The position numbers were made by a program, and so were the translations under genes. From positions 2,294,001 to 2,358,000 of the forward strand of contig NZ_JAPJZI010000001.1 of assembly GCF_027944115.1 (NCBI RefSeq): a stretch of DNA of 64,000 nt, in the 5' to 3' direction. The DNA comes from Hoeflea prorocentri. Its GTDB lineage: Bacteria; Pseudomonadota; Alphaproteobacteria; Rhizobiales; Rhizobiaceae. The notes under the pieces were generated by a model. The model was not told the origin of the DNA, did not search any database, and was given only the letters and a program-made list of their open reading frames with translations. Positions 1-64,000 of this stretch are shown here, one piece after another (the first letter of the stretch is position 1; each line of letters opens with the position of its first letter).

Positions 1-783
1 GTCCGGAACGCCGAATGATTTCAGCGTCAGGACATGGTCGCGTCTTTGATGTTCAATCATCGCCGATCGTGTGATGCGGGTGATCTGCCCGATCCCAGCC
101 ATTGCCAGCGCAAGCGCCGGGAAGATCAGATGTTGAAGGGCGCTGCGAAAAACGGCCCAGTCGCCATGCACGGCTGAATCGATCAGCAGCAGGCCGGTGG
201 GACCTGGTGGAAGCTCAAGCGAGTAGTTCACGCGGCCGAGCACCGGCCAATCCGTCAGGAAATTGGCCGCGACAAGCTGGAGCAGTATGGCGAACAGGAA
301 ACTCGGCATTGTGACGCCGACGATGGAGAAAAAGCGACCCGCATTGTCGATCCAGCTATTGCGGTAACGGGCCGTCATGACGCCCAGCGGGATCGAGATC
401 GCGACAATCAGCAGGACCGTGACGATCACCAGTTCCAGTGTGGCAGGCAAAAGCGCGGCGATTTCGTTGCTGACCTGTCGGCCCGATATCAGCGATTTGC
501 CAAAATCACCCTGCAGACCGCGCCAGACATAATCGGTGTATTGCTGCCAAAGCGGTGCATCGAGCCCCATCTCGACACGCATTTCATCGACCTGTTGTTG
601 GGTCGCGCTCGGCCCGAGCGCAATACGGGCCGGATCGCCGGGCACGATCCGGGCAAGAATGAAGATCATCGCCGAAAGCACAAACATGACGCCGGCAAAG
701 CCGACTAGCCGTCTGAGCATTAGGCTGACTGGATTGGTCTGCATTGCGGCCCGATCTTCCACATGGGCGCGCGAACGGCTCAT
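1..783 (-). CDS. Peptide/nickel-type (DppB-like) ABC transporter permease, C-terminus cut by window edge
   Basis: Inner-membrane permease of an oligopeptide/nickel-family ABC importer. The frame is open from 783 to the first base of the window (261 codons). It shows an N-terminal membrane segment after LMLRRLVGF, the family pattern ARIVPGDPAR, the helix-rich block around ATLELVIVTVLLIVAI, and the start of the cytoplasmic EAA loop (TRITRSAMIEHQ) just before the edge; about 60 C-terminal residues are missing. The start may be ATG 783 or the internal ATG 744; neither has a strong ribosome site. It is the first gene of a leftward operon whose other transporter genes should lie outside the window. 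The regulator gene upstream reads the same way and the gap carries direct repeats that look like its operator. Substrate is unknown. Confidence 0.9.
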   Translation of the reverse strand, partial: MSRSRAHVEDRAAMQTNPVSLMLRRLVGFAGVMFVLSAMIFILARIVPGDPARIALGPSATQQQVDEMRVEMGLDAPLWQQYTDYVWRGLQGDFGKSLISGRQVSNEIAALLPATLELVIVTVLLIVAISIPLGVMTARYRNSWIDNAGRFFSIVGVTMPSFLFAILLQLVAANFLTDWPVLGRVNYSLELPPGPTGLLLIDSAVHGDWAVFRSALQHLIFPALALAMAGIGQITRITRSAMIEHQRRDHVLTLKSFGVPD

Positions 784-852
784 CCGTTCACGTCGTCAGA
801 TGTGTCGGGCTAAAGACTGACGCTGGCGGACCGCAGCCACAATCTGCAAAAG

Positions 853-884
853 GTATAGGTTTTCTAAAAATACGTATAGGTTTT
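853..884. promoter_or_regulatory. 11-bp direct repeat, two copies 21 bp apart: candidate operator
   Basis: GTATAGGTTTT occurs at 853-863 and again, identical, at 874-884. The start-to-start spacing of 21 bp is two helical turns, as expected for adjacent protomers on one DNA face. The site lies 70-101 bp upstream of the permease start, in the gap after the MalT-like regulator. Direct-repeat operators are typical of MalT-type activators. Assignment to the neighbouring regulator is inference. Confidence 0.6.
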
Positions 885-910
885 GTGCAAAATCAGCGCT
901 TCTGACGAAG

Positions 911-2824
911 CTAGGCCACCCAATTCAGCGCCCGGGCCGCGGATATCGCCTCCGAGCGTTTTGTGCATCCCATCTTCCTGTAGATGTTGCCGAGATGGAA
1001 TTTGACGGTGACTTCCGACAGGCGCAGCTGACGGGCTACGAATTTATTGGATGCGCCTTCCGCGACCAGGGTCAAAACGCGCAATTCCTGCCGGGTAAGA
1101 CCGGAAACCTCCCGTTGACGCCCACCGGAATGGAATACATCGAGACGCCGAAGCACTTCTGTGCCCCCTGGCGCTGCGCGGACAAACTGGCTGATACGCT
1201 TGTCTTCCATCAACCTGTCGACAATCACCTTTTCGCCGATCAGATGGGTCATGGCGCCCATGCGCGCCGCACCGTCCAGCACTTTCGTGAATTGCGCCCG
1301 CGCCTTGGTGAGGTCGCGTTGCTGCCGGGCGAGATAGGCAAGCCAGAGTGACAGCGTGCTGCGCTGGCGATCGTTGACATTCGGGTTGGCGCGAAAATGC
1401 TCGACCTGGCGCAATCGCATGGCGTTGCGTGGCGCATTGCGGATGAGATGCCGCATCCATGCAAAGGCAATTGCTATCTCGCGCGTGTCGTCAAGCAGTT
1501 CCAGCGCTTCCTCGGCGCTTTCAACCCAGGTCATGTTGATCCGTGATTGAACGCTCGTCAGCAGTTCGGCCGCCTCCTGCCAGCGATTGTGGTTTTGCAG
1601 GATATCCACCTGCCTGATCGTGATAACGAAATTAAATCGCCGCGAGCGCCATTCCTGGATCCGCCACTTGTCGAGAAAGGTGCGTGCGGCGGCAATGCCG
1701 AGCTCGCCACTGATTGCCAGGCTTCCGTAATAAAGCGCCAGTTCGGTTATCGTCGGCCAAAGCTCTCCATAGGCGAATTTGTCGAACTCCTCGCTCAGAT
1801 AGGTCACAAGCTGCTCGGCGTTGCCCTTCTCATAGGCAAGGACCGCCTTGATCAGGCCAAGCAGACGATGATCCGTCGGCGTCTCGAATGTCACCTGATA
1901 GAGTGCCGCATCGGCGTCGCGCACCGCGCTTTCGACCTCCGGCAGCACACCGCGTACGAGCGAAAAAACCGCCCTGTGAAGCTCGATGTAAAACACCAGA
2001 AGCGGAACGCCGGCCTTGTTGTAGTGGTGGCTTGCCCGGTTCGCCATTTCCTCGGCGGCGTCAAGCTGCTGACGCTGGATGCACACCTCCAGCATTGTGT
2101 TGTATATCCCGCCCCGATTGAGATGATCGTCGAGTTCCAACTCTCCAAGCAGCTCGAACATGTGTTCACGCACCGTGTTGCCGATGGCGTAGTCCTCGTA
2201 GATCGACATGACGAGCCGGAACATTCGAAAGTCCCGCGAATAGAGTTGCGGATTTGCGGCCACACGCTCAAGGTCAAGCGCCTCGGGCCCGAAATGCTCG
2301 CGCACAATGTGCCTTGCCCGGTTGACGCTACCGGATTTGAGCGCGTGCATCGCCAATGCAACGGCGAGCGTCGCATTGCTGCGCCGCATATCCTCCGGAA
2401 AATTCGAGACAATCCGAAGACAGGAATCAAGCCCATGCAGATGCATGAAAAACTGATTGCCCTGCTCGCGGAACCATTCGAGCGCCTGGGCATAATCACC
2501 GGCGGCCTGGGCCGCCTCAATCGCGCTCACCACATCGCCACCGGCATAGAGCGTTGCGGCCTCCGCAAGCGCGTCCGATCGGCATCTGGAAGAAAGAACA
2601 TCGGCAAACAGGGCCCGCAGATCATCGCTGCAAAACTCGATTTTTCCGGTGTCGTCGTCTAAGCGAAGGCAGTTTGGGAGCTTTTTCACCAGCCGGCGGC
2701 AGGTCCGACGCGGTTCGGCCCGGTCAGCGCCGCCGACAACTGTTAGTGACGAAAGAAGCTCTGTTTCCTGTTCATCCAGCTGCGACACGAGGTCTCGCGT
2801 CAGGTTCCTTGCGGTCAGGTCCAT
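911..2824 (-). CDS. MalT/LAL-like LuxR-family regulator without the N-terminal ATPase domain
   Basis: A 637-residue regulator. The last ~65 residues are a LuxR-type helix-turn-helix (GLTRQELRVLTLVAEG, then VARQLRLSEVTVKFHLGN). Residues ~85-560 are helical repeat (TPR-like) sequence, as in the arm of MalT-type proteins. The first ~60 residues (LVSQLDEQETELLSSL) resemble the linker that follows the ATPase module in that family. Usual family members are about 900 residues and begin with a P-loop; here there is none, and only ~200 bp separate this gene from the LacI gene, so no lost domain is hidden upstream. A TTG at 2830 extends the frame by two codons; ATG 2824 has GGA about 8 bases upstream and is preferred. 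It probably controls the ABC transporter gene downstream. Confidence 0.8.
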   Translation of the reverse strand: MDLTARNLTRDLVSQLDEQETELLSSLTVVGGADRAEPRRTCRRLVKKLPNCLRLDDDTGKIEFCSDDLRALFADVLSSRCRSDALAEAATLYAGGDVVSAIEAAQAAGDYAQALEWFREQGNQFFMHLHGLDSCLRIVSNFPEDMRRSNATLAVALAMHALKSGSVNRARHIVREHFGPEALDLERVAANPQLYSRDFRMFRLVMSIYEDYAIGNTVREHMFELLGELELDDHLNRGGIYNTMLEVCIQRQQLDAAEEMANRASHHYNKAGVPLLVFYIELHRAVFSLVRGVLPEVESAVRDADAALYQVTFETPTDHRLLGLIKAVLAYEKGNAEQLVTYLSEEFDKFAYGELWPTITELALYYGSLAISGELGIAAARTFLDKWRIQEWRSRRFNFVITIRQVDILQNHNRWQEAAELLTSVQSRINMTWVESAEEALELLDDTREIAIAFAWMRHLIRNAPRNAMRLRQVEHFRANPNVNDRQRSTLSLWLAYLARQQRDLTKARAQFTKVLDGAARMGAMTHLIGEKVIVDRLMEDKRISQFVRAAPGGTEVLRRLDVFHSGGRQREVSGLTRQELRVLTLVAEGASNKFVARQLRLSEVTVKFHLGNIYRKMGCTKRSEAISAARALNWVA

Positions 2825-3031
2825 TACCAAAAATCCGGTTTCCGAAATTGATGCGTCTTTTATCTGAAGGCAGATTTATCCGATACGCAAGCAGCGCAGC
2901 CGGCCGGTTCGCTGGCTTGAGGTAAACGAATTCATAAATGCGTGCAGTTGCGGCAATTGCCCCGTGCGGCTATTTTTGCCGCAGGATTTAAAAAGGGCGG
3001 TGGAAAGCCGGGGGAACATGCAGGTGGATCA
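2825..3031. other. Divergent promoter region between LAL-type and LacI-type regulators
   Basis: About 200 bp separating two divergent regulator genes. It contains the perfect 10-bp palindrome GGCAATTGCC at 2952-2961. No convincing promoter hexamers could be fixed by eye. If the LacI gene starts at the GTG at 2942, most of this lies inside its coding region. Confidence 0.3.
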
Positions 3032-4030
3032 TTGACGGTAACGCTGAAGGAAGTCGCAGCCCGGGCCGGCGTTTCACGCTCCGCCGTCTCGCGCACATTC
3101 ACAGAAGGCGCCAGCGTTTCCGCCAAAACGCGCCAAAAGGTTGAAGAGGCCGCCGAAGAACTCGGATACCGGCCAAGCCTGATTGCCCGCAGCCTTGCCA
3201 CAAACCGGACCAAGCTGATCGGCCTCGTTGCCAACAACTTCCGCAACCCGGTTTTTCTTGAGGTTTTCGACCTTTTCACCCAAACGCTGCAGAGGCGCGG
3301 CTTTCGCCCACTGCTCGTCAATCTGAGCACCGAGACCGACTCTGAAAAATCTCTGGAGATGCTGCGCCAGTATCGCGTCGACGGCATCATCATCGCAACA
3401 TCGACCCTTCCGCCCACCTTTCCCAACGCTTTTCGCAAGGCGGGCGTTCCCGTCATTCATGCGTTCGGGAAGATCCACACCTCCTCCGGCGTGAGTATTG
3501 TCGGCATCGACAACAGGCATTGCGGCGAGATGGCCGCTCAGACACTGTTCGACCGCGGGTACCGTAACATCGCCCTGCTCGCCGGCCCGCAATCGGCAAC
3601 ATCGACACAGGACCGCCTTGAAGGCTTCCTGAAGCGGACATCAGAACTCGGTATCGAACCGGTGGATGTGCGTTTCGCAAGCGAGTATTCCTACGCATCC
3701 GGCAAGGAGGCCATGGCCACTCTACTTGATGAGCGGACAGTGGAAGCACTGTTTTGCGGTGATGATCTCATCTGCATGGGTGCAATGGACGCCGCCCGTG
3801 AATACGGCCTGTCCATCCCCGAAGAAATCGGATTTCTCGGCTTTAACGACATGAATATGGCGAGCTGGTCGGCCTATGATCTGACCACCATCCGCCAACC
3901 GGTTCGTGACATCATCCTGAGCTCGGTCGAGCTTGTCGTCGCCATGATCGAAGGATCGGAAGAGGGAAACAAGAACCTGTTATTTCCCTGTTCCATTACC
4001 GAGCGCAGCAGTCTAAAGCCCCTGCCCTAG
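3032..4030 (+). CDS. LacI-family transcriptional regulator of the inositol-type cluster
   Basis: Sugar-responsive repressor. The N-terminal helix-turn-helix VTLKEVAARAGVSRSAVSR is followed by the hinge-region LGYRPSLIARSL and a periplasmic-binding-protein-like effector domain (LIGLVANNFRNPVF, DGIIIATSTLP, FLGFNDMNMASWSAYDLTTI). The frame extends up to a GTG at 2942, but the family start a few residues before VTLKEV corresponds to TTG 3032; the ribosome site is poor for both, so the start is uncertain. It ends head-to-head with the oxidoreductase operon (4-bp overlap). It is the only LacI-family gene in the window, and a perfect LacI-type palindrome sits between the operons of this cluster and again before cluster B, so it is the obvious regulator of both; that link is inference. 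Confidence 0.88.
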   Translation: MTVTLKEVAARAGVSRSAVSRTFTEGASVSAKTRQKVEEAAEELGYRPSLIARSLATNRTKLIGLVANNFRNPVFLEVFDLFTQTLQRRGFRPLLVNLSTETDSEKSLEMLRQYRVDGIIIATSTLPPTFPNAFRKAGVPVIHAFGKIHTSSGVSIVGIDNRHCGEMAAQTLFDRGYRNIALLAGPQSATSTQDRLEGFLKRTSELGIEPVDVRFASEYSYASGKEAMATLLDERTVEALFCGDDLICMGAMDAAREYGLSIPEEIGFLGFNDMNMASWSAYDLTTIRQPVRDIILSSVELVVAMIEGSEEGNKNLLFPCSITERSSLKPLP

Positions 4031-5187
4031 CCGCGCATGGAGGGCGGCCGGGCATCCGTCCAGGCACCGTTCCCGGATGCTGAGTCCACGGCGGAACGGA
4101 TGGCCGCCATGGAACGCAGCCCGTCTTCCGCCGTCGGATAGGACATGGCCACCGGATCCGGCGTGCGGCCCTCTTTTGCGGCGCTTATGACCTCGGCCAG
4201 ATCGGCATAGATATTGGCGAAGGCAAGCGGCATACCTTCGGCATGGCCGATGGTGACGCGCGATGCCCTGTCTGCTTCAGGCGACAGATCGGGCGCACCT
4301 CTCTCCAGGATTTCGGTCCGGCCGCCAACGGGTGTCCAGTAGAGCTGGTTGGGATGTTCCTGCTCCCAGCGCAAGCCGCCCTTCTCCCCGAAAACCTGGA
4401 CGCCAAGGCCATGCATCCGGCCGACGGCGACGGCGCTTGTCCACAGCCTGACAACGGCACCGCCATCAAGACGCACATTGACCATGGCGTCATCTTCAAG
4501 CGTTCTGGAGTCGATTGCGGAGATGAAGTCTGCCGAAAGGCTCTGAGACTCCTGCCCCGAGACAAAATTCGCCAGATGCAGAGCATGGATTCCGCAGTCG
4601 GCAAACTGGGCAGAAGGTCCAATCTGAGCGGGATCGTAACGCCAGCGGATCCTTGGATTGTCGGCATCGGCAGCGTCGGCATGAAAACCGTGGGCAAACT
4701 CAGCCTTTACGAGCCGCACTTTACCCAGATCGCCCCGCGCAACCATTGCCCGCATATGCCGCACCATGGCATAGCCCGAATAACCATAGTTCACCGCGCA
4801 GATCTTGCCCGAATTTCTTACCGTCTCGACAATGTCCTCGGCTTCCTCGACGGTCATTGTCATCGGCTTTTCGCACAGGACATTGAAGCCGTTTTCCAGA
4901 AACGCCTTGGTGATCTCGTAGTGGGTGGAATTTGGCGTTGCCACGGTTACGAGATCGATCCGGTCATCGCGGCCGCTTTCGCCTTCGAGCATTTCGCGCC
5001 AGTTGCCATAGGCGCGGTCCGGCGCAATACCCAGCTTTTCAGCATAGGCCTTACCCCGCGCCGGATCGACATCAAGCGCACCAGCAGCGAGGTGAAAATG
5101 TCCGTCAAGTCCGGCACTGATGCGGTGGGCCGGCCCGATCTGGCTGCCCTCACCGCCGCCGATCATTCCCCAATTGAGTCTGGCCAT
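4027..5187 (-). CDS. Gfo/Idh/MocA-family oxidoreductase, cluster A
   Basis: NAD(P)-dependent sugar or cyclitol dehydrogenase, 386 residues. The N-terminal Rossmann fold is marked by GMIGGGEGSQIG, the family lysine by CEKPMTMTVEEA (residues ~112-123) and the catalytic region by FADCGIHALHL. ATG 5187 has GAGG at suitable distance. It is the last gene of the leftward operon, 9 bp after the IolE-like gene. In this context it probably oxidises an inositol stereoisomer or an inosose-level intermediate (IolG/IolW-like role). Exact substrate and direction cannot be read from sequence. Family assignment is firm. Confidence 0.85.
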   Translation of the reverse strand: MARLNWGMIGGGEGSQIGPAHRISAGLDGHFHLAAGALDVDPARGKAYAEKLGIAPDRAYGNWREMLEGESGRDDRIDLVTVATPNSTHYEITKAFLENGFNVLCEKPMTMTVEEAEDIVETVRNSGKICAVNYGYSGYAMVRHMRAMVARGDLGKVRLVKAEFAHGFHADAADADNPRIRWRYDPAQIGPSAQFADCGIHALHLANFVSGQESQSLSADFISAIDSRTLEDDAMVNVRLDGGAVVRLWTSAVAVGRMHGLGVQVFGEKGGLRWEQEHPNQLYWTPVGGRTEILERGAPDLSPEADRASRVTIGHAEGMPLAFANIYADLAEVISAAKEGRTPDPVAMSYPTAEDGLRSMAAIRSAVDSASGNGAWTDARPPSMRG

Positions 5188-5196
5188 GGTCTTACC

Positions 5197-6090
5197 TCAA
5201 CGAAATCCGATTGATTCTAGATATGCACGGTTGGCCCGTGCGTCGCTTATCGGAGACGTGTCACCGGACGGATCGCAGTCCTGCTCGACAGTGCACCAAC
5301 CTTCGAAACCTGAATCGATCAGCTTCTGCCGTACCGCCGGGAAATCTGTTTCGCCATCTCCAAGATTGCAGAAGATGCCTTGCGCACAGGCCTCGTAGAA
5401 GTCCGTACGGTTTGCAATCGCCCGTGCCTTCACTTCGGGATCGATGTCCTTGAAATGCATGTAGGAAATGCGATCCATATGACGATCCATGAATGCGACG
5501 GGATCGAAACCGGCATAGTGACAATGGCCTGTGTCGAGGCAGATTTTCATGATTGACGGATCGATCTCGGCAAGCAGCCTTTCAGTCTCGTCCTCAAAGT
5601 CCAAAAACCCGCCGGCATGAGGATGGATGGCGGAGATCAGACCGTACTCCTCGCTGCCCATACGCGCGATTTGGGCAATACGGTCACGGTAAGCCGACCA
5701 TTCGTCGGCATCCATCTGCTCGGCTTCCGCAGGACGGCCGGCGGTCGGCGCACGCCGCGGAGAGATCGAATCGATCAGTACGAGGTGTTTCGCCCCATGG
5801 GCCTTCAGGGCCTTGCAGGTGCGGACCGAACCGTCGAGGACGTCGTCCCATTTGTCCGGATCATGAAACGGACGGAAAACAACGCCGCCAATCAGTTCAA
5901 GGTCACGCTCGGCCAGAGCGTCGCCCAGTTCCGCCGGATCTTCCGGCATGAACCCGACTGGCCCGAGCTCAATGCCCGTGTATCCAGCTTCCCGGCACTG
6001 ATCGAGCACGGCCTTCCAGTCTGGATTGCGCGGGTCGTCGGCAAACTCGACGCCCCAGCTGCAGGGCGCATTTCCGATTTTCATTGTCAT
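5197..6090 (-). CDS. IolE/xylose-isomerase-like TIM-barrel protein (probable inosose dehydratase or isomerase)
   Basis: A 297-residue TIM-barrel of the AP-endonuclease-2/xylose isomerase-like superfamily. It begins MTMKIGNAPCSWGVEF, typical of IolE-like proteins, and carries likely metal ligands in GIELGPVGF, AIHPHAGGF, CLDTGHCHYAG, YMHFKDID and WCTVEQD. An upstream in-frame extension overlaps the previous gene and is unlikely; ATG 6090 has GGGA about 10 bases upstream and leaves 17 bp to the previous stop. In the inositol pathway IolE dehydrates 2-keto-myo-inositol to the trihydroxycyclohexanedione consumed by IolD, which is encoded divergently. No other IolE candidate is present in the window, so it may serve both clusters. 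An isomerase role in inositol stereoisomer use is the alternative. Confidence 0.75.
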   Translation of the reverse strand: MTMKIGNAPCSWGVEFADDPRNPDWKAVLDQCREAGYTGIELGPVGFMPEDPAELGDALAERDLELIGGVVFRPFHDPDKWDDVLDGSVRTCKALKAHGAKHLVLIDSISPRRAPTAGRPAEAEQMDADEWSAYRDRIAQIARMGSEEYGLISAIHPHAGGFLDFEDETERLLAEIDPSIMKICLDTGHCHYAGFDPVAFMDRHMDRISYMHFKDIDPEVKARAIANRTDFYEACAQGIFCNLGDGETDFPAVRQKLIDSGFEGWCTVEQDCDPSGDTSPISDARANRAYLESIGFR

Positions 6091-6107
6091 TTTCAAGTAT
6101 CCCGATC

Positions 6108-7238
6108 TTAAGGATTTGCGGCTGAAATCTCGTCCACCGAGACCCACCGACGCTCATCATGCGACAGCCATGCGGCCTCGACAACTTCCGAGACCATCAG
6201 GCCATCGCGGAAAGTAGGCCAAATCGACTCACCGGCCTCGATGGCTTTCAAGAAGTCGTGCGCTTCGATGATGATCTGGTCCTGATAACCGGTGCCATGC
6301 CCCGGCCCCTGGCAGAACGCCTTGTAGTCGGGATGCTCAGGCCCCGTCAGCATCTTTGTGAATCCTTCCCGGCCAGGCGCGGAATCGCCCTTGTAGAGCC
6401 ACAGGGCATTCTGATCTTCGCCGTCAAAGCGCAAAGCGCCTTTGGTGCCGAAGATCTCATAGTTGTAGCCCATCTTTTTGCCTGTCGCGATCCGGCTGAT
6501 ATAGAGCATTCCCATGACACCGCTTTCAAACCGGCACAGGAACTGGCTGTGGTCGTCATTGGTGACCTCAACCGGCCCGTCGGCCCCTGGGCGTGTTCTG
6601 TGAACGGTCTCGACATCGGAGACGAGTGACTTGATAGGACCGGCAAGCGCCATTGCACCATTGATCATATGCGGCGCGAGGTCGCCGAGATTGCCATTGG
6701 CACGTCCATGAGAGCGCCAGGTGGCGGGCTCATTGGGATCGGCGAAGAAATCCTCGGTGTGCTCGCCGCGAAAATATGTGATGTCGCCAATTTCGCCGGA
6801 CTGAATGACCTGGCGGGCGAGCTGGGACGCCGGCGTGCGGATATAGTTGAAGCCGGACATGTTGACGATACCCGCCTTCTCGGCAGCCTCGGTGATTTCG
6901 CGTGCCTCGGCAATAGACTGGCCCAGAGGTTTTTCACAGAAAACCGGCTTGCCTTCAGCGATGGCCGCCAGTGCGATATCGCGGTGTGTGTTCTGTGTCG
7001 AGGCGATGACGATTGCATCGATCTTCGGATCGGCAACCAGCTCGCGCCAATCGTGTGTCGACCGGTTAAAGCCGAAAATACGGGCCTTTTCCGCCGCCCC
7101 TTCAGGCGTTGTCGTGCAGATCATCTCGCAACGAGGCCGCAGCTTTGTTTCAAACACGGCGCCTACGGCGTGCATGGCCACGGAGTGGGCCTTGCCCATA
7201 TATCCTCCACCGATAATTCCTATGCCAATTTCGGTCAT
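6108..7238 (-). CDS. Gfo/Idh/MocA-family oxidoreductase, first gene of leftward operon of cluster A
   Basis: A 376-residue NAD(P)-dependent dehydrogenase. The Rossmann motif GIIGGGYMGKAHS is at residues ~6-18, CEKPLGQSIAEA near 100 and GDLAPHMI in the C-terminal sheet domain. The frame is open to 7283, but that extension would be translated from the operator palindrome itself; ATG 7238 with GGGGAAGAGG just upstream is clearly the start. It leads a three-gene operon (this gene, IolE-like, second oxidoreductase) divergent from iolD. Two different family members in one operon suggest two oxidation steps or an epimerising oxidation-reduction pair, as for scyllo- or chiro-inositol. Substrate is not determinable here. 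Confidence 0.87.
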   Translation of the reverse strand: MTEIGIGIIGGGYMGKAHSVAMHAVGAVFETKLRPRCEMICTTTPEGAAEKARIFGFNRSTHDWRELVADPKIDAIVIASTQNTHRDIALAAIAEGKPVFCEKPLGQSIAEAREITEAAEKAGIVNMSGFNYIRTPASQLARQVIQSGEIGDITYFRGEHTEDFFADPNEPATWRSHGRANGNLGDLAPHMINGAMALAGPIKSLVSDVETVHRTRPGADGPVEVTNDDHSQFLCRFESGVMGMLYISRIATGKKMGYNYEIFGTKGALRFDGEDQNALWLYKGDSAPGREGFTKMLTGPEHPDYKAFCQGPGHGTGYQDQIIIEAHDFLKAIEAGESIWPTFRDGLMVSEVVEAAWLSHDERRWVSVDEISAANP

Positions 7239-7256
7239 AAGCCTCTTCCCCATATC

Positions 7257-7280
7257 TTTTTTGCAACCGGTTGCAAAAAA
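7257..7280. promoter_or_regulatory. Perfect 24-bp LacI-type operator between the divergent inositol operons
   Basis: Six T, the core GCAACCGGTTGC, then six A, a perfect palindrome centred at 7268/7269. It lies 19-42 bp upstream of the leftward oxidoreductase start and 85-108 bp before iolD. The central CG with symmetrical arms is the classic LacI/GalR-family operator form. An 18-bp perfect copy (TTTGCAACCGGTTGCAAA) recurs at 49948-49965. Confidence 0.85.
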
Positions 7281-7364
7281 CATAAACTCGATTTAGGCTC
7301 TATCGTCAAGCGAAGTTCGCACATACAGAAAATATAGCTACAAATGTGCCGGCGGAGGATTAGT

Positions 7365-9248
7365 ATGGGCAATCAAGCCACGATCAGACTGACCATGGCC
7401 CAGGCGCTTGTCAGGCACCTGGCAGCGCAGTTTATCGAGATCGACGGAGAACGGGTGCGTCTTTGCGCCGGCGGGTTCGGCATTTTCGGGCATGGCAATG
7501 TGACCTGCCTTGGAGAAGCCCTGGAAGCCCATCGCGAGGAATTGCCGCTGTGGCGCGGCCAGAACGAGCAGTCCATGGCCATGGCCGCCATCGGTTACGC
7601 CAAGCAGAAGCTGCGCCAGCGCTTCATGTTCGCGACCTCGTCGGCCGGTCCCGGTACAACCAATATGCTGACGTCGGCCGGTATCGCTCATACGAACCGG
7701 CTGCCCTTGCTCATGCTTTGCGGCGATGCCTTTGCGACACGCCTGCCAGACCCGGTGCTGCAGCAGGTCGAGCACTTCAACGACCCAACCATCTCGGTCA
7801 ATGACGCATTCAAATCGGTGACCCGCTACTGGGACAGAATCGTCCACCCGGCACAGCTCATCCAATCGCTGCCGCGTGCCATCGATACGCTGCTCGATCC
7901 GGCAGATTGCGGCCCCGCCTTTCTGGGCCTGCCGCAGGATGTGCAGGGCTGGGCGTTTGATTACCCCCTCGCCTTCTTTGAGGAAAAGACGCATCGTATC
8001 CGCAGGCAGGCGCCCGACGAGCTGGAGATCGCGGATGCCGCCGACATGATCAAGGCGGCCGAGCGGCCGCTCATTGTGGCCGGTGGTGGCGTACAGTATT
8101 CCCGCGCGGTGAGCGAGCTGACCGGTTTTGCAGAAAAGTTCGGCATACCGGTTGTCGAGACCATCGCCGGCCGGGCCAATCTTGTCTATGACAATCCGCT
8201 GAACTGTGGGCCCATTGGCGTTACCGGATCCAATTCGGCCAATGCGCTGGCCTCAGAGGCCGATGTGGTTGTTGCGGTCGGCACCCGACTTCAGGATTTC
8301 ACGACCGGTTCCTGGTCGGCCTTTTCGAAGGATGCGCGCATTATCAGCATCAATGCGGCCCGACATGATGCGGCCAAGCACCGTTCCATGCCGGTCGTGG
8401 GCGACGCCAAATTGTCCTTGTCCGCGCTGATGAACAAGATGACGGACTACGCGACACCCCAATCCTGGCGCGAGCGGGCCGCCAAGGAGCGCGAAGACTG
8501 GGATAGCTATCTCGACGTCAATATGAGCACGGTCACCAAGGAAGGCAGTAACCGCCCGGCATCCTATGCCCAGGTGATCGGCGCCATCAACCGGGTTTGC
8601 GACCCCAATGACCGGGTTGTCGCGGCGGCCGGCGGCTTGCCTGCAGAAGTCACCGCCAACTGGCGCACCCATGCCATCGGCACCGTTGATGTGGAGTTCG
8701 GGTTTTCCTGCATGGGTTACGAAATCTCCGGCGCCTGGGGCGCCCGCATGGGACAGGCGGAGACCGAACCGGACCGGGAAACCATTGTCTTCATCGGCGA
8801 CGGCTCCTATCTCATGCTGAATTCCGATATTTATTCATCCGTTCTCAGCGGAATGAAACTCATCATTGTCGTGTGCGACAATGGCGGTTTTGCAGTGATC
8901 AACAAGCTGCAGAACAACACCGGCAATACGTCCTACAACAACCTGATCAAGGATTGTAATCTTGCCGTTGAGCCGTTTGCGGTCGATTTCGAGGCCCACG
9001 CCCGGTCCATGGGCGCGAATGCAGAAACGGTCGAATCCGTCGCACAGCTGGAGGAAGCCTTCGCGCGCGCCCGCGCTTCGGACCGCACCTATGTTATCTG
9101 CCTGAAAACCGATCCCTATGAAGGCTGGACCGATGAGGGACACGCCTGGTGGGAGGTTGGCATTCCGGAAGTCAGCGAGAACCCGAAGGTCGCTTCCGCG
9201 CGGAAAGAACTCGATGAAAACCGTAAACAGCAGCGCGTCGGATTGTAG
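7365..9248 (+). CDS. iolD: 3D-(3,5/4)-trihydroxycyclohexane-1,2-dione hydrolase (IolD)
   Basis: Thiamine-diphosphate enzyme of inositol catabolism that opens the ring of trihydroxycyclohexanedione to 5-deoxy-glucuronate; 627 residues, close to the family's usual length. The cofactor-activating glutamate lies in WRGQNEQSMAMAAIG near the N-terminus, the central Rossmann domain contains RPLIVAGGGVQYS, and the ThDP/magnesium motif is GDGSYLMLNSDIY running to VVCDNGG. ATG 7344 is also in frame, but ATG 7365 has GGAGG at the correct spacing. It is followed at 10 bp by iolC, then iolB and an aldolase, so this operon holds the complete segment from ring opening to cleavage. Expression should respond to the 24-bp palindrome upstream. 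Confidence 0.95.
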   Translation: MGNQATIRLTMAQALVRHLAAQFIEIDGERVRLCAGGFGIFGHGNVTCLGEALEAHREELPLWRGQNEQSMAMAAIGYAKQKLRQRFMFATSSAGPGTTNMLTSAGIAHTNRLPLLMLCGDAFATRLPDPVLQQVEHFNDPTISVNDAFKSVTRYWDRIVHPAQLIQSLPRAIDTLLDPADCGPAFLGLPQDVQGWAFDYPLAFFEEKTHRIRRQAPDELEIADAADMIKAAERPLIVAGGGVQYSRAVSELTGFAEKFGIPVVETIAGRANLVYDNPLNCGPIGVTGSNSANALASEADVVVAVGTRLQDFTTGSWSAFSKDARIISINAARHDAAKHRSMPVVGDAKLSLSALMNKMTDYATPQSWRERAAKEREDWDSYLDVNMSTVTKEGSNRPASYAQVIGAINRVCDPNDRVVAAAGGLPAEVTANWRTHAIGTVDVEFGFSCMGYEISGAWGARMGQAETEPDRETIVFIGDGSYLMLNSDIYSSVLSGMKLIIVVCDNGGFAVINKLQNNTGNTSYNNLIKDCNLAVEPFAVDFEAHARSMGANAETVESVAQLEEAFARARASDRTYVICLKTDPYEGWTDEGHAWWEVGIPEVSENPKVASARKELDENRKQQRVGL

Positions 9249-9258
9249 GTGAGACGAT

Positions 9259-10284
9259 TTGAACGGACTTGCCCCCAGCCTACTGGAATCAATAAGGAAA
9301 AACCGGTTCGTTGTGCTCGGCCGGGCCGGCATGGACCTTTATGCGGATCCGCCGGGGGCGGAAACTGAGCATGCAACGGCCTTCACGACAGCACTTGGCG
9401 GTTCGTCGGCCAATATTGCTGTCGCCATTGCCCGCCAGGGTGGCGAGGCATCTTTGGTCACAGCCGTCTCTGACGATGCCATCGGCCGCTTCGTTCGCAA
9501 CCAGCTTGCTTCCTATGGCGTCGACGCCGGCATGGTGCGTACGATCTGCGGGCAGGTCCGCACCTCACTGGCGCTTGTCGAAACGCGGCTGGAGAACTGT
9601 CAGTCTGTTATCTATCGCAACGGCGCAGCCGATTTCGAAGTGACGGAAGAAGATGTCGATGCAATCGACTACGCAGCTTTTGGCGCTTTCATTACGACCG
9701 GCACATGCCTGGCGGCGGAGCCGAGCCGCAGCGCGACATTCAAGGCTCTCGATGCAGCCCGAGCTGCGGGTATACCGGTCATTCTTGACCTCGACTACCG
9801 GCCCTATTCCTGGCCGACGGTGGCAGACACGGGCGAAATCTGCCTGCGGGCGGCCAACAAGGCCGATATTCTCGTCGGTAATGACGAGGAGTTTGCGACC
9901 CTTGCTGGAGACACGGATGCCGGCAGGCGTCTTGCCGCAGAGCTGGCCGCGCGAAACAACGCGCTTGTGGTTTACAAGATGGGCGAACACGGCTCCGTAA
10001 CCCATGACGGAAGCCAAGAAATCGAAACCGGAATTTACAGGGTCGACGCCCTGAAGCCTACCGGGTCAGGCGATGCCTTTCTCGGCAATTTCATCAGTGC
10101 CCTGGCAGCGGGACAGCCTCTCGAGGAAAGCCTGCGCCGGGGATCGGCGGCCGCCGCCATGGTGGTCTCGAATGTCGGCTGCGCCCCTGCCATGCCGGAT
10201 GCTGAGCAATTGGAAGAATTCATGACAACTCACCCCGGTCCAAATCAAGGAAAGGAGGCGGCCGATGCACATACCGCCTTTTGA
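9259..10284 (+). CDS. iolC: 5-dehydro-2-deoxygluconokinase, single-domain (IolC)
   Basis: PfkB-family sugar kinase, 341 residues, phosphorylating 2-deoxy-5-keto-gluconate. Visible family features are the N-terminal VVLGRAGMDLYADPPGA, GGSSANIAVAIARQGG, the LDLDYRPYSW block, and the anion-hole/catalytic motif KPTGSGDAFLGNF. The start is TTG 9259 with GGTGAG upstream; the next ATG (9331) would remove the first beta-strand and is rejected. Unlike the paralogue at 51233 it has no DUF2090 aldolase domain, and the aldolase is supplied by the separate gene at 11104. The 3' end overlaps iolB by 20 bp, so translation is coupled. Confidence 0.9.
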   Translation: MNGLAPSLLESIRKNRFVVLGRAGMDLYADPPGAETEHATAFTTALGGSSANIAVAIARQGGEASLVTAVSDDAIGRFVRNQLASYGVDAGMVRTICGQVRTSLALVETRLENCQSVIYRNGAADFEVTEEDVDAIDYAAFGAFITTGTCLAAEPSRSATFKALDAARAAGIPVILDLDYRPYSWPTVADTGEICLRAANKADILVGNDEEFATLAGDTDAGRRLAAELAARNNALVVYKMGEHGSVTHDGSQEIETGIYRVDALKPTGSGDAFLGNFISALAAGQPLEESLRRGSAAAAMVVSNVGCAPAMPDAEQLEEFMTTHPGPNQGKEAADAHTAF

Positions 10285-11107
10285 AAATGAAAACAAAGCC
10301 ATCGTCGATGTCGACGATGCGAGAGTCCCGCTGAACTATTTCAACATCGTCAAGCTGAAACAGGATCAGGCGTTCGAGTACAGCGTTCCGGGCTATGAAA
10401 CCTGTATCGTTCCGGCGACCGGCACGGTCGACGTGACTGTCGAGGGAGAAGCTTATGCCTCCATCGGCAATCGCGGCTCCGATGTATGGGATGGCGAACC
10501 GGAGGGTGTCTACGTGCCGTCAGGCGCAAAGGCCACGATGGTCGCAACCAGCGGCACGGCCGAGGTTTTCATTGCCGGTGCCCGCTATGACAAGACACTA
10601 GAACCTTTTGCGGTTCGTCAGGACGAAATCGACCTTGTTCAGTACGGGTCCGATGACACAAAGACCCACCGCAAGATCAAGCATATTCTGGGCACCAAAT
10701 ATCATGACCGCGTCGGCCGGCTTTTGGTCTCTGAGCTGTTTACCGTCGGTCAGGGCGGCTGGTCCGGTTTTCCGCCGCACAAGCACGACACAGACCGCCT
10801 ACCCAACGAAACCCGGCACGACGAAACCTATAATTTCCGCTTTCGTCCCGGCCATGGATTCGGCATACAGCTCTTGCAGCGGGAAGACGGCAAGATCGGC
10901 GATGCCTATCATATTGTCGACGGTTCAACGATCGTGCTCGACAAGGGCTACCATCCTTGTGTCGTCGCGCCTGGCTACGAAATGTACTATTTCACGATCC
11001 TGGGCGGCCTGTCGCAACGATCACTTGTACAATATTTCCAGCCCGATCACGCCTGGCAGATCGAGACGATACCGGGCATCAAAGACATGATCGCGAAGTT
11101 CAAATGA
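10265..11107 (+). CDS. iolB: 5-deoxy-glucuronate isomerase (IolB), cluster A copy
   Basis: Cupin-fold isomerase converting 5-deoxy-glucuronate to 2-deoxy-5-keto-gluconate; 280 residues. The metal-binding pattern is clear: FPPHKHDTDRLPNE with HDETYNFRF, and later GYHPCVVAPGYEMYYF. GGAGG about 8 bases upstream supports ATG 10265, inside the end of iolC. Its stop overlaps the aldolase start (ATGA). It differs markedly from the second iolB at 53179 (265 residues; LEETYYHRL in place of DETYNFRF), so the two are diverged paralogues rather than a recent duplication. Confidence 0.92.
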   Translation: MHIPPFENENKAIVDVDDARVPLNYFNIVKLKQDQAFEYSVPGYETCIVPATGTVDVTVEGEAYASIGNRGSDVWDGEPEGVYVPSGAKATMVATSGTAEVFIAGARYDKTLEPFAVRQDEIDLVQYGSDDTKTHRKIKHILGTKYHDRVGRLLVSELFTVGQGGWSGFPPHKHDTDRLPNETRHDETYNFRFRPGHGFGIQLLQREDGKIGDAYHIVDGSTIVLDKGYHPCVVAPGYEMYYFTILGGLSQRSLVQYFQPDHAWQIETIPGIKDMIAKFK

Positions 11108-11940
11108 CAGCAGCAACGCTGCGTGACGTGCTGCAACCGGCAGCACGCGGCGGCTATGCCATTGCCGGACTTGTGGTGCTCGGCTGGGAGGACGCGGTCG
11201 CCTATGTGGAGGCGGCAGAGGAAACCGGTTGCCCCATCATTCTGCAGGCCGGACCCGGTTGCAGGAAACACACGCCGGTCCCGGTGCTCGGTCCGATGTT
11301 CCGCCAGCTCGCAGATCAGGCGTCGGTGCCGGTCGTCTGCCATATCGACCATGCCCGCTCGCTTGACGAATGCCGGGAGGGCATCGACCACGGTTTTACC
11401 TCAGTCATGTTCGACGGTTCGGAACGCCCGATCGAGGAAAACATTGAACTGACCGCACGCATCAGCGCAGAAGCCGCAAATGCCGGCGTGTCCGTTGAGG
11501 GCGAAGTCGGGTTTGTCGGCTACGCGGAAGGCAAGGCTTCCGCCATGACAAGCGTCGAGGAAGCCGCGCTTTTTGACCGGGAAAGCGGAGCCGATGCCAT
11601 CGCGATTTCCATCGGCAATGTGCATCTTCAGACCGATGCAGACGCGGTGATTAATTTTGAGCATCTTCGTGCGATTGAGGACGTAACCACCATGCCGCTC
11701 GTTCTGCACGGCGGGAGCGGCATTCCCGCCGATGTGCGCCGAGAGCTGTCGGCACAGAGCCGGGTTTCAAAATTCAATATCGGCACGGAGCTGAGACAAG
11801 CCTTCGGGGCAGCGCTGCGACAGTCACTCAAGGACAATCCGAGTTCATTCGACCGCATCGAGTTGTTGAAGCCGGTGATCCCGGCGATGAGGCAAGCAAC
11901 AGTCCGCGTGATCCGCAACCTCGCGGTTCAGGCGCCCTGA
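11104..11940 (+). CDS. Class II aldolase, probable 5-dehydro-2-deoxyphosphogluconate aldolase (IolJ role)
   Basis: Zinc-dependent class II fructose-bisphosphate/tagatose-bisphosphate aldolase family, 278 residues. Zinc and catalytic motifs are CHIDHARSLDECREGIDHG, SVMFDGSERPIEEN, EGEVGFVG, LHGGSGIPADVRRE and FNIGTELRQ. A longer frame begins inside iolB but ATG 11104 overlaps the iolB stop as ATGA and gives the normal N-terminus. As the last gene after iolD-iolC-iolB it should cleave the phosphorylated deoxy-ketogluconate to dihydroxyacetone phosphate and malonate semialdehyde, as IolJ does. The 3' end overlaps the convergent LysR gene by 13 bp. The alternative is a general sugar-bisphosphate aldolase, less likely in this operon. 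Confidence 0.85.
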   Translation: MTAATLRDVLQPAARGGYAIAGLVVLGWEDAVAYVEAAEETGCPIILQAGPGCRKHTPVPVLGPMFRQLADQASVPVVCHIDHARSLDECREGIDHGFTSVMFDGSERPIEENIELTARISAEAANAGVSVEGEVGFVGYAEGKASAMTSVEEAALFDRESGADAIAISIGNVHLQTDADAVINFEHLRAIEDVTTMPLVLHGGSGIPADVRRELSAQSRVSKFNIGTELRQAFGAALRQSLKDNPSSFDRIELLKPVIPAMRQATVRVIRNLAVQAP

Positions 11941-12836
11941 AGTCCTCTTGAGACCGCGTCCTTGATCCACTGCCGGAACCGCACCAGCGGCGGGTGATCG
12001 CGTCGCGCTGCGGGCCAGATCAGCGCATAGCTGCCAATGCTCTTGTTGGCTCCGTCCCAGGCCGCCACCAACCGGCCGCTGCGCAACTCGTCCTCAATCA
12101 GGAATTCCGGCAGCAATGCAAGCCCGAGGCTGTGTGCCGCCGCCTGCGCCATGGTGGCGAACTGATCGAAGGTCGGACCGGCGGCAACGTCCGTGTTGAG
12201 GCCGTTCATGTCAAACCAGCGTTTCCAGGCATGCGGCCGCGTTGCCAGATGTAGCAATGGTCCGCGCGCAACGTCTTCCACAGTCGTGATATTGAGGCGA
12301 GGCAAAAGGTCGGGAGAACAGGCAAGCACCACCGTCTCCTCGGCCAGAAACAGCTGCTCGGTTCCCGGCCAGTCATCGGCACCGAAATGGATCGCGGCAT
12401 CGAGCATCTCGCTGGAAAAATCGAAAGGGCGCAGCTTGGTCGTCAGGTTGACCGTAATACCAGGATTTTCCTTGAAGAACTCAGGCAGCCGCGGGGCCAG
12501 CCAACGGGTGCCAAATGTCGGCACGATGCCGAGATTGAGCACGCCGCCATCCGGGTTGACCTGAAGCGCTGTCGAGGCCATGCGGATGATGGACAGCGCC
12601 TTGGAGATTTCCTCCAGATAGGTCGCGCCTGCCGGCGACAGGAAAATGCGCTGGCGCTCGCGAACAAAAAGCTCGGTTCCCAGTTGCTGCTCAAGGGCAC
12701 GGATCTGGCGGCTGACCGCACCTTGCGTCATATTGAGATCGGCCGCGGCCAGCGTGAAACTGCCCCGCCGCGCGGCGGCCTCGAAGGTTTCAAGCAAGCT
12801 GGTTTGCGGAAGTCTGCGGGCCACGTATGATCGCAT
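11928..12836 (-). CDS. LysR-family (GcvA-like) transcriptional regulator
   Basis: A 302-residue regulator with an N-terminal winged helix (SFTLAAADLNMTQGAVSRQI, then LEQQLGTELFVR) and a LysR substrate-binding domain (LGIVPTFGTRWLAPRL, AIHFGADDWPG, LGLALLPEF). The frame extends to 12947. ATG 12836 gives the usual spacing to the helix-turn-helix; ATG 12872, which overlaps the stop of the lysine dehydrogenase gene, is a credible alternative that would couple the two. It reads with the lysine genes, so it may control amino-acid catabolism, but no target site is evident. Confidence 0.85.
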   Translation of the reverse strand: MRSYVARRLPQTSLLETFEAAARRGSFTLAAADLNMTQGAVSRQIRALEQQLGTELFVRERQRIFLSPAGATYLEEISKALSIIRMASTALQVNPDGGVLNLGIVPTFGTRWLAPRLPEFFKENPGITVNLTTKLRPFDFSSEMLDAAIHFGADDWPGTEQLFLAEETVVLACSPDLLPRLNITTVEDVARGPLLHLATRPHAWKRWFDMNGLNTDVAAGPTFDQFATMAQAAAHSLGLALLPEFLIEDELRSGRLVAAWDGANKSIGSYALIWPAARRDHPPLVRFRQWIKDAVSRGLQGA

Positions 12837-12868
12837 TCTGCTGGAACGGTATTGCCGCCCCTTATGCA

Positions 12869-13927
12869 TCATTGCGCATAGAGTGCGCCAGTGCGCGTAC
12901 GCAAAAAGGCATCCAGAGGGATATCCTCCTGCCGCAGGAATCCGCATTGCGGCAGAATCCCGTCGCGCACCATTTCAATGACCGCCACGACCGAGCCGGC
13001 CGTGGTCCAGGCTATGGCGGTGCGGTCTGCGCCGGAAATTTCCAGCGGTCGATAGCCGCGCACGAATTCCTTGCGCGCCAGCCGACCATCGATTTCGCCT
13101 TCCGAGGCTACGTGCACATAAACGACATCATGATCCACCGGCGGTTTGGCGTGAACCAGGATTTCACCCGCCAACTCCCGCCGCTCGCGCATCAGGAGTT
13201 CGTGAAAGAAGAAGTTCATCAGTTCCATGTGCCCAGGATAGCGCATGGTCTTGTAGTCGATATTGTCGACCGTGCCGTGATAGGTGTCGCACATGGTTCC
13301 AAGGCCGCCCGATGTGGTGAAGGCTTCAAGCTTGACCCCGTCGATATAAAGCGTTTCGTGCCACTCCATGGGCGACACCCATTTACGCTCGCCGCCCTCG
13401 ATCACCTCGCAGTCATTGAGATACTCGTTCACCACGCCCTCTGGCGACCAGTTGAAGGAATATCCCATCAGGCCGGTGGGGTTCTGTGGCAAAGCCCCGA
13501 CGCGCATGCGCACCGAGCGGCATTTGTCGAATTCAGCAATCTGCGATGCACCGACGATACCGACGAAACCGGGCGCCAGACCGCATTGCGGCGCCATAAG
13601 GCCCTTGGATGATGCTGCAAGCTCGATGATGTGTTTTGTGGTCGGTACATCCTCCGTCAGATCGAAATAGTGAATGCCCGCCGCATGGGCCGCATCGGCC
13701 ACCGCAATATTGAGATGATAGGGAAGACAGGAAAGGACCGCATCGACTTTCCCGAAGAGCCCCCGAAGGACCGCAGCATCCGAGATATCGGCGTTTTCGA
13801 CGGCATAGGGAACAGCCTCGCGCGGCGTGCGCATATCAAAGCCTGTGACGTTGAACCCGCAATCGTGAAGCAGAAGCGCGGCAAGCTTGCCGACCTTACC
13901 GAGCCCCAGAACCGCAATCTCTTTCAT
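12869..13927 (-). CDS. Saccharopine-dehydrogenase-family protein, probable L-lysine 6-dehydrogenase
   Basis: A 352-residue enzyme with an N-terminal Rossmann motif (AVLGLGKVGKLAALL) and the saccharopine dehydrogenase/homospermidine-synthase-like body (DAVLSCLPYHLNIAVADAA, HYFDLTEDV, APQCGLAPGFVGI, TSGGLGTMCDTY). Lysine 6-dehydrogenases of this family oxidatively deaminate the side-chain amine to give piperideine-6-carboxylate. The partner enzyme for the next step is immediately upstream in the same operon (15-bp gap), which supports this role over saccharopine dehydrogenase. ATG 13927 has GAGGAAAG upstream. Confidence 0.82.
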   Translation of the reverse strand: MKEIAVLGLGKVGKLAALLLHDCGFNVTGFDMRTPREAVPYAVENADISDAAVLRGLFGKVDAVLSCLPYHLNIAVADAAHAAGIHYFDLTEDVPTTKHIIELAASSKGLMAPQCGLAPGFVGIVGASQIAEFDKCRSVRMRVGALPQNPTGLMGYSFNWSPEGVVNEYLNDCEVIEGGERKWVSPMEWHETLYIDGVKLEAFTTSGGLGTMCDTYHGTVDNIDYKTMRYPGHMELMNFFFHELLMRERRELAGEILVHAKPPVDHDVVYVHVASEGEIDGRLARKEFVRGYRPLEISGADRTAIAWTTAGSVVAVIEMVRDGILPQCGFLRQEDIPLDAFLRTRTGALYAQ

Positions 13928-13942
13928 GTCTTTCCTCAGTGG

Positions 13943-15442
13943 TCAGATGTCGAACTTGATGCCCTGCGCCAAAGGCAGTTCGCGTGAGTAGTTCACGGTA
14001 TTGGTCTGCCGGCGCATATAGGCCTTCCAGGCGTCGGAACCGGATTCACGGCCACCGCCGGTTTCCTTCTCGCCGCCGAACGCGCCGCCGATCTCTGCCC
14101 CGGACGGTCCGATATTGACATTGGCGATGCCGCAATCCGACCCGACATCGGAGAGGAATTCCTCGGCTTCACGCACATCGGTGGTGAAGATGCAGGAGCT
14201 AAGCCCTTGCGGCACGGCATTTTGCATCCCGATCGCCTCATCGAGCTCGGTGTACTTCATGACGTAGAGGATCGGGGCGAATGTCTCGTGCCTGACGACA
14301 TCGCTTTGGTCCGGCATTTCGACAATGGCAGGCGCCATGTAGGATGCACCCAGGCAGGACTCGACCTGCACCGGTTCGCCACCATGCACGATTCCGCCCT
14401 CGGCCCTTGCCCTATCCAGGGCCGATTGCATCGCGCCCTTGGCGTCAGCGTCAATGAGCGGGCCAACGAGCACCCCGTCTTCCAGCGGATTGCCGATGGG
14501 TAAGCCGGAATAAGCGTCTTTCAGCCTCGGCACCAACGCATCATAGATGCTCTCATGGACAATCAGGCGGCGCAGGCTTGTGCAGCGCTGCCCGGCGGTT
14601 CCGACGGCGGAAAAGACAATAGCCCGCAACGCCATCTCCAGATCGGCACTGCCGCTGACGATCATCGCGTTGTTGCCGCCGAGCTCGAGGATCGAACGGC
14701 CGAACCGTTCTGCAACCTTGACACCAACGGTATGGCCCATGCGCGTGGAACCGGTCGCCGAGACAATGGCGACGTCCTTTGATTCCACCATGGCGCTGCC
14801 GACATCGCGGCCGCCGACCAGCACCTGCAGGAGATTATCCGGCGCATCACCGAAACGCGCCACCGCCCGTTCGAATATCTTCTGGCAGGCCAGTGCGGTC
14901 AGCGGTGATTTCTCAGATGGCTTCCACAGCACCGAGTTGCCACAGACCAAAGCAATCGCCGTGTTCCAACTCCAAACGGCCACCGGAAAATTGAAGGCGG
15001 AGATGACGCCGCATACACCCATCGGGTGCCAGGTCTCGCGCATTGCGTGGCCGGGCCGCTCGGATGCGATTGTCAGACCGTAAAGCTGACGCGACAGGCC
15101 GACCGCAAAGTCGCAGATGTCGATCATCTCCTGAACTTCGCCGAGCCCTTCCTGATAGATTTTGCCGCATTCGAGCGTCACCAGCCGGCCGAGATTTTCC
15201 TTTTCTGCCCGTAACTCCTCGCCCAGGAGCCTGACCAGTTCGCCGCGCCTTGGCGCCGGCACGCGGCGCCATTGCCGGAAGGCTTCATTGCTTGCCGAGA
15301 CTGCCCTTTCGACATCTGCTGTCGTGTCTGTCTTCAGCGACGCAATACGGCTTCCATCGACAGGTGTGTGGACATGCAGAGACCCGCCTTCCAGTTCGCC
15401 CTTGCTGAATCCGCAGGCGGTCAGAATCTCTTCAAATATCAT
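13943..15442 (-). CDS. amaB: Alpha-aminoadipic semialdehyde / piperideine-6-carboxylate dehydrogenase (ALDH7 type)
   Basis: NAD-dependent aldehyde dehydrogenase of the antiquitin group, 499 residues, oxidising aminoadipate semialdehyde to alpha-aminoadipate. The family pattern is complete: SAFNFPVAVWSWNTA, FERAVARFG, the Rossmann segment VSATGSTRMG, the glutamate in ILELGGNNAMIV, the catalytic cysteine in GTAGQRCTSLRR, and PSGAEIGGAFGGEKETGGGRESG near the C-terminus. ATG 15442 has GGAGG 7 bases upstream. It leads the leftward lysine operon divergent from the Lrp regulator. Confidence 0.92.
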   Translation of the reverse strand: MIFEEILTACGFSKGELEGGSLHVHTPVDGSRIASLKTDTTADVERAVSASNEAFRQWRRVPAPRRGELVRLLGEELRAEKENLGRLVTLECGKIYQEGLGEVQEMIDICDFAVGLSRQLYGLTIASERPGHAMRETWHPMGVCGVISAFNFPVAVWSWNTAIALVCGNSVLWKPSEKSPLTALACQKIFERAVARFGDAPDNLLQVLVGGRDVGSAMVESKDVAIVSATGSTRMGHTVGVKVAERFGRSILELGGNNAMIVSGSADLEMALRAIVFSAVGTAGQRCTSLRRLIVHESIYDALVPRLKDAYSGLPIGNPLEDGVLVGPLIDADAKGAMQSALDRARAEGGIVHGGEPVQVESCLGASYMAPAIVEMPDQSDVVRHETFAPILYVMKYTELDEAIGMQNAVPQGLSSCIFTTDVREAEEFLSDVGSDCGIANVNIGPSGAEIGGAFGGEKETGGGRESGSDAWKAYMRRQTNTVNYSRELPLAQGIKFDI

Positions 15443-15527
15443 GGCAATTCCTCCAGGGCTGATCGGGTACGGCCAAATCCGTGCCCATTACACTACGAAT
15501 GGACGTCAACAAAAAGTGACTTCCTTT

Positions 15528-15551
15528 TGTCAGAACGCTACTTTTCTGACA
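15528..15551. promoter_or_regulatory. Inverted repeat in the Lrp/amaB divergent promoter
   Basis: TGTCAGAA (15528-15535) and TTCTGACA (15544-15551) are perfect 8-bp inverted arms 8 bp apart, 85-110 bp from amaB and 28-51 bp before the Lrp start. A shorter outer pair, AAAGTG and CACTTT, flanks it. Position between an Lrp-type regulator and its presumed target suggests an operator. Confidence 0.6.
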
Positions 15552-15578
15552 CTTTGATATTTCCTCAGATCAGTATAG

Positions 15579-16007
15579 ATGTTTGTCATGGATGATACGG
15601 ATCGTAAATTACTGCAAATCCTGACCAAAGACGGACGGCGCTCCATCTCCGATCTTGCAGTCGACCTGAAAATTTCCCGCGCCACGGTGCAAAACCGCAT
15701 TGCGCGCATGAAGGACAGCGGCGTGATCAGCCGGTTTACGATCGACCTCAGTCCGGACGAGGAGGAACGGGTTATCAGCGCTTTTTGCCTGCTCAAACTC
15801 ATTGCAAACGATACACGGCCGACAACCGCCAAGCTTAAACGCATCGAAGGGACCGGAGACATCCATTCCTTGAGCGGCAGCTTCGACATGATCGTGGAGA
15901 TCAGGACCCATTCCTTGAAGAAGCTGGACGAAATCCTCGACGATATCCGCCGTGTTCCGGATGTCGCCGAGACGGTCAGCAGTCTGCGTCTTGCCAAGGT
16001 CAACTGA
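15579..16007 (+). CDS. Lrp/AsnC-family transcriptional regulator
   Basis: A 142-residue feast/famine regulator. The N-terminal helix-turn-helix is DRKLLQILTKDGRRSISDLA to LKISRATVQNRI, followed by the ligand-binding RAM domain (HSLSGSFDMIVEIRTHSL). The start is ATG 15579 or ATG 15588, three codons apart. It is divergent from the lysine degradation operon, so it is probably a local lysine- or aminoadipate-responsive regulator. The 3' end overlaps the convergent malonyltransferase-like gene by 8 bp. Confidence 0.9.
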   Translation: MFVMDDTDRKLLQILTKDGRRSISDLAVDLKISRATVQNRIARMKDSGVISRFTIDLSPDEEERVISAFCLLKLIANDTRPTTAKLKRIEGTGDIHSLSGSFDMIVEIRTHSLKKLDEILDDIRRVPDVAETVSSLRLAKVN

Positions 16008-17037
16008 CGGCCCATTGTCTTTGCTCATCGAGGCCCATTGAAATCAGCAGCGGTTCGGAGGCCTGGCGGGCGCTGAAATCCGCTTTGCCAGAAAGCCCGT
16101 CCCAGCCGCAGGAGATGAGCGATTGCGCGACCGCACCGCCGAGCGTGTTTCCAGGTCCAAGCACGATCAGGCAATCGGGTGCAAACTCGCGCACCGAGGT
16201 GTGGACGGCGGCGGTAAAATCATAGGTCTGCGTCACCTGATGGCCGAGCGTATAGTCCCCTAGTGCGGTCAGGTCCGTCGCCCATGGATACCAGATGCGG
16301 CCCCTTCCATCGACCATCGCAACATCGGGCTGACGGAAAAGACCCTGTCCCAGTGCGGCCCTGCCCCGTTCGGAAATCGGCTCCTGCAGCGGCGTATGGA
16401 ATGCGGCATGGTTGGCAAGACGCATCGGGAAACGCTGGTCGATGCGTGGCAGCGTTGTCTCCAACGCCGTCAGGCCTTCCTCGTTGCCGGCCAGGACGAG
16501 CATCCCTCCGAGTTCAATAGAGACATAGAGGCTGCTGTGCGACCGCGCATTGATCAATCGCACGTGCTCGAGAATGTCATCCCGGCGGCCCGGGATTTCG
16601 CGCCAATCCGCATCGACAAACGGATAGACGAGCTGACCTCCGATCAGGCTTTCCTGCATGAAGGTGCCCATCGTGTTGACGACATCCATGCCTCCGAACG
16701 GTGACAGAGCACCGGCGCAGGTGAGCGCGATGTACCAGCCCATGGAGTTGCCGGTAACAGCGACAATTTCGAACCGGGACCGGTCGATTGAAAGAAAATC
16801 GGAATAGGCGCATGCGTAAATCAGCGGCGATGCGTTGTCACCGCGCGAGAATGTGCCAACGCTGTAGCGCTCCGCACCATCAAGGGCACTGATCGCAAGC
16901 TGATCATGGTTAGCGCGATAATCGTCCACCATGCCGATGAACTCGGCCTTGTCTGCATGATGGCGTTTCAGATAACCGAGTTCGGCTTTGTTATAAGTCC
17001 CACGCCCGGGGCAGATGACAACAGCCGAACGGGTCAT
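16000..17037 (-). CDS. Malonyltransferase-like (FabD-fold) acyltransferase in the lysine operon
   Basis: A 345-residue protein of the FabD/acyltransferase family. The nucleophile motif is TGNSMGWYIAL (GxSxG with Asn in place of the usual His), and a catalytic His lies in NHAAFHTPLQEP. In FabD the malonyl-carboxylate-binding Arg precedes GxxMQ (RGKFMQE in E. coli); here the motif is MGTFMQE, so that Arg is Met. This argues against malonyl as substrate. It overlaps the E1 gene by 4 bp and ends the GCDH-E1 operon. No acyl carrier protein, condensing enzyme, E2 or E3 gene is nearby. It could hand an acyl group from the E1 product to CoA or act in thioester quality control; both ideas are speculation. 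Confidence 0.75.
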   Translation of the reverse strand: MTRSAVVICPGRGTYNKAELGYLKRHHADKAEFIGMVDDYRANHDQLAISALDGAERYSVGTFSRGDNASPLIYACAYSDFLSIDRSRFEIVAVTGNSMGWYIALTCAGALSPFGGMDVVNTMGTFMQESLIGGQLVYPFVDADWREIPGRRDDILEHVRLINARSHSSLYVSIELGGMLVLAGNEEGLTALETTLPRIDQRFPMRLANHAAFHTPLQEPISERGRAALGQGLFRQPDVAMVDGRGRIWYPWATDLTALGDYTLGHQVTQTYDFTAAVHTSVREFAPDCLIVLGPGNTLGGAVAQSLISCGWDGLSGKADFSARQASEPLLISMGLDEQRQWAVS

Positions 17038-19250
17038 GAGCCTTCACCGGTCAGTTCCAGCACCGCCTTGACGATGGTGTCGCGGCTTGGAAGCGTCGCG
17101 GTCGCAGCGCGCCCGAGCGGGATGAAGCTGTCATCGGCTGCGATCCGCGCGATCGGCTTTTCCCGGTCTGCCTGCTCGGCCAGAAGCGTCATCAGCGCTT
17201 CCGACTGCGAACCGGTCGCCCGGCATTCGTCGACCACGAGCACATGTGCGCAAGGCGCCACAGCTTCAAGGATGGCCTCGTCGTTGAGCGGCGCCAACCA
17301 GCGCAGGTCGATGACGCGAAGCTGCAAGCCGTGTTGCTCGTTTAATATCTGTTCGGCTTGCCGCGACAGGTAGTAGCCATTTCCGTAGGTCAGGATCGCA
17401 AGGTCAGTGCCGTCGCCATGCTGGCCGATCTCTCCGAGCCTGATCGGCTCGCCGGTTCCGGGCGGCTCGTAAACGGACGTCCACAAACCGTCCTTTTCCG
17501 CGTGAAGGTCGCGGGTCATATAAAGCGCAATCGGTTCGACAAACGCAACGACACGTTGCTCCTCGCGCGCCAGCCGCACGCATTCGCGCAGCATGTGCAC
17601 GCCATCGGCTCCGTTTGACGGACAGGCAATGACGACACCCGGAATGTCGCGCAATACCGCAAGACTGTTGTCATTGTGGAAATGGCCGCCGAAGCCCTTT
17701 TGATATCCAAGCCCTGCGATGCGGATCACCATGGGGTTGGTAAATTGCCCGGCGGAAAAGAAGCTCAGCGTCGCCGCCTCGCCGCGCACCTGGTCCTCGG
17801 CATTGTGCAGATAAGCCAGGAACTGGATTTCCGGCATCGGCACAAAGCCGTTATGGGCAAGGCCGATCGCAAGGCCGAGGATCGATTGCTCATCGAGCAA
17901 AGTATTGATGACGCGGTGTGGCCCGAACCGGCTATGCAGTTTCGAGGTCACATTGTAGACCCCACCCTTCGGTCCGATATCCTCACCGGCCAGAACGATT
18001 TCCTCGTGCTCCAGCATGAGATCGGTGAGCGCCCAGTTGAGAAGCCGCGCCATGTGCTGAGGCGCTGTCTGCGCCTTCGCATCGGTTCCGAAAATATGTT
18101 GACGTTCCTGCCAGGAAGGCCCGTTGCCATGCTGACAGGCGCGGGCCGGCGGAACGAGGCTGGCCATAACCTGCTTTGGCGTTTCGAGCTTGGGACGCGC
18201 GATCACCTTCTCGGCAATCCGGGTGCAGCGCGCCTCTTCTTCATTGTAGATTGAAAGCACATCATTGCGATCCAGCACGCCGTTTTCAATGAGGATACGG
18301 GCGGAGTGAAGCAGAGGGTCATTGGCTTCATCCGCTTCGACCTCCGCCTTTTTCATATAGACGGTATGCATGTCCGAACCGGCATGTCCATAGAGGCGCA
18401 CAGTGGACATGTGAAGAAAGGCCGGTTTGCGACGGCGGCGCACATAGTTGGCGGCCTCGCCGGCGCGGGCGTAGGTTTCGACAAGGTCGAGGCCGGAGCA
18501 ACGGAAATATTTCAGGCCCGGACGCTGTCCCATTGTGGCCTCGATCCAGCCGCCGGGTGTCTTGGTTGATATGCCGATGCCATTGTCTTCACAGACAAAA
18601 AGCAGCGGCAGCGGGATGCCCTGATAGGCGGTCCAGCAGGCCGTATTGAATGCACCCTGAGCGGTTGAGTGGTTCGCCGACGCGTCGCCAAAACTGCAAT
18701 GGACAATCGCATCGTCCGGCATCTGCCGGTGCTCGGGATCGATGCGCCGCGCAAGGCCGATGGAATAGGCAGCACCCACCGACTTCGGCAAGTGGCTCGC
18801 AATGGTCGAGGTCTGCGGCGGGATCATCAGCGCCTTGGAGCCGAGCACCTTGTGACGGCCGCCGGATATCGGATCTTCGCTTGAGGCAACAAAGCTCAAG
18901 AGCATATCCCAGGCCGGCGATTGCCCGGGCACCTGGGTTGCACGCTGGATCTGGAAAGCAGCATCGCGATAGTGCAGGAAAGCCATATCGCCAGGCCTCA
19001 ACACGGCGGCAATGGCGGCATTGCCTTCATGCCCGGATGAGCCGATTGTGTAGAACCCCTCGCCCTGCGCCTGCAATTTGCGCGACGTGCGATCAAGCTG
19101 ACGCGACAGCACCTGACTGCGGAAAATCTGCGTCATCTGATGCGGCAGAAGGCCCGCATCACCGGGTGTCAGGCTGGCGGCGGACGGCGGAAAATCAGCC
19201 GCCGCGACACGTTTGAGAAAGTTCTCGTGGACGATTTCCGCGCGGTCCAT
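17034..19250 (-). CDS. Fused alpha-beta E1 component of a 2-oxoacid dehydrogenase (probable 2-oxoadipate role)
   Basis: A 738-residue thiamine-diphosphate enzyme in which E1-alpha and E1-beta are one chain. The alpha half carries the ThDP motif from CSFGDASANHSTAQGAFN to VCEDNGIGIS; the beta half starts near residue 395 (LTDLMLEHEEIVLAGEDIG) and contains HNDNSLAVLRDIPGVVIACP and VVDECRATGSQSEALM. Such E1s act on branched-chain or longer 2-oxoacids. Directly downstream of the glutaryl-CoA dehydrogenase gene, the logical substrate is 2-oxoadipate, giving a glutaryl thioester. No dihydrolipoyl acyltransferase (E2) or E3 gene is in the window, so the complex must borrow them. The assignment of 2-oxoadipate rests on context. 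Confidence 0.8.
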   Translation of the reverse strand: MDRAEIVHENFLKRVAAADFPPSAASLTPGDAGLLPHQMTQIFRSQVLSRQLDRTSRKLQAQGEGFYTIGSSGHEGNAAIAAVLRPGDMAFLHYRDAAFQIQRATQVPGQSPAWDMLLSFVASSEDPISGGRHKVLGSKALMIPPQTSTIASHLPKSVGAAYSIGLARRIDPEHRQMPDDAIVHCSFGDASANHSTAQGAFNTACWTAYQGIPLPLLFVCEDNGIGISTKTPGGWIEATMGQRPGLKYFRCSGLDLVETYARAGEAANYVRRRRKPAFLHMSTVRLYGHAGSDMHTVYMKKAEVEADEANDPLLHSARILIENGVLDRNDVLSIYNEEEARCTRIAEKVIARPKLETPKQVMASLVPPARACQHGNGPSWQERQHIFGTDAKAQTAPQHMARLLNWALTDLMLEHEEIVLAGEDIGPKGGVYNVTSKLHSRFGPHRVINTLLDEQSILGLAIGLAHNGFVPMPEIQFLAYLHNAEDQVRGEAATLSFFSAGQFTNPMVIRIAGLGYQKGFGGHFHNDNSLAVLRDIPGVVIACPSNGADGVHMLRECVRLAREEQRVVAFVEPIALYMTRDLHAEKDGLWTSVYEPPGTGEPIRLGEIGQHGDGTDLAILTYGNGYYLSRQAEQILNEQHGLQLRVIDLRWLAPLNDEAILEAVAPCAHVLVVDECRATGSQSEALMTLLAEQADREKPIARIAADDSFIPLGRAATATLPSRDTIVKAVLELTGEGS

Positions 19251-19260
19251 TTCTCACCTG

Positions 19261-20475
19261 TCAGAAAAATGCCTGAAGCCCGGTTTGCGCACGTCCAAGG
19301 ATCAGTGCGTGGACATCATGCGCACCCTCATAGGTGTTGACGGTTTCAAGGTTGCACATGTGGCGCATAACCTGAAAATCTTCCGAAATACCGTTGCCGC
19401 CATGCATGTCGCGGGCCAGACGCGCAATATCCAGCGCCTTGCCGCAATTGTTTCGCTTGACGATCGAAATCATCTCCGGTGCCGCATTGGCCTCGTCCAT
19501 CAGGCGGCCCACGCGCAACGCGCCCTGAAGGCCAAGCGCGATTTCTGTCTGCATATCGGCCAGCTTTTTCTGGAAGAGCTGTGTCTGGGCCAGCGGCCTG
19601 CCGAACTGTTGACGGTCAAGGCCGTATTGCCGTGCCGCATGCCAGCAGAACTCAGCCGCACCCATCGTTCCCCAGGCGATACCGTAGCGGGCGCGATTGA
19701 GGCAGCCGAACGGCCCCTTCAGGCCCTCGACATTCGGAAGCAGCGCATCCTCGGCCACATCGACACCATCAAGCACGATCTCACCGGTAATCGACGCGCG
19801 CAGCGAGAGTTTTCCGCCGATCTTCGGCGCAGAAAGGCCGGAGGCGCCTTTTTCCAGAACGAAGCCGCGGATTTTCCCGTCATGGGCGTCTGATTTGGCC
19901 CAGACGACAAACACATCGGCAATCGGCGCGTTTGAGATCCACATCTTGCTGCCGGTGAGCCGATAGCCGCCCTGCACTTTTTCGGCCCGCGTTTTCATGC
20001 CGCCAGGATCACTGCCCGCATCGGGTTCGGTCAAACCGAAACAGCCGATCAATTCACCGCTTGCAAGTCCCGGCAGATACTTTTGACGCTGCTCCTCAGA
20101 GCCATAAGCATATATCGGATACATGACCAGCGACGACTGCACGGACATCATCGAGCGGTAGCCTGAATCAACCCGCTCAACTTCCCGCGCAACCAGACCA
20201 TAGGCGACATAACCGGCTCCGATGCCACCATAGGCCTCAGGGATTGTGGTTCCCAGCAAACCCATTTCGCCCATCTCGCGGAATATCGATGGATCGGTCA
20301 CCTCATCGCGATAAGCCTCGATGACCCTCGACTGCAATTTCTCCTGCGCATAGGCACGGGCGGAATCACGGATCATCCGTTCATCATCGGAAAGCTGATC
20401 GTCCAGCCGGAACGGATCTTCCCAGTCGAATGATGACAGGGAGGGCATTTCCTTTGGCTTGAGGTTGGCGGTCAT
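19261..20475 (-). CDS. gcdH: Glutaryl-CoA dehydrogenase
   Basis: FAD-dependent acyl-CoA dehydrogenase, 404 residues, converting glutaryl-CoA to crotonyl-CoA and CO2. The C-terminal motif [17 protein letters not shown] with the catalytic Glu, [16 protein letters not shown], and [18 protein letters not shown] are diagnostic of the glutaryl-CoA subgroup. ATG 20475 opens the leftward operon gcdH-E1-acyltransferase. It closes the lysine route that starts with the dehydrogenases at 12869-15442; only the aminoadipate transaminase is not identified in the window. Confidence 0.94.
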
Positions 20476-20540
20476 TGCGTCACTCCCGGTCTTTCATCCA
20501 TGCGCTCTGGATGTCAGGCGCCATTTCATTTCAAAATTTC

Positions 20541-20630
20541 ATGATAGCTTAAAGCATCATGGAAAATGCGGTAAAATTTTGCCGCAGTAAATAGAGATTT
20601 CGCAATATATTCATTCCGTTTCAGAATGAA
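20541..20630. promoter_or_regulatory. Three inverted repeats upstream of gcdH
   Basis: The 166-bp gap before gcdH contains ATGAT-aGCTT-a-AAGC-ATCAT at 20541-20560, the near-perfect palindrome GCGGTAAAATTTTGCCGC at 20568-20585, and TTCATTC/GAATGAA with 7-bp spacing at 20610-20630. The stretch is locally A+T-rich. It is the only possible promoter region for the gcdH operon. Which repeat is an operator and which the transaminase-gene terminator cannot be decided. Confidence 0.5.
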
Positions 20631-20641
20631 CTTCGAAGCTG

Positions 20642-21496
20642 TTAGATCGAAGCCTTGCGCATTTCCTCAATATAAACGTCACGCAGTTTACGGGCTACCG
20701 GCCCAGGCTTGCCGTCACCAATTTCGTGGCCGTCGATCGAAATCACCGGACTGACGAAGCCGGATGCCGAGGTCGAAAAGGCTTCGACGGCATGTCTGGC
20801 TTCCTCAACAGTAAAGGCCCGTTCAACAACCTTCATCTGGAGTTTCCGGGCGCAGGCCAGAACCGCCTTGCGCGTAATACCGTGGAGAATGAAGTTGGAG
20901 ATATCGCGCGTGACGATCGATCCGTCGGCAAGAACGATGTAAGCATTGTTGGACGAGCCTTCCGTCACCAAGCCGTCGCGCACCAGCCAGGCATCGTCTC
21001 CGCCTTTGGCGCGGGCTTCCATCTTGGCAAGCGAGGGATAAAGCAATTGCACCGTCTTGATGTCGCATCGGCTCCAACGGTGATCCCCGACGGTGAAGAT
21101 CTTCTGGCCGCGCTGCGCAAGCGCGCTGTCGATCAGCGACTTCTCCTGGGTAAACAGAACAAGCGTTGCGGGCGTGTCGTCCGGCGGGAAGACAAAATCA
21201 CGGTCCGCCGCTCCGCGTGTGACCTGCAGATAGACCAGCCCCTCTTCCAGCCCGTTCCTTGAAACAAGCTCGCGATGGATTGCCAGCAATTCGTCGTCGG
21301 AAACGGAAAAATTCATGCTCAACTCGCTGAGCGAACGGCGCAGGCGGCCACAATGACCGGCAAAATCCACAAGCTTGCCGTCAAGAACGGACGTCACCTC
21401 ATAAACGCCGTCTGCAAACAGGAAGCCGCGATCGAAGACCGAAACCTTCGCTTCATTTTCGGGAACGTAGTCACCGTTTACATAAACTGTCCGCAT
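20642..21496 (-). CDS. dat: D-amino-acid transaminase (fold-type IV PLP enzyme)
   Basis: A 284-residue class-IV aminotransferase. The N-terminal MRTVYVNGDYVPENEAKVSV and FDRGFLFADGVYEV, the PLP lysine in RCDIKTVQLLYPSLAKMEA, and GLVTEGSSNNAYIV match D-amino-acid transaminase, which interconverts D-alanine/2-oxoglutarate and D-glutamate/pyruvate. The frame continues up to 21682 inside the next gene, but ATG 21496 gives the standard N-terminus and lies 4 bp after the epimerase-like stop. It is the last gene of a three-gene operon that handles glutamate stereochemistry. Confidence 0.9.
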   Translation of the reverse strand: MRTVYVNGDYVPENEAKVSVFDRGFLFADGVYEVTSVLDGKLVDFAGHCGRLRRSLSELSMNFSVSDDELLAIHRELVSRNGLEEGLVYLQVTRGAADRDFVFPPDDTPATLVLFTQEKSLIDSALAQRGQKIFTVGDHRWSRCDIKTVQLLYPSLAKMEARAKGGDDAWLVRDGLVTEGSSNNAYIVLADGSIVTRDISNFILHGITRKAVLACARKLQMKVVERAFTVEEARHAVEAFSTSASGFVSPVISIDGHEIGDGKPGPVARKLRDVYIEEMRKASI

Positions 21497-21500
21497 CAAA

Positions 21501-22484
21501 TCAGCCCCAAAGTGCTTGTGAAGGAGGATGAACGCCGCTGGCGTCATATAAAAGAGGATCGGCCTGGTCAGCGGCAAGCAGCAGGGGGCCGTCCAGATCG
21601 ACGATGTCGGCGCCCTGAGCGACCAGAACCGCGGGCGCCATGGCCAGCGACGAGGCAACCATGCAGCCGACCATAATGGCAAGACCGCCTGCCGTAGCCT
21701 CCTCTTTCAGCTCCAGCGCTTCCGTTAGCCCGCCGGTCTTGTCGAGTTTGATATTGACCATGTCATATTTTCCGCGCAGCGAAACAAGCGACGCGCGATC
21801 ATGGCAGCTTTCATCAGCACAGACCGGCAGCGGCCGGTCCATATCCGCCAACGCATCGTCTTCGCCTGCTGGCAGTGGTTGTTCGACCATCGTCACTCCA
21901 AGTCGCAGCAGTTCGGGCGCAAGATCGGCATAGGTCTGGGCGCTCCAGCCCTCATTGGCATCAACAATGATCGCTGTCCGTGGCGCGCCGACCCGTACGG
22001 CTTCGAGGCGTTCCAGATCACCCTCGCCGCCAAGCTTGATTTTCAAGAGCGGGCGGTGGGCATTGCGCTGCGCCTTTTCTCGCATCACCTGAGGATCATC
22101 CAGCGACAGCGTAAACGCCGTTTGAACAGGCACGGGCTCTGCCAGCGCCGCCAGTTCAAAGGCCCGCCGTCCTGCGATCTTTGCCTCCAGATCCCAGAAC
22201 GCGCAATCCAGCGCATTACGTGCTGCACCTGCCGGCAACGCCTGCTGCAACCCTTGACGATCAAGCCCCTCGGACAGAGCGCCTGAAAGCGATGTGATCT
22301 GAGCAATCACGCTGTCGACCGTCTCGCCATAGCGGGCATAGGGCACACATTCGCCCTGTCCGATGTGAGCACCCTGCGTCAGTGTGACGGTAACGGTTCG
22401 TGCCTGTGTTCGCGATCCGCGCGAAATCGTGAAGACCTCTGCAAGAGGAAATACCGTTTCTTCGACATCCAGTTTCGTCTGCAT
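21501..22484 (-). CDS. dgcA: Enolase-superfamily epimerase/racemase (DgcA-like, N-acetyl-D-glutamate racemase)
   Basis: A 327-residue member of the muconate-lactonising/dipeptide epimerase group. Both catalytic lysines are present (LLKIKLGGEGD and VNIKLDKTGGLTEA), with metal ligands in IVDANEGWSAQ, MVEQPLP and CADESCHD. By fold alone it would be called L-Ala-D/L-Glu epimerase. Next to a DUF1611 gene it fits DgcA, which in marine Proteobacteria has been described as converting N-acetyl-D-glutamate to the L form after DgcN acetylates D-glutamate. The gene lies 6 bp after dgcN. Dipeptide epimerase remains the alternative. Confidence 0.78.
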   Translation of the reverse strand: MQTKLDVEETVFPLAEVFTISRGSRTQARTVTVTLTQGAHIGQGECVPYARYGETVDSVIAQITSLSGALSEGLDRQGLQQALPAGAARNALDCAFWDLEAKIAGRRAFELAALAEPVPVQTAFTLSLDDPQVMREKAQRNAHRPLLKIKLGGEGDLERLEAVRVGAPRTAIIVDANEGWSAQTYADLAPELLRLGVTMVEQPLPAGEDDALADMDRPLPVCADESCHDRASLVSLRGKYDMVNIKLDKTGGLTEALELKEEATAGGLAIMVGCMVASSLAMAPAVLVAQGADIVDLDGPLLLAADQADPLLYDASGVHPPSQALWG

Positions 22485-22490
22485 CAGCGC

Positions 22491-23501
22491 CTATTCCAGC
22501 GCATCGACGAGGCGCGCAGCGCCATGCCGATAAGGATCGACCGTCGGAAGTCCCATCTGATCCTCAATGCGGGCTGCATAGTCCGCCGCTTCCGCCTCGC
22601 CCATTGCCGATGTGTTCAGCGCAATGCCGGTGACCCGGCACTCGGGATTGACGATATGCGCCATGGTGAGAGCCGTGTCGCGGAGCAGTTCAAGGCTTTG
22701 CGCCTTGTATTCCGGTAATCCGCGCATATGCGGCCGGTTGGGCTCATCACACAGGATAAGCGCATCCGGCTGTCCACCATGGATCAATGCCAGCGTGACC
22801 CCGGAGTAGGATGGGTGGAAAAGGCTGCCCTGGCCCTCAATCAGATCCCAGTGATCCGGCTCGTTATCGGGCGTCAGATGCTCGATCGCTCCGGCCATGA
22901 AATCGGCGACAACCGCGTCCAAAGGCACGCCGGACCCGGTGACGAGTATGCCCGTCTGGCCCGTTGCCCGAAACGTTGCCTTCATGCCCCGCGCGCGCAT
23001 TTCGCGCTCCATGCAAAGGGCGGTGTACATCTTGCCGACCGAGCAGTCGCTGCCTACGGCAAGGCAGCGTTTTCCGCTCCGCTTTTTTCCGTTGGCGATG
23101 GGATATGAGACGCTGGGCACGCGCACATCGTGCAGCATGCGCCCTTCCCTTTGCGCCAACGCGGTCAGTTCCGGCTCATCATTGAGATGGTTGTGAAGCC
23201 CGGAAGCCAGATCCAGACCGGCATCGAGGGCGGACTTGAGCACATTCTTCCAACTGCCGGAAATGACGCCGCCGCGATTGGCGACGCCGATCACCATTGT
23301 TTTGGCGCCGGCTTTCACCGCTTCATCGATTGTCAGGTCGGCAAGACCCATATCGGCGTTGCAGCCCTCAAGGCGCAATTGGCCAACGGCAAGTTCAGGC
23401 CGCCAGTCCTTGATGCCCTGCGCCACCTTGGCTGCAAGGGCGTCCGGCGCATCGCCGAGGAAAAGTAGATAAGGGGTTTGGATCAACTCAGACTCCGCCA
23501 T
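22491..23501 (-). CDS. dgcN: DUF1611 protein, DgcN-like D-glutamate N-acetyltransferase
   Basis: A 336-residue DUF1611-family protein. The C-terminal two-thirds carry a P-loop-like GSDCSVGKMYTALCME (near residue 150), TGQTGILVTGSGVPLDAVVADF, EGQGSLFHPSYSGVTLALIH and DEPNRPHMRGLPEY; the N-terminal third is a separate alpha/beta region (VIGVANRGGVISGSW). Members of this family were identified as D-glutamate N-acetyltransferase (DgcN) paired with DgcA. Here the order is dgcN, dgcA, then a D-amino-acid transaminase, so D-alanine or other D-amino acids could feed D-glutamate into the route. Function comes from family knowledge plus gene pairing. Confidence 0.78.
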   Translation of the reverse strand: MAESELIQTPYLLFLGDAPDALAAKVAQGIKDWRPELAVGQLRLEGCNADMGLADLTIDEAVKAGAKTMVIGVANRGGVISGSWKNVLKSALDAGLDLASGLHNHLNDEPELTALAQREGRMLHDVRVPSVSYPIANGKKRSGKRCLAVGSDCSVGKMYTALCMEREMRARGMKATFRATGQTGILVTGSGVPLDAVVADFMAGAIEHLTPDNEPDHWDLIEGQGSLFHPSYSGVTLALIHGGQPDALILCDEPNRPHMRGLPEYKAQSLELLRDTALTMAHIVNPECRVTGIALNTSAMGEAEAADYAARIEDQMGLPTVDPYRHGAARLVDALE

Positions 23502-23627
23502 TCCTGCTTTTGTTCAAGGCGGTTTTATGTCCCGTCCATACGCCAATTGCCAGCGCCAGTAGGGAATAATTTATCAGCCAGCGAAGAAATCCGCAGAATT
23601 TGCCGCCGGTCCATGAGCAAGATTGAT

Positions 23628-23669
23628 AGCCTCATGACCCGGATCAGCGCCTGTGCGGATCATGAGGCT
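23628..23669 (-). terminator. Stem-loop downstream of xylA
   Basis: AGCCTCATGA (23628-23637) and TCATGAGGCT (23660-23669) are perfect 10-bp inverted arms around a 22-nt loop, 27 bp after the xylA stop. No T-run follows, so it is either a Rho-assisted terminator, an mRNA 3' stabiliser, or an operator for the dgcN operon. Confidence 0.45.
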
Positions 23670-23695
23670 TTGCACACCGACTCTCGTGAACGGGA

Positions 23696-25006
23696 TCAGA
23701 CATAACGGTTGACGACGTTTTCGAGATATTCCTGCTTGCCGGATCGCGGCTGCGGATTGATGTTTTCGGCCTCGACCCGAGCGGCAATGTCCTCCAATGA
23801 GCGTGAACCGGACAACATGCCCCAGTTCTCCTCAGCGCTCCATCCCGCATAGCGCTGATCGACAAAACCCGACAGGTCGCCATCCTCTATCATGGCAGCG
23901 GCTGCCTTGAGACCTCTTGCGCAACAGTCCATGCCGCCAATATGCGCAATCAGCAAATCTTCCGGATCAAGCGACTGCCGGCGAAGCTTTGCATCGAAAT
24001 TGGTTCCACCGGTTGAAAAGCCTCCGCCCTGCAGGATGTGGTAATAGGCCAAGGCCATTTCCGGGACATTGTTCGGGAACTGGTCGGTGTCCCAGCCGGA
24101 CTGGTAGTCGTTGCGATTCATGTCGATCGAGCCGAATATGCCCAGTGCATTTGCCGTTGCCAGTTCATGCTCGAATGAATGCCCCGCAAGGATCGCGTGC
24201 CCCTGCTCGATGTTGACACGAACCTCGTTTTCGAGGCCATAGCGCTTCAGGAAGCCGTAAACCGTCGCCACATCGTAGTCATACTGGTGCTTCGTCGGCT
24301 CCTGCGGTTTCGGCTCGATCAGGATTGTCCCGGCAAAACCGATCTTGTGTTTGTAGTCGACAACAAGGTTCAGGAACCGCCCGAGCTGGTCGAGTTCCCG
24401 GCCCATATCCGTGTTGAGCAGGGTTTCGTAGCCCTCGCGCCCACCCCACAGCACATAGTTCTCACCGCCCAGCCGGTGTGTCGCGTCAAGACATGTCTTG
24501 ACGGTGGCGGCACCAAAGGCAAAGACGTCCGGGTCCGGATTGGTCGCCGCACCGGCCATGTATCGGCGATTGGAAAAAAGGTTGGCCGTGCCCCACAGAA
24601 GTTTCAGCCCGGTGTCGGCCTGCTTGCCTTCAAAATAGTCCACGATCGCTTCGAGGTTCCGCGTGTTCTCCGCGAAATTCGCACCCTCGGGGCGCACATC
24701 GGCATCGTGGAAGCAGTAATAGGGAACGCCAAGCAGGGAGAACATTTCAAAGGCAACGTCAGCCTTCAGCCTGGCAGCCTCCATCGTGTCGTCAAACCAT
24801 GGGCGATCGAAGGTTTGTCCACCGAAGGGATCGAGGCCGGGCCAGCAGAAATTATGCCAATAGCAAACGGCAAAGCGCAGGTGATCTTCAAGGCGCTTTC
24901 CCATGACAATCTCATCGGGATTGTAGTGACGAAATGCAAGCGGGTTGCTGCTTTCCGGCCCCTCATAGGTGATCTTGCCGATATCTCCAAAAAAGCCGGT
25001 CGTCAT
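23696..25006 (-). CDS. xylA: Xylose isomerase
   Basis: Cytoplasmic metal-dependent isomerase of D-xylose to D-xylulose, 436 residues, the normal size of the class II enzyme. The catalytic His is in [13 protein letters not shown], and the signature blocks [11 protein letters not shown] and [18 protein letters not shown], plus [17 protein letters not shown], are intact. The ATG overlaps the xylB stop by 3 bases (ATGA), so translation is coupled. It ends the leftward xylF-xylH-xylG-xylB-xylA transcript. Confidence 0.97.
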
Positions 25007-26451
25007 CGTATTGTACTCCGTATGGCCGGGTATGTTTCCCGGTACTGTTGATATGCATCCTCATAGGCTTGACGCATCAGCGTCACCGGTTCGATGGACC
25101 GATCGACAGGCGGCGGCGTGCAGGACGCGAGCGATGCCCTGCCGGCCGCCAGCATGGCTAGCCGCGCCGCGCCGAACGCGGCACCCACATCGCCAGCGGC
25201 CGGTACGTCAATGGGAACGTTCAGCGCCGTGGCGATCGTACGCAGCCAGTAGTCGGATCGCGATCCGCCGCCGCTGGCTACAAGGCGCTCGATTCCCGTT
25301 CCCGTCGCCTGCAGCGCTTCAAGGCTGTCGCGGAAGGCAAAGGCGACGCCTTGAAGGATAGACGCCGTGATGGCGGCGGTATCCGTATCGAGTGAAACAC
25401 CGGTCAGAATACCCCTGATCGCTGCATCATTGTGCGGCGTGCGTTCACCGGACAGGTATGGAAGGAAAAGCCCTTGGGGTTCACGCAATGTCTCACCAAG
25501 CTCTTGTGTCAGGGATGCGGCCGATTTGCCCACAAGCGCGGCAAACCAGTTGAGACTGTCAGTTGCCGACAGGATTACGCCCATCTGGTGCCAGCGGTCC
25601 GGCAACGCATGGCAGAAGGCATGAACCGCACTTTCGGGCTCGGGACGGTAAACATCGTTTGCGGCGAAGATCACGCCGGATGTTCCAAGCGAAACGAAAG
25701 CCGAACCGTCGGCGATTGTGCCCATGCCCATGGCGGTCGCGGCATTGTCGCCTGCACCGCCGGCAACAACTGTGCCCGGCCGCATGCCCCATTCCATCGC
25801 GATCTCCAGGCGCAACGCGCCGCCGGCCTGGCTGCCCTCGACAAGGCGCGGCATCTGATCGGCGTCCATGGACGAGGCAGCCAGCAACTCGGCGGACCAA
25901 CGCCGATTGCCCACGTCAAGCCAGCTTGTGCCGGAGGCATCCGACATTTCAGATATATGTTCCCCTGTCAGCCACAGGCGCAGATAATCCTTCGGCAACA
26001 GGACCTTGGCGATTTTACTGAAGATGTCGGGTTCGTTGTTCTTCACCCAAAGCAGCTTTGGCGCGGTAAAGCCGGGAAAGACGATGTTCCCCGAAATCGC
26101 CCTGAACTTCGGATCGGCGTCAAGCTGCGCCGCCTCGGCGTGCGCGCGTGTATCGTTCCACAGCATACAGGGCCGCAGCACCCCATCATCCGCATCAATC
26201 AGGGTTGCGCCGTGCATCTGACCGGATAATCCGATGGCGCTGACCTCCGCCAGGGATACCGGGGACGTAACCTTGAGCTTTCCGACAGCACTTCGGGTTG
26301 CCTCAATCCAGTCCGCCGGGTCCTGCTCAGACCAGCCTGCCGACGGACGCGAAACCTTCAGATCCGCCGTCGCCGAGGCCACAATCTGCTGTTTATCATC
26401 GATAATCAGCGTCTTGACGCCGGATGTGCCAAGATCAATGCCGAGATACAT
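25003..26451 (-). CDS. xylB: Xylulokinase
   Basis: FGGY-family kinase, 482 residues, phosphorylating D-xylulose to xylulose-5-phosphate for the pentose phosphate pathway. N-terminal [18 protein letters not shown], the substrate-side [13 protein letters not shown], the ATP-binding [11 protein letters not shown], and [19 protein letters not shown] are typical. The frame runs to 26496, but ATG 26451 preceded by GGAGGAAAT is the evident start. There is a 97-bp gap to xylG. Confidence 0.96.
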
Positions 26452-26548
26452 ATTTCCTCCATCGGCGCTCAGGCACTGCGAGCCGTCTACCGCCATACAT
26501 GCCGTCTAACAGCACCCGGGTCTACCAAACGCCATCCCGCATATTGTC

Positions 26549-27337
26549 TCATGAAGACAGGGCGCCAGGCCCCGGCGTGGCGCCGGGCGGGCATTTGCCG
26601 AGAATGATCATTCCGAGCACCTCGTCCTTGTCCACATCACCCGTCTTGGCGTGCCCGACGACCTGGCCGTTCTTCATAACGGCAACGCGGTCCGCCAGAT
26701 CGAACACGTCGTGGATATCGTGACTGATGAGAAAGATGCCGATCCCCTCGGACTTCAACTGAAGGATCAGTTCCGAAACCTGCGCGGTTTCCTCCGGACC
26801 AAGAGCCGCCGTCGGCTCGTCCATGATAAGAATGCGGGCGTTGAACAGAATTGCGCGCGCAATCGCAACCGATTGCCGCTGCCCGCCCGAAAGCGCCTTG
26901 ACGGGATCCTTGAAGCGCTGGAAGCGCGGGTTGAGGCGGCCCATCACCTCGCGCGCCTTGGCTTCCATCGCGACATCGTCAAGCGTACCCCATGACGTCA
27001 GCAGCTCCCGCCCCAGATAGAGGTTCGCAGCCGTATCGACATTATCGGCCAGCGCCAGGGTCTGGTAGATCGTCTCGATCCCGTAGCCCTTTGCGTCGCG
27101 CGGATTGTCAATCGTCGCCGCGCTGCCATCGATGTGGATCTCGCCGGCATCGCGCTGATAGGCTCCCGAAAGGATCTTGATCAGTGTCGATTTACCGGCG
27201 CCATTGTGCCCAAGCAGTGCCACGACTTCCCCGGCGAACAGGTCCACCGATGCATCGTCCACGGCATGGATGCCGCCGAACGAGATTGAGATGTTGCGCA
27301 TATCAACCAGGGGCTGGATTTGATTGTTGGTGTTCAT
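26549..27337 (-). CDS. xylG: ATP-binding subunit of xylose ABC importer, single-domain
   Basis: A 262-residue ABC ATPase. Walker A is [15 protein letters not shown], the signature [15 protein letters not shown] and Walker [14 protein letters not shown]. Escherichia coli XylG and RbsA carry two nucleotide-binding domains (about 500 residues); this one has a single domain, as is common in Rhizobiales sugar importers. ATG 27337 is chosen over an upstream extension that would overlap xylH. Confidence 0.9.
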
Positions 27338-27354
27338 GATCGTTCTCCCCGCCC

Positions 27355-28677
27355 CTAGTGCTGCGATCTGCGGTAAAGCGAATCGAGCCACACCGCGATG
27401 ACCAGAACGATGCCGACAACGATGTTCTGCAATGGTGTGTCCACGCCCATGATCACCATGCCGGACTGTAGCGACTGCATGACAAGCGCACCGATCATGG
27501 CGCCGGCGATGGTGCCCACGCCACCGGCAAGGGATGTGCCGCCGATAACGGCTGCGGCAATCGTCAGCAGTTCATCAAGCGTTCCCTGCGCATTGGTGGC
27601 GGCGTTGAGGCGTGCCGTCGAAATCGCCGCAGCGATGGCGCACAACACACCCATGATGATGAAGATCTTCATCGTCACCCAGCGCGTGTTGATACCGGCC
27701 AGATCCGCCGCCTCGGGGTTCCCGCCCAGGGCGAACACATAACGTCCGAACCGCGTGCGTGTGGCAAGGAAGGTCATCACAATGCCGACGCCGATGGCGA
27801 CAAGGACGGGGACTGCGATGCCGTGCCCGATGAAGACCTCGGTCTCCGGTCCTTCGATTTGGCCGTCCCGGATCATTCTGCGCACGATGCCGATGGGATA
27901 ATAGTATATGTTCACGATGTAGACCGCGCCCAGAACGAGCACGCATCCGATACCTGCCAGGAAAGCTTCGGCCCAGACCGGACGCAGCGGGAACTGGAAC
28001 CGTTTACGCTGCCGGCGTGCAAAAGCGATCATCGCGACAATCGCAATGCAGGCGATCACACCCAGTATCCAGCTCGCATCGACACCGACGGAGCCTTTTG
28101 GCCCGCCACCCAAAAGGCGAAAAGTTTCATTCATCGGCGCGACGGTGCGGCCCGATGTAACCCACCAGGCAGCGCCGCGCCAAACCAGCAGGCCGCCGAG
28201 TGTCACAATGAACGCCGGAACGCCCCAATAGGCTATGACATAACCATGCAGCGCACCGATGGCCGCGCCCACCACAATGCCGACCGCAAGAGCGATGATC
28301 CATATGAAGGGGCTGTCGAAACCAATGATCTGAGGAAGGATTTCCGCCTGGGTCACCGCCATGATCATGCCGACAAAACCCAGGATCGAGCCGACGGAAA
28401 GATCGATGTTGCGTGTGACGATCACCAGAACCATGCCGGTCGCCATGACGGCGATGGACGCGGTCTGTACCGAAAGGTTCCACAGATTGCGCGGCGTCAG
28501 GAACAGTCCGCCGGAGAAAATATCGAACAGGATCCAGATCAGCAGCAGAGCGCCGATCATGCCGAGCATACGGGTGTCCAGTTCGGTGGCCTTGATGAAA
28601 CGTCCAACCGCGGACAATTCCGCGGCGCGTGCGCCGTCGGTTGTCTGGGCAGACTGAGAGTCCGTATTGCCGGTCAC
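27355..28677 (-). CDS. xylH: Permease subunit of xylose ABC importer
   Basis: Hydrophobic 440-residue inner-membrane permease of the ribose/xylose type with about ten membrane segments, for example [35 protein letters not shown] and [14 protein letters not shown], and the cytoplasmic [19 protein letters not shown] coupling segment. The likely start is GTG 28677 with GGGGGAG 5 bases upstream; the frame extends to 28713 without a better site. It follows xylF across a stem-loop and precedes xylG by 17 bp. Confidence 0.92.
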
Positions 28678-28703
28678 GGCCGCTCCCCCTTTATCTTGCA
28701 AAA

Positions 28704-28733
28704 GGCGCCGCAACCCGCAGGGATCGCGGCGCC
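28704..28733 (-). terminator. Stem-loop between xylF and xylH
   Basis: GGCGCCGC (28704-28711) and GCGGCGCC (28726-28733) form an 8-bp G+C stem with a 14-nt loop; on the coding strand the stem is followed by TTTTG. It probably attenuates or stabilises the transcript so that xylF is made in excess of the membrane subunits. Confidence 0.7.
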
Positions 28734-28757
28734 CATGTGCTCGCCAATGGCGTCATT

Positions 28758-29798
28758 TTAGTTACAGGCTGCGACCGTGCCTGCACCTACACCCTGGCAA
28801 ACCACGTCCTTGCCGACCCACCCGGCGTCGATCACGAGGTTCAGATTGTCCTTTGTGATCGGAACAGGTGCAAGGAAGATGGCGTTCATTTCGACGCCTG
28901 CCGGACCACCGGACCACTTAACAGAACCCGGAACATCCGACATGGACGTGCCATCGGCCAGAAGCGATGCGATCACAGCGGCGTTCTTGCCGAGTTCACG
29001 GGCATCCTTCCAGACCGAAACGGTCTGCGTGCCAAGTGCGACACGGTTCAACGCCGCATGATCGCCATCCTGTCCGGAAACCGGAACACTGCCATCCATG
29101 CCCTGAGCCGACAGGGCCGCCACAACGCCGCCCGCGGTGCCATCGTTGGAAGCGACAACCGCATCGATATTGTTATCGTTGGCGGTCAGGATCTGCTCCA
29201 TGTTCTTCTGGGCATTTTCCGGCTTCCAGCCATCGGTGTAGGCTTCACCGACATTCTTGACCTTACCGGCGTCCATGGCCTCCTTCAGCACTTCCATCTG
29301 ACCGGAAAACAGGAAATCCGCGTTCGGATCGGACGAGGAACCCTTGATGAAGGCGTAGTTGCCTTCCGGCATGGCGGCGAAGACAGCCCTTGCCTGCATG
29401 CGACCAACTTCCTTGTTGTCGAAGGTGATGTAGAACGCTTCCGGGTTCTCGATGAGCCGGTCATAACCGACGACCGGAATGCCTTCCGCGGAAGCCTTTT
29501 CAATCGCTGGCCCGATTGCTCCGGAATCCTGCGCAAGAATAATCAGCGCATCGGCGCCCTGGGAAATCAGCGATTCAACATCGGTGAGCTGTTTGGACGC
29601 TGACGACTGGGCATCCGCCGAGATGTATGTATTGCCGGCCGCCTCGATCGCAGCCTTCATAGCTGCCTCGTCGGTCTTCCAGCGTTCTTCCTGAAAGTTG
29701 GACCATGACACGCCGATGGTCTTGCCTTCAGCAAGCGCCATTCCGGTGGACGATGCAGCGAACACCGCACCGATGAGTGCGGCCTTAAGGATCTTCAT
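28758..29798 (-). CDS. xylF: Xylose-binding periplasmic protein
   Basis: A 346-residue sugar-binding protein of the ribose/xylose family. It has a signal peptide ([19 protein letters not shown], cleavage near ALA-EG), then a type I periplasmic fold with [56 protein letters not shown] and [15 protein letters not shown], a close match to the XylF pattern. ATG 29798 is preceded by GGGAGG. It is the first gene of the xyl operon and faces the ROK regulator. Confidence 0.95.
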
Positions 29799-29861
29799 TT
29801 GTACTACCTCCCAATGAATGAACCGGGGCGCCCTTACCCGTGCGACCGGCCCACGCTTGCA

Positions 29862-29888
29862 TTCGAGCCATTTAATTCGAGGCTCGAA
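29862..29888. promoter_or_regulatory. Palindrome between xylF and the ROK regulator: candidate XylR operator
   Basis: TTCGAGCC (29862-29869) and GGCTCGAA (29881-29888) are perfect 8-bp inverted arms with an 11-bp A+T-rich spacer, 64-90 bp upstream of xylF. A long spacer with symmetrical arms is usual for ROK-family operators. Confidence 0.7.
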
Positions 29889-30012
29889 AAAAATAGTGAC
29901 TTAATAGAAAAGCTGTGTCAACTTGAAATTTGCATCGAGATAAGTTGTTGTAATGCAGCAATTTATTTGCACTGCACTATACTGTGTTGTCGATTGGGAG
30001 GTTGTCGGGACA

Positions 30013-31251
30013 TTGGTTGAACTGGGTCGGTCGGACGATGTACGCAAGCGTAACCGCAGCCGCATTCTGCATGTCCTGCGTCGTAATGGCCCGGTTTCGA
30101 GGAAGGGTATCAGCGCAAGGACAGGCCTGAGCGCATCGACCGTATCGGCAATCACGTCAGAGCTGATCGACGAAACCGTCATCATTGCGACAGGCAGGGA
30201 TGATCCAACCAGTCTCGGTCGCGGCCGGCCGCAAATCCGCCTGGCGCTCAATCCCCGAGCCGCACTTGTCGCCGCCGTCATGGTGCAGCTCGACAATATA
30301 TCGGTTTGCATATCGGACTATTGCGGCGAGCGTGTTGCCGACGTTGACCGGGCTTTCCGGGCCCGCCGCGCCTCCCCGGACGGCTTCCGCAAGGCGTTGA
30401 TCGAAATGGTGCGCGAGGCGCTGCTGAAGGTTCCGGAAGGCTCAGGCGCGCTGAAACGCATGCGTCTGGGTGTACAGGGCGTCACGGATGTCGACGGCAC
30501 CTCGATGTTGTGGTCGCCCATCACTCCACATCGCGACCTCGCCTTCAAGGCTTATCTCGAACCGGTTTTTTCCGCACCGGTGCAACTCTCCAACGATTGC
30601 AGCATGATCGCCCGGGCGCTGCACTGGCGTGCGCCGGACCGCTTCAACAACAATTATGCCGCCGTCCTGCTTTCGCACGGTATCGGTATGGGCCTGATGC
30701 TGAACGGTGACCTTGTCAGCGGCATCCGCTCTTCCGGGACCGAATTCGGGCATCTGTCGCATATTCCCGATGGCGCGCTGTGCCGCTGTGGACGCCGGGG
30801 CTGCATCGAAGCCTATGCCGGCGACTACGCGATCCATCGACGGGCGCAGGCAACCGCGGAGACCGAAGCCCCCAGAAACGACATCAGCTATGATGAGATG
30901 GACGAGGTGTACCGCGCCGCACTCGGTGGGGACCAGGATGCCATTGCGGCCTATGCAGACGCCGGACGAGCCCTGGGAACCGGGCTTGCGGACATGTATG
31001 CCCTTGTCGATTCATTTCCCGTCGCGTTCGTCGGCCGTGGCACCCAGGCATTCGAGTTCATCGAAGAACCGCTTCGTGAAGCGATCAGCGCCACGAAACT
31101 GGACGTCATAGCTGACGAGATCGACATTCATTGCTTTCCGGACGAAAAGCCTTTGATTCTGGAAGGATGCACCGTTACAGCACTTTTGGAGGTGGATGAG
31201 ATGTTTGCGCACGCAACGCAAACGCGGGAGGTTGAGAAGAATGCTGTCTAG
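30013..31251 (+). CDS. ROK-family transcriptional regulator, probable xylose repressor
   Basis: A ~412-residue ROK regulator. The N-terminal winged helix (RKRNRSRILHVLRRNGPVSR, then GLSASTVSAITSEL) is followed by a sugar-kinase-like domain with the ROK zinc motif CRCGRRGCIEAYAG and SHGIGMGLMLNGDLVSG. The longest frame starts at ATG 29953 but adds an atypical 20-residue leader; a GGGAGG at 29996-30001 points to TTG 30013, so the start is uncertain. It is divergent from xylF across a palindrome, so a XylR role is likely. Its 3' end overlaps the di-haem cytochrome gene by 11 bp, which joins the two in translation. Confidence 0.87.
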   Translation: MVELGRSDDVRKRNRSRILHVLRRNGPVSRKGISARTGLSASTVSAITSELIDETVIIATGRDDPTSLGRGRPQIRLALNPRAALVAAVMVQLDNISVCISDYCGERVADVDRAFRARRASPDGFRKALIEMVREALLKVPEGSGALKRMRLGVQGVTDVDGTSMLWSPITPHRDLAFKAYLEPVFSAPVQLSNDCSMIARALHWRAPDRFNNNYAAVLLSHGIGMGLMLNGDLVSGIRSSGTEFGHLSHIPDGALCRCGRRGCIEAYAGDYAIHRRAQATAETEAPRNDISYDEMDEVYRAALGGDQDAIAAYADAGRALGTGLADMYALVDSFPVAFVGRGTQAFEFIEEPLREAISATKLDVIADEIDIHCFPDEKPLILEGCTVTALLEVDEMFAHATQTREVEKNAV

Positions 31252-32662
31252 TCGAGTTCTGTTGGCAGGCCTTACTCTTTTGTTGGCAACGTTGCCCGCA
31301 AACGCTGAAGACATGCCGCCCTGGTCGGAACGCACCATCGGGACACCCCCTGATCCGTCGCGTTTCAGCGGCACCCTTTCCCTGCAACTCCTCGAAGAAC
31401 TTGTCGATCGGGGAGAAACGCTCTTTACGGCAAAGTTCACGACGCTCGACGGCGCCGGCCGGCCGATGGCGACACAGGCCATCATCCCGACCCGCCGAAA
31501 ACGCCCCTCTCCTCAAATCTTTCAGCGCCTGCCCGGCGGCGATGCGAACGCCTGCTCGTCGTGCCACATTGATCCCGTCGTCGGCGGCGCCGGCGATTTT
31601 GTGACCAATGTCTTCGTTTCCGAGGGTTTCAACAACGCCGATTTCGACACCACCGACCCGCAATTCTCAAATGAACGCAACACAAACCATTTGATGGGTG
31701 CGGGTTTGGTCGAGCTTCTCGCCCGGGAGATGACGGCAACGCTGCAGGGTCAGCGAAAAGATGCCTTGAAAAAGGCCCGCCAGAACATAGAGCCGGTCAC
31801 CGCAAATCTTGTTGCCAAAGGCGTCGATTTTGGAGTGATCACCGCCTATCCGGACGGCACGGTCGATCTTGCCGGAATTGACGGTGTCGACACAGATCTC
31901 GTCATTCGACCCTTCAGCCAGAAGGGAGTCATCGGATCGCTGCGGCAGTTTACTGTCAATGCGCTTAATCATCATCACGGCATTCAGGCGGTCGAACGCT
32001 TCGGAAGCCGCTGGACGGGTACGGATGATTTTGACGGCGACGAGGTGGCCGATGAAATGAGCCCGGTGGATGTGTCGGCCCTTGTTGCCTGGCAGGCTGC
32101 GCGTGAGCCGCCCGTACAGATCGTACCTGACAACGCAGAATGGCGGGAACTGGCAAGCCAGGGTGAGACCATCTTTGGCGCGCTTGGCTGCAATACGTGC
32201 CACCGCCCGACCCTGCCGCTTGAAAGTCTGAAGTTCTCGGACCCCGGTCCGCTCGACGCGGCGGGAACGCTGAGGCAGGGCGAAACGCCGCATGGCGCAA
32301 TATATGATCTTGCCCTTTTTGATTGGGCAAAGAGCCTGCCTCGCGACGAGAACGGCGCGGTCCTTGTGCCGCTTTTCAGCGATCTCAAGCGACACAAGAT
32401 TGCCGACCAGCAGGTTTCCGCATTGGGCAATGAACTGCTTGGTCAGCGATTTGTCGATCGCGACGTCTTCAAGACGGCTGAGCTTTGGGGCATCGCATCG
32501 ACCGGCCCCTACGGCCACCGTGGCGATCAGACCACGCTCGATGAGATTATCCGCGTTCACGGGGGTAGCGGGAGAGACAGCCGCAATGCCTATATCGCGC
32601 TGCCGGAGGAAGACAAAACGGCTCTTATCGCATTCCTGAAAACTCTGGTGATCAAGCCATGA
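31241..32662 (+). CDS. Periplasmic di-haem cytochrome c, DUF1111/thiol-oxidoreductase-like
   Basis: A 473-residue exported protein: signal peptide MLSSRVLLAGLTLLLATLP with cleavage near ANA-ED, then two haem-c sites, CSSCH (near residue 107) and CNTCH (near residue 318). The C-terminal part (GPYGHRGDQTTLDEIIRVHG, then LPEEDKTALIAFLKTL) matches the end of DUF1111 di-haem proteins, relatives of the MauG/cytochrome c peroxidase group. ATG 31241 has GGGAGG upstream and lies inside the end of the ROK gene. It overlaps the next gene by 4 bp. Substrate and electron partner are unknown. Confidence 0.85.
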   Translation: MLSSRVLLAGLTLLLATLPANAEDMPPWSERTIGTPPDPSRFSGTLSLQLLEELVDRGETLFTAKFTTLDGAGRPMATQAIIPTRRKRPSPQIFQRLPGGDANACSSCHIDPVVGGAGDFVTNVFVSEGFNNADFDTTDPQFSNERNTNHLMGAGLVELLAREMTATLQGQRKDALKKARQNIEPVTANLVAKGVDFGVITAYPDGTVDLAGIDGVDTDLVIRPFSQKGVIGSLRQFTVNALNHHHGIQAVERFGSRWTGTDDFDGDEVADEMSPVDVSALVAWQAAREPPVQIVPDNAEWRELASQGETIFGALGCNTCHRPTLPLESLKFSDPGPLDAAGTLRQGETPHGAIYDLALFDWAKSLPRDENGAVLVPLFSDLKRHKIADQQVSALGNELLGQRFVDRDVFKTAELWGIASTGPYGHRGDQTTLDEIIRVHGGSGRDSRNAYIALPEEDKTALIAFLKTLVIKP

Positions 32663-34317
32663 AGAAAGAATTGCTGACCGCAGGCCTTGCCGTCCTTGCC
32701 GCAACTTTGCCGCTCAATGCTTCGGATGAAGAAACGGAGGCTGGCCTACCCCAGATGGACGTTCCGGTTTTTGCCGAGCAGGCGGCCGCCGCCGGGATCG
32801 ATCACAGTTACCAGGGGCCATGGGAGTATTTTGTCGGCGGCGGCGTTGCCGCGTTCGACTGCAACGGCGACCGTTATCCCGATCTGATGCTCGCCGGCGG
32901 AACCGGGCCGGTTCAGCTTTATGTGAATGAAAGCCAGGCAGCGGAGGGCTTGCGGTTTTCAAAACGCGATATCGCAGTCAGCCAGTCCGATCTTGAGAAG
33001 GTCACCGGCCTTTATCCGATCGATATCGACAATGATGGTTACAAGGATGTTGTCCTGTTGCGGGTCGGTCGCAATATCGTTCTCAAGGGCGGTCCCGACT
33101 GTACATTCGAGCCCGCCAACAAAGAATGGGCCATCGATGGCGGACGCGCCTGGACGACGGCCTTCGCCGCGACGTTCGAGGCAGACAACGCTTTTCCTAC
33201 CCTCGCATTCGGCAATTACGTCGATCGCTCGGCGCCGGGCTCGCCCTGGGGCACCTGCCACGACAATGTGCTGCTTCGGCCATCGGACGGCGAGCAACCG
33301 AGTTATGGCGAACCGTATGTGCTGACGCCGGGATTTTGCGCGCTGTCCATGATCTTTACCGACTGGAACCGTTCCGGCACCCCCGCTTTGCGGATCACCA
33401 ACGACCGCCACTATTACCGCGGCGGCGAAGAGCAATTGTGGCGGGTTGATCCGGGCAAACCGGCCCGGCTCTACCGGCGTTCGGACGGCTGGCGGCGTGT
33501 GAGCATCTGGGGCATGGGCATAGCGGAGGCCGATATCAACGCTGACGGATATCCCGAATACGCTCTGACATCCATGGGCGACACCAAGCTGCAAACGCTG
33601 GACGAAGAGGCGGAAGAAGGCAGGCCCGTTTATCGCGATATCGCCTATGAGCGAGGCGCAACGGCACACGTGCCCTATACCGGGTCTGAGAACAAGCCGT
33701 CGACCGGCTGGCATACCGAATTTGCCGACTTCAACAATGACGGGGAGCTCGATCTATACATCGCAAAGGGCAATGTGGAGGCCATGCCGGACTTTGCATC
33801 CTTTGACCCGGACAATCTGCTTCTTGGTGCCCATGACGGGTCTTTCGTCGAAACGGGCCATCTTGCCGGCATTGATCTGGACCGGCGCGGGCGCGGCGCG
33901 GCAATCGTGGATTTCGATCTGGATGGCTATCTCGACCTGTTGGTTGTCAACCGCGAAGCGCCGGTCAGCCTGTTCCACAATCGCGGCGGGCGGACTGAAT
34001 GGGGAACGCGGCCAATGGGCAACTGGCTGCAGATTGAACTGAGCCAGGACGGCGACAATCGCAACGCGGTGGGTGCGACAATCCTGGTAAAATCCGGAAA
34101 CGAGACGCGCTCGCGCCGCATACAATCGGGCGGTGGCCATGCCTCGGGCCATTCGGGCTTCATCCATGTGGGCACCGGTGTTGCCGAACGCGCGCAAATC
34201 CGGGTGCAGTGGCCGGACGGAGAATGGAGTGCTCCGTACCGGGTTTTCGCCAACAATTTTGTCATGATCGAGAAAGGTGCCACAGAGGCCCGATACTGGT
34301 ATCCGGCACAGCACTAA
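32659..34317 (+). CDS. Exported CRTAC1/FG-GAP repeat protein with ASPIC-UnbV domain
   Basis: A 552-residue secreted protein with signal peptide MKKELLTAGLAVLAATLPL. Several calcium-loop FG-GAP/VCBS-type repeats are visible: FDCNGDRYPDLMLAGG, PIDIDNDGYKDVVLLRVG, AEADINADGYPEYALTS, FADFNNDGELDLYIAKGN and VDFDLDGYLDLLVVN. The last ~110 residues (NWLQIELSQDGDNRNAVGAT, then QSGGGHASGHSGFIHVG) form an ASPIC/UnbV domain. Such proteins fold as beta-propellers and often accompany redox or TonB systems; activity is generally unknown. The ATG overlaps the cytochrome stop (ATGA), so the two products are made together. Confidence 0.87.
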   Translation: MKKELLTAGLAVLAATLPLNASDEETEAGLPQMDVPVFAEQAAAAGIDHSYQGPWEYFVGGGVAAFDCNGDRYPDLMLAGGTGPVQLYVNESQAAEGLRFSKRDIAVSQSDLEKVTGLYPIDIDNDGYKDVVLLRVGRNIVLKGGPDCTFEPANKEWAIDGGRAWTTAFAATFEADNAFPTLAFGNYVDRSAPGSPWGTCHDNVLLRPSDGEQPSYGEPYVLTPGFCALSMIFTDWNRSGTPALRITNDRHYYRGGEEQLWRVDPGKPARLYRRSDGWRRVSIWGMGIAEADINADGYPEYALTSMGDTKLQTLDEEAEEGRPVYRDIAYERGATAHVPYTGSENKPSTGWHTEFADFNNDGELDLYIAKGNVEAMPDFASFDPDNLLLGAHDGSFVETGHLAGIDLDRRGRGAAIVDFDLDGYLDLLVVNREAPVSLFHNRGGRTEWGTRPMGNWLQIELSQDGDNRNAVGATILVKSGNETRSRRIQSGGGHASGHSGFIHVGTGVAERAQIRVQWPDGEWSAPYRVFANNFVMIEKGATEARYWYPAQH

Positions 34318-34321
34318 AAAA

Positions 34322-34349
34322 GGGGTAGCTCGGCGCGATGAGCTACCCC
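34322..34349. terminator. Stem-loop after the CRTAC1 gene
   Basis: GGGGTAGCTC (34322-34331) and GAGCTACCCC (34340-34349), a 10-bp perfect stem with an 8-nt loop, begins 4 bp after the CRTAC1 stop. Read rightward there is no T-run; read leftward it is followed by seven T. It probably ends the ROK-cytochrome-CRTAC1 transcript but is strongest as a terminator of opposite-strand transcription. Confidence 0.6.
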
Positions 34350-34467
34350 CTATCGAGCTATCTGGCAGCGGGACTCGCTGCCGGATCGCCGAACGCATTG
34401 CCTTGCACCGTTGCGGTGCCAGGAAGGACAATGATGTCACTCCCTGTGTTTTTTCGTTTCAGCAGCT

Positions 34468-34487
34468 TCGATTCGAAAACGAATCGA
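34468..34487. promoter_or_regulatory. 20-bp palindrome upstream of the beta-helix gene
   Basis: TCGATTCG-AAAA-CGAATCGA, perfect 8-bp arms with a 4-bp centre. It lies about 35 bp upstream of the A+T-rich promoter-like stretch. A regulator binding site or a short hairpin; no matching regulator can be named. Confidence 0.5.
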
Positions 34488-34692
34488 GACAAATCCGAAA
34501 ATATTTCACATATATGATATTTGCAATATTTGATTGCAATCGAGATACAATACAAAACGAAAGTATAAGAAGACCATACAGCCCCAATACTTCGTAACCA
34601 TAACATTCGATGGATACGGTCCGCTGCTTGCCAAAGCAGACCACCGATGCAACATTTCAACCACAGATAAAGACAAGCAAATCGGTCGCGAG

Positions 34693-36303
34693 ATGGCGGT
34701 AGAAAGAGCCAATCCCTCAAATGTCGCCAAACGCTGCCGCAAGCTGCGCGCAGGCGACAGGATCATTCTTGAAGAAGGTGTCTACAGGCAGCCGCTGGTT
34801 CTGACGGGCCTTGCCGGCACGGCTCGCGCTCCCATCGTGATTGAGGCGGAAACGGGCGCCGTGTTTACCAGCGGTCTTTCACGGAAGAAATACGGCAAAC
34901 AGGCAAACCTCATTGCCATGCGCAGGCAGGCCGCGGGTTACTATCCGAGCGTCGGCCAGACGGCTGACGAAGCCACGCTCGCGTTCATTCACTGCCGGCA
35001 TGTCATTGTGCGCGGCCTGAACTTCCTGCGCTGCTGGCCGACGGCCGTCTATCTGGAAGAATGCCAGCATATGAGGCTTGAAGAACTCAGTTTTCGGGAA
35101 GGAACCATCGCAATTGGCGCGAATGGCCTAACCACCCGCGATATCCTTGTCAGCAAATGCGACTGGAAACAGGATGTCAGCGACGACAATGAGATGTGGA
35201 ACACAATACCGTGGCGCCGTGTCCACGGATCGAAACAGAACACCGACGGTATTCCGGTCGATCCGGAAGGCGACTATCGCGCCTGGGACGGTGATTTTTT
35301 CCGCGCCTGGGATGTGGCGGGCAACATCGTTATCCGGGACAACACAATCTCGGATGCATTCAACGCGATCCATTTTTTCAACCGTATCGATCAGCTTGCG
35401 CCGGGCGTCGATGCAATACAATTAAACTTCAACAATGGCCGCCGCGCCTCCGCCAATATTCTTATCGAAGGCAATACATTCACCCGCATACGCGACAACG
35501 CTATCGAGCCTGAGGATTACGCCTGGAACTGGGTGATCCGGCACAATACATTTGCCGATTGTTACCGCCCGTTTTCTCTTGAACTGCAGCGCGCCGGCTG
35601 GTTCTACATCTACGGCAATGTGGGGTGGGTGAACAATCCGCCAAGCATGCTACCGGAGCCCGGCGACCGGACAAAGTGTTCCCATTTCAAGCTTGGCGGC
35701 GCTCAGAAGAATGAGGGCCCGATCCACGTCTTTTTCAATTCCTGGTACTACCGCAAAGGCAAGGGCATCTTCCCCAAAGGCGCGCTCGGCAGGCTGAGGC
35801 ATTTCAACAACGCCATCGGATTCGGCAATCCGGCCAAGGCACAGATGTTCGGAAAAACCGGTTCCCTGAAGTGGCTGGAAGATGATCTCGGCAATCATTT
35901 TACCCGGCAGTGGGACGCGGAACACTACGACATCATCTTTGATGGCGACCTTTGCGAAGACAGCAATTTCCCGGACGGTTTCAGGTCATTGGGTTTTGAA
36001 CTTGGAGAAAACTCGAAGGCAGGCTCGCCCAGTTTTGCCCACCCGGAGTCGGCCCAGCCAAACCTGCGCATCGGATCCGATTCTGCCGGTTTCAAAACCG
36101 CAATCGCGATGCTCATCGAACTGCCGGACGGCAGCGGAATTTCTGTCCCGGCGGGCAGAAATATAGGCGCTCATCAGGAAGACGGGGTTTACGATCCCAT
36201 CGACCGCGCGTTTGCCTTTTTGCCGGAGGCGACCGGCGATGCTAGCCAGAATAAACAGGACGATGATGAAGACGGCGACAAGCCCGGTCTTCTGCTCTTC
36301 TAG
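34693..36303 (+). CDS. Right-handed parallel beta-helix repeat protein
   Basis: A ~536-residue protein (from ATG 34693) rich in short beta-helix coils, such as HVIVRGLNFLRCWPTAVYLE, NIVIRDNTISDAFNAIHFFN, NILIEGNTFTRIRDNAIE and WVIRHNTFADCYRPFSLELQ. The beginning (KLRAGDRIILEEGVYRQPLV) is the usual entry to such helices in polysaccharide lyases and mannuronan epimerase-like proteins. No signal peptide is visible from either ATG 34534 or ATG 34693, which is odd for a lyase. The C-terminal tail is acidic and polar (QDDDEDGDKPG). It ends overlapping nagA by 4 bp, convergent. A polysaccharide-acting role is possible but not shown. Confidence 0.75.
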   Translation: MAVERANPSNVAKRCRKLRAGDRIILEEGVYRQPLVLTGLAGTARAPIVIEAETGAVFTSGLSRKKYGKQANLIAMRRQAAGYYPSVGQTADEATLAFIHCRHVIVRGLNFLRCWPTAVYLEECQHMRLEELSFREGTIAIGANGLTTRDILVSKCDWKQDVSDDNEMWNTIPWRRVHGSKQNTDGIPVDPEGDYRAWDGDFFRAWDVAGNIVIRDNTISDAFNAIHFFNRIDQLAPGVDAIQLNFNNGRRASANILIEGNTFTRIRDNAIEPEDYAWNWVIRHNTFADCYRPFSLELQRAGWFYIYGNVGWVNNPPSMLPEPGDRTKCSHFKLGGAQKNEGPIHVFFNSWYYRKGKGIFPKGALGRLRHFNNAIGFGNPAKAQMFGKTGSLKWLEDDLGNHFTRQWDAEHYDIIFDGDLCEDSNFPDGFRSLGFELGENSKAGSPSFAHPESAQPNLRIGSDSAGFKTAIAMLIELPDGSGISVPAGRNIGAHQEDGVYDPIDRAFAFLPEATGDASQNKQDDDEDGDKPGLLLF

Positions 36304-37478
36304 TTGCCGGACGGTCCTTCGCAACTGAAGACACACTCCCCGGCGATCCAGACATTTTCGACCGTCAGGGCATCGGACAAATGCACCAGGTTTGCGGTCG
36401 CGCCTTTTCCCAGGTGCCCGTGTCGATCATCCGCGCCAAGTGCGCGCGCCGGATAGAGTGATGCCATTTTCAGCGCCTCATCGACCCGCAGCCCGACCTT
36501 CTGGACCAGAAACCGTACCGATGCGATCATGTCGATATCCGCTCCGGCGAGGGTTCCGTCGTCCAGCGTCAAGCGCCCGTCTACCCGATGCACGGTGCGC
36601 CCGTTCAGTGTGAAGGATTGCTGATCGGTGCCGATGCAGGACATGGCGTCGGTGACAACAAACAGCCTGCCCGGTTCTGCCTTGCCTCTGATGGCAATGC
36701 CAAGGCTTTCCGGCGCAACATGGATACCGTCGGCAATCAGCCCCGCATGGACGGATGGTTCCGACAGAGCCGCACCCACCATGCCCGGCTCGCGATGACT
36801 GAGGGGGCTCATGGCATTGAACAGATGCGTAAACATCGAAGCCCCGACCATGACCATCTCACGCGCGGTCTGGCAATCGGCATTGCTGTGCCCGAGACTG
36901 ATCTTGATGTTGGCCTCACTCAAGGTGCGGATCTGATCTGTGGTGACGGCTTCCGGAGCAACGGTAACGAGCAGGTGCGGAATTTTTCTTTGCGCATCCA
37001 GCAGCCTTGCCACATCGTCCCGTCCGGCGGGGCGGACGAGGTCCGCATCGTGTGCGCCCCGCCGCTCGACCGACAGATGCGGTCCCTCCAGGTGAAGGCC
37101 GAGAAAACCGGCGATCTCATCCTTCGCTGCACCGGCAGCGGCGGCGATTGCCTTTTCCGTCATCTCCGGCGTGTCGGTGATAAGCGTCGGCAGCAATGCG
37201 GTCGTTCCGAACCGCGCATGCGCCGTGCAAATGGTTCGAATGGTCTCGATGCTCGGATCGTCGTTCAGCAGGACACCGCCGCCGCCATTGACCTGCAGGT
37301 CGACAAACCCCGGCGCCAGGAAGCCGCTCTCAAGCCGCGACAAAGCCACATCCGCCGGGATTTGCGATACGGGGACAATATCCGTGACAGTTCCCGACTG
37401 ATACAGAACTGCCGCCTGTGAATGCCAGGTCGAACCGTCAAAGATCACCGGCGCTTCGATCGCTGTGTGTTGCGTCAT
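36300..37478 (-). CDS. nagA: N-acetylglucosamine-6-phosphate deacetylase
   Basis: A 392-residue amidohydrolase that removes acetate from GlcNAc-6-phosphate. Active-site blocks are complete: FVDLQVNGGGGV, LHLEGPHLS, LGHSNADCQTA, THLFNAMSPL, GLIADGIHV and FVVTDAMSCIG with the catalytic Asp. The ATG overlaps the SIS-protein stop by 4 bp. It ends the leftward kinase-regulator-deaminase-deacetylase operon. Confidence 0.95.
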   Translation of the reverse strand: MTQHTAIEAPVIFDGSTWHSQAAVLYQSGTVTDIVPVSQIPADVALSRLESGFLAPGFVDLQVNGGGGVLLNDDPSIETIRTICTAHARFGTTALLPTLITDTPEMTEKAIAAAAGAAKDEIAGFLGLHLEGPHLSVERRGAHDADLVRPAGRDDVARLLDAQRKIPHLLVTVAPEAVTTDQIRTLSEANIKISLGHSNADCQTAREMVMVGASMFTHLFNAMSPLSHREPGMVGAALSEPSVHAGLIADGIHVAPESLGIAIRGKAEPGRLFVVTDAMSCIGTDQQSFTLNGRTVHRVDGRLTLDDGTLAGADIDMIASVRFLVQKVGLRVDEALKMASLYPARALGADDRHGHLGKGATANLVHLSDALTVENVWIAGECVFSCEGPSGN

Positions 37479-38494
37479 GTGGTCTCGGTCACCTTGCTGA
37501 GTTTGTCCGGGCTGTCGGGATCCAGCCCGATTGTCCGCGCCAGTCTCTCGACAAATCCGTAAAACGGAACAATCAGAGCCAACGCGTCCGTCAACGGATG
37601 ACCCGTTGCTATAAAGGGAAGTCGCCGGGCCGTCATCGTCTTTTCGGAAGTGATGTAGACCTTGGCTCCGTCGCCGGCCAGCTTGTCAGCCGTCGAAACT
37701 ATAGATGCTTCCGCCGCATCCCGGGCCGTCAAAACCAAAACCGGAAAACCACCCCCAACCAGAGAGACCGGGCCGTGCAATACTTCCGCTGCGCTATAGG
37801 CTTCGGCGTGCAGATTGCAGGTCTCCTTGCATTTGAGCGCCGCCTCATGGGCAACCGCCAGCGCCGGCCCGCGACCGAGTATATAAAGCGACTGGCCGGT
37901 TTGCGGATCGGAAAAAATGGATGGCCAGTTCGTGCGCACCGCCTTGCTCAACTGCTCGGGCAACTGCCTGAGCGCCCGCTCCAGCGCTTCATCCCGAGAC
38001 CAGGCCGATACGACGAGCAAGCCGGCAAGGATCGAATTTACAACACTCTTTGTCGCCGCCACTGCGAATTCTGTGCCGGCCCGGATATCAATGCGGATAT
38101 CGCTGCCGACGGCGAGTGGTGAACCGGCATTGTTCGTCAGCGACATGGTCAGAGCGCCCCCCTGCCCGGCAGCGTTTTGCAGCGCCACGATATCCGGGCT
38201 TTGGCCGGACTGTGACACTGACAGACAAAGTGCATTGTCAAGTTTAAGCCGAGTGCCATAGATCGAAGCGATGGAAGGACCGACCGAGGCGACGGCCAGC
38301 CCCAGTTGCAGTTCGATGGCGTATTTCAAGAACGCCGCCGCGTGGTCGGAAGACCCGCGGGCCACAGAGACCACGAAGCCAGGCTTGCGTTCCCGCAACG
38401 AGCGGCCGATTTCGCCCAGATCAGGCGACAGTCCGTCCAGCAGCCTTTGTGCCGCATCCGGTATCTCGTCGATCTCCGCTCGCATTTTTGTCAT
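37475..38494 (-). CDS. Double-SIS-domain protein, probable glucosamine-6-phosphate deaminase (NagB-II type)
   Basis: A 339-residue protein with two SIS phosphosugar domains, equivalent to the isomerase half of GlmS without the glutaminase. Sugar-phosphate-binding patterns are VSVARGSSDHAAAFLKYAI, LCLSVSQSGQSPDIVALQ and LGRGPALAVAHEAALKCKE followed by AEAYSAAEVLHGP. It replaces the classical NagB, which is absent from the operon, and should convert GlcN-6-phosphate to fructose-6-phosphate and ammonia. AgaS-like deaminase of galactosamine-6-phosphate is the alternative; the GlcNAc/MurNAc context favours the former. Confidence 0.87.
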   Translation of the reverse strand: MTKMRAEIDEIPDAAQRLLDGLSPDLGEIGRSLRERKPGFVVSVARGSSDHAAAFLKYAIELQLGLAVASVGPSIASIYGTRLKLDNALCLSVSQSGQSPDIVALQNAAGQGGALTMSLTNNAGSPLAVGSDIRIDIRAGTEFAVAATKSVVNSILAGLLVVSAWSRDEALERALRQLPEQLSKAVRTNWPSIFSDPQTGQSLYILGRGPALAVAHEAALKCKETCNLHAEAYSAAEVLHGPVSLVGGGFPVLVLTARDAAEASIVSTADKLAGDGAKVYITSEKTMTARRLPFIATGHPLTDALALIVPFYGFVERLARTIGLDPDSPDKLSKVTETT

Positions 38495-38533
38495 TTGGTT
38501 TCTCCGGCGCGACAGGGCGCACGCAACGGCATC

Positions 38534-39304
38534 TCAGCCCTTCCCGATTGTCAGTTCGGCGACAAAATCATAGGCATCGCCGCGATAAAGCGACCGGGTG
38601 AACTCCACCACCCTTCCCGACTCAAGATAGGATATGCGCTCAATCCGCAAACCCGCATCACCGGCTTCAACGCCAAGAAGTTCGGCATCTTCGGCGCGCA
38701 AATTGGTGGCGGATATGCGCTGGAGGGCGCGAACCGGCCGGTGCCCGTGTGCCTCCAACACTGCGTAGAGAGATACGTCAACGAGATCGGGATCGGGCAG
38801 CAACTGCGCAGATATCGAGGCCCGCTCGATTGCCAATGGCATTGCATCAGCGATGCGCAGGCGCTCAATGCGAGAGACTTCATCTCCCGGAGCAAGACCG
38901 AGTGAGACCATCTCCTCCGGCGAAGGCGCAAACCTGCCGCGCGTCAACCAGCGCGACTGTGCGTGCCATCCGCGCCGGGTCATATCCTCGGTGAAAGAGG
39001 TCAGCCGCGACAATGGCTGCTCGACCCGCGCCACCGGTTTGGACACGAAAGTTCCCGACCCATGGCGCTGGACGAGAATGCCGTCTTTCACAAGATCCTG
39101 TACGGCCTTGCGCACCGTGACCCGTGATACGTCGGCAAGTTCGGCGATATCGCGCTCCGACGGCAGCGCGTCGCCATCGGTCAGCAGACCTTCATCAATT
39201 GCCTTTTCAACCCGGTTCCGCAGCTTCAGATAAAGCGGACCGCTGCCCATCGCCAAGGCATTCTCACCGGCAAAGATCGTATGGAAACGCTCAGACACGG
39301 ACAT
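38534..39304 (-). CDS. GntR-family (HutC/NagR-type) regulator of amino-sugar genes
   Basis: A 256-residue regulator with an N-terminal GntR winged helix (LPSERDIAELADVSRVTVRK, HGSGTFVSKPV) and a C-terminal UTRA effector domain (RWLTRGRFAPSPEEMVSLGL, SYLESGRVVEFTRSLYRGDA). UTRA regulators of this type sense GlcN-6-phosphate or GlcNAc-6-phosphate. It overlaps the kinase gene by 14 bp. The paired TGGTATT-type repeats before both divergent operons are its likely operators. Confidence 0.92.
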   Translation of the reverse strand: MSVSERFHTIFAGENALAMGSGPLYLKLRNRVEKAIDEGLLTDGDALPSERDIAELADVSRVTVRKAVQDLVKDGILVQRHGSGTFVSKPVARVEQPLSRLTSFTEDMTRRGWHAQSRWLTRGRFAPSPEEMVSLGLAPGDEVSRIERLRIADAMPLAIERASISAQLLPDPDLVDVSLYAVLEAHGHRPVRALQRISATNLRAEDAELLGVEAGDAGLRIERISYLESGRVVEFTRSLYRGDAYDFVAELTIGKG

Positions 39305-40172
39305 CTCCAGTCATAAGAAACCGTTGGCGCGCGAGTTGGGCGGCCCCGTCCAGCGCATCACCCTGTGCCGGGACGATCCGCGCCCTGTGCTTGTCGGCAA
39401 GCCATGGTTCGTACGGGCCGGCCAATCCTCCAAGCAGGCAGAGACGCTGAAGCTCTGTCCCCACCATCGCATCGATAAACGCATCGATCTGACCGGCAGC
39501 CTCAACGATGATTGCGGTGGCAACGGGATCGTTGCGCTGCGCATATTCAAAGACCATCGGTGCATATCGGGCAAATGCGCCCGGCGGTGCGCCATGGGCA
39601 TAAGCAACCACCTTTTGCGGCTCCCCGCCAAACTCCGAGAAAAGGCGCCCGGTCACGTCCGACGCTGGTCCGACGCCGTCATGGGCCAATAGCGTCCGCC
39701 GCATCAGCTCTTGCCCCAAGGCCGCGCCGCTGCCCTGATCGCCGACGACAAAGCCCCAACCGCCGATCGTGCGAACCGATGACCCCTGCTTGGCTGCGAA
39801 CACCGCGCCCGTTCCGATGATCGCAACGACCCCGTCCGCCTCTCCCAGTGCACCGTGCACCGCAATTAATGCGTCGCTTTCGATCTCACAGCGGCGAAAC
39901 GGAAGCCGGCCGCGCAGCGCCTCGACGCTGGCGTCCATATTGGCGCCAGCAAGCCCGAGCAGAACATCCATGGAGGAAAGCTCACCGCGAAGCCCGGCGT
40001 CATCACACGCCCGCTGCGCGGCCTCGATAATATGACGGACCCCGCCATTCATATCAGTCAGGATATTCGCGGCGCCGCTCTTGCCCGTTCCGCTGACCAC
40101 TCCGTCACGCCCGGTCAGAGCAGCTCGGCAACTGGTTCCACCACCGTCAATTCCTATGACATGCGCCGTCAT
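39291..40172 (-). CDS. BadF/BadG-type N-acetylglucosamine or MurNAc kinase
   Basis: A 293-residue ASKHA-fold kinase. Phosphate-binding and ATP motifs are VIGIDGGGTSCRAAL, VAIIGTGAVFAAKQG, GFVVGDQGSGAALGQELMR and LCLLGGLAGPYEPWL. Family members phosphorylate GlcNAc (mammalian-type NagK) or both MurNAc and GlcNAc (clostridial MurK). Since murQ is encoded divergently and requires MurNAc-6-phosphate, and the importer is ABC-type and so does not phosphorylate, a dual-specificity kinase is attractive. ATG 40172 with GGGAGAG upstream is preferred over the longer frame. Confidence 0.85.
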   Translation of the reverse strand: MTAHVIGIDGGGTSCRAALTGRDGVVSGTGKSGAANILTDMNGGVRHIIEAAQRACDDAGLRGELSSMDVLLGLAGANMDASVEALRGRLPFRRCEIESDALIAVHGALGEADGVVAIIGTGAVFAAKQGSSVRTIGGWGFVVGDQGSGAALGQELMRRTLLAHDGVGPASDVTGRLFSEFGGEPQKVVAYAHGAPPGAFARYAPMVFEYAQRNDPVATAIIVEAAGQIDAFIDAMVGTELQRLCLLGGLAGPYEPWLADKHRARIVPAQGDALDGAAQLARQRFLMTGDVRV

Positions 40173-40192
40173 TATTCTCTCCCTCACCATAT

Positions 40193-40210
40193 AATACCAA
40201 TAAAATACCA
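40193..40210 (-). promoter_or_regulatory. TGGTATT direct repeat before the kinase operon
   Basis: On the minus strand TGGTATT-TTAT-TGGTATT, two identical 7-mers 11 bp apart (one helical turn), 21-38 bp upstream of the kinase ATG. It mirrors the site before murQ. Confidence 0.7.
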
Positions 40211-40324
40211 TTAACCAAGAGGGTCTGAGAGATATTTTCTTTTGATTTTATCTAGTTGTTTTTACTTATTATATTTTCGCATTCGGAAAACATGGTTAAT
40301 TTTTCTCCCGCCTTGCTGGACAAT

Positions 40325-40342
40325 TGGTATTTTTTTGGCATT
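40325..40342 (+). promoter_or_regulatory. TGGTATT direct repeat before murQ
   Basis: TGGTATT-TTTT-TGGCATT, the same 11-bp-period repeat with one mismatch, 22-39 bp upstream of the murQ ATG and in the same orientation relative to its gene as the site before the kinase. Confidence 0.7.
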
Positions 40343-40363
40343 ATTGATTGCGCGGAGGAAGCG

Positions 40364-41296
40364 ATGCGCGGAACAACAACGGAAAGCCTGCATCAAAGCG
40401 CGCCAGGGCTCGATCTGAAAACGCCGGAAGCGGTGCTTTCGGACCTGCTTGAAGGCCAGAGCGAAGCCGCGGCAAGCGTGGCTCACGCATCCGATGCGAT
40501 CATTGAAGCCTCCGCCGCCGTGGCGCACTGTCTCCGCTCCGGCGGCAGTCTTTTTTACGCCGCCGCCGGAAGCTCAGGACTGATGGCCCTTTCGGACGCC
40601 CTCGAGCTTCCCGGGACATTCGGCATTGAGCGCGACCGCATCAAAATACTCTTCGCTGGCGGATCGCCCTGGATCGACACGTTCCGAGGGGGCCCCGAAG
40701 ACGATTCAGACCTTGGTTTCAGCGACGCGACATCAGCAGGCATTGGCAAAGGCGACCTGATGATCGCCGTTTCGGCCAGTGGCTCCACACCCTATGCGGT
40801 CGCCGCCCTCGCCCGGGCGGCCGAGGTTGGCGCGACCACCGTGGCGATTGCCAACAATCCCGATACGCCATTGCTCAAAGCCGCCGATATCGGGATATTT
40901 CTGCCCACCTCGCCTGAGTTGATTGCCGGCTCGACACGTATGGGCGCCGGAACCGCTCAGAAAATCGCTCTCAATATGATTTCCACGCTCATGGCCATTG
41001 ACCTTGGCCATGTGGTCGATGGGCATATGGTCAATCTGACGGTAGACAACACCAAGCTGCGCACCCGGGCCATCCATATGATTTGCCGCCTCGCGAAGTG
41101 CGACGAGACAAGGGCCGCGAATTGCCTCGACGAGGTGAACGGCAAGGTTAAACCAGCCATTTTGCGTGCCGCCGGAGCCGGCGGCATTGATGAGGCGCAG
41201 GCTTTGCTTGACGCCCATGACGGAAATGTACGGTCGGCTTTGACCGCACTTGATCAGGGCTCTGCCCCTGAAGAGCAACGCGCCTCATCGGCGTAA
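40364..41296 (+). CDS. murQ: N-acetylmuramic acid 6-phosphate etherase
   Basis: A 310-residue SIS-fold lyase that cleaves the lactyl ether of MurNAc-6-phosphate to GlcNAc-6-phosphate and D-lactate. Characteristic segments are LFYAAAGSSGLMALSDALEL, MIAVSASGSTPYAVAALARA and SPELIAGSTRMGAGTAQKIA. The C-terminal helical part (CLDEVNGKVKPAILRAAGAG) matches the family. The frame is open upstream to 40256, but ATG 40364 has GGAGG 8 bases before it. It starts the rightward import operon, 16 bp before the binding-protein gene. Confidence 0.92.
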   Translation: MRGTTTESLHQSAPGLDLKTPEAVLSDLLEGQSEAAASVAHASDAIIEASAAVAHCLRSGGSLFYAAAGSSGLMALSDALELPGTFGIERDRIKILFAGGSPWIDTFRGGPEDDSDLGFSDATSAGIGKGDLMIAVSASGSTPYAVAALARAAEVGATTVAIANNPDTPLLKAADIGIFLPTSPELIAGSTRMGAGTAQKIALNMISTLMAIDLGHVVDGHMVNLTVDNTKLRTRAIHMICRLAKCDETRAANCLDEVNGKVKPAILRAAGAGGIDEAQALLDAHDGNVRSALTALDQGSAPEEQRASSA

Positions 41297-41312
41297 CAAC
41301 TGGGAGAAAACC

Positions 41313-42572
41313 ATGAAGAGCACATCCATCAAGGGCCTGCTTCTGGCATCCACGCTTTTGTGCAGCGTGGGCTTTGCCTATGCGCAGGACGCCGAACTGA
41401 CAATCGAGAGCTGGCGCAATGATGACCTGGAAATCTGGCAGACCAAGCTGATACCGGCGTTCGAAGCCAAGCATCCCGGCATCAAGGTGAAGTTCACCCC
41501 TTCCGCACCGGCCGAATATAATGCCGTCCTCAATTCCAAACTTGAGGCCGGATCGGCCGGAGACCTTATTACCTGCCGGCCGTTTGACGCGTCACTGGCG
41601 CTTTATGAAGACGGTCACCTTGCTGCAGTCACCGATCTTGAGGGCATGAAAAACTTTTCCAGCGTGGCGAAATCCGGTTGGTCGACCGACGATGGCTCGG
41701 TGCAGTTCTGCGTTCCCATGGCGTCGGTGATCCACGGTTTCATCTACAACAAGGACGCCTTTGAGGAACTCGGCCTTGCTGTGCCGCAAACCGAAGAGGA
41801 ACTCTTTGCCGCCCTCGACAAGATCAAGGAAGACGGCAACTACGTTCCGATGGCCATGGGCACAAACGATCAGTGGGAAGCCGCAACGATGGGCTACCAG
41901 AATATCGGACCCAATTACTGGAAAGGCGAAGAAGGCCGCCTTGCCCTCATCAACGGCGACCAGAAGCTGACGGACGAACAATGGGTGCAGCCCTATGAGA
42001 CGCTGGTGCGCTGGAAGGATTATCTCGGCGACGGCTTTGAAGCCCAGACCTATCCCGACAGCCAGAATATGTTCACGCTCGGCCGTGCGGCCGTCTATCC
42101 GGCGGGCTCCTGGGAAATCTCGGGCTTCAACAACCTTGCCGACTTCGAGATGGGCGCATTTCCGCCGCCGGTCCGCAATGCGGGCGACGAGTGCTACATC
42201 TCCGACCATACGGATATCGCTATCGGCATGAACCCGAAAACAGCCAATCCCGAGGCCGCCAAGGCATTCCTGAACTGGGTCGGCTCAGATGAGTTTGCAT
42301 CGCTTTATGCCAATGCGTTGCCGGGCTTCTTCTCGCTGTCCGATCACACTGTGAAAATGGACGATCCGCTGGCACAGGAATTCGTTTCCTGGCGCGGAAA
42401 ATGTAACTCCACCATCCGTTCGACCTATCAGATTCTGTCGCGCGGAACGCCGAACCTTGAAAACGAGACCTGGAATGCGTCCGCAAACGTCATCCGCGGC
42501 ACCGAGGCGCCCGCAGACGCGGCCAAACGCCTTCAGGACGGTCTTGCAAGCTGGTACGAAAACCAGAAGTAA
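41313..42572 (+). CDS. Extracellular sugar-binding protein (family 1), amino-sugar importer
   Basis: A 419-residue type II solute-binding protein with signal peptide (MKSTSIKGLLLASTLLC, cleavage near AYA-QD). The MalE/UgpB-like body includes IPAFEAKHPGIKVKFTPSA, DLITCRPFDASLALYEDG, GSWEISGFNNLADFEMGAFP and NPEAAKAFLNWVGSDE. With murQ and amino-sugar genes on both sides the ligand is probably MurNAc, GlcNAc or a disaccharide. ATG 41313 follows GGGAG; the upstream extension overlapping murQ is rejected. Confidence 0.9.
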   Translation: MKSTSIKGLLLASTLLCSVGFAYAQDAELTIESWRNDDLEIWQTKLIPAFEAKHPGIKVKFTPSAPAEYNAVLNSKLEAGSAGDLITCRPFDASLALYEDGHLAAVTDLEGMKNFSSVAKSGWSTDDGSVQFCVPMASVIHGFIYNKDAFEELGLAVPQTEEELFAALDKIKEDGNYVPMAMGTNDQWEAATMGYQNIGPNYWKGEEGRLALINGDQKLTDEQWVQPYETLVRWKDYLGDGFEAQTYPDSQNMFTLGRAAVYPAGSWEISGFNNLADFEMGAFPPPVRNAGDECYISDHTDIAIGMNPKTANPEAAKAFLNWVGSDEFASLYANALPGFFSLSDHTVKMDDPLAQEFVSWRGKCNSTIRSTYQILSRGTPNLENETWNASANVIRGTEAPADAAKRLQDGLASWYENQK

Positions 42573-42579
42573 CCATGCG

Positions 42580-42606
42580 AACGGGCCGGTTTCGAACCGG
42601 CCCGTT
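42580..42606 (+). terminator. Stem-loop between binding-protein and permease genes
   Basis: AACGGGCCGGTT (42580-42591), loop TCG, AACCGGCCCGTT (42595-42606): a perfect 12-bp stem 8 bp after the binding-protein stop, followed by TCATC and no clear T-run. It probably protects the upstream message or partly terminates so that the binding protein is made in excess. Confidence 0.75.
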
Positions 42607-42629
42607 TCATCATGGCTCCGGGGACAACC

Positions 42630-43559
42630 ATGAGCGCATCTGAAAAGACAAAAAGGCCGGTTCGCTGGCATATCGCCGTCTTCCTTGCGCCGGCGGTCCT
42701 CGTCTACACGGCCATTATGATCCTGCCTCTGTTCGGCACGCTTCAGCTCTCCCTTTTCCGGGAGGTTGATCAGCAGCAGGTCTTTGTCGGCTTTGACAAC
42801 TTCCGCATCCTGTTCGGCGATCCGCGCTGGTCCGATTCCTTCTGGAACGCCCTTTTCAACAACACCTGGTTCTTCATCATTCACATGCTGGTCCAGAACC
42901 CGCTGGGTATCCTCTTTGCAGCCCTGCTCTCCAGTCCGAAACTACGGTTTTCGGTCTTTTACCGTACAGCCATATTCGTGCCGACAATCCTCTCCTTCGT
43001 TATTGTCGGCTTCGCATGGAAACTGATCCTGAGCCCGCTTTGGGGCATCGCCCCGGATATGCTGAGCGCCGTCGGCCTGAAAAGCCTTTTTGCGCCTTGG
43101 CTGGGCAAGACGGAATATGCACTCACCACGCTCAGCCTTATCTCGGTGTGGCAGTTCATCGGCATTCCAATGATGCTGATCTACGCAGCGCTCCTGTCCA
43201 TTCCGGACGAGGTTCTGGAGGCAGCCGAGTGTGACGGCATTACCGGCATGAGCCAGTTCTGGAAGATAAAACTGCCGCTGATACTGCCATCCATCGGCAT
43301 CATCTCGATCCTGACTTTTGTCGGCAATTTCAATGCGTTCGATCTGATTTATACGACACAGGGTGCGCTGGCAGGCCCTAACTACGCGACCGATATCCTC
43401 GGCACGTTCCTCTACCGCACCTTCTTTGGCTTCCAGTTGCAGGTGGGCGATCCCAATATGGGTTCGACGATCGCCTCGGTCATGTTCCTGATCATTCTTG
43501 CCGGCGTGTCGATCTATCTTTTCGGCATCCAGACGCGGCTTCGCCGCTACCAGTTCTAG
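42630..43559 (+). CDS. ABC sugar permease 1 (MalF/UgpA type)
   Basis: A 309-residue inner-membrane protein with six membrane segments. It begins WHIAVFLAPAVLVYTAIMIL and carries the permease EAA-type loop IPDEVLEAAECDGITGMSQF followed by WKIKLPLILPS. ATG 42630 is preferred to ATG 42612 because it starts nearer the usual N-terminus. It follows the binding-protein gene across the stem-loop and precedes permease 2 by 12 bp. Confidence 0.92.
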   Translation: MSASEKTKRPVRWHIAVFLAPAVLVYTAIMILPLFGTLQLSLFREVDQQQVFVGFDNFRILFGDPRWSDSFWNALFNNTWFFIIHMLVQNPLGILFAALLSSPKLRFSVFYRTAIFVPTILSFVIVGFAWKLILSPLWGIAPDMLSAVGLKSLFAPWLGKTEYALTTLSLISVWQFIGIPMMLIYAALLSIPDEVLEAAECDGITGMSQFWKIKLPLILPSIGIISILTFVGNFNAFDLIYTTQGALAGPNYATDILGTFLYRTFFGFQLQVGDPNMGSTIASVMFLIILAGVSIYLFGIQTRLRRYQF

Positions 43560-43571
43560 GGCCGGACCGTC

Positions 43572-44411
43572 ATGGCAAAAGCAACCCATTCAGTGTCCCG
43601 ATCCCTTGCGGCCCATGCCATTCTGGCGGCCTATACGGTGATTGCCCTTTTCCCGGTGGTGGTCATCATCATCAACTCGTTCAAGTCCAGAAAGGCGATC
43701 TTCCGCTCGCCCCTCTCGTTGCCGGACGAGGAAACCTTCAGCCTTATCGGCTATGAGACTGTCCTCGCGCAGGGTGATTTCTTTCTCTATTTTCAGAACA
43801 GCCTGATCGTCACGGTCGCATCGCTGTTTTTTGTGCTGCTGTTCGGCGCAATGGCCGCCTTTGCGCTGTCGGAATACCGGTTTCGCGGCAACTCGCTGAT
43901 GGGGCTTTACCTGGCGCTCGGCATCATGATCCCCATCCGGCTCGGCACTGTCGCGATCCTCAAGCTGATGGTGGCAAGCGAGCTGGTCAACACGCTGACC
44001 GCGTTGATCCTCGTCTATACGGCGCAGGGCCTGCCGCTGGCGATATTCATCCTGTCTGAATTCATGCGGCAGCTATCGGCGGATCTGAAGGATGCCGGCC
44101 GGATCGACGGGCTTTCGGAATACCGGATCTTTCTGCGTCTTGTTCTTCCGCTGGTGCGCCCGGCCATGGCGACCGTTGCTGTCTTCACCATGATCCCGAT
44201 CTGGAACGATCTGTGGTTTCCGCTGATCCTCGCTTCAGCCGAGGAGACCAAGACAATCACCCTTGGCGCCCAGGTTTTCATCGGCCAGTTCGTGACCAAC
44301 TGGAATGCCGTCCTGTCGGCGCTTTCCCTGGCAATCCTGCCAGTGCTTGTCCTCTATGTCATCTTCTCGCGTCAGCTCATACGCGGCATAACAGCAGGAG
44401 CAGTCAAATGA
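43572..44411 (+). CDS. ABC sugar permease 2 (MalG/UgpE type)
   Basis: A 279-residue permease with six membrane segments. The EAA loop reads QLSADLKDAGRIDGLSEYRI followed by FLRLVLPLVRPAM, and an N-terminal segment LAAYTVIALFPVVVIIINSF is typical of the second subunit. It partners the preceding permease. The stop overlaps the oxidoreductase start (ATGA). Confidence 0.93.
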   Translation: MAKATHSVSRSLAAHAILAAYTVIALFPVVVIIINSFKSRKAIFRSPLSLPDEETFSLIGYETVLAQGDFFLYFQNSLIVTVASLFFVLLFGAMAAFALSEYRFRGNSLMGLYLALGIMIPIRLGTVAILKLMVASELVNTLTALILVYTAQGLPLAIFILSEFMRQLSADLKDAGRIDGLSEYRIFLRLVLPLVRPAMATVAVFTMIPIWNDLWFPLILASAEETKTITLGAQVFIGQFVTNWNAVLSALSLAILPVLVLYVIFSRQLIRGITAGAVK

Positions 44412-45490
44412 CGGATCAAACGGTGCGTGTTCTTGTCGCCGGACTGGGCAAAATGGGGCGCAGCCATGCCCTCGCCTATCATCATAATCCGGGCTTCAAG
44501 ATCACCGGTCTCGTCAATCGATCAAAGGTTGCGCTTCCGGACGGTCTTGAGAGCCACGCATTTTACCAGGACTTTGACCGCGCCCTGGACATCCTTGGTC
44601 CGGACGCCGTGTCAATCAACACCTACTCCGACAGCCATGCGGACTATGCCATCCGGGCGATGGAAGCAGGATGTCACGTCTTCGTGGAAAAGCCATTGGC
44701 GACAACGGTTGCGGATGCGCGCGCGGTGGTCGATTGCGCCAGGGCCAACGGGCGCAAGCTGGTCGTTGGCTACATCTTGCGCCACCATCCGTCATGGATT
44801 CGGCTCATCGCCGAAGCACGGGACCTTGGCGGGCCTTACGTGTTCCGCATGAACCTCAACCAGCAATCAAGCGGCGAAACGTGGGAAACCCACAAGAACC
44901 TTATGAAATCGACCTCGCCCATTGTCGATTGCGGCGTCCACTACATTGATGTCATGTGCCAGATCACCGACGCCAAACCCGTCGAGGTACGGGGCATGGG
45001 CCTGCGGCTTTCGCAGGATATCGACGATGAGATGTATAATTACGGTCATCTGCAGGTGCTTTTCGACGACGGATCGGTTGGCTGGTATGAGGCCGGCTGG
45101 GGGCCGATGATGTCGGAAACGGCCTTCTTTGTGAAAGACGTGATCTCGCCCGGAGGCTGCGTGTCGATCGTCATGGACGAAGGCGCCAAATCGGATGATG
45201 TCGACACCCACACGCAAACACAGCGTATCCGTGTCCACAGCTCCAGGACCGGGAACGATGGCAAGTTCACGGATGCGGACAAACTTGTCTCCATGGAAGG
45301 CGAACCCGGACACCAGGAGCTTTGCGACCTGGAACAGGCATTTTTTCTTAAAGCGATACGAGAAGATATCGACCTGTCCCGCCACATGGAGGATGCAGTG
45401 AAATCCCTGCATGTCTGCCTCGCGGCGGATGAAAGCGTGCGCACCGGCAAAGCGGTCAAACTCGGCCAAGCCGGACCGGCAACCAACTGA
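44408..45490 (+). CDS. Gfo/Idh/MocA-family oxidoreductase in the amino-sugar import operon
   Basis: A 360-residue NAD(P)-dependent oxidoreductase: Rossmann motif VLVAGLGKMGRSHALAYH, VFVEKPLATTVADARAVVD, and IVDCGVHYIDVMCQI in the C-terminal sheet domain. ATG 44408 overlaps the permease stop. It sits between the permease and ATPase genes, so it is co-made with the importer. Oxidation is not a step in GlcNAc or MurNAc breakdown; it may act on an atypical or non-acetylated amino sugar, or as a redox-cycling glycosidase as in family GH109. Role unassigned. Confidence 0.85.
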   Translation: MTDQTVRVLVAGLGKMGRSHALAYHHNPGFKITGLVNRSKVALPDGLESHAFYQDFDRALDILGPDAVSINTYSDSHADYAIRAMEAGCHVFVEKPLATTVADARAVVDCARANGRKLVVGYILRHHPSWIRLIAEARDLGGPYVFRMNLNQQSSGETWETHKNLMKSTSPIVDCGVHYIDVMCQITDAKPVEVRGMGLRLSQDIDDEMYNYGHLQVLFDDGSVGWYEAGWGPMMSETAFFVKDVISPGGCVSIVMDEGAKSDDVDTHTQTQRIRVHSSRTGNDGKFTDADKLVSMEGEPGHQELCDLEQAFFLKAIREDIDLSRHMEDAVKSLHVCLAADESVRTGKAVKLGQAGPATN

Positions 45491-45501
45491 GGAATGAAAT
45501 A

Positions 45502-46509
45502 TTGGGCTCGCTTGTTCTGGAAGACATCCGCAAATCCTTCGGTCCGGTGGAGGTCCTCAAAGGCATCGACCTGCAGGTTGAGGATGGTGAGTTCGTCATC
45601 TTCGTCGGCCCGTCGGGCTGCGGAAAATCCACACTTCTGCGTGTGATCGCCGGACTGGAAGATGCAAGCAGCGGATCGGTGACAATCGCTGACGCTGCCG
45701 TTGACCATCTACCGCCATCCAAACGCGGTATTGCGATGGTGTTCCAGACCTATGCGCTCTACCCTCACCTGACCGTGCGCAACAATATGGCGCTTGGCAT
45801 TAAACAGGCCGGACAGCCTGCAAACGAGGTTGCCAGCCGGGTTGCGGCAGCCTCCAAGATGCTCTCGCTCGATGATTATCTCGACCGTTATCCGGCCGAA
45901 CTGTCGGGCGGACAGCGTCAGCGCGTGGCGATCGGTCGGGCCGTGGTGCGCGATCCACAACTCTTCCTGTTTGACGAGCCGCTGTCGAACCTCGACGCCG
46001 CCCTTCGGGTCAACACGCGCCTTGAAATCGCCCGGCTCCACAGGGAACTCGGCGCCACAATGATCTACGTCACCCACGATCAGGTCGAGGCCATGACGCT
46101 TGCCGACAAGATCGTCGTCTTGAATGGCGGGGTCGTGGAGCAGATCGGTTCTCCGATGGAGCTTTACAACAATCCGGCGAATACATTTGTTGCCGGCTTT
46201 ATCGGCTCACCGCAGATGAACTTCATTGAGGCGGGCCGCCTGGATGAGGCCAATGCTGCATCGATCGGTGTCCGTCCTGAACACATCTCGGTGGACCCGC
46301 AAGGCGGCGACTGGGCCGGCAGCGTCCTGCATGCGGAGCACCTTGGCGCCGATACGATCCTCTATATGGACACCGAAGCCGCCGGACTTCTGACAGTCCG
46401 GCTCTTCGGTCAGCATGAATTCGATGCGGGCGACAGGCTCTATGCCACACCGGACCGTTCGCGCATGTTCCGCTTCGATGAAAACGGGCTCACGATCACC
46501 GCACAATAG
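45502..46509 (+). CDS. ABC ATPase, MalK/UgpC type, for the amino-sugar importer
   Basis: A 335-residue ATPase. Walker A GPSGCGKSTLLRVIAG, signature LSGGQRQRVAIGRAVV, Walker B LFLFDEPLSNLDA, and a C-terminal TOBE region (IGVRPEHISVDPQGG, RMFRFDENGLTI). The start is TTG 45502 with GAGG upstream; an ATG at 45494 is out of frame. It completes the two-permease importer. MalK-type ATPases can be shared by several importers of the cell. Confidence 0.93.
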   Translation: MGSLVLEDIRKSFGPVEVLKGIDLQVEDGEFVIFVGPSGCGKSTLLRVIAGLEDASSGSVTIADAAVDHLPPSKRGIAMVFQTYALYPHLTVRNNMALGIKQAGQPANEVASRVAAASKMLSLDDYLDRYPAELSGGQRQRVAIGRAVVRDPQLFLFDEPLSNLDAALRVNTRLEIARLHRELGATMIYVTHDQVEAMTLADKIVVLNGGVVEQIGSPMELYNNPANTFVAGFIGSPQMNFIEAGRLDEANAASIGVRPEHISVDPQGGDWAGSVLHAEHLGADTILYMDTEAAGLLTVRLFGQHEFDAGDRLYATPDRSRMFRFDENGLTITAQ

Positions 46510-46518
46510 ACGAGTGGC

Positions 46519-46537
46519 TGGCCGACTTCACCGGCCA
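46519..46537. terminator. Small stem-loop between convergent operons
   Basis: TGGCCG (46519-46524) and CGGCCA (46532-46537) with a 7-nt loop lies in the 37-bp gap between the convergent amino-sugar and inositol ATPase genes. No T-run; a weak bidirectional terminator at best. Confidence 0.4.
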
Positions 46538-46546
46538 TCACCCATA

Positions 46547-47326
46547 TCAGACGGTCCCGCCGAGGGAGCCCTCAAGCTGCGCCAGTTCCTTGCCGCCGGC
46601 CATCATGTCCTGAAGCTCCTCCGGCTGGATCTCGCCGCGCTTGGCTGTGCCGAGTGTCTGGCCGCGATTGAGCACGGTGAAACGGTCCCCGACGGCCATG
46701 GCGTGACGCACATTGTGCGAGATGAACACGACGCCGATCCCCTTCTTGCGCACCTTGTCGATCGTCGCCAGGACGTTGGAGGTCTGACGCACACCAAGCG
46801 CCGATGTCGGCTCATCGAGGATGAGGATCTTGGCACCGAAATAGACCGACCGCGCAATCGCAACGGTCTGGCGCTCACCGCCTGACAACGTGCCGACAGC
46901 CTGGCTTGGTTCGCGCAGATGAATGCCCATGCGCGCCATCTCTTCCATCGTGACCTTGTTGGCCATATCGAAATCGATGAATTTGAGAGGACCGAAGCTT
47001 TTGCGCGGCTCCCTGCCCATCCAGAAGTTCCGCGTCACCGACATGAGCGGGATCATCGCAAGATCCTGATAGACCGTCGCGATACCGGCTTCGATGGCAT
47101 CGCGGGCCGTGTTGAAATGGACCTGCTTGCCCTCCATGAAGATCTCGCCGCGCGTGGGTTGATGAACACCTGCCATTGTCTTGATGAATGTCGACTTGCC
47201 GGCACCATTGTCGCCAAGCAGACAATGGCACTCTCCCGGATTGACCGAGATGGACACGCCGTTCAGCGCAATCACCGAGCCGAAGTGCTTTTCGATGTTC
47301 TTCAGTTCAATCAGTGGCGTGCTCAT
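46547..47326 (-). CDS. ABC ATPase of probable inositol importer, single-domain
   Basis: A 259-residue ribose/inositol-type ATPase: Walker [19 protein letters not shown], signature [15 protein letters not shown], Walker [14 protein letters not shown]. Like XylG in this window it has one nucleotide-binding domain rather than two. It is the last gene of the leftward binding protein-permease-ATPase operon, 1 bp after the permease gene. The neighbouring iolR-iolC-iolB genes suggest inositol; fructose (FrcA-like) is the main alternative. Confidence 0.85.
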
Positions 47327-47327
47327 C

Positions 47328-48467
47328 TTAGCGCTCCCCCGTGATGCTGCGACGGATATAGGTGTTGAGGATCACCGCGAGCAGCAGGATCACACCGAGG
47401 AACACGCGGAAGAGCGAACTTTCCACGCCGGCAAAGAACAGGCCTTGTTGGACCACGCCGAAGATCAGGGCACCGAGCGCTGCTCCGACCACCGATCCGT
47501 AACCGCCGGTCAAAAGCGCGCCCCCGATCACCACCGAGATGATTGCCTCGAACTCCTTCAGGACACCACGGTCGGCGGCGGCGGAACCAAACTCGATCAC
47601 CTGACAGGTCGCAAAGACGGTCGCGCAGAACGCAGTGAACATGAACATCATGATCTTTACGCGATTGACCGGCACACCGGTATAGCGGGCAGCCTGTGCG
47701 TCACCGCCCGCGGCGAAAATCCAGTTGCCGAAGCGTGTACGCGTCAAAAGCACATGGCCGAAAATGATCAGCACGATCGCCCAGACAATCAGCATCGGTA
47801 TGCCGTCGACAACCGGCTCGCCCGCGCGGTTGCCCGCCACGAACTTGCCGATCAGTCCAAGATCTGCGAGCCACACGAACAGCCCCTTGAAGATCTTGCC
47901 GCCGAAAATCGCGGCGAGCCAATCACCCTCCGCCGCATCGCGAACACCGCCGATAATGGTCTTGTTCGTCGTGAAAATCGCCAGGAAGATCGTCAGGCCG
48001 CGCAGGATGTAAAGGAAGGCCAAAGTGACGATGAATGATGGAAGGCCGGTACGGATGACAAGAAAGCCATTCAGCCAGCCAATGCTCATGGCAATCATGA
48101 AAGCCACAATGATCGCAACCCACATGGGAAAGCCGTAGGTCACCGACATCAGCGCTATGACGATGCCGGAAAAGCCGATCATGGAGCCGACGGACAGGTC
48201 GAACTCACCGGCAATCATCAACAGGCAAGCGCCCACGGCAATGATCGCGAACTGCGCCGACACAACGGTCCAGTTGACAATGCCTTCGGGCGAGAACATG
48301 CCGGAATCTCCGGCAATCATAAGGAAAAATACAAATACGAGGATTACACCGCAGATCGATCCCAACTCGGGTCTGATCAAAGCCTTTCGCAATGGCGAGA
48401 TTTCACGGATACGTTCGTCGCGGTCCTCTTCTTGCGGCGCCGCATCCTTGGCTTCGGCTTCTGACAT
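47328..48467 (-). CDS. Permease of probable inositol ABC importer
   Basis: A 379-residue permease of the RbsC/XylH class with about ten membrane segments ([52 protein letters not shown]) and the cytoplasmic coupling stretch [22 protein letters not shown] 48467 follows GGGAGG; an extension to 48509 is possible but lacks a better site. It is separated from the binding-protein gene by 164 bp containing a terminator-like hairpin. Confidence 0.88.
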
Positions 48468-48600
48468 ATCAGCCTCCCATCCTCGCCCGGACGTCCAGGC
48501 GGGTCCCAACTACTGGATTTGCGTTACAAATCGGCTCTCACGGAACCGAACAAAGCCGGGCCGGCCGCCACGCGAACGTTTTCGAAGGCCCGAAAAAGAA

Positions 48601-48623
48601 CGGCCGCGCTTTGAGCGCGGCCG
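48601..48623 (-). terminator. Hairpin after inositol-type binding-protein gene
   Basis: CGGCCGCGC (48601-48609), loop TTTGA, GCGCGGCCG (48615-48623); on the coding strand the stem is followed by TTCTTTTT. A Rho-independent-type terminator or attenuator between the binding-protein and permease genes. Confidence 0.8.
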
Positions 48624-48631
48624 CTGGTCCC

Positions 48632-49582
48632 CTAGCGATATTCGCCAGCGAACTCTTCAACCTTGGCCAGCGCGTCCTTGGTGACGAAACCCGGGCCGGA
48701 GTTGATATTGTTGCCGGGCAGGACGCCGAACCGATTGTAGTTGGCGAGCACAACAACCGGCAGATAGGCCTGCAGGAAGGGCTGTTGGTCGATGCCCCAC
48801 TGGATCGTGCCGTCCTTGATGCCTTTGACGATTTCGGTGCCGAGGTCGAACGTGCCGAAATAGATGTTTCCGGCCATGCCGTTTTCCTTCAGCGCCTCGA
48901 TGGTCGGATCAGCCGATGTCGGGCCGAGGGTCAAAACGGCTTCCGTATCAGGATTGGCCGAAAGAAACGCCTTTACCCGGTTTTTGATTTCGGCCGGGTC
49001 CTGACCGGAGTCGATCATGGAATCGCCAAGCTCAACACCGAGACCGTCGGCAAATCCACGACAGCGTTCACCAACCACCGGGTTGGAGACAACGTGGTTC
49101 ACGCACAGGAATGAGCCGATGCCATCGCGCTTGGCGCGCTGACCGGCTGCAAGGCCCGCATCATATTCCGGCTGACCGATATACATCAGCGCACCGACGT
49201 CAGCCGCCTGCTCTGGAGTGCCGGAATTGATAATGATCACCGGGATACCCTTGGCCACGGCATTGCTGATCGGTCCGCTCAATACATCAGGGTCCGCAAG
49301 CGTTGTGATGATGCCGTGCGGGTTTGACGCTGCGGTCTGCTCGATAATACGGGCCATATCGGCGATGTCGCCAGTTGCCGGATTGCGGTACTCAACTTCC
49401 GCACCAACATGCTCGCCGGCCATGGCAAGGCCGTTCTTGATGGTGTTCCACCAGGAATCGGAATCCGGGGCATGACTGATGAGCACAATGCGCTCACCTT
49501 CGGCGCTGGCCGTCGTAGCCATCGCGAAGATCGAACCTGCAGCAAATACGCCTGCAACAAGACCGCGTAACAGTTTCTTCAT
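48632..49582 (-). CDS. Sugar-binding periplasmic protein of probable inositol importer
   Basis: A 316-residue type I solute-binding protein with a signal peptide (MKKLLRGLVAGVFAAGSIF, cleavage near ASA-EG). The fold motifs are DSWWNTIKNGLAMAGEHVG, IPVIIINSGTPEQAADVGAL and SADPTIEALKENGMAG. Ligand cannot be read directly; location next to iolR and iolC suggests an inositol (IbpA-like role). ATG 49582 with GGAGGAAT upstream; the frame extends further but without support. Overlapping palindromes 46-70 bp upstream suggest regulation. Confidence 0.85.
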   Translation of the reverse strand: MKKLLRGLVAGVFAAGSIFAMATTASAEGERIVLISHAPDSDSWWNTIKNGLAMAGEHVGAEVEYRNPATGDIADMARIIEQTAASNPHGIITTLADPDVLSGPISNAVAKGIPVIIINSGTPEQAADVGALMYIGQPEYDAGLAAGQRAKRDGIGSFLCVNHVVSNPVVGERCRGFADGLGVELGDSMIDSGQDPAEIKNRVKAFLSANPDTEAVLTLGPTSADPTIEALKENGMAGNIYFGTFDLGTEIVKGIKDGTIQWGIDQQPFLQAYLPVVVLANYNRFGVLPGNNINSGPGFVTKDALAKVEEFAGEYR

Positions 49583-49623
49583 TAGATATTCCTCCACCAA
49601 GGTGTCCGGCAGCACCGATCGAT

Positions 49624-49652
49624 TTCCGGAACGTTCCTGTTTAAAAGGAACG
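49624..49652. promoter_or_regulatory. Overlapping palindromes upstream of the inositol-binding-protein gene
   Basis: TTCCGGAA (49624-49631), GGAACGTTCC (49628-49637) and the CGTTCCT/AGGAACG arms (49632-49638, 49646-49652, 7-bp gap) overlap one another 42-70 bp upstream of the ATG. GGAA/TTCC half-sites are what IolR of rhizobia is reported to recognise, although the spacing here is not exactly six. Confidence 0.5.
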
Positions 49653-49947
49653 CCAAATTTCCAACAGATCCGGCCATCGCACGTACGGAACGGATAACCG
49701 AAAATTCCTCCAACTAGAATATTCATTCCACCAATCGCAAATGAGGTCAAGCTGCGGGTCAGACCGCTTTCCTGTCACGTTCAGATCCCGCTCCTCATGC
49801 CTTCATGGTGATTGTCGCAAACCTCCCCTTTGTTCCGTCACCCGGCGGGCGCATGTTGGTGACAAGACCATCTCAAGACGGCTCGCCTGCCTGAACAAGC
49901 CAGCCTTCTGAGCCGATCGTGGCGCACCCTATGCCAAGTAAAACCGC

Positions 49948-49965
49948 TTTGCAACCGGTTGCAAA
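49948..49965. promoter_or_regulatory. Second LacI-type operator, identical core to that at 7257-7280
   Basis: TTTGCAACCGGTTGCAAA, a perfect 18-bp palindrome. It is 366 bp from the importer start and 338 bp from iolR, near the middle of the region. Confidence 0.8.
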
Positions 49966-50227
49966 ATGACAAAGAAAGGCAGAAACGCGGGCAAGAGACG
50001 ATTTTCTCGTCAATGCTGCCCCAGTGGCCGGCGCTTCGGAAAAGAGCTGCCATAATTGAAAATCCCACACTTTCAGAAACTGCGGAAAACCCTGAACATA
50101 TCCGCAATTGCTTGAAAAACCATCGGATTAGTTGTCATTGGGTGTGCCTCAGTTCGACGTGCGCAGGCTCCACAACGCATACGGGCATTGCGACAAAATA
50201 CCGATTCATTTCCTTGTATTTCTTTAC

Positions 50228-50261
50228 GAAACGAGCATTTCCATTATGGAATATTTATTTC
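50228..50261. promoter_or_regulatory. Tandem (G)GAA-N6-TTTC palindromes before iolR
   Basis: GAAA-N6-TTTC at 50228-50241 and GGAA-N6-TTTC at 50248-50261 are exactly 20 bp apart (two helical turns). The intervening TTCCATTATGGAA (50239-50251) is itself a perfect palindrome. They lie 42-76 bp before the iolR start, suggesting autoregulation. The half-sites resemble the GGAA-N6-TTCC motif described for rhizobial IolR. Confidence 0.65.
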
Positions 50262-50303
50262 ATTTGTGGCACATGAGGAGCAAATCATTCCAGGGGAACC
50301 ATA

Positions 50304-51146
50304 TTGACCACAGGGCAAACCATATTAGCACCACGGGATTTTGAAGCCCTGCGCAGCCTGATCATCGAGCGCAGGAACTCCCTGCCCCGCAGGCTTGCAC
50401 AGGTTGCCAAATACGCTCTCGACAATCCCGATGAAGTGGCTTTCGGAACCGCGGCAAGTATAGCCGCCTCGGCTGAAGTCCAGCCGTCGACACTGGTGCG
50501 CTTTGCCCATCAAATGGGCTATGAGGGCTTTTCCGACCTTCAGAAGGTTTTCCAGGCCAAGCTGCGCGACCGCAGGCCAAGTTATGAAGACCGACTCAAG
50601 ACAATTGCCGCGTCAGGCGATACACCGCCCGATGACTCCGATCTGCTTCAGGGCTTTCTTACGGCGGCCAGGCGTTCGCTCGACGATTTTTCGGCGAGCG
50701 TTGATCCGAAGACGTTGAACCAGGCGGTCAGTATCCTTGCCGGTGCAGACACGATCTATCTGCTTGCACGACGTCGCTCCTATCCGCTGATAGCTCACAT
50801 GGCTTACGCCTTCGGCAAGCTCAAGATCCGCAATAGCCTGATTGCCTCCACCAACGGCATTGATCCGGAAATCGCATCCATGGCGCGCCCGCAGGACGCG
50901 GCGCTGGCGATCAGCTTTTCGCCCTACGCCGCCGACTGCATCACTCAGGCGCATCTCATGTCAGAGGCTGGCGTGCCTGTCGTGGCGATTACCGATTCAG
51001 CCTTCTCCCCGTTGGCGGCCTGCGCCACGCAATGGCTGGAGATCGCCGAAGCGGACTATGGCGGCTTCCGTTCGCTATCGGCCAGCATGGCCCTTTGCAC
51101 GGCACTGCCGGTTGCCGTTGCAGAAGCGCGTCAGCACGGGGCGTAG
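50304..51146 (+). CDS. iolR: RpiR/MurR-family regulator IolR
   Basis: A 280-residue regulator with an N-terminal RpiR helix-turn-helix (SLPRRLAQVAKYALDNPDEV, SIAASAEVQPSTLVRFAHQM) and a C-terminal SIS domain (ADTIYLLARRRSYPLIAHMA, ALAISFSPYAADCITQAHLM). RpiR-family IolR upstream of iolC is the standard rhizobial arrangement. The start is TTG 50304 with GGGGAA upstream. It is followed by iolC after 86 bp. Paralogous MurR-type regulators of amino sugars are the alternative, but gene context favours inositol. Confidence 0.88.
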   Translation: MTTGQTILAPRDFEALRSLIIERRNSLPRRLAQVAKYALDNPDEVAFGTAASIAASAEVQPSTLVRFAHQMGYEGFSDLQKVFQAKLRDRRPSYEDRLKTIAASGDTPPDDSDLLQGFLTAARRSLDDFSASVDPKTLNQAVSILAGADTIYLLARRRSYPLIAHMAYAFGKLKIRNSLIASTNGIDPEIASMARPQDAALAISFSPYAADCITQAHLMSEAGVPVVAITDSAFSPLAACATQWLEIAEADYGGFRSLSASMALCTALPVAVAEARQHGA

Positions 51147-51232
51147 AGCTTGCTACTGAATTCAATGACTATCGTTTCACGCTCCAAATCCACGGCTTGC
51201 GCCGTCGCGATTTTCCATTGGAGAGACCGGAC

Positions 51233-53164
51233 ATGAACGCTACGGCATCGCACGACGCCTCACAAACCCTGGACGTCATTACGATTGGCCGGTCCTCGGT
51301 GGATCTTTACGGCCAACAAATCGGCTCACGGCTCGAAGACGTCAGCTCCTTTGCCAAGTCGGTCGGCGGATGCCCGTCCAATATCGCGATAGGCTCGTCA
51401 CGTCTCGGATTGAAATCCGCCGTCATCACCCGGGTCGGTAACGAACAGATGGGCGGCTTCATACGGGAACAGATGCAACGGGAAGGTGTTGACTGCCGCG
51501 GTATCGTGACGGATCCGGACAGACTGACGGCGCTGGTGCTCCTGTCGGTCCAAAACGACACCACCTTCCCGCTCATCTTCTATCGCGAAGACTGTGCCGA
51601 CATGGCTTTGTGCGCGGACGATATCGATCCGGACTTCATTGCCCTTTCCCGTTCGGTGCTTGTTTCGGGAACGCATTTTTCGAAACCCGGTCCCGCCGCC
51701 GCCCAGGAAAAGGCGATGCGCCTTGCACGGCAGAACGGTGCGAAGGTAGTTCTGGACATCGACTACAGGCCGAACCTTTGGGGTCTGGCCGGGCATGCAT
51801 CGGGTGAAGAGCGCTATATCGCTTCCGGTGCGGTGTCGGAAAAAATGAAGGCCGTGCTGGCGGCTTGCGATCTCATTGTCGGCACGGAGGAGGAAGTGCT
51901 GATCGCATCCGGAGAGAATGAACTTCCGGCGGCTCTCAAGACGATTCGCGGCTTGAGCGATGCAACCATCGTTCTCAAACGCGGTCCGATGGGCTGTATC
52001 GTCTACGATGGTGCGATACCAAACGACCTCGAAGACGGTATCGTCGGCAAAGGCTTTCCGATCGAGGTCTATAATGTCCTCGGTGCCGGTGATGCCTTCA
52101 TGTCCGGTTTCCTGCGTGGCTGGCTGCGCGGAGAGGATCACAAAACCAGTGCGACATGGGCCAATGCCTGTGGCGCATTCGCCGTATCGCGGCTCTTGTG
52201 CTCTCCGGAAATTCCCACCTGGGAAGAACTCAGCAGTTTTTTAAGGGATGGCTCGCCCCACCGCGCCTTGCGCAAGGACGAGAGCATCAATCACATTCAT
52301 TGGGCAACAACACGCAACAAGGACATTCCGCTGCTCATGGCGCTGGCGATCGATCATCGGGTTCAGCTGACCGATATGGCCGACTCCGCCGGCGCCGACT
52401 ACGCCCGGATTGCTCAATTCAAACGCCTGGCCGTCGCATCTGCTGCGCAGGTGGCCGACGGACGGCCGGGTTTCGGTATGCTTCTCGATGAACGGTTTGG
52501 CCGCGAGGCTTTCTTCGACGCGGCAAGACACAATTTCTCATGGCTTGGCCGCCCGGTGGAGGATCCAGGCTCCAGGCCGCTGCGTTTCGAATTCAGCCAG
52601 GACATCGGTTCGCAACTTGTTGAGTGGCCGAACGACCACTGCATCAAAGCGCTGTGTTTCTATCACCCGGACGATGACGAGGCGCTCAAAGCCGAACAGC
52701 AGGAAAAGCTTCTGAGCTTGTTTGAGGCAGCGCGGAAGGTCGGCCGTGAGCTGCTTGTCGAGATCATCGCAAGCAAACACGGAAATCTGAAGGACGACAC
52801 CATCGCCCGCGCCTTGGCAGAACTCTATGCCCTTGGCATCAAGCCCGACTGGTGGAAACTTGAGCCGCAGACATCGCCTGCCGTCTGGTCGAAAACCGAA
52901 GAGGTCATAAAGCGCAACGATCCTTGGTGCCGGGGCATTATCGTTCTGGGGCTCGATGCAACGGTTGCCGAACTGGAAGATGCGTTCCGGGCTTGCGCTC
53001 AAACCGAAACTGTCCGTGGCTTCGCCGTCGGACGGACAATTTTTGCCGATGCGGCCAAAGCCTGGCTCGCGGGCGAGATCAATGATGAACAGGCAATTGC
53101 GGACATGACGGAGCGGTTTGAAAAGCTCTGCGCGCTTTGGCTCCGTTGCCGCAGTTCACACTGA
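51233..53164 (+). CDS. iolC: Bifunctional 5-dehydro-2-deoxygluconokinase / DUF2090 aldolase (fused IolC)
   Basis: A 643-residue two-domain protein. Residues ~15-330 are a PfkB kinase (ITIGRSSVDLYGQQIG, SVGGCPSNIAIGSSRLG, VLDIDYRPNLWG, VYNVLGAGDAFMSGFLRG). Residues ~340-640 are the DUF2090 TIM-barrel domain (IPLLMALAIDHRVQLTDMAD, WPNDHCIKALCFYHPDDDE, GIIVLGLDATVAELEDAF) thought to cleave the phosphorylated product. A long in-frame extension overlapping iolR is rejected; ATG 51233 has GGAGAG upstream. The single-domain paralogue at 9259 lacks the second half. Confidence 0.93.
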   Translation: MNATASHDASQTLDVITIGRSSVDLYGQQIGSRLEDVSSFAKSVGGCPSNIAIGSSRLGLKSAVITRVGNEQMGGFIREQMQREGVDCRGIVTDPDRLTALVLLSVQNDTTFPLIFYREDCADMALCADDIDPDFIALSRSVLVSGTHFSKPGPAAAQEKAMRLARQNGAKVVLDIDYRPNLWGLAGHASGEERYIASGAVSEKMKAVLAACDLIVGTEEEVLIASGENELPAALKTIRGLSDATIVLKRGPMGCIVYDGAIPNDLEDGIVGKGFPIEVYNVLGAGDAFMSGFLRGWLRGEDHKTSATWANACGAFAVSRLLCSPEIPTWEELSSFLRDGSPHRALRKDESINHIHWATTRNKDIPLLMALAIDHRVQLTDMADSAGADYARIAQFKRLAVASAAQVADGRPGFGMLLDERFGREAFFDAARHNFSWLGRPVEDPGSRPLRFEFSQDIGSQLVEWPNDHCIKALCFYHPDDDEALKAEQQEKLLSLFEAARKVGRELLVEIIASKHGNLKDDTIARALAELYALGIKPDWWKLEPQTSPAVWSKTEEVIKRNDPWCRGIIVLGLDATVAELEDAFRACAQTETVRGFAVGRTIFADAAKAWLAGEINDEQAIADMTERFEKLCALWLRCRSSH

Positions 53165-53178
53165 GAGGAGATTTTGAC

Positions 53179-53976
53179 GTGTCGAAACTTCTGGTGAAGC
53201 CCAAGGACGGGCACGGCCTCGTCACCCACATCACTCCCCAGGCCGCCGATTGGGAATACGTCGGTTTCGATCTGCACAAACTGCGGCCGGCTGACACGGT
53301 TGGCGCGCAAACGGGCGATCGTGAAATCTGCCTTGTATTCGTGAGTGGTCAGGGATCGGTTTCCATAGGCGGTAACGATCTCGGCCTTCTGGGCGAGCGT
53401 CTGTCGCCATTCGATGGTGTACCTGCCGCTGTCTATATCCCTGGCGGATCAAACTGGCAGGTGACGGCCAGGAGCGATGTCGAGCTCGCCGTTTGCTCGG
53501 CACCCGATACCGTTCACAACCTGCCACCACGGATTATTGCACCGGACAATCTCAGCAAGGAAACGCGCGGGTCAGGCACCAATACACGCTACGTTACCAA
53601 TATCCTGCCGGAAGATCAGCCGGCCCAGTCATTGCTGGTGGTCGAGGTCATCACGCCGGGCGGACACACCTCTTCCTATCCGCCCCACAAGCACGATCAG
53701 GACAATCTTCCGCATGAATCACGGCTTGAGGAAACCTATTATCACCGTTTGAACCCGCCTCAGGGCTTTGGCTTCCAGCGTGTCTACACAGATGACCGGT
53801 CATTGGACGAAGCGATGGCCGTGGAAGACGGCGACGTCACGCTTGTGCCGAGGGGATATCACCCCTGCGCGGCCTGTCATGGCTATGATCTTTATTATCT
53901 GAACGTCATGGCCGGCCCCAGGCGGACCTGGAAATTCCACAATGCCGCCGAACACGAATGGCTGCTTGATACTTAA
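53179..53976 (+). CDS. iolB: 5-deoxy-glucuronate isomerase (IolB), cluster B copy
   Basis: A 265-residue cupin isomerase. Metal-binding segments are YPPHKHDQDNLPHESRLEET and YHRLNPPQGFGFQRVY, with GYHPCAACHGYDLYYLNVM near the end. The start is GTG 53179 after GAGGAG, 14 bp past iolC; an earlier frame start overlaps iolC. Cluster B has no iolD, iolE or iolG in the window, so full inositol breakdown would need cluster A genes or genes elsewhere. Confidence 0.93.
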   Translation: MSKLLVKPKDGHGLVTHITPQAADWEYVGFDLHKLRPADTVGAQTGDREICLVFVSGQGSVSIGGNDLGLLGERLSPFDGVPAAVYIPGGSNWQVTARSDVELAVCSAPDTVHNLPPRIIAPDNLSKETRGSGTNTRYVTNILPEDQPAQSLLVVEVITPGGHTSSYPPHKHDQDNLPHESRLEETYYHRLNPPQGFGFQRVYTDDRSLDEAMAVEDGDVTLVPRGYHPCAACHGYDLYYLNVMAGPRRTWKFHNAAEHEWLLDT

Positions 53977-53985
53977 CGCGCGTTC

Positions 53986-54381
53986 CTAGTCATCTGGAAG
54001 CACGGCCGTCGCCTCGATCTCGACCTTGGCCGCGTCATCCATCAGCGCGACCACCTGAACGACGGCCATGGCCGGAAAATGCCGGCCGATCACGCGGCGA
54101 TAAGCAGCACCGAGTTCGCGCTGGCATGCGAGATATTCGGCTTTGTTCGTGATGTACCATGTCATGCGCACGATGTGTTCCGGACCGGCTCCGGCTTCCG
54201 CCAGGACGGCGACGATATTGCGGAAAACCTGCTCGCACTGACCGACAAAGTCATCGGTTTCAAAAACCTGGTCTGCATTCCAGCCGACGAGGCCGCCAGT
54301 GACGACAACGCGGCCGCTGGCCTCAATACCGTTGGCATAACCTTTTGCCGGTGCCCAACCTTCGGGATTTAGAGTTCTCAT
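53986..54381 (-). CDS. RidA/YjgF-family protein lacking the catalytic-type Arg
   Basis: A 131-residue chorismate-mutase-like fold protein (RVVVTGGLVGWNADQV, VAVLAEAGAGPEHIVRMTWY, AAKVEIEATAVLP). In deaminating RidA the segment PARSCV carries the essential Arg; here it reads PAMAVV, so Arg is replaced by Met. It therefore is not expected to be a standard 2-aminoacrylate deaminase. It is the last gene of the aminobenzoate operon, 37 bp after livF, and may act on a pathway enamine or imine. ATG 54381 is chosen; the upstream extension overlaps livF. Confidence 0.85.
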   Translation of the reverse strand: MRTLNPEGWAPAKGYANGIEASGRVVVTGGLVGWNADQVFETDDFVGQCEQVFRNIVAVLAEAGAGPEHIVRMTWYITNKAEYLACQRELGAAYRRVIGRHFPAMAVVQVVALMDDAAKVEIEATAVLPDD

Positions 54382-54418
54382 AATGCTCTTGCCTTCACTT
54401 GATACGTTCTTCCGGCCA

Positions 54419-55102
54419 TCAGACCCCAAGAAAACGGTCCTGAATATCTTTGTTGAGATCGGATGGCGGACCATCCCATACACTGGTTCCACGCTCGAGA
54501 ATCGAACAACGGTCCGCCACCTTCATGAGTTCCTTCAGCGTTTTGTCGACAATCAGGATCGACTGGCCCGCCATTTTCAATTGCGAAACCGCGGACCAGA
54601 TTTCCCGCCGGATAACAGGCGCAAGGCCTTCAGTCGCCTCATCGAGGATAAGCAGTTTCGGGTTGGTCATGAGCGCCCGCCCAATGGCCAGCATCTGTTG
54701 TTCGCCACCCGACAGCGTGCTTGACGATTGCCGCTGGCGCTCCTTGAGGCGCGGAAACATCGCGTTGACCCGTTCCAGGGTCCATTCGCCCGGGCGCGCC
54801 GCCACCACCAGGTTTTCGTGCACCGTCAGATTGGGGAAACACCGCCGCCCCTCCGGCACCAGCCCTACGCCAAGCCGGGCAACCCGATGCGAGCGCAATG
54901 GGCCCAGGTCACGGCCGCGGAAACGAACGGAGCCGTGCCTGTAGGGCAGAATTTTGCAGGCCGAGCGTATGGTAGTCGTTTTGCCCATTCCGTTGCGGCC
55001 CATGAGGGCAACGACCTCTCCCTCGTCGACACTCAGATTGACGCTGAACAGCGCCTGGGAGCGTCCATAAAATGCCTGCAGGCCTTCGATCTCAAGCAGC
55101 AT
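54419..55102 (-). CDS. livF: Branched-chain-type ABC ATPase LivF
   Basis: A 227-residue ATPase: Walker A GRNGMGKTTTIRSAC, signature TLSGGEQQMLAIGRAL, Walker B LLILDEATEGLAP. Its start overlaps the livG stop by one base (TAATG) with GGAGG upstream. With LivG it powers the LivHM channel. In this operon the substrate is probably 2-aminobenzoate or another aromatic acid rather than leucine. Confidence 0.92.
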   Translation of the reverse strand: MLLEIEGLQAFYGRSQALFSVNLSVDEGEVVALMGRNGMGKTTTIRSACKILPYRHGSVRFRGRDLGPLRSHRVARLGVGLVPEGRRCFPNLTVHENLVVAARPGEWTLERVNAMFPRLKERQRQSSSTLSGGEQQMLAIGRALMTNPKLLILDEATEGLAPVIRREIWSAVSQLKMAGQSILIVDKTLKELMKVADRCSILERGTSVWDGPPSDLNKDIQDRFLGV

Positions 55103-55851
55103 TATTCTTCCTCCCCGAGATAGGCTTCCCGCACATCCGGGTTGGAACGGATTTCTTCCACGCTGCCGCTGGCGATCACGCGGCCATAGACCAATACGGA
55201 AATACGGTCGGCAAGCGAGAAGACGGCTTCCATGTCGTGTTCGACCAGAAGAATCGGCACCTCGTGCCGAAGCGCATCGAGAAACTGCGTCAGGCTGCGT
55301 GAACCTTCCGGCCCCATGCCGGCCATGGGCTCATCCAGCAGGAGAAGCTGCGGTTTCAGCGCCAGCGCCATGGCCATTTCAAGCTGACGGCGCTCGCCAT
55401 GAGAAAGCTCGGCAGCCGGAATATTTGCCCGTTCGGAAAGGTCGACGGCTTCCAGCTTCTCCATCGCGGCATCGATCAGTGCACGGTCACGCATGACCGG
55501 CCTGAAGAAGCGGAAGCTCGAGCCTTGCGTGCTTTGAACGCTCAACATGACATTGCGCAATGCCGAGAATTCCGGTGCAACGGACGAGACCTGGAATGTA
55601 CGTCCAAGACCGCGGCGCACACGTTGAGCAACGGTCAGGGCGCCGATATCCTCACCGAGAAAACGAATATTGCCCCCATCCGGCGAGAGCGAACCGGCGA
55701 CCTGGTGGATGAGCGTCGATTTGCCGGCGCCATTGGGTCCGATCAGGGCGTGGATTTCGCCTTCATGCACATCAAGCGAGACATTGTCCGTTGCCTTGAG
55801 CGCACCGAAACTCTTGCGCAGCGAGTTGAGTGACAGGACGGCTTCAGCCAT
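55102..55851 (-). CDS. livG: Branched-chain-type ABC ATPase LivG
   Basis: A 249-residue ATPase: Walker [18 protein letters not shown], signature LSHGERRQLEMAMAL (His in place of the second Gly), Walker B LLLLDEPMAGMGP, and the typical C-terminus SGSVEEIRSNPDVREAYLGE. It overlaps livM by 8 bp and livF by one base. Confidence 0.93.
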   Translation of the reverse strand: MAEAVLSLNSLRKSFGALKATDNVSLDVHEGEIHALIGPNGAGKSTLIHQVAGSLSPDGGNIRFLGEDIGALTVAQRVRRGLGRTFQVSSVAPEFSALRNVMLSVQSTQGSSFRFFRPVMRDRALIDAAMEKLEAVDLSERANIPAAELSHGERRQLEMAMALALKPQLLLLDEPMAGMGPEGSRSLTQFLDALRHEVPILLVEHDMEAVFSLADRISVLVYGRVIASGSVEEIRSNPDVREAYLGEEE

Positions 55852-56824
55852 GATCGCGTCTCCCCGCCAGGACTCCGATCACGCCGCCGCGTACAAACAA
55901 CACAACGCAAAGCAGGATCAGTCCGAGGAAAAACTGCCAGTGCTCGGTGATACCGCCAAGGTAGAACTCCAGGACGATGAAAAGAGCTGCGCCAGCAAGC
56001 GGACCGAAAAGCCGGCCAACGCCTCCAAGAATCACAAAGATCATGATTTCGCCGGACAGGTGCCATGACAGCATCGACGGTCCGACAAAGCGGTTCAGGT
56101 CCGCAAACAGCGCACCGGCAAGCCCCGTCATGCAGGCGGAAATCACATAGGCCACAAGGCGGACATTGAAAGGCGCAATACCGGTTGCAGCCAGCCTGAC
56201 TTCATTTTGACGCGCGACTTGCAGTGCAGCGCCGAAACGCGAGTCGCGCAGCCGGGCAGATAGGAACAGGCCAAGCATCAGCGCCGCATAACAGATAAGG
56301 AAGAACTCGATCGGATTGAGTGTGTTGAGCCCCGGAAAGCCGTTGCGCACGTAGAATGACAGCCCGTCCTCGCCGCCATAGGAGGGCCAGGAAATGGCGA
56401 AGTAGTAGATCATCTGGGCAAATGCCAGGGTGATCATGATGAAATAGACACCCGATGTGCGCAGCGCGATCATACCGATCGCCACCGCAACCAGCGCGCA
56501 AACAAGGATTGCGACAATCCAGATGACAATCATGTCGTTGGTGCCGGCGATGGTAAAGGGAACGGTGAGAAACGGCTCCTGGTTGAATGCATGGATGGCT
56601 AGAATGCCAGCCGCATAACCGCCAAGCCCGAAAAAGGCAGCATGGCCAAACGACACCATTCCGCCAAACCCCAGCGCCAGATTGAGACCGACACCGGCGA
56701 GAGCCAATATGGCAACACGCGTTGCCAGCGTGACGTAAAAGGTCTCATCGGCCCACAGTGCCAGGAATGGAACGGCCAGAAGGCCAAGTCCCAAAATCCA
56801 GTTGATGGCTGTTTCACGCTTCAT
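55844..56824 (-). CDS. livM: Branched-chain-type ABC permease LivM
   Basis: A 326-residue permease with about ten membrane segments (LGLLAVPFLALWADETFY, SFGHAAFFGLGGYAAGILA, GLAGALFADLNRFVGPSMLS, IFVILGGVGRLFGPLAGAA), the last being the family's C-terminal glycine-rich block. ATG 56824 is chosen over a long arginine-rich extension that overlaps livH antisense-like sequence. It lies 7 bp after livH. Confidence 0.92.
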   Translation of the reverse strand: MKRETAINWILGLGLLAVPFLALWADETFYVTLATRVAILALAGVGLNLALGFGGMVSFGHAAFFGLGGYAAGILAIHAFNQEPFLTVPFTIAGTNDMIVIWIVAILVCALVAVAIGMIALRTSGVYFIMITLAFAQMIYYFAISWPSYGGEDGLSFYVRNGFPGLNTLNPIEFFLICYAALMLGLFLSARLRDSRFGAALQVARQNEVRLAATGIAPFNVRLVAYVISACMTGLAGALFADLNRFVGPSMLSWHLSGEIMIFVILGGVGRLFGPLAGAALFIVLEFYLGGITEHWQFFLGLILLCVVLFVRGGVIGVLAGRRDHG

Positions 56825-56831
56825 CGTAACC

Positions 56832-57752
56832 TCACGCTCCAGCCGAAAACAGGCCCTGCGGTTTAACCGCAAGGATGATCGCCATGAGGATGTAGATGGC
56901 CATCGAAGCGAGCGCCGAGCCGACCGATGTCGCCTGCGAGGCCTCCATGAAGAGCGCAAAGAACTGCGGCAGGAGAATGCGGCCCAGCGTGTCGACAACC
57001 CCGACAAGGATGGCGCCGATCAGCGCGCCTTTGACCGAGCCGATCCCACCGATGACAATCACCACGAAGGCAAGGATCAGAACCGGCTCCCCCATGCCGA
57101 CCTGTACCGACTGGATTGCTCCGACAAGCGCGCCCGCAAGCCCGGCAAGCGCCGCGCCAAGTGCAAACACAACGGTGTAGAGCGTGCGGATGTCGACACC
57201 CAGCGCACCGATCATTTCCCTGTCGGACTCCCCTGCCCTGATGCGCATGCCAAGCCGCGTACGCGAGATCAGCAGGTAAAGCCCAAAGGCAATCAAAAGA
57301 CCTATGGCTATGATTGTCAGACGGTAGAGCGGGTACTCCGCCCCGCCCGGCAAGGTCACTGCACCCTGAAGCACAGGAGGAATATCCAGAAAGAGCGGGA
57401 ACGAGCCGAAGACCCAGCGTGTACCTTCCGAGAAGATCAAGATAAGGGCAAAGGTCGCCAGCACCTGATCAAGATGATCGCGGTCATAGAGCCGCCGGAT
57501 CACTGCAATCTCGACCACCGCGCCGGCGGCGGCGGCCCCGGCAAGGCTTGCGACCAGCCCCAGCCAGAAGGAGCCGGTTGCCAGCGCCACGGTCGCGCAC
57601 AGGAATGCGCCGATCATGTAGAGCGAGCCATGAGCCAGATTGATCAGCCCCATGACACCGAAAACCAGCGTCAATCCGGCTGCCATCAAAAAGAGCATGA
57701 CGCCGAACTGGATGCCGTTCAGCAATTGCTCCGTAAGAAGGACAAGTGTCAT
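56832..57752 (-). CDS. livH: Branched-chain-type ABC permease LivH
   Basis: A 306-residue permease with about eight membrane segments. NGIQFGVMLFLMAAGLTLVF and GVMGLINLAHGSLYMIGAF are family signatures, and RTRLGMRIRAGESDREMIGA is the cytoplasmic coupling loop. It follows the binding-protein gene by 75 bp; that gap has only weak dyad symmetry (ATGCGG/CCGCAT, 57790-57820). Confidence 0.93.
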   Translation of the reverse strand: MTLVLLTEQLLNGIQFGVMLFLMAAGLTLVFGVMGLINLAHGSLYMIGAFLCATVALATGSFWLGLVASLAGAAAAGAVVEIAVIRRLYDRDHLDQVLATFALILIFSEGTRWVFGSFPLFLDIPPVLQGAVTLPGGAEYPLYRLTIIAIGLLIAFGLYLLISRTRLGMRIRAGESDREMIGALGVDIRTLYTVVFALGAALAGLAGALVGAIQSVQVGMGEPVLILAFVVIVIGGIGSVKGALIGAILVGVVDTLGRILLPQFFALFMEASQATSVGSALASMAIYILMAIILAVKPQGLFSAGA

Positions 57753-57827
57753 CGCTCGCGCAGCCTTTTAAGAAGCTCGTGATCAGTAAATGCGGACGAA
57801 AGTGACCCCTCCGCCCGCATCGTCATC

Positions 57828-58964
57828 TTAAAGCTTGCAGTCCCCGACATAGGCGCTGGAGCGGTCTTCCAGGCCAACGCCGACGATCTTGTTGGTCAGC
57901 ACGTCCCCTTCCTTGATGACCTCACGGACATAGATGTCCTGGATCGGGTGCTGGTTGCTGTCGAACTTGAAGTCGCCCCTGACACTGTCGAAATCCGCTT
58001 CCTTCAAGGCGGCCCGGAAGGCATCGGCGTCCTTCACATCGGCTTTTTGCATCGCGGACAGGATCAGATTGGCCGTATCGTAACCCTGGCTCGCATAAAG
58101 CGACGGCAGACGGCCATATTCAGCTTGAAAAGCCTCGACAAAGGCCTTGTTCGCCGGATTGTCGATATCCTTCGACCATTGCGACGAGTTCTTGACGCCA
58201 AGCGCCGCATCACCGACTGCTTTCAGGATGCCCTGATCAAAGGAGAAGGCCGGTCCCATTACCGGAACGTCCACGCCGGACTGGGCATATTGCTTCATGA
58301 AAGCGATACCCATGCCGCCCGGCAGAAAGAAGAAGACGCTGTCGGCGTCCGAGGCACGGATTTGCGCGATCTCGGCGGCGTAGTCGGTCTGGCCGAGCTT
58401 GGTGTAGAGTTCACCTGCGACATCGCCTTCGTAAAAGCGCTTGAAGCCGGTCAGCGCGTCCTTGCCGGCCGGATAGTTGGGCGCAAGGATAAACGTGTTC
58501 TTGAAGCCGGCGCTGCTTGCATGACCGCCCATGGCCTCATGGAGATTGTCGTTTTGCCAGGCAACATTGAAGTAGTTCTCATGGCAGCCCTTGCCAGCCA
58601 GCATGGACGGGCCGGCATTGGGCGACAGGTAAAAGACGCCCTGCGCCACGGATGACGGCACCACGGCCATGGCAAGGTTGGACCAGATAATCCCGGTCAG
58701 TACGTCGACCTTTTCCTTCTGGATCATCTTGTCGGCGATCTGAACGGCGAGATCCGGCTTTCGTGCGTCGTCCTCCACGATCACTTCAAGATCCTTGTTG
58801 CCGGCCATTTTGGCCGCGAGCAGGAAACCGTCGCGCACATCGACACCGAGGCCGGAGCCACCGCCCGAAAGCGTGGTGATCATGCCCACCTTGACGGGCT
58901 CGGCATAAGCCGCGCCAACCGTCATCGACAGCCCGGTCAGACCGGCCAATAGCAGTTTCTTCAT
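57828..58964 (-). CDS. Branched-chain-type substrate-binding protein (probable aromatic acid ligand)
   Basis: A 378-residue LivK-type binding protein with signal peptide MKKLLLAGLTGLSMTVGAAY (cleavage near AYA-EP). Domain motifs are VKVGMITTLSGGGSGLGVDV, YLSPNAGPSMLAGKGCHENY and SQGYDTANLILSAMQKADV. Members close to aromatic-CoA operons bind benzoate-like compounds; the operon suggests anthranilate. It lies 19 bp after the CoA-ligase gene. Confidence 0.9.
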   Translation of the reverse strand: MKKLLLAGLTGLSMTVGAAYAEPVKVGMITTLSGGGSGLGVDVRDGFLLAAKMAGNKDLEVIVEDDARKPDLAVQIADKMIQKEKVDVLTGIIWSNLAMAVVPSSVAQGVFYLSPNAGPSMLAGKGCHENYFNVAWQNDNLHEAMGGHASSAGFKNTFILAPNYPAGKDALTGFKRFYEGDVAGELYTKLGQTDYAAEIAQIRASDADSVFFFLPGGMGIAFMKQYAQSGVDVPVMGPAFSFDQGILKAVGDAALGVKNSSQWSKDIDNPANKAFVEAFQAEYGRLPSLYASQGYDTANLILSAMQKADVKDADAFRAALKEADFDSVRGDFKFDSNQHPIQDIYVREVIKEGDVLTNKIVGVGLEDRSSAYVGDCKL

Positions 58965-58983
58965 GTCATTCCTCCCTAGTTTT

Positions 58984-60615
58984 TCAATCTTGTTCTTTTA
59001 GTCTAAAGCGCTGAACCTTGCCAGTCTGTGTTTTTGGCAAGCTTTTGATAAACTTGACTGATCTAGGATATTTATAGGGAGCGATCGTCGCCTTCACATG
59101 GTCCTGCAGACGTTTGGCGGTTGCCTCATCGGCGGCCACGCCCTCGCGCAACACGATATGCGCTTCGACAATTTGCCCGCGCTCCTCATCAGCCGCGCCT
59201 ATTACACCGCATTCGACAACGTCTTCATGGGCCAGTAGCGCAGCCTCGACCTCCGGGCCGGCAATATTATAGCCCGATGAAATGATCATGTCGTCGGCGC
59301 GGGCAACAAAATGGAAGACGCCGTCTTCATCCTGCATGAAGGCATCGCCTGTCAGGTTCCAGCCGTCGCGGACATAGTCCTGCTGACGGGTATCGTTGAG
59401 ATAGCGGCAGCCTGTCGGCCCGCGCACGGCAAGCCTTCCGGGCTCCCCACGCGGTTTTTCGGTCATGTCGTCACCGACTATCTTGGCCTCATAACCCGTT
59501 ACAGGCTTTCCGGTCGCGCCGGCCTGCGAACTCCCGATGCGGTTCGAAATGAAGATATGCAGAAGTTCCGTGGCCCCGATGCCATCGAGGATCGGTTTAC
59601 CGGTCTTTTCACGCCACAGGTCATAGACCGGTGGCGGCAGCGTTTCGCCCGCCGACACGGCGATCCGAAGGGACGACAGATCGGCCCCCTCTTCCATCGC
59701 CGCAAGCATGGCACGATAGGCAGTTGGTGCAGTAAAACAGATCGTCGCCTTATAGGCCTGGATGATCTCGACCATGTTCGGCGGCGTCGCGCTTTCCAGC
59801 AGCGTCGCCGCCGCACCAAAACGCAGCGGGAAAATCGCCAGGCCGCCAAGACCGAAGGTGAAGGCAAGCGGCGGGGAGCCGACAAAAACGTCATCGGGCG
59901 TCACGCCGAGAACTTCGCGCGCATAGCCGTCAGCGATGATGAGCAGATCGCGATGGAAATGCATTGTGGCCTTCGGTTCGCCCGTGGTTCCGGAGGTAAA
60001 CCCCAGTAGCGCCACATCGTCACGGCCGGTATCGACCGCGTCGAATTTGACCGGCTTGTTCAAGGCCACCCGGTCGAGTTCGGCATCATGGTTGGCCGTG
60101 CCGTCAAAGCCGATCACCTGCTCGAGGTGCTTGTTGTCCTTTGCACACTGCACCAACTCATCCATGAGCCGGGTGTCGCAAAGTGCCAGCGATATCTCGG
60201 CCTTGTCGACGATCTGGCCGAGTTCGGCCGCGCGCAGCATGGGCATGGTGTTGACCACCACCGCCCCGGCCTTGGTGGCGGCAAGCCAGCAGGCAACCAT
60301 GGCCGGATTGTTGGCTGAACGGATGAGGACGCGATTGCCCGGTTTTACGCCATAATCCTCGACCAGCGCGTGGGCGATGCGATTGGTCCAGTCGGCCAGT
60401 TCCTTATAGGTCCGCCGGCGCCCATTGCCGATCAGAGCGGTGTGATCGGCAAAGCCTTTGTCGACCATCACATCGGTCAGCTCAACCCCGGCGTTGAGGC
60501 GATCAGGATAATCGAAGCCCGACAGATCAAGCTGCGGCCAGGTCTCAGCCGCCGGCAGATTGTCGCGGGTAAACGTATCGATATGGGCCGTCGGACCCAG
60601 ATTCGTCTGTGTCAT
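58984..60615 (-). CDS. 2-aminobenzoate/benzoate-type CoA ligase
   Basis: A 543-residue AMP-forming ligase. The P-loop is [20 protein letters not shown], the acyl site region [20 protein letters not shown], then [15 protein letters not shown], and the catalytic Lys near the C-terminus in [18 protein letters not shown]. It is of the benzoate/aminobenzoate CoA ligase subgroup and should activate 2-aminobenzoate to its CoA thioester. It overlaps the acyl-CoA dehydrogenase gene by 4 bp. Confidence 0.85.
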
Positions 60616-61778
60616 GATTTTGCTCCCGCACCGGCCAGAGCCTGCCGCGCAATCACGATTTTCTGTACATCCGAGGCGCCTTCATAGATGCGAAGCGCCC
60701 GAATATCCCGGTAAAGGCTCTCGACAATATGACCGCTGCGCACCCCGTCACCGCCGTGGATCTGTACGGCCTTGTCGATGACCTCCTGCGCCTTGTCGGT
60801 CGCGTAGAGCTTCGCCATGGCCGCTTCGCGGGTCACCCGCGCTGCGCCCATGTCCTTGGTCCACGCAGCGCGGTAAATCAGCAGCGCGGCGGCATCGACG
60901 TCGAGCGCCATGTCGGCAATGTGTCCCTGCACCATCTGCAGATCAAAGAGCGGCGCGCCGAACAGTTCGCGTTGCGACGCCCGGCTGACGGTCTCGTCAA
61001 GCGCGCGGCGGGCAAAGCCCAGCGCCGCCGCGCCGACCGTGGAGCGAAAAACATCAAGCACCGACATGGCAATGCGGAAACCGCCGCCGGCCTCGCCGAT
61101 CAGGGCGCTGCCGGGAATTCGGCAGTTTTCGAAAGAAAGCCGTGCAAGCGGGTGAGGCGCGATCACATTGATCCGTTCGGCAATACTCAGACCCGGCGTA
61201 TCCGCCGGGACGACGAAAGCACTGATGCCCTTGGCTCCCGGCGCCTCACCGGTGCGTGCGAAGACCGTGTAAATATCGGCAATACCGCCATTTGAAATCC
61301 AGGTCTTTTCCCCATTGAGGACAAAACCGTCACCATCGCGATGGGCCGACATTTCCATATTTGCGACATCGGATCCCGAGCGTGGTTCTGAAAGGGCAAA
61401 CGCCGAGAGCGCCTTGCCTGTCCGTGTTCTGAAAAGCCATTCCCGTTGGTCAGGCGAACCAAAGAAGGATAACGCGCCCGTTCCAAGCCCCTGCATGGCA
61501 AAGACAAAATCGGCAAGCCCGTCGTGGCGGGCCAATATCTCGCGAGAGAGGCAGAGCGTGCGCACATCAAGCGCCGATGACTCATCTGCGGGATCGACTG
61601 CCGTTGGTGAAAGCCAGCCGGCCTCGCCCAGCCTGTCGGCAATCATCCGGCAGCTGGCATCGATCTCATTGTGGTCGATACCAGTAAGATTTTCACTCAC
61701 CCAGGCATCGAACCGCTCGTAATAATCGCGGTGCCAATCTTCAAAAAAGGGCCAGTTGAGAAAGCTGCGATCCGCCAT
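60612..61778 (-). CDS. Acyl-CoA dehydrogenase of the aminobenzoate operon
   Basis: A 388-residue FAD enzyme: [38 protein letters not shown], and the C-terminal [20 protein letters not shown] with [19 protein letters not shown] (catalytic Glu in YEGAS). It is distinct from the glutaryl-CoA dehydrogenase in this window. In the aerobic 2-aminobenzoyl-CoA route the dearomatised ring is degraded by beta-oxidation-like steps, to which it would contribute. Confidence 0.88.
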
Positions 61779-61780
61779 GG

Positions 61781-62593
61781 TCAGTCGCCCTCAAATATCG
61801 GCTTCTGCTTGGCGACAAAGGCATCGTAGGCACGCCGGAAGTCCTTTGTCTGCATACAGATTGCCTGCGCCTGCGCCTCAGCTTCGATGGCCTCATCAAT
61901 GGACATTGCCCATTCCTGCTTCAGCATGGTCTTGGTCATCATGTGGCCGAAGTTGGGACCGGTGGCGAGACGCTGAGCGTAGGCCACGGCCTCTTTCTCC
62001 AGCGCATCGGCCTCGATCAGCCTGTTGAAAAAGCCCCATCGCTCACCTTCTTCGGCGCTCATGGTACGTCCGGTAAATAACAGCTCGTTTGCCCGGCCCT
62101 GACCGATAATACGCGGAAGGATCGCGCAGGCTCCCATATCGCAGGCGGCTAGCCCCACCCGCGTGAACAGGAAGGCTGTCTTTGCCTCGGACGTTGCAAA
62201 GCGGATGTCGGAGGCCATGGCGACAATTGCCCCGGCCCCGACGCACACACCGTCGACTGCTGCAATGATCGGCTTTCCGCATCCGATCATCGCCTTCACC
62301 AGATCGCCGGTCATACGGGTGAACTCCAGCAGCCCCTTCATGTCACGGTCGAGCAGCGGGCCGATAATATCATGGACGTCACCGCCGGAACAGAAATTGC
62401 CGCCATTGGAAGCAAACACGACGGCGTCCACATCGTCGGCATAGACCATTTCCCGGAACGTATCGCGCAGCTCCGCATAACTCTCGAAGGTCAGCGGGTT
62501 CTTGCGTTCAGGCCGGTCCAGCGTGATAACCGCCACGCTGCCATCCATACGCCAATTGAAATGTTGTGGCTTCAAATCTGCCAACGCACTCAT
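61781..62593 (-). CDS. Enoyl-CoA hydratase/isomerase-family protein
   Basis: A 270-residue crotonase-fold enzyme. The oxyanion-hole segments are [20 protein letters not shown] and [20 protein letters not shown], and [20 protein letters not shown] follows. The usual second catalytic Glu region reads [10 protein letters not shown], so the reaction may be ring cleavage or isomerisation rather than simple hydration. It lies 2 bp from the dehydrogenase gene and overlaps the MarR gene by 4 bp. Confidence 0.87.
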
Positions 62594-63060
62594 CGTACCC
62601 GAACTCCCCTGATCTGCATGTTGTCGAGAAGCTCGACAAGAATGTCTGCGTCCTCATCGCTCAGCATGTTCAGCATCGATGCGATCCAGCCTTCATGCAC
62701 CTGCGCCATGTGCGCGAACTCATTGCGGCCCGTTTCAGTCAATCGGACGATCATGGCCCTGCGATCGCCGCTGACCGGCACGCGCACGACAAAACCGTCG
62801 GTGACCAACCGCTCGACGATACCGGTGACGTTACCATTGGACACCATCAGCGCGGCGGACAAGGCGGTCATCTTCATGCCGCCCGGCTCGCGATAGAGCG
62901 CGGCCATGACGTCGAAGCGCGGAAGCGTGGTTGCGAACTCCACACGCAGGCGCTCGCGGATCTCCGCCTCCATCTGCCGGGAGATTTTAAGCATCCGCAG
63001 CCAGATCCGCAGTTTCTGCTTGTCGCGATCCGAACCGGTCAGTTCCGCGGCCGTCGTCAT
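62590..63060 (-). CDS. MarR-family regulator of the aminobenzoate operon
   Basis: A 156-residue winged-helix repressor ([59 protein letters not shown]). Embedded in the operon with 4-bp overlaps on both sides. MarR proteins in aromatic-CoA clusters usually sense the aryl-CoA intermediate; its operator should be upstream of the operon, beyond the window edge. Confidence 0.92.
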
Positions 63061-63818
63061 ACTTCACCCCCTGAAACGGATATGGCCTGGCCGGTGATGG
63101 CGCCGGAATCAGGGCCGCACAGCCAAAGAACCGTGCGGGCAACTTCCTCGGGCTGAATGAACCGGCCCATCGGATTGGTTCTCAGCAACGCTTTTTCCGC
63201 GTCGGCGCGTTCCATTCCGGTTTTGTCCATTACGTTCTCCAGTGCCCGTGTGAGCATGGGTGTCTCGGTATATCCGGGACAAATGGCATTGACCGTTATG
63301 CCGCTTGTCGCAATCTCCATCGCCAGGGAACGGGTCAATCCGATCACACCATGTTTGGCGGCACAATAATGAGCCACATAGGGATAACCCCGCAGCCCCG
63401 CGACGGATGCTATCGAGATCATTCGACCCCAGTCTTTTCCCTCCATGGCGGCAAGCCCGCCATGCAGCGTCAGGAATGCGCCGGTCAGATTGACATCGAT
63501 GGTCCGACGCCATTCCTCGACTTCAAGTTTTGCAAAGGGTGACGCCTCGGCGGCCCCGGCATTGGCAATGACAATATTCACACCGCCATGCTCTTCGCGC
63601 AGTGCAGAGAACAGCGATGCAACGCTATCGGGATCAGTCACATCGCAGGTTCTGGCTGAAATCCTGTCGGCCGATCCGGCGACCGCATCAAGCGCCTCAC
63701 GCCGCCGGCCGCTGACGGTCACGGTCGCTCCCTTCTCGGCAAGAGCAAGAGCGATAGCCGCGCCAACACCCGAGCCGCCGCCGGTGACCACCGCATGCTT
63801 TCCGGATAATTTCGCCAT
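63057..63818 (-). CDS. Short-chain dehydrogenase/reductase, 3-hydroxyacyl-CoA-type
   Basis: A 253-residue SDR: cofactor motif AVVTGGGSGVGAAIALALAE, IVIANAGAAEASPF, catalytic Ser and Tyr-x3-Lys in SIASVAGLRGYPYVAHYCAA-KHG, and PGYTETPMLTRAL. The C-terminus [16 protein letters not shown] is typical. It probably oxidises a 3-hydroxyacyl-CoA intermediate. It starts 3 bp after the preceding stop and overlaps the MarR gene. Confidence 0.9.
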   Translation of the reverse strand: MAKLSGKHAVVTGGGSGVGAAIALALAEKGATVTVSGRRREALDAVAGSADRISARTCDVTDPDSVASLFSALREEHGGVNIVIANAGAAEASPFAKLEVEEWRRTIDVNLTGAFLTLHGGLAAMEGKDWGRMISIASVAGLRGYPYVAHYCAAKHGVIGLTRSLAMEIATSGITVNAICPGYTETPMLTRALENVMDKTGMERADAEKALLRTNPMGRFIQPEEVARTVLWLCGPDSGAITGQAISVSGGEV

Positions 63819-63821
63819 CGC

Positions 63822-64000
63822 CTATACCCTGACGGTCTGGGTTTCGCCGCGTTCGGTCAAACGGACAAACTGGTCCCGACCGGCCAGGTAAGGCAGCGGC
63901 CAAGGCGTCTGGGCGTCCCCCATATAGGCGGCTGTGTGCAGCGTCCAATAGGGGTTAGAAAGATGCGGACGCGCCAGACAGACGAGATCTGCCCGCCCCG
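63822..64000 (-). CDS. C-terminus of 2-aminobenzoyl-CoA monooxygenase/reductase-like protein (partial)
   Basis: The last 58 codons of a gene that runs beyond the window edge. The tail reads ADLVCLARPHLSNPYWTLHT and later PWPLPYLAGRDQFVR, matching the old-yellow-enzyme-like C-terminus of the bifunctional monooxygenase-reductases that dearomatise 2-aminobenzoyl-CoA or hydroxylate salicylyl-CoA. As the upstream neighbour of the CoA-ligase operon it identifies the pathway. The N-terminal flavin monooxygenase half is outside the window. Confidence 0.75.
   Translation of the reverse strand, partial: GRADLVCLARPHLSNPYWTLHTAAYMGDAQTPWPLPYLAGRDQFVRLTERGETQTVRV

Follow-up and report, generated by a model that had tools for sequence, protein, structure and literature searches.

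MauG, acting on methylamine dehydrogenase, and MbnH, acting on MbnP, are di-haem enzymes that mature a periplasmic partner, and fungal copper radical oxidases are propeller proteins. In fungi, a tandem peroxidase encoded by a neighbouring gene activates a copper radical alcohol oxidase, according to the accessible part of one report (PMC9770985). The accessible parts of two others describe, for hydrazine synthase, a di-haem, MauG-like subunit carrying a bis-His haem together with a seven-bladed propeller, and homologous gene clusters that include a CRTAC1 family gene, one clade having ABC substrate-binding genes nearby (PMC12758564, PMC12607021).

The locus described here, in which a gene for a ROK-family repressor runs into genes for a di-haem cytochrome and a CRTAC1 protein, resembles each of these systems in part. 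Like the MauG and MbnH systems, it pairs a periplasmic protein with a di-haem enzyme, one that belongs to their superfamily, but the cytochrome scores far below the cut-offs for both, the partner is a beta-propeller, and a haloperoxidase homologue can take the cytochrome's place. With the fungal tandem, as set out in the accessible part of PMC9770985, the likeness lies in the side-by-side genes of an oxidase and a secreted peroxidase; the fungal proteins, however, are a class II haem peroxidase and a copper radical enzyme, whereas CRTAC1 has no recognised copper-radical motif, and here the setting is bacterial, the type of peroxidase is exchanged and the genes accompany xylose uptake. The hydrazine synthase homologues involve other proteins and other chemistry, and the accessible parts of those reports mention no xylose link (PMC12758564, PMC12607021). 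The best Foldseek match of our CRTAC1 model is murine CRTAC1 (9etn; TM 0.67, 19% identity), which has the same propeller plus ASPIC fold but is an extracellular animal protein. To our knowledge vertebrate CRTAC1 has no enzyme function, and we know of no chemistry assigned to CRTAC1-type propellers from bacteria to vertebrates. Among the papers listed by a literature search, with most subscription papers outside its reach, none showed a CRTAC1-peroxidase xylose module. A xylose-tied bacterial CRTAC1 subfamily with peroxidase-class neighbours offers a testable handle on propeller function.

Gene run, overlaps and the xylF-ROK gap

The features of the locus are collected in Table 1. On re-reading of the frames, the overlaps claimed in the preliminary description proved real: the cytochrome ATG (31241) lies inside the ROK gene, an overlap of 11 bp, with GGGAGG upstream ending 9 nt before it, and the CRTAC1 start (32659) overlaps the cytochrome end by 4 bp (ATGA). 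The ROK frame starts with TTG at 30013, and an upstream ATG at 29953 is also open. Its protein carries both the HTH and the ROK domain by which we recognise a ROK repressor (Pfam HTH_24, 28.1 bits; ROK, 97.1 bits) and falls below the equivalog cut-offs of Mlc and NagC.

Table 1 Features of the locus, numbered along the window (the whole stretch of 64,000 nt that was analysed)
Feature	Position	Strand	Remarks
xylA, xylose isomerase	23696..25006	-	divergent side
xylB, xylulokinase	25003..26496	-	divergent side
xylG-like ATPase	26549..27391	-	divergent side
xylH-like permease	27355..28713	-	divergent side
xylF, xylose-binding protein	28758..29798	-	divergent from ROK
62-bp block in xylF-ROK gap	29865..29926		nearly identical in 7/7 aligned loci
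ROK-family repressor (XylR-like)	30013..31251	+	leads three-gene overlapping run; Pfam
di-haem cytochrome, probably exported; CcP/MauG superfamily, DHOR-like	31241..32662	+	haem motifs, profile matches
CRTAC1 protein, probably exported; seven-bladed FG-GAP/VCBS beta-propeller + ASPIC/UnbV domain	32659..34317	+	Pfam, predicted model

Judged from gene layout, the coupling of ROK, cytochrome and CRTAC1 is conserved among relatives. The 4-bp overlap recurs, as the closest possible start, in 50 of 60 non-redundant cytochrome-CRTAC1 pairs, and where ROK is directly upstream (43 loci) a potential cytochrome start is in most cases no more than a few tens of bp away from the ROK stop. A promoter between the genes had been named as evidence that would speak against coupling; a simple scan of 29750-34600 found no promoter-like site (0, against 2.1 in shuffled sequences) and so gives no separate promoter for the cytochrome or CRTAC1, the same scan finding none for ROK or xylF either. 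A promoter placed by eye in the conserved xylF-ROK block was likewise unsupported by the scan. The cytochrome and CRTAC1 may be expressed jointly with the repressor. Both have signal-like N-termini, read by eye, and on that reading are probably exported.

The 62-bp block holds the palindrome TTCGAGGCTCGAA (29876-29888), which has its sole exact match in the window here and is a likely candidate for the ROK operator. Among 78 loci, 28 carry it with 0-2 mismatches in the 400 bp upstream of xylF, distributed by locus type as 26/50 with the cytochrome, 2/8 with the haloperoxidase homologue, 0/12 of the CcP type and 0/8 without a partner; no copy with up to two mismatches was found upstream of CcP-class genes. 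An operator common to all module types was rejected on its absence near xylF in 12/12 CcP-type loci. The repressors of those loci have diverged, so that its absence there says little.

Xylose linkage and exchange of the redox partner

Our order survey covered 249 related genomes, 53 of them with CRTAC1. XylF was found in 51 of these 53, against 33 of the 196 without CRTAC1 (Fisher p 6e-28, uncorrected for relatedness; six of the 33 calls are only 39-43% identical), and CRTAC1 sits among xyl genes in 44/53 and elsewhere in a XylF-bearing genome in eight, one fragment being left out. XylF homologues are 59-93% identical, both those encoded next to CRTAC1 at xyl-linked loci and those found at other places in the genome. 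The earlier suggestion that the pair is tied to xylose is borne out by these counts, and the association of CRTAC1 with xylose genes is well supported by genome comparison. The suggested link to the ROK gene itself did not survive, since CRTAC1 is also directly divergent from xylF (L171, L178), between xylA and xylFHG in the one-strand order xylB-xylA-CRTAC1-xylFHG (L166 and L169, with L168 matching as far as xylF), or after xylG (L110, L117, L125-L127, L164, L167, L196). Several gene orders place CRTAC1 among xyl genes; coupling to ROK is only one arrangement, and orders without it led us to reject ROK as the constant partner. Placement of the pair beside unrelated genes, which the preliminary description had held would make the link accidental, does occur, in a minority of eight loci away from xyl genes (L012, L013, L021, L034, L111, L112, L114, L115), but every one of those genomes has XylF.

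What lies next to CRTAC1 varies. The adjacent partner in the order survey is this cytochrome in 26/53 genomes, a vanadium-haloperoxidase homologue in eight and a CcP/MauG-type di-haem protein in eight, one of these three peroxidase-class genes being directly beside CRTAC1 in 42/53. Five further genomes encode a CcP-class protein away from CRTAC1 (44-61% identity), and in two the cytochrome lies apart from CRTAC1 (L093/L101, with CRTAC1 at L183/L184). In G850, G876 and G918, all of one genus (G918 71% complete), no member of any of the three partner classes was found; these genomes keep CRTAC1 with the face residues listed below. Partner type tracks the CRTAC1 clades, with 7 changes on the CRTAC1 tree against a shuffled mean of 37.6. 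The cytochrome was rejected as the constant partner: on this sequence evidence CRTAC1 is the constant part of the module and its redox partner is exchanged. Bacterial XylFHG/ROK-type xylose loci share the transporter, the repressor and XylA/XylB with this one, but in the 20 xylF loci without CRTAC1 checked as a control all three peroxidases are missing (0/20). At one control locus (L207), a 375-aa frame with two CxxCH motifs is an out-of-frame reading over xylH.

The haloperoxidase-like partner was examined in one example, L163, which matches 4cit at 8e-79 over residues 51-433. KxxxxxxRP, SGH and SRMYGGIH, which we take to be residues of the vanadate-binding motif, are aligned between them; having both the homology and the motif, this partner is assigned as a vanadium-haloperoxidase homologue. 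We know of no vanadium haloperoxidase that matures proteins. The third partner class scores 118 bits with CCP_MauG and 272 bits with the MauG-like TIGR03981, under its cut-off of 340. That CRTAC1 is kept with xylose genes while the peroxidase is exchanged suggests an undescribed, xylose-tied oxidation step outside the cell membrane, and the replacement of one kind of peroxidase by another beside an unchanging CRTAC1 is itself evidence on a common chemistry.

The cytochrome and the conserved face of CRTAC1

With two CxxCH motifs, read by eye (C105-H109 and C317-H321), and a C-terminal PYxHxG module, the cytochrome falls in the CcP/MauG superfamily. Both motifs, P423, G425, H426 and H440 are invariant in 34/34 aligned sequences, and Y424 is conserved in at least 90%. 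Profile matches include 1iqc (1.1e-4), 6e1c (2.6e-4) and 1nml, and DHOR (PF06537) reaches 33.2 bits against a Pfam gathering cut-off of 22, a match covering only cytochrome residues 406-469 (profile positions 430-499). The predicted model is poor (pLDDT 63) and the best fold matches, to CcPs, are weak (E at least 0.07), so that the peroxidase class rests on the haem motifs and the C-terminal profile match. In bacterial CcPs proper, the C-terminal haem has Met as an axial ligand; alignments place the invariant His440 at or beside this position, which argues against a CcP proper, and bis-His haem coordination is predicted. MauG and MbnH were rejected on their NCBIfam scores (22.4 bits against a cut-off of 443.85 for MauG, 23.2 against 362.85 for MbnH). 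Distant homologues of the cytochrome, 35-39% identical (L102, L103), and the long DHOR-like proteins L096, L097 and L104 have neither CRTAC1 nor xyl genes in the stretches examined, and at L095 the cytochrome adjoins xylB and xylA, with no CRTAC1 seen there.

The CRTAC1 protein has both family domains above cut-off (Pfam FG-GAP_3, 77.3 bits; UnbV_ASPIC, 35.9 bits) and the CRTAC1 fold (mean pLDDT 86.0, pTM 0.88). Leaving aside G, P, D, N, A and C, 29 propeller residues are invariant, and 18 of them lie in the 98 top-face positions; the remaining 11 are spread over the 244 positions outside both the top face and the 69 bottom-hairpin positions, which hold none. The almost invariant face set comprises W165, Y187, N248, D249, R250, Y252, M286, M306, D308, W351, K370, N372, M376, R412 and R432; R245 and H352 are near it, just outside the face definition used. 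H352, the only near-invariant His in the propeller, is substituted in 1 of 100 CRTAC1 sequences (L199), from a genome with no haloperoxidase or CcP-class match. We take this face of the predicted model to be an active or cofactor site, a candidate three-dimensional pocket.

No metal, flavin or quinone site was recognised in CRTAC1. Galactose-oxidase-type copper radical oxidases have a kelch propeller, with Tyr, Tyr, His and His as copper ligands and a Cys-Tyr link; CRTAC1, for which Pfam reports no kelch domain and in which H352 is the one near-invariant propeller His, was rejected as such an enzyme. PQQ is unlikely as a general cofactor: PqqC is sparse (9/61 CRTAC1 genomes against 8/19 without CRTAC1; none in the window's own genome), a test of own synthesis that is compatible with uptake of PQQ from outside. 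The second Foldseek match, the aldos-2-ulose dehydratase 4a7k, belongs to the same VCBS propeller superfamily, which in the accessible part of PMC8023676 includes lectins and this dehydratase; it is taken as a likeness of fold, and the enzymatic assignment was rejected.

A proposed peroxidase-driven module and its alternatives

Gene overlap, xylose linkage, partner exchange and residue conservation are the observed basis of a possible periplasmic xylose-linked module, in which a peroxidase-class enzyme would oxidise or activate CRTAC1, which would act on xylose or a xylose-containing sugar. We give this reading a probability of roughly 0.4. Against it stand the lack of a recognised cofactor site in CRTAC1, the absence of any known protein-maturing vanadium haloperoxidase, the three genomes with CRTAC1 in which no partner was found, the eight pairs away from xyl genes and the weak fold match of the cytochrome. 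The constant part of the module would be the CRTAC1 propeller, whose gene belongs to or accompanies a xylose uptake or catabolism locus, and its second part a peroxidase-class enzyme, here the DHOR-like cytochrome and elsewhere the haloperoxidase homologue or the CcP/MauG type. With H2O2 as final oxidant, the peroxidase would draw electrons from the CRTAC1 pocket, and this withdrawal would activate or mature CRTAC1 by analogy with the fungal tandem peroxidases and MauG/MbnH; activated CRTAC1 would then turn to its sugar before or beside XylFHG uptake. We infer the pocket, the protein contact, the direction of electron flow, the use of H2O2 and the sugar substrate. The pair might oxidise or sense a sugar, as was first suggested, and if the module is real an oxidative periplasmic step would be added to xylose use. 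Rather doubtful is the bolder proposal that these CRTAC1 proteins form a previously unrecognised class of sugar oxidoreductases in the periplasm, whose pocket would house a cofactor, radical or self-derived, switched on by a peroxidase exchanged between unrelated folds; this would be a bacterial, xylose-locus counterpart of the fungal tandems and the first enzymatic role in the widespread CRTAC1 family.

CRTAC1 could instead itself be an H2O2-making sugar oxidase, with any peroxidase removing the H2O2, and the exchange of unrelated peroxidases would then be simple replacement. The differently folded partners have, by family, only peroxide use in common, the five non-adjacent CcP-class genes suit a scavenger and the conserved CRTAC1 face is enzyme-like; yet no oxidase cofactor motif was recognised in CRTAC1, and the tight overlap with the cytochrome (50/60) goes beyond a scavenger's need. 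We find this reading unlikely. The peroxidase might also be the catalyst, acting on an outside xylan- or methyl-xylose-containing glycan or a bound phenolic that CRTAC1 brings to it as a sugar-binding scaffold. Lectins and aldos-2-ulose dehydratase among the VCBS propellers (accessible part of PMC8023676; 4a7k at Foldseek rank 2) and the invariant Trp/Tyr and Arg/Lys of CRTAC1 are consistent with such a scaffold, whereas the residues are conserved, whichever of the three partner classes is present, more strictly than we would expect for a mere binding face, and differently folded enzymes on one glycan are less simple. We find this reading unlikely too.

Peroxide defence or electron disposal during xylose growth, the pair protecting the periplasm with no sugar substrate, would account for partners drawn in every case from peroxidase-class families and for module genes sitting with xylose genes. 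It leaves unexplained both a constant CRTAC1 with a conserved face and the absence of these peroxidases from CRTAC1-less xylF loci (0/20), and we consider it improbable. That the pair simply hitch-hikes with the xylose locus as an accidental neighbour seems to us very improbable: the sporadic cytochrome profile, in 8/385 genomes of the class (two being distant partial matches) and 9/398 of the phylum (three distant), would suit it, but the xylose link is kept through several gene orders, and genomes in which CRTAC1 is separated from xyl genes still encode XylF, in 8/8 cases of the order survey and in 12/12 genomes tested from the 17 contig-set loci with no xyl genes in view.

Linkage of the CRTAC1 module to xylose genes

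In this region, a ROK (XylR-like) repressor gene, a gene for a di-haem cytochrome and a CRTAC1 gene had been described as an overlapping run encoding a xylose-linked exported redox pair. The reading frames bear out the positions of all three genes and both overlaps (table), and the overlap of the cytochrome and CRTAC1 genes is conserved, with an identical 4 bp in 50 of 60 non-redundant pairs. Judged by eye, both proteins have signal-like N-termini. A sequence scan of 29750-34600 found no promoter-like site.

Features of the window and their positions
Feature	Position	Remarks
Apparent myo-inositol catabolism cluster	4027-11107	iol-type genes (by eye)
xylF, xylH, xylG, xylB, xylA	23696-29798	divergent from ROK-cytochrome-CRTAC1
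Palindrome TTCGAGGCTCGAA	29876-29888	inside 62-bp conserved block
ROK	30013-31251	reading frame
Di-haem cytochrome	31241-32662	ATG 11 bp within ROK; ribosome site GGGAGG 9 nt upstream
CRTAC1	32659-34317	4-bp ATGA overlap with cytochrome gene
Strong 11-12 bp hairpin	34320-34351	directly 3' of CRTAC1, then T run on - strand; terminator-like
Right-handed beta-helix protein (+)	34534-36303	adjoins module; weakly chondroitinase-B-like (Pfam 26.0, 24.2 bits); homologue at equivalent position in loci L003-L006
Amino-sugar block	36300-46509	nagA, SIS isomerase, GntR, BadF kinase, murQ-like, sugar ABC transporter (by eye); partly kept beside module in close relatives

Scanning one genome per species with the window CRTAC1 gave 46 loci; since the patterns used for searching were built on the window's own protein, close relatives are over-represented among them. 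The cytochrome is adjacent in 36 and a vanadium-haloperoxidase homologue in 7; the remaining three (L043, L045, L046) are partial CRTAC1 genes with no partner seen. At 29 of the 46, xylF, xylA or xylB lies within the retrieved stretch. Eight of the 17 loci without visible xyl genes end at a contig end (L018, L030, L033, L035, L037, L043, L045, L046), and XylF, 64-74% identical, was present in all 12 genomes searched from these 17.

Our order survey covered 249 genomes of the same order, with the cytochrome, XylF and CRTAC1 searches assumed to share one sample and XylF and CRTAC1 called at E up to 1e-60. It identified the cytochrome in 29 genomes, XylF in 84 and CRTAC1 in 53. XylF occurs in 51/53 CRTAC1 genomes versus 33/196 others (Fisher p 6e-28, relatedness ignored), six of those 33 matches being merely 39-43% identical, and in 29/29 cytochrome genomes versus 55/220 others (p 5e-16, likewise ignoring relatedness). 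The two CRTAC1 genomes without XylF are G907, a fragment, and G785, where CRTAC1 adjoins xylB and xylA but lacks part of its conserved region. CRTAC1 lies within a xyl locus in 44/53 and elsewhere in an XylF-positive genome in 8/53, the G907 fragment falling outside this tally. The window's genome also encodes a second XylF homologue (49% identity; G000:C1:3321508-3322518).

The xylose link of the module outlasts gene rearrangement. The pair does not always follow ROK, a point raised by the preliminary description, as loci L124, L110 and L094 illustrate. Besides the window's order (xylFHG divergent from ROK-cytochrome-CRTAC1), we found xylFHG-cytochrome-CRTAC1 (L110, L125-L127) and cytochrome-CRTAC1-xylFHG (L094), both with ROK divergent; xylB-xylA-cytochrome-CRTAC1-xylFHG (L124); xylB-xylA-CRTAC1-xylFHG (L166, L169, and L168 as far as xylF); and, in another class of the phylum, xylB-xylA-xylFHG-CRTAC1-haloperoxidase (L196). 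In two genomes, G070 and G433, xylF and the cytochrome gene diverge and CRTAC1 lies elsewhere in the genome. The pair stands apart from xyl genes at eight loci (L012, L013, L021, L034, L111, L112, L114, L115). Seven Rhodobacter/Tabrizicola-type records (L035-L041) carry a haloperoxidase homologue and CRTAC1 run apart from xyl genes, preceded in six by an FAD amine-oxidase-like gene; the L037 sequence ends there.

The xylF-ROK gap contains a 62-bp block that is near-identical in 7/7 aligned loci. Its palindrome has no second exact copy within the window. Allowing up to 2 mismatches, it recurs in the 400 bp upstream of xylF at 28/78 loci (cytochrome 26/50, haloperoxidase 2/8, CcP 0/12, no partner 0/8). 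In this lineage ROK probably uses it as operator; as it is closer to xylF, any control of the ROK-cytochrome-CRTAC1 side would be putative.

Exchange of peroxidase-class partners

Where CRTAC1 lacks the cytochrome, another peroxidase-class gene mostly lies alongside. The adjacent partner in the order survey is the cytochrome in 26/53 (the G895 copy in two pieces), the haloperoxidase homologue in 8/53 (at L163, PAP2 44.8 bits and 8e-79 to 4cit) and a CcP/MauG-type di-haem protein in 8/53, convergent in seven (CCP_MauG 118 bits; TIGR03981 272 bits, under the cut-off of 340). Two more genomes have the cytochrome elsewhere, and five have a non-adjacent CcP-class gene (G831, G942 and G905, 57-61% identity; G924, 49%; G785, 44%). 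None of the three classes was found in three CRTAC1 genomes of one genus (G918 is 71% complete). This tally spans 52 of the 53 genomes. In a phylum survey CRTAC1 occurred in 12 of 249 genomes, nine of them new to the set: six have a CcP-class partner, one has the haloperoxidase homologue, another the cytochrome, and the ninth, G591, has no adjacent partner. G591 has no haloperoxidase or CcP-class match genome-wide; the cytochrome was sought only next to CRTAC1. A haloperoxidase search in nine genomes, run without a positive control, gave no matches. As a control, 0/20 xylF loci lacking CRTAC1 (18 from CRTAC1-free genomes, 2 from genomes with CRTAC1 elsewhere) have any of the three partners.

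On a quick tree of 100 CRTAC1 proteins, with several long branches, the partner label requires 7 changes, compared with 37.6 on average after shuffling. One side of a branch is the haloperoxidase group, and the 13 CcP-type rows group with five lacking an adjacent partner, four of which have a CcP-class gene elsewhere. The cytochrome and CcP/MauG type have a common C-terminal module (45% over 31 residues); the haloperoxidase homologue belongs to another fold family.

The two proteins and a possible mechanism

Two CxxCH motifs are present in the cytochrome, whose C-terminal module is common to CcP, MauG and MbnH. Its Pfam DHOR match (33.2 bits) is limited to residues 406-469, profile matches include 1iqc, 6e1c, 1nml and 1eb7, and scores against the MauG and MbnH models fall far under both cut-offs. 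AlphaFold modelled the cytochrome poorly (pLDDT 63), and a fold search with that model returned weak CcP matches only. In CcPs a Met is a haem ligand; since the invariant His440 aligns at or beside this Met in profile alignments, the C-terminal haem is probably bis-His.

CRTAC1 carries both an FG-GAP propeller of seven blades and an ASPIC/UnbV domain (Pfam); its model is good (pLDDT 86, pTM 0.88), with murine CRTAC1 as best fold match (TM 0.67). Among the 100 proteins, C68, C148, W165, Y187, C200, C227, R245, M286, M306, W351, K370, M376 and R412 do not vary, R250, Y252 and E258 vary solely by a deletion in L180, and H352 is kept in 99. We defined a face as strand-A starts plus strand-B ends, 98 positions on predicted strands. 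Of 29 non-structural invariants, this face holds 18, the 69 A-B hairpin positions hold none and the remaining 244 positions hold 11 (Fisher p 6e-6); R245 and H352 sit just outside. Because placement used predicted strands rather than model coordinates, we infer only a putative pocket in the propeller. The sole H352 substitution is in the G591 protein (L199), a single case that makes a tie between H352 loss and the lack of a haloperoxidase or CcP-class match only suggestive; L166, L168 and L169 retain the near-invariant set, H352 included, with no known partner found, which counts against a simple residue-partner rule.

The exchange of three peroxidase-class enzymes around a constant CRTAC1 with a conserved face suggests that CRTAC1 needs an oxidising partner. 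The di-haem enzymes MauG and MbnH each mature a partner protein. According to PMC9770985, a peroxidase can activate a neighbouring alcohol oxidase in a fungal tandem, and PMC12758564 reports a CRTAC1 family gene beside MauG-like hydrazine-synthase homologues, one clade of which has ABC substrate-binding genes downstream. Taken with the partner exchange, these parallels lead us to favour a reading in which the peroxidase-class partner would activate or mature CRTAC1, which may then act on xylose or a xylose-containing sugar. Two rivals are live beside activation or maturation, namely that the partner is an H2O2 scavenger and that the role is one of scaffold. PQQ is unlikely as a general CRTAC1 cofactor: PqqC was not found in the window's own genome and occurs in just 9/61 CRTAC1 genomes.
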